Positions 1 to 22,039 of a DNA stretch of 22,039 nt are shown here, one piece after another (within the stretch, counting starts at the first letter, position 1; every line of letters starts with the position of its first letter). Source of the DNA: a virus. The stretch spans positions 1-22,039 of IMG/VR virus record IMGVR_UViG_3300032116_001451. The stretch is one strand, 5' to 3'. The position numbers and the translations under genes were made by a program. The notes under the pieces were generated by a model, which saw nothing but the letters and a program-made list of their open reading frames with translations, had not been told where the DNA came from and did no database searches.

Positions 1-7
1 AACATAA

Positions 8-83
8 CGGGCTGAAGCTTTAATGGTGAAGCGCGAGATTGAAACCCTCGAGAAGTCGGATCGTTACCGACCAGCACCGGCCA
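8..83 (+). tRNA. tRNA-Phe (GAA), slightly degenerate
   Basis: A cloverleaf is visible: D-stem GCTT/AAGC, anticodon loop TTGAAAC (GAA at 41-43), T-stem GTCGG/CCGAC, and an encoded CCA at 81-83. The acceptor CGGGCTG pairs with its 3' strand only if A76 is bulged out. The base of the anticodon stem has an A-C mismatch. The T-loop reads ATCGTTA instead of TTCRANN. It may be a working but divergent tRNA or a decaying one. Confidence 0.7.
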
Positions 84-92
84 CTTTTGATC

Positions 93-228
93 ACTGAGAG
101 AAGTTCAAAACGAGATGACATGCATCACTCGCTCGTATGGCATTAACGTAATCAGGTAAGACAAGAAGCATGAGTCAGTCGATCACTGCGGGACACGGGT
201 CTCGTCTCATGCACCCGAAGCTTTCAGT
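93..228 (+). ncRNA. Candidate structured RNA A
   Basis: This gap between two tRNAs has no plausible gene but nests several helices. An outer stem ACTGAGAG/CTTTCAGT (93-100 with 221-228, one G-U) encloses a bulged hairpin at 111-131 and a three-way junction. The junction is closed by a perfect 7-bp stem GCATGAG/CTCATGC (168-174 with 206-212) carrying hairpins CAGT/ACTG and GGGAC/GTCTC. The helices were found by eye; no known family is recognised. Confidence 0.4.
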
Positions 229-231
229 AAT

Positions 232-306
232 GCGCGTGTCGTATAGTGGCTATTATGATGGATTGCCAATTCATAGACGAGGGTTCGATTCCCTCCACGC
301 GTACCA
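232..306 (+). tRNA. tRNA-Gly (GCC)
   Basis: Acceptor GCGCGTG pairs with CACGCGT, followed by A73 and an encoded CCA. Anticodon stem ATGGA/TTCAT holds loop TTGCCAA with GCC at 265-267. The T-arm GAGGG-TTCGATT-CCCTC is canonical. The D-stem is weak (three pairs). Confidence 0.88.
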
Positions 307-310
307 CTTT

Positions 311-318
311 AATAAATA
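311..318 (+). promoter_or_regulatory. Putative T4-type late promoter box
   Basis: AATAAATA lies 5 nt before the ATG at 324. It resembles the T4 late box TATAAATA and recurs before eight other genes in this window. Initiation from it would give an almost leaderless mRNA. Confidence 0.5.
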
Positions 319-323
319 GTAAC

Positions 324-539
324 ATGGAACACAAACCTAACTCTATTTTCGACGCAGCAAGCAAAGTTCTTTTTGAACAGAATACACCGCCTCCTCGTAT
401 CACAAAGGAAATTCATTACAAGACTAAGAATGGTAATGAACGAGTATCTGAAGTCGGCGAGAAAAGCGAAGCTGAAGAAATCAAAACCATCAAAGCTCTA
501 GGCGGGACGATTCTCAAAGTCTTGACCGTCAAGCATTGA
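324..539 (+). CDS. Small putative head-packaged protein, HKP leader family
   Basis: This 71-aa protein of unknown function starts MEHKPNSIFDAASKVLFE, a leader shared with the genes at 2500 and 3501. The leader ends in LFE (residues 16-18), matching the (L/I)xE rule of the T4 prohead protease gp21. Cleavage would leave a basic protein of about 53 aa with a likely beta-beta-alpha-beta pattern. The ATG at 324 is preferred over one at 246, which lies inside tRNA-Gly, because the shared leader begins here and a late-type box is 5 nt upstream. Packaging is inferred from the leader alone. Confidence 0.75.
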   Translation: MEHKPNSIFDAASKVLFEQNTPPPRITKEIHYKTKNGNERVSEVGEKSEAEEIKTIKALGGTILKVLTVKH

Positions 540-545
540 TTCAAC

Positions 546-633
546 TGGGGTGAAGTCTAGCCTGGTTTGACAGCTGCCTTTGAAGCAGTAGAACGCAAGT
601 TCTTTGTGGGTTCGAATCCCACCGCCCCCGCCA
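546..633 (+). tRNA. tRNA-Gln (TTG) with long variable arm
   Basis: The 5' end TGGGGTG, G73 and weak 1-72 position (T1/C72) are Gln-like, and the anticodon loop CTTTGAA gives TTG. The variable region is not the usual 4-5 nt but a hairpin GAAC-GCAA-GTTC, as in class II tRNAs. T-arm GTGGG-TTCGAAT-CCCAC is canonical and CCA is encoded. Confidence 0.82.
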
Positions 634-641
634 ATTTTAAC

Positions 642-715
642 TGCCCGTTAGCATAATGGTAATGCATCTGACTCTGAATCAGAACATGAAGGTTCGATTC
701 CTTCACGGGCCACCA
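642..715 (+). tRNA. tRNA-Gln (CTG)
   Basis: D-arm GCAT/ATGC, anticodon stem TCTGA/TCAGA with loop CTCTGAA (CTG), and T-arm GAAGG-TTCGATT-CCTTC are all canonical. The acceptor pairs at positions 2-7, but 1-72 is T/C. The 3' end reads CCACCA. The linker to the previous tRNA is 8 nt. Confidence 0.88.
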
Positions 716-719
716 CTTT

Positions 720-823
720 AGCATCGTTTGACAGTTCCGGACCTGGTGAGAACGATGCTGCTACTGGGCAGCGGCATGTCGCGATCCGCCGAGCCTTCTG
801 TGCAAACCAGACAGTAGCAACCA
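720..823 (+). ncRNA. Candidate structured, tRNA-like RNA B1
   Basis: Two abutting helices: a perfect 9-bp stem AGCATCGTT/AACGATGCT (720-728 with 751-759), directly followed by a perfect 7-bp stem GCTACTG/CAGTAGC (760-766 with 812-818). The second encloses GCGG/CCGC (771-774 with 786-789) and a hairpin TCTG-TGCAAAC-CAGA whose 7-nt loop resembles a T-loop. The 3' side continues AACCA and then a T-rich linker, as after the tRNAs. It may be a reduced tRNA-like RNA; this is inference. Confidence 0.45.
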
Positions 824-825
824 AT

Positions 826-1011
826 TTCGATTAGAGCCCTGAAAAGGTACCGAAGTTTGTAAGGTAGTCATGGAAAGGCGCTAGGCGGACCAAAGAAGAA
901 AGTTGGGAGACCTTAATCGTGTGGAAAGCGAACGTACCTAGTAGCCCATGCGGAGTCACTGTCTAAACCTCAACACTCCAGTGTAAAGAGCAACGGACTC
1001 CACTAATCGAA
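826..1011 (+). ncRNA. Candidate structured RNA B2
   Basis: A perfect 9-bp terminal stem TTCGATTAG/CTAATCGAA (826-834 with 1003-1011) frames about 170 nt without a gene. Inside are AGGTAC/GTACCT (845-850 with 934-939) nesting TAAGGT/ACCTTA (860-865 with 910-915), and a side arm GGAGTC/GACTCC (952-957 with 996-1001). The nesting is consistent with one compact multi-arm RNA. No known family is recognised. Confidence 0.45.
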
Positions 1012-1019
1012 TTTTTCAT

Positions 1020-1094
1020 AGGCCCATAGTGTAACGGTTAGCACCACGGATTTTGATTCCGTTAGTCTAGGTTCGAATCCTAGTGGGCCTGCCA
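1020..1094 (+). tRNA. tRNA-Gln (TTG), second copy
   Basis: Acceptor AGGCCCA pairs fully with TGGGCCT, followed by G73 and CCA. Anticodon stem ACGGA/TCCGT holds loop TTTTGAT with TTG. T-arm is CTAGG-TTCGAAT-CCTAG. This is the third Gln tRNA in 550 bp and, unlike the first two, has a paired 1-72 position and a normal variable loop. Confidence 0.92.
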
Positions 1095-1101
1095 TAATTT
1101 T

Positions 1102-1276
1102 CAGGTATGCCAATGCGTTAGGGAGATAACATTGCGCGCTTGCAGATAAGAACAACGCAGTTCCTGCAAGTGATAACTCCGACTTTCGTCAGTACACTTT
1201 TGCAATGTGTGTTCGGGCTCACATGGAGGTTCCTTAGGAACTGAAGTATGATGAAGCCGTAAACTGACCATACTTG
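1102..1276 (+). ncRNA. Candidate structured RNA C
   Basis: This gap holds a perfect 7-bp hairpin CTTGCAG/CTGCAAG (1139-1145 with 1164-1170) with a second stem GAAC/GTTC inside, a hairpin GTTCC-TTA-GGAAC (1229-1241), and CAATG/CATTG near the start. CATACTT at 1269 can pair either with CAGGTATG at 1102 or with AAGTATG at 1244, so two mutually exclusive folds are possible. No gene and no known RNA family is recognised. Confidence 0.42.
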
Positions 1277-1287
1277 ATTTTCTTTAT

Positions 1288-1385
1288 CGTCGCGTGTCCG
1301 AGTTTGGTTAAGGAGCTCGTCTTGGAAACGAGTGCGTGCAGCAAGAGGCTGTGGGCCGTGGGTTCGAATCCCACCGCGGCGACCA
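1288..1385 (+). tRNA. tRNA-Pro (TGG) with long variable arm
   Basis: Acceptor CGTCGCG/CGCGGCG has the C1-G72 pair and A73 typical of bacterial tRNA-Pro. Anticodon stem CTCGT/ACGAG holds loop CTTGGAA, giving TGG. The variable region is long, with a hairpin CAGC-AAGAG-GCTG, as in tRNA-Ser. If the loop were read one base later it would be GGA (Ser), so identity rests on stem register plus C1-G72. Confidence 0.78.
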
Positions 1386-1394
1386 TTTTCAAAA

Positions 1395-1463
1395 GGGAAT
1401 GCATTGGTTTCGACGTAAGATTCTTTCTTGCGGACGGCGGGTCGTTGCCGCCCATTTCCACCA
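1395..1463 (+). tRNA. tRNA-Arg (TCT) with reduced D-arm
   Basis: Acceptor GGGAATG/CATTTCC, A73 and CCA are clear. Anticodon stem GTAAG/CTTGC holds loop ATTCTTT with TCT. T-stem GGCGG/CCGCC is perfect, but its loop is GTCGTTG. Only 11 nt separate position 9 from the anticodon stem, so there is no room for a normal D-arm. It may be minimal, or degenerate. Confidence 0.65.
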
Positions 1464-1495
1464 TCTTTTGCATCCGTCTCTGAAATGCATAATCA

Positions 1496-1503
1496 AATAA
1501 ATA
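1496..1503 (+). promoter_or_regulatory. Putative T4-type late promoter box
   Basis: AATAAATA lies 5 nt before the ATG at 1509 of the GIY-YIG endonuclease gene. Confidence 0.45.
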
Positions 1504-1508
1504 AGATT

Positions 1509-1934
1509 ATGCGATACACGATCTATAAGACTACCAATTTACTTAACGGAAAATTCTACATTGGTAAACATCAGACAAAGAGACCGATGGATTCTTATCT
1601 TGGTTCTGGTTTAGCTTTAAAGAAAGCTATTTCAAAATACGGGCGAAGAAATTTCAAAAAGGAGATTCTATTTGATTTCGATAACGAATCAGAAATGAAT
1701 CAAAAAGAAAAAGAACTCATAACAGAAGAATTCATTTCACGTTCTGATACTTACAATAAAGGAATTGGCGGAGAAGGCGGTCCACATTTCAAAGGTAAGA
1801 AGCACTCCGATGCAGTCAAAAGTAGAATTACAAAACATCTGAGAAAAGGTGGAGTAAAAGGTTCAATTCCGTGGAACAAAGGATTAAGATTTAAAAGCGC
1901 TTGTAGCTCAGTGGAAGTAGCGGGCCTCTCATAA
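1509..1934 (+). CDS. GIY-YIG homing endonuclease (Seg-like)
   Basis: A 141-aa free-standing homing endonuclease. The N-terminal GIY-YIG nuclease core is recognisable: TIY at residues 4-6, FYIGKHQT near 17-24, DSYLGSG near 29-35 and a conserved Glu in KEKELI. A NUMOD3-type DNA-binding segment (GKKHSDAVKS) follows, ending in IPWNKG. Such enzymes cut a genome lacking the insertion and spread by repair. The frame continues past the domain into the downstream tRNA and stops in its anticodon loop, so the last 13 residues or so are encoded by tRNA sequence. Position between tRNA-Arg and tRNA-Met suggests that a tRNA gene was the insertion target. Confidence 0.88.
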   Translation: MRYTIYKTTNLLNGKFYIGKHQTKRPMDSYLGSGLALKKAISKYGRRNFKKEILFDFDNESEMNQKEKELITEEFISRSDTYNKGIGGEGGPHFKGKKHSDAVKSRITKHLRKGGVKGSIPWNKGLRFKSACSSVEVAGLS

Positions 1935-1972
1935 AGGCTAGGTCGTTGGTTCGATTCCAACCGGGCGCACCA
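1897..1972 (+). tRNA. tRNA-Met or tRNA-Ile2 (CAT)
   Basis: Acceptor GCGCTTG pairs with CGGGCGC (two wobbles), followed by A73 and CCA. Anticodon stem GGCCT/AGGCT holds loop CTCATAA with CAT at 930-932 of this kilobase. T-arm GTTGG-TTCGATT-CCAAC is canonical. The sequence cannot separate elongator Met from lysidine-modified Ile. Its 5' half overlaps the endonuclease frame. Confidence 0.88.
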
Positions 1973-1974
1973 AT

Positions 1975-2092
1975 TTTTGTTTAGTGTAATTGGTAGCACA
2001 CTCTGATAGGGTCGTATGAGGTTCAATTCCTCTTAAGTATGGTACTCGTAATTCCGCGCAGAGCAGATTGGTTCGAATCCAAAGCAAAAACA
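1975..2092 (+). pseudogene. Chimeric or broken tRNA-Ile-like (GAT) element
   Basis: A D-arm GTGT/GCAC, a weak anticodon arm with loop CTGATAG (GAT) and a T-arm GAGG-TTCAATT-CCTC occur in order at 1984-2032, but no CCA follows. A second T-arm, TTGG-TTCGAAT-CCAA, lies at 2068-2082. The 5' strand TTTTGTT (1975-1981) pairs with AGCAAAA (2083-2089) after that second arm, which then ends in ACA plus a T-rich linker. This looks like two tRNAs merged by recombination, or a tRNA with an insertion. Confidence 0.4.
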
Positions 2093-2109
2093 TTTTCATA
2101 CAGAACGAG

Positions 2110-2302
2110 CTAAGTTACTGTCTACGTTCAATGCATCGGGGTAGTGCCCTTGTCCACCATGAAGTTGGTGATGCTACTCGTACACTGCGGGTTTCCTTCC
2201 TACAGCCGAAAGGTGGAAGGATGTATGAAATAGGAACCGTGAAACTTAGGTTAACTACTTTGGCGAGTAGTTTGGAGAAGCCACTCCTTGCGGTTCCATC
2301 CA
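2110..2302 (+). ncRNA. Candidate structured RNA D
   Basis: The 3' part is a clean three-way junction: perfect 7-bp stem GGAACCG/CGGTTCC (2233-2239 with 2291-2297) enclosing hairpins AACTACT/AGTAGTT (2253-2272) and GGAG/CTCC (2274-2287), then ATCCA and a T-rich linker. Upstream are TCCTTCC/GGAAGGA (2194-2221) capped by a GCC-GAAA-GGT tetraloop stem, and GCATC/GATGC (2133-2174). CTAAGTT at 2110 complements AACTTAG at 2243, which would make a pseudoknot. Confidence 0.48.
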
Positions 2303-2313
2303 CTTTCAATAAC

Positions 2314-2398
2314 GCGTCTGTGACCGAATGGTTAGGTAGCCGACTTTTAATCGGAGAGCGAAAGCTCAATGTGGGTTCGATTCCCACCGGGCGTACCA
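2314..2398 (+). tRNA. tRNA-Lys (TTT) with long variable arm
   Basis: Acceptor GCGTCTG/CGGGCGT (three wobbles), A73 and CCA are present. The anticodon loop CTTTTAA gives TTT on a four-pair stem CCGA/TCGG. The variable region carries a hairpin GAGC-GAAA-GCTC. T-arm GTGGG-TTCGATT-CCCAC is canonical and matches that of the first tRNA-Gln except for one loop base. Confidence 0.8.
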
Positions 2399-2405
2399 AT
2401 TTCTA

Positions 2406-2480
2406 GGGCTGTTCGTTCAACGGATAGGATACATGGTTTCGACCCATGAGATGTAGGTTCGATTCCTACACGGCTCGCCA
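2406..2480 (+). tRNA. tRNA-Arg (TCG)
   Basis: Acceptor GGGCTGT/ACGGCTC, G73 and CCA. Anticodon stem CATGG/CCATG holds loop TTTCGAC with TCG. T-arm GTAGG-TTCGATT-CCTAC is canonical. Confidence 0.92.
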
Positions 2481-2482
2481 GT

Positions 2483-2514
2483 TTGATAAATACATCAGTA
2501 TGCAACACAAGCCA
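2483..2514 (+). repeat. Direct repeat, copy 1 (copy 2 at 3484-3515)
   Basis: The late-type box, its spacer and the first codons (TTGATAAATACATCAGTATG and on through CAACACAA) recur at 3484-3515 with one difference at the 3' end. This marks duplication of a promoter plus leader-peptide cassette ahead of two otherwise unrelated coding regions. Confidence 0.85.
2485..2492 (+). promoter_or_regulatory. Putative T4-type late promoter box
   Basis: GATAAATA lies 7 nt before the ATG at 2500. No Shine-Dalgarno sequence separates them. Confidence 0.5.
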
Positions 2515-2964
2515 GGATCAATCTTTGAAGCCGCAAGTTCGGTTTTGTTCGAGAATCCAACTGAGCGTCTCGCAAGAATGCGCCTTGAGATTCAGAAAGG
2601 TAAGGAATACGCGTCGCAATATGAAGCTCTAATCAGTTCGCTTGCTAAGGTTATTCCCTGGACAAAGAAGCCAACCAAGAGTAAATCATCAGCTCTCATT
2701 GAATACACCGGTGAGATTGGAGTCAATCAACTTTCATTTTCATGGCATGCTATAGATAACCGATACAGCTATGGATATGCATTCATGGGAGCTTTAATTT
2801 CCGAAGCAGGTAAGTATGGCAAGATCCATGAATTCGGACCCAAGCTTGATATCATTGGAATGGATGTTACTAACGATGATCATATCAAGAAGAATCTTGA
2901 AGCTTTCAAGAAGACGATCGAACTTGCGAAGAAAATCGATCCAAAGAAACTTTACATAAAATAA
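2500..2964 (+). CDS. Putative head-packaged protein, HKP leader family
   Basis: A 154-aa protein starting MQHKPGSIFEAASSVLFE, nearly identical to the leaders at 324 and 3501. LFE at residues 16-18 fits the gp21-type cleavage rule. The rest is unrecognised: a charged helical stretch (about 20-60), a central segment with several aromatic residues (FSWHAIDNRYSYGYAF, about 85-100), and a Lys-rich helical C-terminus. The ATG at 2500 is chosen because the leader starts there and because upstream sequence is tRNA-Arg. The stop codon immediately precedes tRNA-Val. The role inside the virion or the infected cell is unknown. Confidence 0.8.
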   Translation: MQHKPGSIFEAASSVLFENPTERLARMRLEIQKGKEYASQYEALISSLAKVIPWTKKPTKSKSSALIEYTGEIGVNQLSFSWHAIDNRYSYGYAFMGALISEAGKYGKIHEFGPKLDIIGMDVTNDDHIKKNLEAFKKTIELAKKIDPKKLYIK

Positions 2965-3039
2965 GGCAGCGTAGCTCAAAGGAAGAGCATCTGTATGACA
3001 TGCAGAAGGTTGAGATATCGTGATTCTCCGCTGTCACCA
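2965..3039 (+). tRNA. tRNA-Val (GAC)
   Basis: Acceptor GGCAGCG/CGCTGTC, A73, CCA, D-arm GCTC/GAGC and anticodon stem TCTGT/GCAGA with loop ATGACAT (GAC). The T-arm is unusual: GAGA/TCTC with central ATCGTGA, so the conserved G53-C61 pair and T54/A58 are lost. It starts one base after the stop codon of the previous gene. Confidence 0.82.
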
Positions 3040-3040
3040 A

Positions 3041-3149
3041 TTTATTGACGCGAGTCAATAAACAACATACGGTGGTTCTCCGCCGTACCTCCCCTGGTAA
3101 ACGAACGGGCATGGCAGTCGCCTTCTACGCGATGTCGTCATGCCCGTTC
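3041..3149 (+). ncRNA. Candidate structured RNA E (three hairpins)
   Basis: Three strong consecutive hairpins fill this gap: a perfect 9-bp stem TTTATTGAC/GTCAATAAA with a GCGA tetraloop (3041-3062); TACGG/CCGTA (3068-3087) with an inner GG-TTCT-CC; and a perfect 11-bp stem GAACGGGCATG/CATGCCCGTTC (3103-3113 with 3139-3149) with an inner TCGC/GCGA. No T-run follows the last hairpin, so it is not a typical terminator. Confidence 0.5.
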
Positions 3150-3162
3150 AATCATTTTCAAT

Positions 3163-3237
3163 TCCTGTGTAGCTCAGCGGCAGAGCGGGTGACTGTTAAT
3201 CACTAGGTCCGTGGTTCGATCCCACGTGCAGGAGCCA
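3163..3237 (+). tRNA. tRNA-Asn (GTT)
   Basis: Acceptor TCCTGTG/TGCAGGA, G73 and CCA. D-arm GCTC/GAGC. Anticodon stem GGTGA/TCACT holds loop CTGTTAA with GTT. T-arm GTGG-TTCGATC-CCAC is canonical. Confidence 0.93.
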
Positions 3238-3247
3238 CTTTACATGA

Positions 3248-3396
3248 TTAAGCGCGACTAGGGACCGCGTATAGCATGACTACTTGATGTTTCATCGGGT
3301 CGAATGTAATCAAGTTCCCGGAGAGGAGTGGTTCTAAACACTCGTCGATCGATGCTAAGAATTTAGCTTAAAGCCTCCGTAAAAAATAATCGAACC
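3248..3396 (+). ncRNA. Candidate structured RNA F
   Basis: Perfect helices: ACTTGAT/ATCAAGT (3282-3288 with 3309-3315), GAGTG/CACTC (3326-3330 with 3339-3343), CGGAG/CTCCG (3319-3323 with 3375-3379), and CGCG/CGCG (3253-3269). TTAAGC at 3248 complements GCTTAA at 3366, but GCTAA/TTAGC (3354-3367) competes for the same bases. The end CGAACCA-CTTTC resembles a tRNA 3' end plus linker. Confidence 0.4.
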
Positions 3397-3405
3397 ACTT
3401 TCATT

Positions 3406-3479
3406 GCCGCATTAGTCTATTGGTAAGACGCCGTCCTCGTAGCTCGGAGAAAGCAGTTCGATTCTGCTATGCGGCTCCA
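3406..3479 (+). tRNA. tRNA-Thr (CGT)
   Basis: Acceptor GCCGCAT/ATGCGGC is perfect, with T73 and CCA. D-arm GTCT/AGAC and T-arm AGCAG-TTCGATT-CTGCT are clean. The 17-nt anticodon arm gives loop CTCGTAG with CGT, but the two pairs next to the loop are mismatched (T/T and C/C), so the isotype is less sure than the gene. Confidence 0.8.
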
Positions 3480-3485
3480 TCTTTT

Positions 3486-3493
3486 GATAAATA
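3486..3493 (+). promoter_or_regulatory. Putative T4-type late promoter box
   Basis: GATAAATA lies 7 nt before the ATG at 3501, within the 32-nt direct repeat shared with 2483-2514. Confidence 0.5.
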
Positions 3494-3500
3494 CATCAGT

Positions 3501-3758
3501 ATGCAACACAAACCAGGTTCAATTTTCGAGGCGGCTTCTCAAACTCTTTTTCATGAAGCTATTGATGATGAAGGCAATACTCTAAAAGTTGGAGACAGTG
3601 TCGAATTCAAATCTGACATTGAGCAAGTTGGAGTTATTACGAAAATTTCAGGTTCTAATTTAACACTTGAACCACCTCCTGGTCAAAAATTTCATGGTTC
3701 ATACATTGGAAATTCTAAATCAACCGTCGTGTATTCAGGACGAGTAACAAAAATCTAA
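3501..3758 (+). CDS. Small putative head-packaged protein with SH3/KOW-like fold
   Basis: An 85-aa protein with leader MQHKPGSIFEAASQTLFHE. Here the cleavage-like site is LFHE (16-19), one residue longer than LFE in its relatives. After it, LKVGDSVEFKSDIEQVGVI and the following strands, with TLEPPPG, read like a small beta-barrel of the KOW/SH3 type. That class often binds nucleic acid or protein, but no specific family is recognised. The start is fixed by the shared leader; upstream sequence is tRNA-Thr. The next gene begins 11 nt after the stop. Confidence 0.75.
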   Translation: MQHKPGSIFEAASQTLFHEAIDDEGNTLKVGDSVEFKSDIEQVGVITKISGSNLTLEPPPGQKFHGSYIGNSKSTVVYSGRVTKI

Positions 3759-3769
3759 CATAAACAATT

Positions 3770-4195
3770 ATGAGACCATTTTCTTCATACAGTTCCGATC
3801 CTCTTTACAAAGCAATCACCAAAGTTTTATCTGAAGGTGTTAAGATTGCTCCTCCAAAAGGATATGGAAAAGACATTCCAAAAAACTTTCAGGTTGCTTT
3901 TCAAAGCATTCTTGACCAAGCAAGCAAGACGCATACAATCACGAATGCAGCTTTCTTTGACTCAGGTTATTACGGTGTGTCATTCAACATTGGTAAAGTC
4001 GAATATGTCGTTGGCTTGTCCGACACACGAATGACAAAAGATGACGGTATTGTCATGGGCAGTATCTTTCTTCAGAAGACAGGTTCATCAAGTCGAATTG
4101 TAAACGTTGTTGCAACTGACAAGTTCGATGTTGAGTTTCCAAGCCAATCCGATATCTCCAAAATCGTAAAAGCAATTTCAAAGCTTCCAAAATAA
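3770..4195 (+). CDS. Putative head-packaged protein, DPL leader family
   Basis: A 141-aa protein whose N-terminus has SSDPLYKAITKVLSE, similar to leaders at 6805 and 7463 (DPLxxAxxxVLxE). LSE at residues 20-22 is a good gp21-type site. The rest, from VKIAPPKGYGKDIPKN onward, is predicted alpha plus several strands and ends with a basic SDISKIVKAISKLPK helix; no family is recognised. A degenerate late-type box (CATAAACA, 3759-3766) precedes it, so it may also be read through from the gene at 3501. Unlike most neighbours it is followed directly by a tRNA, 7 nt downstream. Confidence 0.75.
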   Translation: MRPFSSYSSDPLYKAITKVLSEGVKIAPPKGYGKDIPKNFQVAFQSILDQASKTHTITNAAFFDSGYYGVSFNIGKVEYVVGLSDTRMTKDDGIVMGSIFLQKTGSSSRIVNVVATDKFDVEFPSQSDISKIVKAISKLPK

Positions 4196-4202
4196 ACTTT
4201 AC

Positions 4203-4288
4203 GCGCGCGTGGCGGAATGGCATACGCGGCAGTTTGAGAGACTGTTCCCTTAAGTGGGTTGTGGGTTCGAGTCCCACCGTGCGCACCA
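4203..4288 (+). tRNA. tRNA-Leu (GAG)
   Basis: Acceptor GCGCGCG/CGTGCGC, A73 and CCA. Anticodon stem GCAGT/ACTGT holds loop TTGAGAG with GAG. The long variable arm CCC-TTAAGT-GGG is normal for Leu. T-arm GTGGG-TTCGAGT-CCCAC. Confidence 0.93.
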
Positions 4289-4295
4289 TCTTAAC

Positions 4296-4469
4296 ATGAT
4301 TTCAAGATTCTTCATTGCTCTGATAGCATTAGTTTCTGTTAACTGTGCAGCTCTAGACGGGTATGAGCGCAGATACGGAATTGCTTATTATGACGAAGAA
4401 GGTAATAAGCTTGAAGCAAGTGTTGCTCTCGTGCCAGTAAAACCAAAGGTCATTAGATCATCTAAGTAA
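4296..4469 (+). CDS. Small secreted protein
   Basis: A 57-aa protein starting MISRFFIALIALVSVNCAALDG, a typical signal peptide: a basic residue, about 13 hydrophobic residues, then a Cys or Ala cleavage region. SVNC is only a poor lipobox, so signal peptidase I cleavage after CAA is about as likely. The mature part (about 35 aa) is polar, with GIAYYDEEGNKLE. No family is recognised. Start ATG 4296 lies 8 nt after tRNA-Leu. The stop overlaps the next start (TAATG), so the two are translationally coupled. Confidence 0.65.
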   Translation: MISRFFIALIALVSVNCAALDGYERRYGIAYYDEEGNKLEASVALVPVKPKVIRSSK

Positions 4470-5656
4470 TGTCTCTTAGCTTTACAAAGTTTAGAATGTT
4501 GTCCGAACGAAAACGTTTGGAGCCAACTCTATATGATGAGCTTAAGCCATACTCTACTGATCCTGCATACTTCGTTACATTCACTGCAATCGAGAAGGTA
4601 GGTATCAATCCATCAAATGCATTCTCGACTCCGATTGGAATCTATGCATATTCTCTGAAGGATCTTTGGAAGCATTGGATCGCAGGAAACTTTTTCTTTG
4701 GTCGAGATCGTCCGTATGTCAATCTGCTAAAGGTTAACACAACTAAGATTCTGCATCTTAAGAATTACAGCTTTAACACTAAGGACCTTTCAATTCTTCA
4801 GGCAAGATACGATTCAGTTAAGAACGTTACTGACCTTTCATTTGAAGCCTTTCTAAAAGATACTCGTGCCGCAACTGCAAAGGAAACAAACCTCTACAGC
4901 AATACATCGGATGGAGCAGTTCTGTGGAACTTAACATTTCGTATTGCGCGAAAGCTTGCATCGGATAACTCAAAAGCTTTCACTGTTCGATGGAATACGC
5001 TGTTCCGTGAGTTAGGATATGATGCTATTTACGATACATCAAGTATCATTCATTTGCTTCAGTCCTCACAAGCAGTCTTCTTTACTCCATCTTCATACAA
5101 GCTCATTGGTCGATTCAAGAACAAGAATCTGATCGTAAATGATTCTGATTATTGGGGAACGAAGGAACAACCGTTTTGGTATCCAGGCGAGAATCCTGCA
5201 GTTGACATTGCGATTACTACAGTCATTGATTCTCAAAAGAAGGTTCTCCTTGTGAAACGAAAGCAAGATGGTTCATGGGCATTGCCTGGTTCCTTTATTC
5301 ATACTGACTCTGAAAAGGGCGAGCCATTCAACTGGGGCCGTGAAGCTCCAAAGCAGGCTGCTATTCGAGTCCTGACCGAGAAGACAAAACTTTACTTAGG
5401 CGGGCTTCGATCAATTGGAGAAAAGATTCGCTTTGTCGGTAAGTTTGATTCAAAGACCAAAGACTCGCGCAACAATAAAGAAGCATGGTCTGCATCTTAC
5501 TTCTTTACGATTCATTTTGACGATGCTAGTGAAATAGATCTACAAAAGATCGGTGCACAAGCTGAAGCGTCTGATGCTAAATGGTTCGCACTTAATGAAG
5601 TTCCAAAACTCGCATTTGGACATAACGGTCTAATCAGACAAATTCTCAATAAATAA
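4469..5656 (+). CDS. Putative packaged protein with C-terminal Nudix hydrolase domain
   Basis: A 395-aa protein in three parts. Residues 1-13 (SFTKFRMLSE) form a short leader ending in LSE, a gp21-type site. Residues about 30-215 form an unnamed domain with STPIGIYAY (53-61), GRDRPYVNLL (78-87) and a late YDAIYDTSSIIH and QAVFF; this could be ADP-ribosyltransferase-like, but that is only a guess. Residues about 243-395 form a Nudix domain: strands VDIAITTVID and VLLVKRKQDGSWALPGS, then a box with E292, R300, E304 (AAIRVLTEKTKL). The second Glu of REUxEE is Lys, as in the NrtR/ADP-ribose group, so catalysis is uncertain. Known Nudix enzymes hydrolyse nucleoside diphosphates linked to X. Confidence 0.8.
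   Translation: MSLSFTKFRMLSERKRLEPTLYDELKPYSTDPAYFVTFTAIEKVGINPSNAFSTPIGIYAYSLKDLWKHWIAGNFFFGRDRPYVNLLKVNTTKILHLKNYSFNTKDLSILQARYDSVKNVTDLSFEAFLKDTRAATAKETNLYSNTSDGAVLWNLTFRIARKLASDNSKAFTVRWNTLFRELGYDAIYDTSSIIHLLQSSQAVFFTPSSYKLIGRFKNKNLIVNDSDYWGTKEQPFWYPGENPAVDIAITTVIDSQKKVLLVKRKQDGSWALPGSFIHTDSEKGEPFNWGREAPKQAAIRVLTEKTKLYLGGLRSIGEKIRFVGKFDSKTKDSRNNKEAWSASYFFTIHFDDASEIDLQKIGAQAEASDAKWFALNEVPKLAFGHNGLIRQILNK
5648..5655 (+). promoter_or_regulatory. Putative T4-type late promoter box
   Basis: AATAAATA lies 4 nt before the ATG at 5660 and overlaps the stop codon of the Nudix gene. Confidence 0.42.
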
Positions 5657-5659
5657 GCT

Positions 5660-5977
5660 ATGCCAATAACTAAAGAGAACGGCGAACAATATCGTCTCAA
5701 GTACATCTCTCAGACGATCCTATCTTCAAGGACGGATCGTGAGAAGGTAATTACTATGTTAGCATTGCTCAACGCGAAAGTTATTGGTGATGATAAGATT
5801 GCTAAGGTCACGAATACAAAGAATAGGTTAGCTGCTAACCTAGTGAACCTTGATAAGAAAATCTCCGATAAGATCACTCTTTGGAATAAAGTCTACCTCG
5901 GTCTGTTTAAGAAGACTCCTTCTTCTATTGCTGAGCGTGATGCGCTAATTTCAGAGTTTGCAAATAAGAAATTCTAA
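5660..5977 (+). CDS. Hypothetical helical protein
   Basis: A 105-aa protein, mostly predicted helix, with no Cys and a high Lys/Asn content. No recognisable family, signal peptide or membrane segment. It lacks the (L/I)xE leader of its neighbours, starting MPITKENGEQYRLKYISQ. A late-type box sits just before its start, and it ends 2 nt before tRNA-Thr(GGT), so it is embedded in the tRNA array like the leader-bearing genes. It may be a late protein of the same regulon without head targeting. Confidence 0.7.
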   Translation: MPITKENGEQYRLKYISQTILSSRTDREKVITMLALLNAKVIGDDKIAKVTNTKNRLAANLVNLDKKISDKITLWNKVYLGLFKKTPSSIAERDALISEFANKKF

Positions 5978-5979
5978 TC

Positions 5980-6054
5980 GCCCATATAGTTTAATGGTCA
6001 GAATGCATTCTTGGTAAGAATGAGATCCGAGTTCGATTCTCGGTTTGGGCTCCA
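5980..6054 (+). tRNA. tRNA-Thr (GGT)
   Basis: Acceptor GCCCATA/TTTGGGC (one mismatch), T73 and CCA. Anticodon stem CATTC/GAATG holds loop TTGGTAA with GGT. T-arm CCGAG-TTCGATT-CTCGG. T73 is shared with the CGT isoacceptor at 3406. Confidence 0.92.
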
Positions 6055-6079
6055 GCTTTAGTTGGTTTTGTTTTCGAAT

Positions 6080-6167
6080 GCCGATGTGGCGAAATGGTAA
6101 ACGCGGCAGTTTCAAACGCTGCTATTCTTTATTGAATTTGTGAGTTCGAGTCTCACCATCGGTACCA
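6080..6167 (+). tRNA. tRNA-Leu (CAA)
   Basis: Acceptor GCCGATG/CATCGGT, A73 and CCA. Anticodon stem GCAGT/GCTGC holds loop TTCAAAC with CAA. The long variable arm ATTC-TTTATT-GAAT fits Leu. T-arm GTGAG-TTCGAGT-CTCAC. Confidence 0.93.
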
Positions 6168-6203
6168 ATTTTGATAAACTCTTCAGTTTGGTAAACACAT
6201 TTT

Positions 6204-6211
6204 GATAAATA
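6204..6211 (+). promoter_or_regulatory. Putative T4-type late promoter box
   Basis: GATAAATA lies 5 nt before the ATG at 6217 of the HNH gene. A related string, TTGATAAACTCTTCAGTTTG, occurs at 6172 and may be a decayed copy. Confidence 0.45.
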
Positions 6212-6216
6212 AGTTT

Positions 6217-6666
6217 ATGCAAATTGAAGATGCAATACGAACGAGTGTTACTATGTCAGAGGCAGCACGCAAAATGAATCTGCCTTTCAGCACGTTTAAA
6301 CGTAAAGCTGGAGATTTGTATCAACCAAATCAAGGAGGTAAAGGAACTAGGAAAGAATTTAAGCGTAATGGATATTCTGGAGTTTTGCTAACTAGAGACA
6401 TTCTTAATGGGTTAAGACCACAATACCCAACGAATAATTTAAAGCGTCGGTTAATTAGTGAAGGGATTCTTGAAGAGAAATGCGCAGAATGCGATCATTC
6501 CGGTCTTTGGAATGGATTGCCTTTAGTTCTTCATCTTGATCATATCAATGGGATAAATGATGATCATAGAATAGAAAATTTACAACTGCTATGTCCAAAC
6601 TGCCATAGTCAAACGCCTACATACGCAGGAAAGAATAAAAGAAAGAAACATTCTACGGAGATATGA
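6217..6666 (+). CDS. HNH homing endonuclease
   Basis: A 149-aa HNH nuclease. Residues about 1-30 look like a helix-turn-helix (MSEAARKMNLPFSTFKRKAG). The nuclease core has zinc Cys pairs C89/C92 and C126/C129, and the catalytic segment LHLDHINGINDDHRIENLQLLCPNCHSQ with D108-H109 and H130, plus WNG before it. This is the common phage HNH type with a Cys4 zinc site. It lies between tRNA-Leu and tRNA-Ser, and its last codons and stop overlap the first 10 nt of tRNA-Ser, so it appears to have entered flush against that gene. The ATG at 6217 is preferred because the box is just upstream. Confidence 0.88.
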   Translation: MQIEDAIRTSVTMSEAARKMNLPFSTFKRKAGDLYQPNQGGKGTRKEFKRNGYSGVLLTRDILNGLRPQYPTNNLKRRLISEGILEEKCAECDHSGLWNGLPLVLHLDHINGINDDHRIENLQLLCPNCHSQTPTYAGKNKRKKHSTEI

Positions 6667-6748
6667 CAGAGCCTGGTATTGTGCCTGCCTGGAAAGCAGT
6701 GGCCCACTCAAATGGGTGGCGCAAGTTCAAATCTTGCTATCTCCGCCA
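6657..6748 (+). tRNA. tRNA-Ser (GGA)
   Basis: Acceptor GGAGATA/TATCTCC is perfect, with G73 and CCA. Anticodon stem CCTGC/GCAGT holds loop CTGGAAA with GGA. Long variable arm CCCA-CTCAAA-TGGG. T-arm CAAG-TTCAAAT-CTTG. It is the last tRNA before the terminator. Confidence 0.94.
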
Positions 6749-6754
6749 TTTCAT

Positions 6755-6776
6755 AACCCGCTTCGGCGGGTTTTTT
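6755..6776 (+). terminator. Rho-independent terminator of the tRNA array
   Basis: Perfect stem AACCCGC/GCGGGTT with a TTCG tetraloop followed by a run of T. It lies 7 nt after tRNA-Ser, so the array probably ends here. Confidence 0.93.
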
Positions 6777-6790
6777 GGTCTCTAGAAATT

Positions 6791-6798
6791 GATAAATA
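6791..6798 (+). promoter_or_regulatory. Putative T4-type late promoter box
   Basis: GATAAATA lies 6 nt before the ATG at 6805, right after the array terminator. As nothing else can transcribe the next gene, a promoter is needed here, which supports the promoter reading of this motif. Confidence 0.6.
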
Positions 6799-6804
6799 AC
6801 CGAT

Positions 6805-7449
6805 ATGCTAGCATCTCATGTAACTCGCGACCCATTGATTGCGGCTGTTAATTCAGTCCTCAATGAATCACATTCTCTTACTGAAGCTGAAATGACAGCT
6901 CTTGATCTTCGCAAGAAGTATGGTGGTGCTTATGTTTCTTCAATGGATCTGGACGGTGAATATGAAGGAGAAGTTCAGTTCGTAAATAAGATCAAGAACT
7001 TCATGCGCAAGCATAAGCTTAGTCCTAAAGAGACTGCAGTTTTTCACGAAGATGGATTTAAGAAGTATGAGTCATTTCCTGCAATGGTCAAGCTTCTTAA
7101 AAAGAAGAACATTCCATTCGAAGATTTTACTGACAGAGTCGGTTCAGGTGTAATCGTATTCTCGCTTAAACCAGTTGTCAATGAATCAGTTTCTGATGAG
7201 GTTCAACTAGATGAGGATAAAGCACAAGACACTCTTCAGCGTCTAAACAAATTCGCGAAGGAGCTAAATGCTATTGATGCAGAAATGGATTCTCTTGATG
7301 CTCAAATAAAGAAGCTAGAGAAAGCATACGAAAAGCTTAATGCTAAGGCTGGTGTTCTACAAGATAATCGCGACGATGCTCACATCAAGCTTAAGGATTC
7401 TGGAATCTCTAAGAATCTAATAGACAAAGCTTACAAAGGAAAACTCTAA
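6805..7449 (+). CDS. Putative head-packaged protein with coiled coil, DPL leader family
   Basis: A 214-aa protein starting MLASHVTRDPLIAAVNSVLNE. The DPLxxAxxxVLxE leader matches those at 3770 and 7463, and LNE (19-21) is a gp21-type site, with LTE (25-27) just after it. An alpha/beta domain covers about 30-122. An acidic linker with another such site (LDE, 135-137) leads to a long coiled coil (about 140-195) of alternating Leu/Ala and charged residues. No family is recognised. Two extra sites suggest that it may be processed into two parts. The next gene's box overlaps its stop. Confidence 0.78.
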   Translation: MLASHVTRDPLIAAVNSVLNESHSLTEAEMTALDLRKKYGGAYVSSMDLDGEYEGEVQFVNKIKNFMRKHKLSPKETAVFHEDGFKKYESFPAMVKLLKKKNIPFEDFTDRVGSGVIVFSLKPVVNESVSDEVQLDEDKAQDTLQRLNKFAKELNAIDAEMDSLDAQIKKLEKAYEKLNAKAGVLQDNRDDAHIKLKDSGISKNLIDKAYKGKL

Positions 7450-7455
7450 TAAATA
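7448..7455 (+). promoter_or_regulatory. Putative T4-type late promoter box
   Basis: AATAAATA lies 7 nt before the ATG at 7463 and begins on the stop codon of the preceding gene. Confidence 0.48.
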
Positions 7456-7462
7456 ACTACTC

Positions 7463-8296
7463 ATGAACCAACCATTCTCTAAATCCCACAAAGACCCGTT
7501 AACTGCTGCGGCTGCTTCAGTTCTATTCACTGAAGATATTTCGGCTATCAAAGACAAAGTCTCAAAGCTAAAGGCAGGCGACAAGACAAACTTTGGTGTT
7601 GTCAAATCGATCAGCGATACTTCAATTGAGTTCAAAGCTCGAGACACTGGAGTAACTAAGATTTCATTCAATCAGCGCAAGATGGGTTCAAAGGATTTCG
7701 TCCTTGACAAGTTGATGAAGCTTAACGAAGAAGAATCTATTGATGAAAGTTTTAGTCCTCGTCTAAAGGGTCTTGCAAAGGATGTAGTTGGCCATGGAAA
7801 GAATCTTGTTGATGCTCTTAATAAGGATGACACAACAACTGCAAAAGATGCTCTTAACGAGGTTATGATCGCTGCAGAAGAGATTCAGTCAGTTCTAAAG
7901 AAGATCAAGAATGAATCTGTTGAAGAACTTGATGAAGAAGAAAAATCCTTTCGTGTAAACGCAAGATTCAATAACAAGAATGCTAAAGGTCTCTGGCAAA
8001 AAATCAGTTGGCCAACCAAAGCTAATTCTAAGGAAGACGCTGAAGCAAAGTTCCGCAAGCGCATGGGTAAAGATCTAATCAAAGATCTTGAAGTTCTTGA
8101 AGAAGAAACTGAAATTGAAGAAGCTGCACCTGCCGACGTTATTGCTCTTGCACGAGAAGTTGGTTATCCGCCAACAGAAGCAGAGCGTCAGTATGCAAGT
8201 TGGACGAAGCGCGGACTTTCAAAGGATAACATCAAAGCTCTCATTAAGAAGTACGCCGAAGAAAAGAAGAATTCTACTTCAGTTTCCAAAAAATGA
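7463..8296 (+). CDS. Putative head-packaged polyprotein, DPL leader family
   Basis: A 277-aa protein with leader KDPLTAAAASVLFTE (10-24). The body splits into blocks joined by acidic linkers: an SH3/KOW-like block (about 32-82), a helical block (about 97-150), an alpha/beta block beginning SFRVNARF (162-210), and a C-terminal three-helix block with REVGYPPTEAERQYASW (225-270). Every linker carries (L/I)xE: LNE 87-89, IDE 93-95, LDE 156-158, LEE 212-214, IEE 218-220. This layout suggests that the prohead protease cuts it into several internal peptides, as T4 cuts its scaffold and internal proteins. No block has a known function. Confidence 0.78.
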   Translation: MNQPFSKSHKDPLTAAAASVLFTEDISAIKDKVSKLKAGDKTNFGVVKSISDTSIEFKARDTGVTKISFNQRKMGSKDFVLDKLMKLNEEESIDESFSPRLKGLAKDVVGHGKNLVDALNKDDTTTAKDALNEVMIAAEEIQSVLKKIKNESVEELDEEEKSFRVNARFNNKNAKGLWQKISWPTKANSKEDAEAKFRKRMGKDLIKDLEVLEEETEIEEAAPADVIALAREVGYPPTEAERQYASWTKRGLSKDNIKALIKKYAEEKKNSTSVSKK

Positions 8297-8517
8297 ATGA
8301 GGCAATTGATCCCAAGAATCTTAAGAAGATCATTCACAACGATGCGACAGTAACTCTTGGGAATGCTTCAATTGAACAACTTAACGCTTCAAAGCGTTGG
8401 TATCTTGACCGTGTTGGTCATGTGAAAGTAGGCGAGCGAAAAAGCTTGCAAGGAGTTCAAAAAACCTACATGAAGAACCTTGGTCTAATCACTAAGGAAC
8501 TTGCATCTAGGAAATAA
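8293..8517 (+). CDS. Hypothetical protein
   Basis: A 74-aa basic protein, MNEAIDPKNLKKIIHND onward, that starts on ATGA overlapping the stop of the polyprotein gene, so it is coupled to it and presumably late. The sequence looks helical, with GNASIEQLNASKRWYLDRVGH in the middle and a Lys-rich C-terminus. No leader, signal peptide or family is recognised. A promoter for the next gene starts 3 nt after its stop. Confidence 0.65.
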   Translation: MNEAIDPKNLKKIIHNDATVTLGNASIEQLNASKRWYLDRVGHVKVGERKSLQGVQKTYMKNLGLITKELASRK

Positions 8518-8520
8518 GTA

Positions 8521-8549
8521 TTTACATTTGTCCTTGGATAGTGTAAAAT
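8521..8549 (+). promoter_or_regulatory. Sigma70-type promoter, ATAGTG class
   Basis: TTTACA (8521-8526), 17-nt spacer ending ATAGTG, then TAAAAT (8544-8549). Spacer end and boxes match the promoters at 9051 and 11887. The leader to the ATG at 8637 is about 80 nt and holds a hairpin AGAGTA-TTACCG-TACTCT (8556-8573). Confidence 0.8.
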
Positions 8550-8636
8550 ATCATTAGAGTATTACCGTACTCTAAACCCAACGTATGATGCAGAATTCGT
8601 CTGTTGATTACATAAAACACAAACCTACAAATAATC

Positions 8637-9041
8637 ATGAAGAAATTCTTGCTTATTTGCATGGCTCTTTTATGCGTATCGTCGCTGAGTCCTGCAAAAG
8701 AAATAGACAGCACAGTCTACAAAGCCCGCGTAACGTATTACTCTGCGGATGGTAAATGGGGAAATCGAGTGGCATGCCAAAAAGCAAAGTACGCTAAAGA
8801 AGGCGTAAGTGTGGCTGCTCACCCAATGTTCAAGTTTGGAACAGTGCTTGAGATTCCTGCTCTAAAAGGAATCATCGGAGATGGTAAATTTGTGGTGCAA
8901 GACCGTGGTCCTGCTGTCACAAAGAAAGTGGCATCACGAGGGAAGACACTCGTATTTGATGTCTATGTTGCATCTCATTCCAAGATTCACAAAATGAAAA
9001 CTGCTGTTCCTGACTATCTGGAAGTCATTGTGAAAGAATGA
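8637..9041 (+). CDS. Secreted 3D-domain (RlpA-like barrel) protein
   Basis: A 134-aa protein with a clear signal peptide (KKFLLICMALLCVSSLSPA, about 1-20) and a mature 3D domain, a small double-psi beta barrel. Visible features are VTYYSADGKWG (32-42), GVSVAAHPMFKFGTVLEIP (56-74), VVQDRGPAV (86-94, D89) and GKTLVFDVYVASH (102-114, D108). The family includes the C-terminal domain of MltA and proteins that act on peptidoglycan. A phage copy exported to the periplasm could modify the cell wall during infection or lysis. It is transcribed from its own sigma70-type promoter rather than a late-type box. Confidence 0.82.
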   Translation: MKKFLLICMALLCVSSLSPAKEIDSTVYKARVTYYSADGKWGNRVACQKAKYAKEGVSVAAHPMFKFGTVLEIPALKGIIGDGKFVVQDRGPAVTKKVASRGKTLVFDVYVASHSKIHKMKTAVPDYLEVIVKE

Positions 9042-9050
9042 AAAATTCTA

Positions 9051-9079
9051 TTTACATTTGGCTGAAAATAGTGTACAAT
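9051..9079 (+). promoter_or_regulatory. Sigma70-type promoter, ATAGTG class
   Basis: TTTACA (9051-9056), 17-nt spacer ending ATAGTG, TACAAT (9074-9079). It begins 9 nt after the 3D-domain gene and drives the gene at 9243. Confidence 0.8.
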
Positions 9080-9242
9080 AATCTCATGCGGAACGGATAC
9101 CGCAAACAATCTGGCAAAGAAAGTTCCTAAATAAATTCACCAATACGAAAAACCACTTTCCGCCAAAACTTTGGGCAAAGGATGTTCCTAAACTCTTTTA
9201 ACTGGAAAAAATCACATCCCGCCCTCTTCTTTTCTACACATT
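9080..9242 (+). other. Long 5' leader with direct repeats
   Basis: About 160 nt lie between the promoter and the next ATG, unusual in this compact genome. The leader holds a hairpin GCGG/CCGC (9088-9103) and two copies of GGCAAAG-N3-GTTCCTAAA (9113-9131 and 9174-9192), 61 nt apart. No gene is seen. It may bind a regulator or fold into a control element; no known riboswitch is recognised. Confidence 0.45.
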
Positions 9243-11036
9243 ATGAAAGTCGCAACCCTTGAATTGTTTAATGCAGTGCCAGCTAAGACTGGTGGAGATT
9301 ACATCGTTCTTCCAGAATATGGTGTGATCATTGAGCCAAGCGCTTCTTATGCAAAGAATACGATCCTTTCGTTTCTTCGTGCAAAGAAGTTGTCAGGTAC
9401 TGAACTGAATGCGACCTTTCATAAGTCTTGGGCTAAGATCGAGAACTCTTCTCGTGCAGAATTGCTAGTTCATCAGATCTTGCACTACTTGACCACTTAT
9501 GGAACTGGTCATACATCTTCTTTCGTTTATGTTCCGAATGAGGAACTGAACGTTCCTGCGAATCTTACTTTCACTGTGATTCGTGGATGGACTCGTGAGC
9601 AGTTTGTTGAGGCTACTCTGAACATGCTCAAGTCTGGTGTTGCTCTTAAGTCAGACACAATTGATTCTGTTATTGGAATCCTAAATGACTTTGACTACAA
9701 GTTCACTGGAGCTGAAGTCGTCAAGAATAAGGAAGCACTGATGTTCCTATGTCAGCGTTTCAATGCGCTTCCTAAGGACCCAGTTGAATTCGTTCGCTAT
9801 CTTATCTTCCTTGCGACAGGTACGACTCTGCTTATCAAGAGCAAGTCTCTGTATCGTTCGATTGAATCAACGATCAATAAGAAGGAAGTTACTAAGGCTT
9901 TACTTGAAGCTGATACCGAAGTTCTTGCTTCGGTCTTTAACCGATTCAAGCCAATCTTCCTGTCTCTGAAGAAGTCTCTGACAAACGTTGACACAAGAGC
10001 AAAGATCAATGCGATCTCAAAGGCAAGCAAGACTGCCCACGTTCCAATGTCTTACAACATTCTGAACAACATCGGTTCTTGCACTGTTGCTGAACTTGTT
10101 GCTCAGCGTGATAATCTGTTGAACGCAAACTTCTTCCAGCTTGCGCGTTGCATTCAGTTCCTGAAGCAGAACATGTCAGCTACTGACAAGGTCTATCAGA
10201 TTCGCAACGGTAAGACTTTCGCGAAGAGCGGTAAGACTCTGAATTCATTCCAAGCAACAGAAAAGATTCACCTGTTGATTCATATCCTTGCTGAGAAGTA
10301 TTCGCTGAAGGGTCTTAAGGTTTACATCCCTGATGATGTTTTCTATGCGCTGCCAACTTCGGAAAAGCTGTATGTAGGAAATGTTCCGTTTGGTTCTAAG
10401 TTCGTTTCAGACAATGTTGCGCTTGGCGTATTCTGGAGAAACGAAGGTGGAGCTCGAGACATCGACTTGTCAGCAATCAGTGCGGACTCAAAGGTCGGTT
10501 GGAATTCATATTACAATGATGGAGAAGTTCTCTATTCAGGTGATATGACTAATGCTAGCCCATGTGCTACTGAATATCTTTACAGCAAGAAGAGTCTGCA
10601 GTCAGACTATCTGGTCACTGCAAATATCTTCAGTGGTAATCCAACTGGATCAAAGTTCAACATCATTGTCGGTAAAGGTGGAAACATCAATAAGGACTAT
10701 ATGATGGACCCAAATGCAGTCTGGGTAACCTCTGCAACTGAATCAATCAAGCGTGAAGGTCTTGTTGGTCTAATCACTCGAGATGGTGACAAGAATGCTG
10801 CTATCGTCTTCCACCTTGGCTTTGGCCGATCACAGGTTTCTTATGGCGGCGGTAAGGCTGACCTCATGCGTTCTGCTCTCGTGCAGCGCTGGAAGAACTG
10901 CTTCTATCTTAACGAACTGCTGCCATACCTTGGTGCAGAAATGGTTAAGGATGCAGCAGAGGCTGACCTTGATCTGTCTCCTAACAAGTTGACTCGCGAT
11001 AGCTTTACTATGCTGTTTTCTGAAAAGGATAAATAG
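9243..11036 (+). CDS. Large protein with C-terminal TerD-like domain
   Basis: A 597-aa protein. Residues about 1-310 are mainly helical, with HVPMSYNILNNI at 266-277. A TerD-like beta-sandwich seems to lie at about 385-490: GVFWRNEGGARDIDLSAIS (395-413), with D406/D408 where TerD proteins bind calcium, then GDMTNASP (433-440). A C-terminal helical segment follows. TerD proteins are tied to tellurite resistance and stress or phage defence in bacteria; the phage role is unknown. Codon use is rich in AAG, CTT and CTG and looks strongly expressed. Its own promoter and long leader suggest separate regulation. The TerD match is by eye only. Confidence 0.6.
   Translation: MKVATLELFNAVPAKTGGDYIVLPEYGVIIEPSASYAKNTILSFLRAKKLSGTELNATFHKSWAKIENSSRAELLVHQILHYLTTYGTGHTSSFVYVPNEELNVPANLTFTVIRGWTREQFVEATLNMLKSGVALKSDTIDSVIGILNDFDYKFTGAEVVKNKEALMFLCQRFNALPKDPVEFVRYLIFLATGTTLLIKSKSLYRSIESTINKKEVTKALLEADTEVLASVFNRFKPIFLSLKKSLTNVDTRAKINAISKASKTAHVPMSYNILNNIGSCTVAELVAQRDNLLNANFFQLARCIQFLKQNMSATDKVYQIRNGKTFAKSGKTLNSFQATEKIHLLIHILAEKYSLKGLKVYIPDDVFYALPTSEKLYVGNVPFGSKFVSDNVALGVFWRNEGGARDIDLSAISADSKVGWNSYYNDGEVLYSGDMTNASPCATEYLYSKKSLQSDYLVTANIFSGNPTGSKFNIIVGKGGNINKDYMMDPNAVWVTSATESIKREGLVGLITRDGDKNAAIVFHLGFGRSQVSYGGGKADLMRSALVQRWKNCFYLNELLPYLGAEMVKDAAEADLDLSPNKLTRDSFTMLFSEKDK
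11028..11035 (+). promoter_or_regulatory. Putative T4-type late promoter box
   Basis: GATAAATA lies 6 nt before the ATG at 11042 and overlaps the end of the preceding gene. Confidence 0.48.
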
Positions 11037-11041
11037 CAATT

Positions 11042-11368
11042 ATGGCTAAGCTATTCTCCTTCAAACAGTTCTGTGCAATATCAGAGGAGAAGGAAGATCC
11101 TCGTCTAAAGGCAGCTGGTGTAAGTGATTACAACAAGCCAAAAGCTACGCCTAATCATCCAGAAAAGTCGCACATAGTTGTGGCAAAAGAAGGTGATAAG
11201 GTTAAGACGATTCGCTTTGGAGAACAAGGTGTAAAGGGTTCCCCTCCAAAGAAAGGTGAAAGCGAAGAATACGCTGCTCGACGAAAGTCTTTTAAAGCGC
11301 GTCACGCTAAGAACATCAAGAAGGGGAAGATGTCAGCGGCTTACTGGGCCAATAAAACTAAATGGTGA
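11042..11368 (+). CDS. Small basic putative packaged protein (DUF6321-like)
   Basis: A 108-aa very basic protein starting MAKLFSFKQFCAISE. The leader FSFKQFCAISE ends in ISE (13-15) and resembles T4 internal-protein leaders (a hydrophobic KxFxxF pattern). The rest, with EGDKVKTIRFGEQGVKG, SEEYAARRKSFKARHAKNI and a C-terminal AAYWANKTKW, looks like the small DUF6321-type proteins of T4-like marine phages, whose function is unknown. A basic packaged protein could bind DNA. It is overlapped at its stop by the HNH gene at 11362. Confidence 0.75.
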   Translation: MAKLFSFKQFCAISEEKEDPRLKAAGVSDYNKPKATPNHPEKSHIVVAKEGDKVKTIRFGEQGVKGSPPKKGESEEYAARRKSFKARHAKNIKKGKMSAAYWANKTKW

Positions 11369-11859
11369 AGGTTGTAAAACTAGCGAATGGAAGATGGGCG
11401 AAACCATGTCCTCGATGTAAAGTTCAACAAGATTATCTGCGAAAAAGTTACGCAGAATCCTCTTTAAGAGAAGGTAAACTGTGTAAAAGTTGTTCTAACA
11501 AAATCACTGATAATTGTCATAGAGGCTGGCATCGAGGAATCAGATTATCTTGGTTTAACCGCTTCAAAACCGGAGCGCCTTCTCGTGGTATTGAATGGTC
11601 AATAACGATAGATGATGTTGCTGATCTAATGGAAAAGCAACATTCAAAGTGCGCGCTAACTGGATGGGACATCGAATTTCCAGAATGCGGACATCCACAA
11701 AAAGCACCTGCATCAATTGATCGAATAGACAGCAAAATTGGTTATGTACCAACGAACATTCAGCTAGTTACTAGGCATGTGAATATGATGAAACAGTCAT
11801 ATTCTAATGATTACTTCATTGAGGTGTGTAAAGCTGTTGCTAATAAAGTCAAGTGGTAA
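11362..11859 (+). CDS. HNH endonuclease with N-terminal zinc finger
   Basis: A 165-aa protein of the phage HNH type. An N-terminal Cys4 zinc finger (C16/C19 and C41/C44) is followed by a basic linker. The nuclease core has CALTGWDIEF (97-106), ASIDRIDSKIGYVPTNIQLV (117-136) and HVNMMKQSYSNDYFIEVCKAVA (139-160). Such genes are mobile and move by cutting related genomes at the insertion site. ATG 11362 overlaps the preceding stop by 7 nt. It lies at the junction between the late-type genes and the helicase, where its removal would make 11368 and 11864 neighbours. Confidence 0.85.
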   Translation: MVKVVKLANGRWAKPCPRCKVQQDYLRKSYAESSLREGKLCKSCSNKITDNCHRGWHRGIRLSWFNRFKTGAPSRGIEWSITIDDVADLMEKQHSKCALTGWDIEFPECGHPQKAPASIDRIDSKIGYVPTNIQLVTRHVNMMKQSYSNDYFIEVCKAVANKVKW

Positions 11860-11863
11860 TTTA

Positions 11864-11902
11864 CGACCGTGCGGTGAATTTTGATATTTACTTGCACGGT
11901 CG
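11864..11902. promoter_or_regulatory. Inverted repeat overlapping the helicase promoter
   Basis: A perfect 9-bp inverted repeat CGACCGTGC/GCACGGTCG (11864-11872 and 11894-11902) with a 21-nt centre straddles the -35 box at 11887. It could be an operator. As RNA it could act as a hairpin for upstream transcripts, but no T-run follows. Confidence 0.5.
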
Positions 11903-11915
11903 AATAGTGTAAAAT
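11887..11915 (+). promoter_or_regulatory. Sigma70-type promoter, ATAGTG class; leaderless start
   Basis: TTTACT (11887-11892), 17-nt spacer ending ATAGTG, TAAAAT (11910-11915). The ATG at 11922 lies 7 nt after the -10 box, at or next to the expected start of transcription. Confidence 0.75.
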
Positions 11916-11921
11916 GGTAGC

Positions 11922-13649
11922 ATGGCTGATTTGAAACTTCGCGAGATTCAGAAACTCGTAATCTCAAGAGTAAGAGACGCAATTAGAGAAGGTAAGACCG
12001 ACATCTTTATCTCAGCTCCAACAGGAACTGGAAAGGGACTGATCGGTCTTGAGTTGTCTCGTCTGCTATTTGATGATAATTCTCACGAGGCATATTTGCT
12101 GACATCAGAGAAATCTCTACAAGCTCAGTATGAAGAAGACACCTACAAGTATGAAGCACATGAAGAGGTAGTTTCTATCTGCGGCATTGATACATACAAG
12201 TGCAATCTGAATAACGAAAAGTTCTCGCTTGGCGTTTGTCGCATGATGAACAAGTCAAATGCTGAGGCTCTGAAGATGCCCTGTGCAGAGACATGTGAAT
12301 ATCTACAGCGTTGGTCAGCCGCAAAGATTGCTCCAAGAACTGTAATGAACTACAGCTATTGGCTCGTTCAGATGAACTACGTTCTGACTAAGATGGAAGC
12401 TCTTGCTCCGTTTCAAATTCGTCCAATCGTCGTATGTGACGAAGCACATAAGTTGCCTGACATTATTGAGAGTCATTTCGCATGTTCAGTTGACAGCAAG
12501 TTCGTTGAGCGCATTCGATCAGTAATGATGGTTCTTCGTGCAAATGGATATCTTAATCATGGAATCAATCACGAGCCTGTCGAGAATGCAATCAATCATT
12601 GCCTTAGACTCCAAGTTAAGGCAAGCGCTGAAAAGCACCTAGAGAGTTTGACGAATGTTCTACTCGCGTATCATCAGCTAAAAGAGACTGTTGAAAAACA
12701 AGCTGAATCGTTTGGTAAGAAGTTTCTGAAAGGATCAAACGATACTGAAGTCCTGAAGCGTAAGATGAACAATATGCCTAAGGAAGTTCGTGCTGTTTTC
12801 CGTCTTCGTGATTCTCTGAAGGATCGCTGCTGCAAACTTGAGGATTACATTCAGATCATTAAAGACACAAGTCTGGATAACTTGATTGTTGACCGAGTGT
12901 CAGATGAGGAACGCAAGTTTCATAACCTAGATGATTCACATCTGTTTCAGCGTCACTTTAAGAAGTTCTCGTCAGTTCGAATCTACATGTCAGCGACGAT
13001 TCAAGCTAACTTGTTGATCAAGCGATTTGGAATTGATCCAAAAGAAGCTCTCGTTCTGGATGTAGCATCGTCGTGGGACAAGCGTCGTTCTCCAATCGTG
13101 TTATGCAATACCGCAAATATGACATACAAGAATCATGACGAATCTCTGCGGAAATGTGTTAAGAAGATTGATGAACTACTGAAAGAACATCGCGGTCAGC
13201 GTGGAATCATTCATACCACATCAAATGCAATTATGAATGAGATCATGGAAAACTCTAGGTTTTCTTCTCGTCTGATTTCTTACACTGGCACTGAAGAGAA
13301 GATGGCAATCCTAGATGACTTTGCGAACTATCCAAAAGATGCAGTTCTGATCGGTCCTTCTCTAACGACAGGTATTGACTTAAAAGATGATCTTGCGCGA
13401 TTTAACATTGTCGTTAAGCTTTCGTTTCCAAATATGACATCAGCTCTTTGGGCAAAACGGTATGAAGTCGCGAATCATATCTATGTAGGAGAAACCGCAT
13501 CAGTTCTTGAACAAGCTTGTGGTCGAACAACCCGCTCTGCCGATGACTTCTCTATCTCTTACATTCTGGACAGTCGTGCCAAATCGTTCATTTACGGAAA
13601 TCGGCAGCTGTTTTCGACCGCATTTCTGGATCGAATCGTAACTGATTGA
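11922..13649 (+). CDS. DinG/XPD-like superfamily 2 DNA helicase
   Basis: A 575-aa ATP-dependent helicase. Walker A is APTGTGKG (32-39) and the Walker B box is CDEAH (172-176). Between them are Cys residues 87, 94, 106, 121 and 125, placed like the iron-sulphur cluster cysteines of DinG/XPD helicases. The C-terminal motor has MSATIQ (about 358), GPSLTTGIDL and EQACGRTTRS (motif VI with Q, R, R). Related proteins unwind 5' to 3' and clear R-loops or other structures. The expected mRNA is almost leaderless. It lies alone between an HNH gene and a terminator, so it forms a single-gene unit. Confidence 0.88.
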   Translation: MADLKLREIQKLVISRVRDAIREGKTDIFISAPTGTGKGLIGLELSRLLFDDNSHEAYLLTSEKSLQAQYEEDTYKYEAHEEVVSICGIDTYKCNLNNEKFSLGVCRMMNKSNAEALKMPCAETCEYLQRWSAAKIAPRTVMNYSYWLVQMNYVLTKMEALAPFQIRPIVVCDEAHKLPDIIESHFACSVDSKFVERIRSVMMVLRANGYLNHGINHEPVENAINHCLRLQVKASAEKHLESLTNVLLAYHQLKETVEKQAESFGKKFLKGSNDTEVLKRKMNNMPKEVRAVFRLRDSLKDRCCKLEDYIQIIKDTSLDNLIVDRVSDEERKFHNLDDSHLFQRHFKKFSSVRIYMSATIQANLLIKRFGIDPKEALVLDVASSWDKRRSPIVLCNTANMTYKNHDESLRKCVKKIDELLKEHRGQRGIIHTTSNAIMNEIMENSRFSSRLISYTGTEEKMAILDDFANYPKDAVLIGPSLTTGIDLKDDLARFNIVVKLSFPNMTSALWAKRYEVANHIYVGETASVLEQACGRTTRSADDFSISYILDSRAKSFIYGNRQLFSTAFLDRIVTD

Positions 13650-13671
13650 TTTTGAACCATTTATGAAAAAT

Positions 13672-13703
13672 ATGCATTTTTTGTGAAAATTCTGCATTTT
13701 TTT
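13672..13703 (+). terminator. Hairpin-T7 terminator fused to promoter
   Basis: ATGCA/TGCAT with an inner TTTT/AAAA pairing (TTC bulge), then seven T. It ends the helicase unit. The next base after T7 starts ATTTACA, so terminator and promoter abut. Confidence 0.65.
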
Positions 13704-13704
13704 A

Positions 13705-13733
13705 TTTACAGAGCCGAAAATTTGTGGTAGAAT
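13705..13733 (+). promoter_or_regulatory. Sigma70-type promoter, TGG-TAGAAT class (copy 1)
   Basis: TTTACA (13705-13710), 17-nt spacer, extended TGG-TAGAAT (13728-13733), then conserved TTGGTGTACCC. The same arrangement recurs at 18173 and 21595. It resembles T4 early promoters (TTTACA with GTGGTATAAT). Confidence 0.88.
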
Positions 13734-13747
13734 TTGGTGTACCCCAA

Positions 13748-13993
13748 ATGAAAATCTTCCTCAAATCATCAGACGTCCGCTCGCTGGATTTCGCGGTTGG
13801 TCTGGTCCTTTCCAAGTCAAACGGAAAAGGTTTTGCGATTCCGATGCCTTCTCTGAAGCAGACTGCTCCTAACGGAACTCTGCTGTCTCATGTTTCTCGT
13901 CGTCTGGTTTTAATCTCTGATGTGACTGACGATCAGATCGTCGCCTTTCAAAAGCTGACTCTCCCGTCCACCGTTGAAATTGAAATCGCCTAA
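13748..13993 (+). CDS. Hypothetical protein, first gene of early operon 1
   Basis: An 81-aa protein, MKIFLKSSDVRSLDFAVGLVLSKS onward, alternating strands and helices, with no family recognised. A GTG in frame at 13724 is rejected as the start because it lies inside the promoter; ATG 13748 is about 8 nt after the likely transcription start. That leaves almost no leader and no Shine-Dalgarno sequence. It heads a chain of eleven closely spaced genes to 18019. Confidence 0.7.
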   Translation: MKIFLKSSDVRSLDFAVGLVLSKSNGKGFAIPMPSLKQTAPNGTLLSHVSRRLVLISDVTDDQIVAFQKLTLPSTVEIEIA

Positions 13994-13996
13994 GTT

Positions 13997-14242
13997 ATGA
14001 TTCCCATCGTTGAAGCTGAACACTTTTCCTGGTCTGGCACTACAGGCACAATCTTTTCGGCCGAACTTGAACACCTCCTTGGATCTGATCGCCTGCCCAA
14101 ACGATTTGATGTGAACGGAAACAATTTCATCGTGACCTTCGAATACACAGGCAGCGAACGGCATGCCGGAGAACTCGTCAAGATGTTCTTCAAGTCTATC
14201 AAACATCACAAAGAAATCAACATCGTAGTTCTAAATGACTAA
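13997..14242 (+). CDS. Hypothetical protein
   Basis: An 81-aa acidic to neutral protein, MIPIVEAEHFSWSGTTGTIF onward, ending in a strand (INIVVLND). No family or motif is recognised. It begins 3 nt after the previous stop and overlaps the next gene by 8 nt, so it belongs to early operon 1. Confidence 0.65.
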   Translation: MIPIVEAEHFSWSGTTGTIFSAELEHLLGSDRLPKRFDVNGNNFIVTFEYTGSERHAGELVKMFFKSIKHHKEINIVVLND

Positions 14243-14450
14243 GCTTACATCAGAGCAAATCGAAACATTTGCAAACCGTCCTAAGGTTCGCAAGGTCGCT
14301 GTCTGGAATTTCCTAGGCACAGTGCATCACTGCGGAACTTATTTTAATGCTCTATCAAATCTTGATCTTGATGAAAAGCTTTACAAGTGGAATAAGGAAA
14401 CCGTAAGAGCAATCTTTGAAGGAATCAAACTCGCCGCAAATCATGACTAG
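14235..14450 (+). CDS. Hypothetical protein
   Basis: A 71-aa protein, MTKLTSEQIETFANRPKVRK onward, apparently a small alpha/beta unit with VAVWNFLGTVHHCGTYFNAL in the middle and a helical C-terminus. No family is recognised. It overlaps both neighbours by 8 nt, which argues for coupled translation. Confidence 0.65.
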   Translation: MTKLTSEQIETFANRPKVRKVAVWNFLGTVHHCGTYFNALSNLDLDEKLYKWNKETVRAIFEGIKLAANHD

Positions 14451-14610
14451 AAAATCTTGGGTAAAAGCAGGAGATGAATGGGTTGACATCAAGACCACTA
14501 CATTCATCGACATTGAGGAAGGTCCGTTCGGCGACGAATACACCTTCACGCTTTCCGACTCGGATGAAGTCTTCAAATCCCGCATCGTCATTGGATCAAA
14601 ACCAGGTTAA
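14443..14610 (+). CDS. Hypothetical small acidic protein
   Basis: A 55-aa protein, MTRKSWVKAGDEWVDIKTTT onward, mostly beta and acidic in the second half (DIEEGPFGDEY, SDSDEVF). Start ATG 14443 is chosen over 14416 because it gives the same 8-nt overlap with the previous stop that the preceding gene shows. No family is recognised. Confidence 0.6.
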   Translation: MTRKSWVKAGDEWVDIKTTTFIDIEEGPFGDEYTFTLSDSDEVFKSRIVIGSKPG

Positions 14611-14612
14611 GT

Positions 14613-14858
14613 ATGAAAATCAGTTCAACCGCAATTATGAAAGCCATCTTGCCGCATGGATGGCATAACGGCCAACCGTATGTTCAAGACATCTTTGATC
14701 CTAAGCAGACACATGCGCTTTATGGAATCACCAAGGATACACTGGACAGCTATAAGAAGCGCCTGAAAGAACTTGGTGCAAACCGATTTAGACAAGTGAA
14801 GGCTCGAGATGGCTGGATGATCCTCTGCTTCAATGCTAACAAAATGCAGCTATCATGA
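14613..14858 (+). CDS. Hypothetical protein
   Basis: An 81-aa protein, MKISSTAIMKAILPHGWHNG onward. DIFDPKQTHALYGITKDTLDSYKKRL suggests a compact helical fold. The C-terminal part WMILCFNANKMQLS is hydrophobic but too short for a membrane segment. An AGG lies upstream of the ATG as a weak ribosome site. It overlaps the next gene by ATGA. Confidence 0.62.
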   Translation: MKISSTAIMKAILPHGWHNGQPYVQDIFDPKQTHALYGITKDTLDSYKKRLKELGANRFRQVKARDGWMILCFNANKMQLS

Positions 14859-15166
14859 AAGAAGTAACTTATGAAAGCGGTCTTAAACTCCTCTGGGATG
14901 ACCGCATACAAGTCGGCTCAATCATCACGGCATATCGCCCAGGCTATCATATCGTGACATCGATTGAAGACCGCGGCAAGAAATCTACTCCTCTCATTCA
15001 TTACCGAACACTCCTAAACTCAAAAGGAAAGAAATCCAAGAATACATCTGAACGATGTGACGCGTCATACTGCCGCCTCGCGTCCGAGCAAATTCCCAAG
15101 CATATTCAAATCCTTGAGGAATACATTCAATCACTCAAAAACTTTCAAGCTGAACATGACCTCTGA
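14855..15166 (+). CDS. Hypothetical protein
   Basis: A 103-aa protein starting MKEVTYESGLKLLWDDRIQV. The first half reads as a small beta-barrel (VGSIITAYRPGYHIVTSIED), the second as a basic loop with two Cys (RCDASYC) and a C-terminal helix. No family is recognised. It overlaps the CCA-adding enzyme gene by 11 nt, so the two are likely co-translated. Confidence 0.65.
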   Translation: MKEVTYESGLKLLWDDRIQVGSIITAYRPGYHIVTSIEDRGKKSTPLIHYRTLLNSKGKKSKNTSERCDASYCRLASEQIPKHIQILEEYIQSLKNFQAEHDL

Positions 15167-16580
15167 ATTTCAAACTGCACTGGAACTTGTAAGGTTCCTC
15201 GACAAAACATTCCCTGATTCTCAAACGCTGATCGTTGGTGGAGCAGTGCGTGATACCATTCTTGGTAAGCCTGTCCATGACGTCGATCTTGCGACGAATA
15301 TCCCCTTTGAGGAACTTACGACGGTTTGTGAACTTCGTGACATCACGAAGAATACTGTGAATCCTCAGCCTGTCTCTATCATCGTCTACAACGGAATTCC
15401 GTTTGAGATTGCGGCATTCCGTGCCGACTCTTTTGGAGTTGAAGGACGGTCCAATAACGAAGCAGTTCTTGTTAACTGCTTTAGACTGGATGCATCTCGA
15501 CGTGACATTACGATCAATGCAATCGGTATGGACGGAAATCAAAACTTCGTTGATCCTGAAGGTGGTGTTTCTGATCTGGAGCGTCGTGTGATTCGTGCGG
15601 TGGGTATTCCTGCCTTTCGTTTTCGAGAAGATGCGACGAGAATTCTTCGCGTGTTTCGTTTTGCCGCAAGGTTTGGATTCACGATTGACGAAGATACGTT
15701 TTCTACTGCAAGAGCGAATCACTGGAGGCTTGCCGATCCTAAGCAGATTTCTCAAGAGTCTATTGCGAAGGAACTGTTCAAGGCTGCAGAGTCTGGACCT
15801 GTGCTTTCTCGATTCATCTCGCTTCTGTTTGAAGCAAATCTGATTCAGCATGTTCTTCCGGAGCTTGCTGCACTGGAAGGCTTCACGCACGATCCGCAAT
15901 GGCACCCTGAAGGTGGAGCGACTGTGATCGGCCACATTCTGGAATGCTTGAACGTAAGTGATTCTACCGACCCTGTTGTCAATCTGGCATTACTGTTTCA
16001 CGACCTTGGAAAGGCAGTGACTCGAGGTGTCAAGGATAACGGCCATAGCAATTACCACGGACACGAAGAAGCTGGAGTTCCGATCACGGAAGGAATCTTT
16101 GAACGACTGCGGTTTCCTGACCTGTCTGCTGAAGACAAGGATGCAATTCTGTTTGCGGTTCGTCGCCACATGCTGATGCACAACCTGAATGATTTGGCTC
16201 GCAAGACGCAAGTCAAGCTAGTTCATAACCCAGGTTGGAATGTGCTGAAGCTGGTCGGTATCTTTGATGACGTGTCAAGAATTGATCCTGACTTCCAATT
16301 GGTTCGCAAGCTGGAATTCATTAAGGAGATCGAAGCAGTTGAGGAAAAGGTTGCTAACATCGCTCCTACGGCTGATGCGCTTCGCCTGAAGGTCAAGGAA
16401 TTTGTTGATGGTCACAGAGTCTTTAACTGGTTCCCCGAGACGAGAGCAAATCCAAAGCTGCTTGGGCCTATTCTGGAAAGGACTGCAGAGTTCATTCTGG
16501 ATAAGCTTGATCAGAACGAAAGACCGAACGATCAAGAAATCATCGACTTCATTAAGGACATTCTAAATGAAATCAATTAA
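15156..16580 (+). CDS. cca: CCA-adding tRNA nucleotidyltransferase (class II) with HD domain
   Basis: A 474-aa enzyme that adds or repairs the 3' CCA of tRNA. The nucleotidyltransferase head has GGAVRD (28-33) and catalytic DVD (42-44). RRDITINAIGMD (115-126) and DPEGGVSDLERRVIRAV follow, then the nucleotide-choosing segment EDATRILRVFRFAARFGF (158-175). An HD domain follows (H260, FHDLGKA with H282-D283), as in bacterial Cca. It may instead act as a poly(A) polymerase; the two are hard to tell apart by eye. A tRNA-rich phage would benefit from such repair. ATG 15156 is chosen: upstream in-frame codons overlap the preceding gene and lack family similarity. Confidence 0.9.
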   Translation: MTSEFQTALELVRFLDKTFPDSQTLIVGGAVRDTILGKPVHDVDLATNIPFEELTTVCELRDITKNTVNPQPVSIIVYNGIPFEIAAFRADSFGVEGRSNNEAVLVNCFRLDASRRDITINAIGMDGNQNFVDPEGGVSDLERRVIRAVGIPAFRFREDATRILRVFRFAARFGFTIDEDTFSTARANHWRLADPKQISQESIAKELFKAAESGPVLSRFISLLFEANLIQHVLPELAALEGFTHDPQWHPEGGATVIGHILECLNVSDSTDPVVNLALLFHDLGKAVTRGVKDNGHSNYHGHEEAGVPITEGIFERLRFPDLSAEDKDAILFAVRRHMLMHNLNDLARKTQVKLVHNPGWNVLKLVGIFDDVSRIDPDFQLVRKLEFIKEIEAVEEKVANIAPTADALRLKVKEFVDGHRVFNWFPETRANPKLLGPILERTAEFILDKLDQNERPNDQEIIDFIKDILNEIN

Positions 16581-16809
16581 GTGGATCATCGGTTATGTCG
16601 ATTCCCATGGTGCAGTACATTCGCATGTAGTGTATCATGGGGATACGATCGACTCTCATTTACAAAAATGGCCGGGAAAAGTATCTGCTCATGGTAAATG
16701 GAGATGGGACCCGTCACGCCCAGGAACAATTAACACTTATGGAGAAGACATTTCAGACGAAGAGTTGTTCGCGATTCTTGATAGAGTGGAATACCTCAAT
16801 CACAACTAA
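16567..16809 (+). CDS. Hypothetical protein
   Basis: An 80-aa protein, MKSIKWIIGYVDSHGAVHSH onward, His-rich in its first third, with KWRWDPSRPG and a C-terminal acidic helix (DEELFAILDRVEYL). No family is recognised; the spacing of His residues is not a known metal motif. It overlaps the end of the CCA-adding enzyme gene by 14 nt. Confidence 0.65.
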   Translation: MKSIKWIIGYVDSHGAVHSHVVYHGDTIDSHLQKWPGKVSAHGKWRWDPSRPGTINTYGEDISDEELFAILDRVEYLNHN

Positions 16810-16816
16810 TCATGAG

Positions 16817-17617
16817 ATGTGGATGCGATATCAAAAGCAGCTTGAGCAGAATCATTTACAAAAACAAATAAAGAGAATGCATAAAGACATTACAGTAGCA
16901 AAGTTCTTTGATTTCTATACACTCAATCTCCTTGACTATTTTGCAGGCGAGAAGACTCTTAACCATTCTTCCCGAGCCGAACGAATTACTAACAAGTATG
17001 TGGAGGTGACTGAGGAAATGTATGCAAAGATTCGACGTGCTCTGACATATTCGATCATTCGTGAGTTTCGACATTTTGGCTCTGAAACATTCGAACCTGT
17101 TGTATGTGACGAGGCTGATGAAAAGCTTTTTTACAAATATGACATGCTTAAAGAGATGTCAATTAAGTACGACCTCGAATTCATTCGCAATCGCTTCGAC
17201 CGATACTTAAAAGGCGAACTTGAACTCCATGACTTACATATTCGATTTGACATTGATCTTTTGATCTATGCTTTCTCAAATGTTGATTGGGCATTGAAGT
17301 ATGGCGGTAGAAACTGGGCTAAGGCTGCGCAACTCCTTCGTGAAGAACCAAAAACAGTTCATCATAAGCAGCTGTGGATTGACCGAGTACTCGATCTTCA
17401 GCATAACACAGGGCATATTCTCAACAAGACTGATTTCTGGTCACTGTCTCAACCAAAGCAATGCCACCGACAATTTGAACCGCGGAAGAACAAGCGGTCT
17501 CCTCTAAACTATCGTAGATACGCAAATAGTATTTCCGACCTGATTCGTTACTCTTCGTCATCCGTGCGAAAACTTGCGATAGCAAACATGAATTACATTC
17601 CCCCTCAAATTAGATGA
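16817..17617 (+). CDS. Hypothetical protein
   Basis: About 266 aa, mainly helical and charged, with KKIRRALTYSIIREFRHFG-like helices, a stretch of acidic residues around VVCDEADEKLFYKYD, and YGGRNWAKAAQLL near the middle. No family is recognised. The start is uncertain: ATG 16817, 16823 and 16877 are all possible, and none has a good ribosome site. The frame is open upstream to 16637, but that part overlaps the previous gene in a different frame and is unlikely to be translated. It overlaps the next gene by ATGA. Confidence 0.7.
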   Translation: MWMRYQKQLEQNHLQKQIKRMHKDITVAKFFDFYTLNLLDYFAGEKTLNHSSRAERITNKYVEVTEEMYAKIRRALTYSIIREFRHFGSETFEPVVCDEADEKLFYKYDMLKEMSIKYDLEFIRNRFDRYLKGELELHDLHIRFDIDLLIYAFSNVDWALKYGGRNWAKAAQLLREEPKTVHHKQLWIDRVLDLQHNTGHILNKTDFWSLSQPKQCHRQFEPRKNKRSPLNYRRYANSISDLIRYSSSSVRKLAIANMNYIPPQIR

Positions 17618-17817
17618 CACGATACATTGAAACTGATACCGATGTTTACTTTCCAAAAGTAAATGCGCGGCATCATATTTCATTCGTGAAGACTTACCGC
17701 AAAATGACTATTCCGCAGGCTCGTCGAAAGATGCGAGCATTATGGGCAGGTAAGTCATTGCAGAATGAAATGATACATTACTTAAAAGAGAAAGGATACA
17801 TCCATGGACCCGAATAG
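17614..17817 (+). CDS. Hypothetical small basic protein
   Basis: A 67-aa protein, MTRYIETDTDVYFPKVNARH onward, with a basic middle (VKTYRKMTIPQARRKMRALW) that could bind nucleic acid, but no known fold is recognised. It starts on an ATGA overlap with the previous gene and overlaps the immunity-type gene by 14 nt. Confidence 0.65.
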   Translation: MTRYIETDTDVYFPKVNARHHISFVKTYRKMTIPQARRKMRALWAGKSLQNEMIHYLKEKGYIHGPE

Positions 17818-18019
17818 TTCAGCTTGGTTACTCATGTGCATTCTACTGACGCTGCTTGTCATTACATTCTGGTCTCCTACTCTCATCGCTTTTATTAAGA
17901 GACATCCGCACCGCTGGTGGATTCTAATCTTCAATACGATCATTGGCGGAAGTGGAGTCGGCTGGTTTGTTGCTTTACTCTGGGCTCTAGGAGTCTTGTT
18001 GCCGAATTCCAAGAAATAA
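17804..18019 (+). CDS. Superinfection immunity-type membrane protein (Imm family)
   Basis: A 71-aa protein with two membrane segments (about 8-30 and 38-62) joined by a short basic loop KRHPHRWW. The arrangement of an aromatic- and proline-bearing first segment (FWSPTLIAF), HxxRWW, then FNTIIGGSGVGWFVALLWALG fits the superinfection-immunity (Imm_superinfect) family. T4 Imm sits in the inner membrane and blocks DNA entry by a second related phage. A weak ribosome site AAAGGA precedes ATG 17804. It is the last gene of early operon 1. Confidence 0.82.
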   Translation: MDPNSSAWLLMCILLTLLVITFWSPTLIAFIKRHPHRWWILIFNTIIGGSGVGWFVALLWALGVLLPNSKK

Positions 18020-18026
18020 TGCACAT

Positions 18027-18103
18027 TTCGGCATTTCGGCGGTAGAAACCCAGTAGATGCCGAATTTCACGGATTTACCTCCGTAACTTATTGACAATCA
18101 ATA
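18027..18103 (+). other. Intergenic hairpins between operons
   Basis: The 150 nt between the immunity-type gene and the next terminator hold three perfect stems: TTCGGCAT/ATGCCGAA (18027-18064), ACGGA-TTTACC-TCCGT (18069-18084) and TATTGA-CAA-TCAATA (18089-18103). None has its own T-run. The middle hairpin exposes CCTCC, complementary to a Shine-Dalgarno sequence. It could be a 3' end structure or a small RNA. Confidence 0.4.
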
Positions 18104-18140
18104 GGCAAATTTAAGAAAAACACGGATTTTTCGGGCGGCG

Positions 18141-18171
18141 GAGAAAATTTATGCATTTTCTTCATTTTTTT
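18141..18171 (+). terminator. Hairpin-T7 terminator fused to promoter
   Basis: AGAAAAT/ATTTTCT (18142-18148 with 18155-18161), loop TTATGC, then CATTTTTTT. It ends early operon 1 and abuts the promoter for operon 2. Confidence 0.72.
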
Positions 18172-18172
18172 A

Positions 18173-18201
18173 TTTACAGACCCGGAATTTTGTGGTAGAA
18201 T
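18173..18201 (+). promoter_or_regulatory. Sigma70-type promoter, TGG-TAGAAT class (copy 2)
   Basis: TTTACA (18173-18178), 17-nt spacer, TGG-TAGAAT (18196-18201), then TTTGGTGTACCC. An inverted repeat TTTGTGG/CCACAAA (18189-18195 and 18216-18222) and an inner TTGG/CCAA frame the -10 box and start region, a candidate operator. Confidence 0.88.
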
Positions 18202-18224
18202 TTGGTGTACCCAATCCACAAAAT

Positions 18225-18581
18225 ATGTACCAAGCATTCGATCGCACCGCCACCGTCCGTCTCCGCCGCGAACTTGAGAAACTCCTTGGAGATTTCGCTG
18301 AGAAAAACGGACTGACCGTCTCACTCGGAAATGCCCGCTTTTCGCAAAGCGAAGTCCGGTTTCTGAACACGACCTTCCTTGTGAAAGGTGAACTCAAACG
18401 CGAGGAAAAAGCTCTTGAACATCAGTTCTCGGTCCACGGCCTTAAAGAGGTGAATGACCGCGGTGACCGCCTGGTTGAATACAACCGCCGCCGCTATCAG
18501 TATCCGTTCGTCTTCATCAAGAAGGCTGATGGTCGCCGCTACAAGTGCTCGCTGAATCAAGCCAAAGCTCTTGGTTTCTAA
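18225..18581 (+). CDS. Hypothetical phage protein, first gene of early operon 2
   Basis: A 118-aa protein, MYQAFDRTATVRLRRELEKL onward. Helix 1 is followed by GLTVSLGNARFSQSEVRFL and paired strands, then a basic C-terminus with RRYQYPFVFIKKADGRRYKC. Proteins of this general pattern (a helix, then GLxVxxGNxRF) occur in many phages without assigned function. GTG 18192, in frame, is rejected because it lies inside the -10 region; ATG 18225 leaves a leader of about 17 nt without a Shine-Dalgarno sequence. Confidence 0.75.
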   Translation: MYQAFDRTATVRLRRELEKLLGDFAEKNGLTVSLGNARFSQSEVRFLNTTFLVKGELKREEKALEHQFSVHGLKEVNDRGDRLVEYNRRRYQYPFVFIKKADGRRYKCSLNQAKALGF

Positions 18582-18736
18582 TGAAAAGAAAACGTAAACC
18601 TCTTGCTACGAACTCGCTCGAAATGCGAAATCTGACACGTCATAAGTGTCCGCCGCCATCCTTCAGCTTCAAGGATCGTAAGCAAGAGGCCCAACGCAAA
18701 ATCTGCCGAACCAAAAATCATGAAGACCAGCACTAA
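18581..18736 (+). CDS. Hypothetical very basic small protein
   Basis: A 51-aa basic protein starting MKRKRKPLATNSLEMRNLTR, with many Lys/Arg and two Cys (HKCPPP, KICRT). It overlaps the previous stop as TAATG and the next gene by 17 nt. Short Lys/Arg-rich proteins starting like this are common in T4-like phages; the function is unknown. The coupling at both ends supports it as real. Confidence 0.62.
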   Translation: MKRKRKPLATNSLEMRNLTRHKCPPPSFSFKDRKQEAQRKICRTKNHEDQH

Positions 18737-18923
18737 ACAACTTGTGACCTTCGTTCGCCTTGACGAGAATGCAATCATCGCTCCTTGCGATTTCCATTCA
18801 ATGGACGGCGGACAGAATCTCCATCAGATTCTTCATCCAGAAACCATCGGTCAGCGACCTAGCGACTTTTCACCGGATCGGAGTTTCTGGAGACCGACTC
18901 ATATTCAAGAATCTCGTGCATGA
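18720..18923 (+). CDS. Hypothetical protein
   Basis: A 67-aa protein, MKTSTKQLVTFVRLDENAII onward, with a Cys and several His in PCDFHSMDGGQNLHQILH and an aromatic C-terminal part SPDRSFWRPTH. No family is recognised; a metal site is possible but not shown. It overlaps the next gene by ATGA. Confidence 0.65.
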   Translation: MKTSTKQLVTFVRLDENAIIAPCDFHSMDGGQNLHQILHPETIGQRPSDFSPDRSFWRPTHIQESRA

Positions 18924-19294
18924 GGCCACACACTAACATCGGAATCATTGGTGGTGCCCTGAATGTTGGGCGGTCTACGCTAACATCTGCAATTGTCAAT
19001 ACTCTTGCTGAACAGACCAAACCAGGTGCTGTCATTACGGCCGATGAGATTAAGATGCCGAAGCTTGAGGATGTTAAGATGTACGAAGAAGCTCCTAAGC
19101 CGAAACTTCCTATGAAATCAATTTTCCCGTTCATCGCTACATCGGCCATGCTTGGTGGTGCGTTTAACTTTCCTGGCCCGTCGTCATATGACATTCGGCA
19201 TGATCCTACTCGAGAGAAGACTCCTGAAGACCTTGCCAAAATCGATGCCGCAAGAATCAAGCGTGAACGAAAAGCTAACCGCAAGAAATCATGA
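18920..19294 (+). CDS. Small protein with EF-Tu-like G1 segment
   Basis: A 124-aa protein. Residues 6-30 (NIGIIGGALNVGRSTLTSAI and on to NTLAE) line up with the G1/P-loop segment of elongation factor Tu (NIGTIGHVDHGKTTLTAAI). The catalytic region is altered, HVDHGK becoming ALNVGR, so the P-loop Lys is Arg and GTP binding is doubtful. No other G motifs follow. A hydrophobic stretch KSIFPFIATSAMLGGAF (66-82) may be membrane-active, and the C-terminus is a basic helix (KIDAARIKRERKANRKK). Possible roles are a translation-factor mimic or chance similarity. Operon overlaps (ATGA both sides) support expression. Confidence 0.68.
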   Translation: MRPHTNIGIIGGALNVGRSTLTSAIVNTLAEQTKPGAVITADEIKMPKLEDVKMYEEAPKPKLPMKSIFPFIATSAMLGGAFNFPGPSSYDIRHDPTREKTPEDLAKIDAARIKRERKANRKKS

Positions 19295-19515
19295 CATCGA
19301 TTGACTGGGACCGATACGTTACACATGATGTTCGCCGAGCGAAGTCTGCGGCCTGCCGTAGCTATGAAGCAGCAGGTAAACAAGGACTTGCAATAGACAC
19401 TATCTATCCTGTCACCACTTTTGCTCTTGGCTGCCTTCACCATGAGATTCAAGTCGAAGGTAGATTTCGCAATGCAAACGATTTCATAATGTTCATTATT
19501 GACGCCCCGCAATGA
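19291..19515 (+). CDS. Hypothetical protein
   Basis: A 74-aa protein, MTSIDWDRYVTHDVRRAKSA onward, a probable helix-rich fold with AACRSYEAAGKQG and a strand-like C-terminus (FIMFIIDAPQ). No family is recognised. It starts and ends on ATGA overlaps in early operon 2. Confidence 0.65.
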   Translation: MTSIDWDRYVTHDVRRAKSAACRSYEAAGKQGLAIDTIYPVTTFALGCLHHEIQVEGRFRNANDFIMFIIDAPQ

Positions 19516-19754
19516 AACGACCATTCAAGACAGCTGAAGCAAAAAGGACTGACACCACGACTATTAAGTGTCATGGACCGGGGATTGTAGCTGGGTCGGA
19601 AAAATGCATTCCTTCGCAAAGTCCCACTGCTGACGGTTGGCTGAAAATTGGTTGCCATGAAGTAGAGACAAAGCTTGTTGCATACACAGGAATTCGAACC
19701 TGGCGATGCCCAGTCTGTTTTGAAGAACACCGCAAAAGAGTAAACGCACGATGA
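19512..19754 (+). CDS. Hypothetical protein with possible zinc ribbon
   Basis: An 80-aa protein, MKRPFKTAEAKRTDTTTIKC onward. Cys residues at 20, 33, 48 and a CPVC pair near the C-terminus (RTWRCPVCFEEHRKR) could coordinate zinc in a small ribbon, but the spacing does not match a named family. The basic ends would suit nucleic acid contact. It overlaps both neighbours by ATGA. Confidence 0.65.
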   Translation: MKRPFKTAEAKRTDTTTIKCHGPGIVAGSEKCIPSQSPTADGWLKIGCHEVETKLVAYTGIRTWRCPVCFEEHRKRVNAR

Positions 19755-20038
19755 AAAAATTCACATTCAAAAAGCACAAGAAGGAAGGCAGTTATCGCTC
19801 CTTTCAGAAAGACTACACTGACGTCAAACTTAGCGGAAATAAGGTTGGCTGGATCACTGAGCGAGAATACGAAAAGTATGAGCTATGGTTTTCCGTCAAG
19901 TCAACCGAACATACTTGCGGCTGGAAGAACATCAAGTTGAAGGCCGAATTCAAAAACGAAAAAGACGCTCGAGAATTTATCACTACGAACGCTGCTAAGC
20001 TTCAAGAAAAGCTCGAGCTGCATCAGCACATAGACTAA
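19751..20038 (+). CDS. Hypothetical protein, tandem paralogue 1
   Basis: A 95-aa basic protein: KKFTFKKHKKEGSYRSF at the start, then a three-stranded segment (VKLSGNKVGWITEREYEKYE and LWFSV), WKNIKLKAEF, and a C-terminal helix with LQEKLELHQH. The order and spacing match the next gene product position by position, at about a quarter identity, so the two arose by duplication. Function is unknown. TAATG couples it to its paralogue. Confidence 0.7.
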   Translation: MKKFTFKKHKKEGSYRSFQKDYTDVKLSGNKVGWITEREYEKYELWFSVKSTEHTCGWKNIKLKAEFKNEKDAREFITTNAAKLQEKLELHQHID

Positions 20039-20325
20039 TGAATTTCAAATTTCAAAAACAAAAGCATCGATTCAGTATCGTCCCTGGAGTTCAGGAGACT
20101 GCTGTTATGATCGAAGGTATGCATGTCGGTTGCATTACACGCTGTCCAGATTCTGGCATCTTTCGTATCAATCTTTCAGTAACTGATCCAAAGAAGAAAG
20201 TCCCGTGGAAGTGGGCTCCACTTAAGCAGCCATTTCATTCGATCGGTGAAGTCAAGAACTTCCTTACAAATAACATTGATGACATTCTTCGCCGCTTTGA
20301 ACTTCACCCAATCGTAATGCCATGA
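20038..20325 (+). CDS. Hypothetical protein, tandem paralogue 2
   Basis: A 95-aa protein of the same length and layout as the preceding one: NFKFQKQKHRF, then VMIEGMHVGCITRCPDSGIF and RINLSV, then WKWAPLKQPF, and a helix ending IDDILRRFELHPI. It shares the FxFxKxK start, VG-IT, the FR/LW-xxxSV strand and the FELH or LELH end with its neighbour. Function is unknown. It overlaps the next gene by ATGA. Confidence 0.7.
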   Translation: MNFKFQKQKHRFSIVPGVQETAVMIEGMHVGCITRCPDSGIFRINLSVTDPKKKVPWKWAPLKQPFHSIGEVKNFLTNNIDDILRRFELHPIVMP

Positions 20326-21311
20326 ATACTATGACTGTCGGATTTACTATCTCTGGAGACTTCATCACGAATCACTCCCGCAACCTGTGGACCGAAGGTT
20401 CATATTCAAAAGCTCTTGATTTTCTTGAATGCATCGATGGTCTGACTCATGAACAGCGAGTCGATATCCTTGCAGGTAAGCTGAAAATGATTGGTGCCAA
20501 TTCAACGCTTGACCTCGTTGAGGATGAATGGAAACCTGGCGAAGACATTGACTATCCTCCGTTTGTTGAAGGAATGCGGCGTGGCGATAACTGGCATGAG
20601 CTCAAAGAACTTCGAGAAAATGCGGCATGGAAGATTGCATATGAAGAATGGCCATACTACAATTACTCCATCTTTGATCGAAAGCGCACTCGCTATTCTG
20701 GAATTCTTGCAAAGATTGCAAAGCATGTTGGTGAACAGCGTGCAGCGCAGATCATGCAGACTGTTCAGAACGAAAAGATGGACGATTGGTCAGGCCGTAA
20801 ACCTCCAGAACCTCTTGTTAAGACGGACGAGGAAAAGAAGGAATCATCTGTTTTGTCAAAGTCGTCCACCCTTGATCCTATCGAGATGCTGTATGCGCAG
20901 ACGCAAAACCAAATGATGGTGAATGCTGTTCTGGCTGGGCAAGATCCTTCATCAGTTCCTACTGTTGAAGCAATGATGAATCGTGGTTCTAATCTGAAAA
21001 TCAAACTTGATTCAAAGATGGAGTCAGCTAACGGTTGGCTTCTTCCGAACGGAAACTACTACGGATGTGGAGTCATGGAACATGTCGGTCTTGCCGAGAA
21101 TCTCATGGAGCATCTGAAGATTTCAGTGCCAGATTCAAACCACGAACGGCATGCCGAAGATCTGGGTTGGATCAAAATCAGCAAGTCATCTACGGGCTTC
21201 TACATTATCAGTAAGAAGAAGCCGACTCAGAAACAGCAGAACAAGCTGTGGGATTACTGTCAGAAGCATAACCGCGATTATGATGAATATGTAAGCCGAC
21301 TTCTATTATGA
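20322..21311 (+). CDS. Hypothetical protein with phage GW-LGW domain
   Basis: A 329-aa protein, probably two domains. The N-terminal half (about 1-160) is helical and aromatic, with FLECIDGLTHEQRVDIL and WPYYNYSIFDRKRT. A polar linker with EEKKESS (about 175-195) follows. The C-terminal part (about 235-329) has GWLLPNGNYYGCGVMEHVGL, HERHAEDLGWIKIS and PTQKQQNKLWDYCQKHNRDYDEYV. This pattern occurs as a C-terminal module in several large-phage proteins of unknown role. It overlaps both neighbours by ATGA. Confidence 0.7.
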   Translation: MNTMTVGFTISGDFITNHSRNLWTEGSYSKALDFLECIDGLTHEQRVDILAGKLKMIGANSTLDLVEDEWKPGEDIDYPPFVEGMRRGDNWHELKELRENAAWKIAYEEWPYYNYSIFDRKRTRYSGILAKIAKHVGEQRAAQIMQTVQNEKMDDWSGRKPPEPLVKTDEEKKESSVLSKSSTLDPIEMLYAQTQNQMMVNAVLAGQDPSSVPTVEAMMNRGSNLKIKLDSKMESANGWLLPNGNYYGCGVMEHVGLAENLMEHLKISVPDSNHERHAEDLGWIKISKSSTGFYIISKKKPTQKQQNKLWDYCQKHNRDYDEYVSRLLL

Positions 21312-21541
21312 AACATCAACCAAAGAATCTGACCGAAGGACTGACTCCACCAAAGAGACTGCATGATACTACTCGTCTCCCTCAGTATTTCGATACTCTC
21401 TGGGACATAAAGTGGGGTTCGCAAGTTTACAGCAATCTCTACGGAATTCTGGAAAAGGAAGACTTCTTCCGTGCACTCGCAGAGCATGGATTTGACGCTG
21501 CCGCGGTCAGAAAATACGCCGAAAATCACAAAAATGCGTAA
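21308..21541 (+). CDS. Hypothetical protein, last gene of early operon 2
   Basis: A 77-aa protein, MKHQPKNLTEGLTPPKRLHD onward, with two helices around YSNLYGILEKEDFFRALAEH and GFDAAAVRKYAENH. No family is recognised. It begins on ATGA and is followed after 20 nt by a hairpin-T7 terminator. Confidence 0.65.
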   Translation: MKHQPKNLTEGLTPPKRLHDTTRLPQYFDTLWDIKWGSQVYSNLYGILEKEDFFRALAEHGFDAAAVRKYAENHKNA

Positions 21542-21560
21542 CTGATTGGTTTTCAATACA

Positions 21561-21593
21561 GAAGAAAAATTTGTGAAATTTCTTCATTTTTTT
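21561..21593 (+). terminator. Hairpin-T7 terminator fused to promoter
   Basis: GAAGAAA-AA-TTT, loop GTG, AAA-TTTCTTC: a ten-pair stem with an AA bulge, then CATTTTTTT. It ends early operon 2 and abuts the next promoter. Confidence 0.8.
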
Positions 21594-21594
21594 A

Positions 21595-21623
21595 TTTACA
21601 AGTCACAGATTTTGTGGTAGAAT
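21595..21623 (+). promoter_or_regulatory. Sigma70-type promoter, TGG-TAGAAT class (copy 3)
   Basis: TTTACA (21595-21600), 17-nt spacer, TGG-TAGAAT (21618-21623), TTTGGTGTACCC. The TTTGTGG/CCACAA inverted repeat (21611-21617 and 21638-21643) seen at copy 2 is kept. Confidence 0.88.
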
Positions 21624-21644
21624 TTGGTGTACCCAATCCACAAT

Positions 21645-21971
21645 ATGTCAGAAGTTCTAAAAATGCTGGAAGACCTCGAAAACCGCCTTTGGGCACGATT
21701 CGGAAATCCTCTGGCGAAATACACGAAGACTCAGACCGACGTTCATATGACTTATTATGTCGGTCGCCTCATGGAGGAACTCGGACATAAGTGGGTCAAC
21801 CCGAAGAACATTTCTGGAGATCATGAAGACCGTGCTTATTACTCCGAAAAGGCTTTGCACGATGCATTCCTCGCAGGACAGCTTTTGGCTCGGAAGTCAA
21901 ATCAAGAACTCGCAGAAAACATTCGGGCCGAAATTAAGGCTGAACTGAAGTCCGCAATTGACGAACTGTAA
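21645..21971 (+). CDS. Hypothetical protein, first gene of early operon 3
   Basis: A 108-aa helical, acidic protein, MSEVLKMLEDLENRLWARFG onward, with long amphipathic helices at both ends (the last, ENIRAEIKAELKSAIDEL, could form a coiled coil). No family is recognised. ATG 21645 is chosen over an upstream TTG in frame that lies inside the promoter. The leader is about 15 nt and lacks a Shine-Dalgarno sequence. Confidence 0.72.
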   Translation: MSEVLKMLEDLENRLWARFGNPLAKYTKTQTDVHMTYYVGRLMEELGHKWVNPKNISGDHEDRAYYSEKALHDAFLAGQLLARKSNQELAENIRAEIKAELKSAIDEL

Positions 21972-21989
21972 ACTCCTCTCAACTACATC

Positions 21990-22039
21990 ATGACACCAAA
22001 CATTGACAAATTCGTAAAGGAAGTCTCGAACCGCCTCAG
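21990..22039 (+). CDS. Partial gene at window end
   Basis: An open frame starts at ATG 21990, 18 nt after the previous stop, and runs off the window: MTPNIDKFVKEVSNRL so far. The short gap and + strand fit a second gene of operon 3. Too little is visible to say more. Confidence 0.5.
   Translation, partial: MTPNIDKFVKEVSNRL

Follow-up and report, generated by a model that had tools for sequence, protein, structure and literature searches.

In phage T4, gp21 cleaves after L/I-x-E, and the T4 CTS provides a precedent for leaders of the kind described here (PMC9026906). T4 late promoters carry TATAAATA at positions -13 to -6 (PMC1524935). For the phages phiKZ and SPN3US, large amounts of protein are reported to be processed by the prohead protease, packaged, and ejected with the DNA (PMC10052503; PMC7411985). 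Polyvalent proteins are multi-domain phage proteins which are predicted to be packaged and injected, and for which processing has been proposed (Iyer et al., 2017; PMC5512222).

Here, eight leader genes are described in the window, which is a whole IMG/VR contig of 22,039 bp. The leaders are very probably capsid-targeting propeptides of late, head-packaged cargo. Support for this reading comes from a shared leader under selection, its LxE end, the late box preceding the genes and one leader that behaves as an add-on, in addition to protease, scaffold and late sigma genes in relatives. A prior description of this leader was not found in the literature searched, the coverage of which is incomplete.

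Leader Genes and the tRNA Array

The contig 3300032092_002958 (G005) is 100% identical to the first 4,154 bases of the window and extends the window phage 14 kb upstream, giving ~36 kb of known sequence and ~40 tRNA genes in total. The downstream part of the tRNA array (232–6748, + strand) includes 15 tRNAs in the window, with leader genes interspersed, and continues upstream in G005, where a ninth leader gene of this phage is located (G005:6985; leader MRNIFESAKKVLFE/S, the slash marking the predicted cut).

Other genes of the window include that of a 597-aa protein of unknown family (9243–11036), relatives of which are found in or beside the tRNA arrays of S-CRM01, S-CBWM1 and two unrelated metagenomic phages (29–41% identity over all hits); this protein perhaps has a function associated with tRNA arrays. 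G001 and G002, which were retrieved via the 597-aa protein, were rejected as relatives on the basis of different gene content without leader genes. Three near-identical promoter-like elements (TTTTTTATTTACA...TGTGGTAGAATTTGGTGTACCC) at 13690–13740, 18165–18210 and 21585–21635 are probably early promoters, which would make the right half of the window a region of early genes. Proteins resembling a superfamily 2 helicase (11922–13649) and a CCA-adding tRNA nucleotidyltransferase (15057–16580), as judged by sequence alone, are also encoded.

The original prediction had described eight proteins with leaders of 13–24 residues ending in (L/I)xE or LFxE, and all eight ORFs are indeed present, on the + strand, with leaders as described. 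The 71-aa protein at 324–539 bears the leader MEHKPNSIFDAASKVLFE/Q (324–377; VLFE at 18), as do its orthologues in L037 and L058. The 154-aa protein at 2500–2964 (MQHKPGSIFEAASSVLFE/N, 2500–2553; VLFE at 18) and the 85-aa protein at 3501–3758 (MQHKPGSIFEAASQTLFHE/A, 3501–3557; LFHE at 19) have closely related promoters and leaders but dissimilar bodies. The 141-aa protein at 3770–4195 (MRPFSSYSSDPLYKAITKVLSE/G, 3770–3835; VLSE at 22) has leader-bearing orthologues in L029, L052 and G010; an AlphaFold (AF2) model of this family predicts a separate leader helix at low confidence, with an ordered domain starting near residue 27, and neither PDB nor BFVD yielded a match to the model below E 0.01 in a fold search. 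In the 214-aa protein at 6805–7449 (MLASHVTRDPLIAAVNSVLNE/S, 6805–6867; VLNE at 21), further sites are LTE/A at residue 27 and LDE/D at residue 137, ahead of a coiled coil; a match of this protein to Pfam phiKZ_IP (E 2.4e-5, below the cut-off) was put aside as coiled-coil similarity. A candidate polyprotein of 277 aa is encoded at 7463–8296 (MNQPFSKSHKDPLTAAAASVLFTE/D, 7463–7534; LFTE at 24) and a 108-aa protein at 11042–11368 (MAKLFSFKQFCAISE/E, 11042–11086; AISE at 15). The weakest case of the eight is the 395-aa protein at 4469–5656, which has a C-terminal NUDIX domain (residues 247–389): for its candidate leader (MSLSFTKFRMLSE/R, 4469–4507; MLSE at 13), there is no leader-bearing relative, no late box of its own and no usable structure model. 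The single-sequence model, made to check this protein as an Alt-like ADP-ribosyltransferase, had a pLDDT of 32. Related-locus searches with the 7463 and 4469 proteins found nothing.

Two leader types had also been proposed. Leaders of the HKPxSIFEA type (type 1) and the DPLxxA type (type 2) do exist, but intermediates, e.g., MTEKYFNSKPGSIFNAAYDVLLGN and MKQTYFNNKQDSIFQAAYNVLTEQ, join them into one family, and the 4469 and 11042 leaders constitute a third type, SFxxFxxxSE, which resembles the T4-CTS-like MKSFKEYIAEA of relatives. Between the main leader (types 1 and 2) and the T4 CTS, clear sequence identity was not seen, and the peptides are too short for a formal test.

In IMG/VR relatives, the leader of the window is present on ~30 further distinct proteins (~35 distinct proteins in total). 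A scan for the HKPxSIF leader led to a second population (G003/G004), and a scan for the late box plus DPLxxA leader yielded 36 stretches spread over many contigs, among them the 173,760-bp G008; several contigs had two or three hits each. Leader-like starts gathered from the fetched DNA without requiring a late box amounted to 42 non-redundant sequences, a few of which are alternative starts of a gene already counted. For 36 non-redundant leaders, taken from the window and its relatives, a cut site was sought no more than 12 aa away from the leader anchor. Strict LxE was found in 31/36, compared with a mean of 10.1 in anchored shuffles (sd 2.6; highest count in 2000 shuffles, 21), and either LxE or LxxE was found in all 36 (anchored-shuffle mean 15.1), with LxxE in place of LxE in five. 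Control rates were 23–32% at other anchors in leader proteins and 22–30% at other N-termini of these phages.

Of 17 codons compared between the leaders of 2500 and 3501, 10 differ synonymously and 2 non-synonymously, and the bodies of the 324, 2500 and 3501 proteins are mutually unrelated. Because the leaders differ mostly synonymously while the bodies are unrelated, this comparison indicates that the leader peptide is under purifying selection.

The body of the 11042 protein belongs to the phrog_7595 family, which is widespread among SIO1-type and other podoviruses, and the match begins at residue 16. Podovirus orthologues are without the leader and begin MAKKDPRLERAGVSGYNKPK or MAPKKDARLTKNGLSGYNKPK, whereas the window protein reads MAKLFSFKQFCAISE/EKEDPRLKAAGVSDYNKPK; their start coincides with the predicted ISE/E cut. 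As the podovirus members start at the cut position, the predicted cut would restore an ordinary N-terminus, which supports, independently of the other evidence, the view that the 11042 leader is a removable add-on. Likewise, relatives encode proteins with T4-CTS-like leaders in which a DUF6267 or cytidylyltransferase domain starts after the leader. Separation of the leader from the folded domain is thus seen both in the comparison of 11042 with podovirus orthologues and in the predicted 3770 structure. The 11042 protein also shares a domain with the 'minor head protein and DNA pilot' PHROG (E 8e-7), a similarity to be taken as suggestive.

Late-Promoter Boxes and Head Genes of Relatives

The sequence ATAAATA occurs nine times in the window, compared with 2.7 expected, always on the + strand and each time 4–7 nt ahead of an ATG. 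A feature not mentioned in the original prediction is that these late boxes lie directly before six of the eight leader genes, i.e., 324 (box at 312–318, 5 nt before the ATG), 2500 (2486–2492, 7 nt), 3501 (3487–3493, 7 nt), 6805 (6792–6798, 6 nt), 7463 (7449–7455, 7 nt) and 11042 (11029–11035, 6 nt), all on the + strand. The remaining three boxes precede two homing-endonuclease-like genes (~1509/1510 and 6217) and the gene at 5660. As the homing endonucleases have the box without a leader, the late box alone is no marker of virion proteins. Among 21 leader genes whose search pattern did not demand a box, 17 have a T4 late box 4–9 nt before the ATG, compared with a background of 10–25% of ORFs; the four boxless exceptions are of a shorter leader class and, in G008, the second gene of a leader-gene cluster. 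In G008, gp20 and tail genes are preceded by a box in identical geometry. The counts in the window and among the 21 genes, together with the presence of gp55 in G008, predict late expression of the leader genes.

In the window and genome-wide in G008, boxes are located 4–9 nt before the ATG (peak 5–7), and a Shine-Dalgarno-like sequence is present in 0/45 G008 genes. Given the -13 to -6 geometry of the T4 box, transcripts would begin at the start codon or one to two bases earlier. The short distance between box and ATG and the lack of a Shine-Dalgarno-like sequence imply that late mRNAs would be leaderless in this phage group. The box-to-ATG geometry of this group is absent from the S-CRM01 genome.

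As a check of the original prediction, it had been suggested to look in the rest of the genome for a gp21-like protease and for additional genes with such leaders, and the outcome was positive in relatives: besides the further leader genes, Peptidase_S77 (gp21 family) is encoded in G008 (E 2e-44), G007 (E 3e-44) and G019 (E 3e-31). Peptidase_S77/gp21 (PF03420) was not found in the window, G003, G004 or G005, which are all fragments. The G008 gp21 matches the T4 gp21 structure 5jbl and is 55% identical to gp21 of the cyanophage S-CRM01. G008 also encodes the scaffold gp22 and the late sigma gp55, and its gp23, when aligned to T4 gp23, has SAYLAE/GNS at the cleavage region, with LAE/G in place of the T4 LTE/A. 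The nearest cultured phages by gp23 are Pelagibacter phage HTVC008M and Methylophilales phage Melnitz (~57%). When two cultured phages, S-CRM01 and Melnitz-2, were scanned for types 1 and 2, only T4-CTS-like leaders were found, except for one type-1-like N-terminus in Melnitz-2, MSKYLETKKGSIESAVLEAMS.

Two further features of the relatives can be noted. The cargo regions of G008 and G019 are nearly identical, yet their gp21 proteins are just 41% identical; the cargo locus thus appears mobile among phages whose head genes have diverged. In G004, the replicative helicase gene (675–2444 and 3130–3576) is seemingly interrupted by an intein-like sequence (GCVHPDTKIVV...ISSHNTGVGKS).

Candidate Polyproteins and Cargo Domains

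Long leader proteins (G008:15376, 818 aa; L058:3944, 703 aa; G019:126855, 687 aa; window 7463, 277 aa) are made of modules that recur alone or in varied order. Module Y (GDxTNFG...NQRKxGS) is preceded by LNE/G, LEE/G or LDE/G in five of six contexts, after the leader or after another module, and is usually followed by ELTE/A, ELQE/A, EIAE/A or SIDE/S and then by a module that differs per genome. In the window 7463 protein, module Y is followed by the linkers SIDE/S (95), ELDE/E (158) and EIEE/A (220). The motif [LIMV]xE[ASG] was counted 45 times compared with 22.5 in shuffles (sd 4.5), a twofold excess whose significance is inflated by near-duplicate proteins, and is 2.8 times denser than in other G008 proteins. 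In a test of module boundaries using BLAST edges, 46% were within 6 aa of a site compared with 28%, a moderate difference in a set that includes near-duplicate proteins.

The chances are about even that the larger leader proteins are head-packaged polyproteins, each with one leader, shuffled small modules and acidic LxE linkers, from which the prohead protease would cut out separate cargos; the 7463 protein would be one such precursor. If so, one leader and one promoter would load a whole set of injected proteins, adding a new way to load a virion. A small ORF at 8293–8517, which overlaps the end of 7463 and starts MNEAIDPKNL, looks as if a module with a remnant LNE/A junction had turned into a separate gene.

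Recognised cargo domains are NUDIX (window 4469), the ferritin-like DUF5856 (G010:74390) and a weak ParB-like match (L055), and the bodies of T4-CTS-like leader genes include cytidylyltransferase and DUF6267. Among the recognised domains of leader proteins, no anti-defence protein was identified, and no enzymatic or peptidase domain was recognised in G008:15376, L058:3944 or window 7463.

Proposed Mechanism and Comparison with Known Systems

In the proposed mechanism, the T4-type late promoter directly before the ATG would cause each leader gene to be expressed late, and the amphipathic leader would dock its protein to the prohead core while the head is being assembled. A gp21-family protease in the head would then cut after (L/I)x(x)E, freeing the mature cargo, which would remain there with the DNA and probably be ejected into the next host. 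Promoter and leader would together act as a cassette converting unrelated proteins into head cargo, and the cassettes are located in the variable tRNA array. Packaging, cleavage, injection and cargo function are what we infer from these gene features, as is a possible role of the cargo in takeover or anti-defence. If true, the sequence tag would read out the injected-protein repertoire of an uncultured T4-like phage group, a repertoire that would exceed the few internal proteins of T4 in both size and variety, and capsid targeting would be a general cassette system, providing many candidate takeover or anti-defence proteins without known function.

The leader proteins might instead be prohead core components, like gp22, gp67 and gp68, in which case targeting would be followed by digestion and not by delivery. 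The large leader proteins resemble G008 gp22 in having many LxE motifs in acidic stretches, and T4 core proteins are cleaved into pieces (PMC9026906). However, in the small leader proteins a single site directly behind the leader precedes a compact body, the body of 11042 belongs to a family present in podoviruses, and the domains of further bodies (NUDIX, cytidylyltransferase, ferritin-like, ParB-like) are not those of a scaffold; a core function is thus considered unlikely. Less probable still is that the leader directs proteins to the tail or baseplate, the membrane, the replication compartment or an assembly chaperone, LxE being a by-product of an acidic N-terminus. Although the leader looks amphipathic, as many docking peptides do, LxE is far more frequent than in anchored shuffles and other N-termini of the same phages, it also borders module Y within the candidate polyproteins, and the 11042 cut position would restore an ordinary start.

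The idea that the common 5' sequence acts at the DNA or RNA level (as a promoter, translation start or recombination hot spot), with the peptide incidental, takes account of the joint duplication of promoter and first codons in 2500 and 3501 (18/20 identical upstream), and of the location of these two elements after tRNA genes and adjoining homing endonucleases. It is hardly credible given that the leader codons have diverged mostly synonymously and that the late box is found without the leader too. Head targeting of cargo by protease-type leaders, as originally proposed, is supported by gp21 in relatives, the ~30 additional leader genes and the comparison of 11042 with podoviruses.

As in the T4 CTS of IPI-III and the gp21-processed Alt propeptide, a short N-terminal peptide ending in (L/I)xE is carried by unrelated, predicted late head proteins; a gp21 relative, gp22 and gp55 are encoded in relatives, and the window 4469 and 11042 proteins have a T4-CTS-like leader. 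Unlike the T4 CTS, the main leader is of a different, longer sequence family, and leader genes are far more numerous per genome, are located in the tRNA array and have a late box 4–9 nt before the ATG. Also, many of the cargo proteins are multi-module, unlike T4 internal proteins. The phiKZ and SPN3US systems, with their protease-processed ejection proteins, resemble the one proposed here, but they belong to jumbo phages and use another protease. In polyvalent proteins, processing is ascribed to built-in metallopeptidase domains, whereas the linkers found here fit cleavage by the prohead protease and a peptidase domain was not found; polyvalent proteins are defined by several disparate enzymatic domains, often with a metallopeptidase, whereas the sole domain recognised among G008:15376, L058:3944, window 7463 and G010:74390 is the ferritin-like DUF5856 of the last. 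Overall, every defining feature of the T4 CTS/internal-protein system that could be tested was found in this phage group, except that gp21 is located in relatives rather than within the ~36 kb of the window genome and that the main leader has no clear homology to the T4 CTS; assignment to this type of system is well supported.
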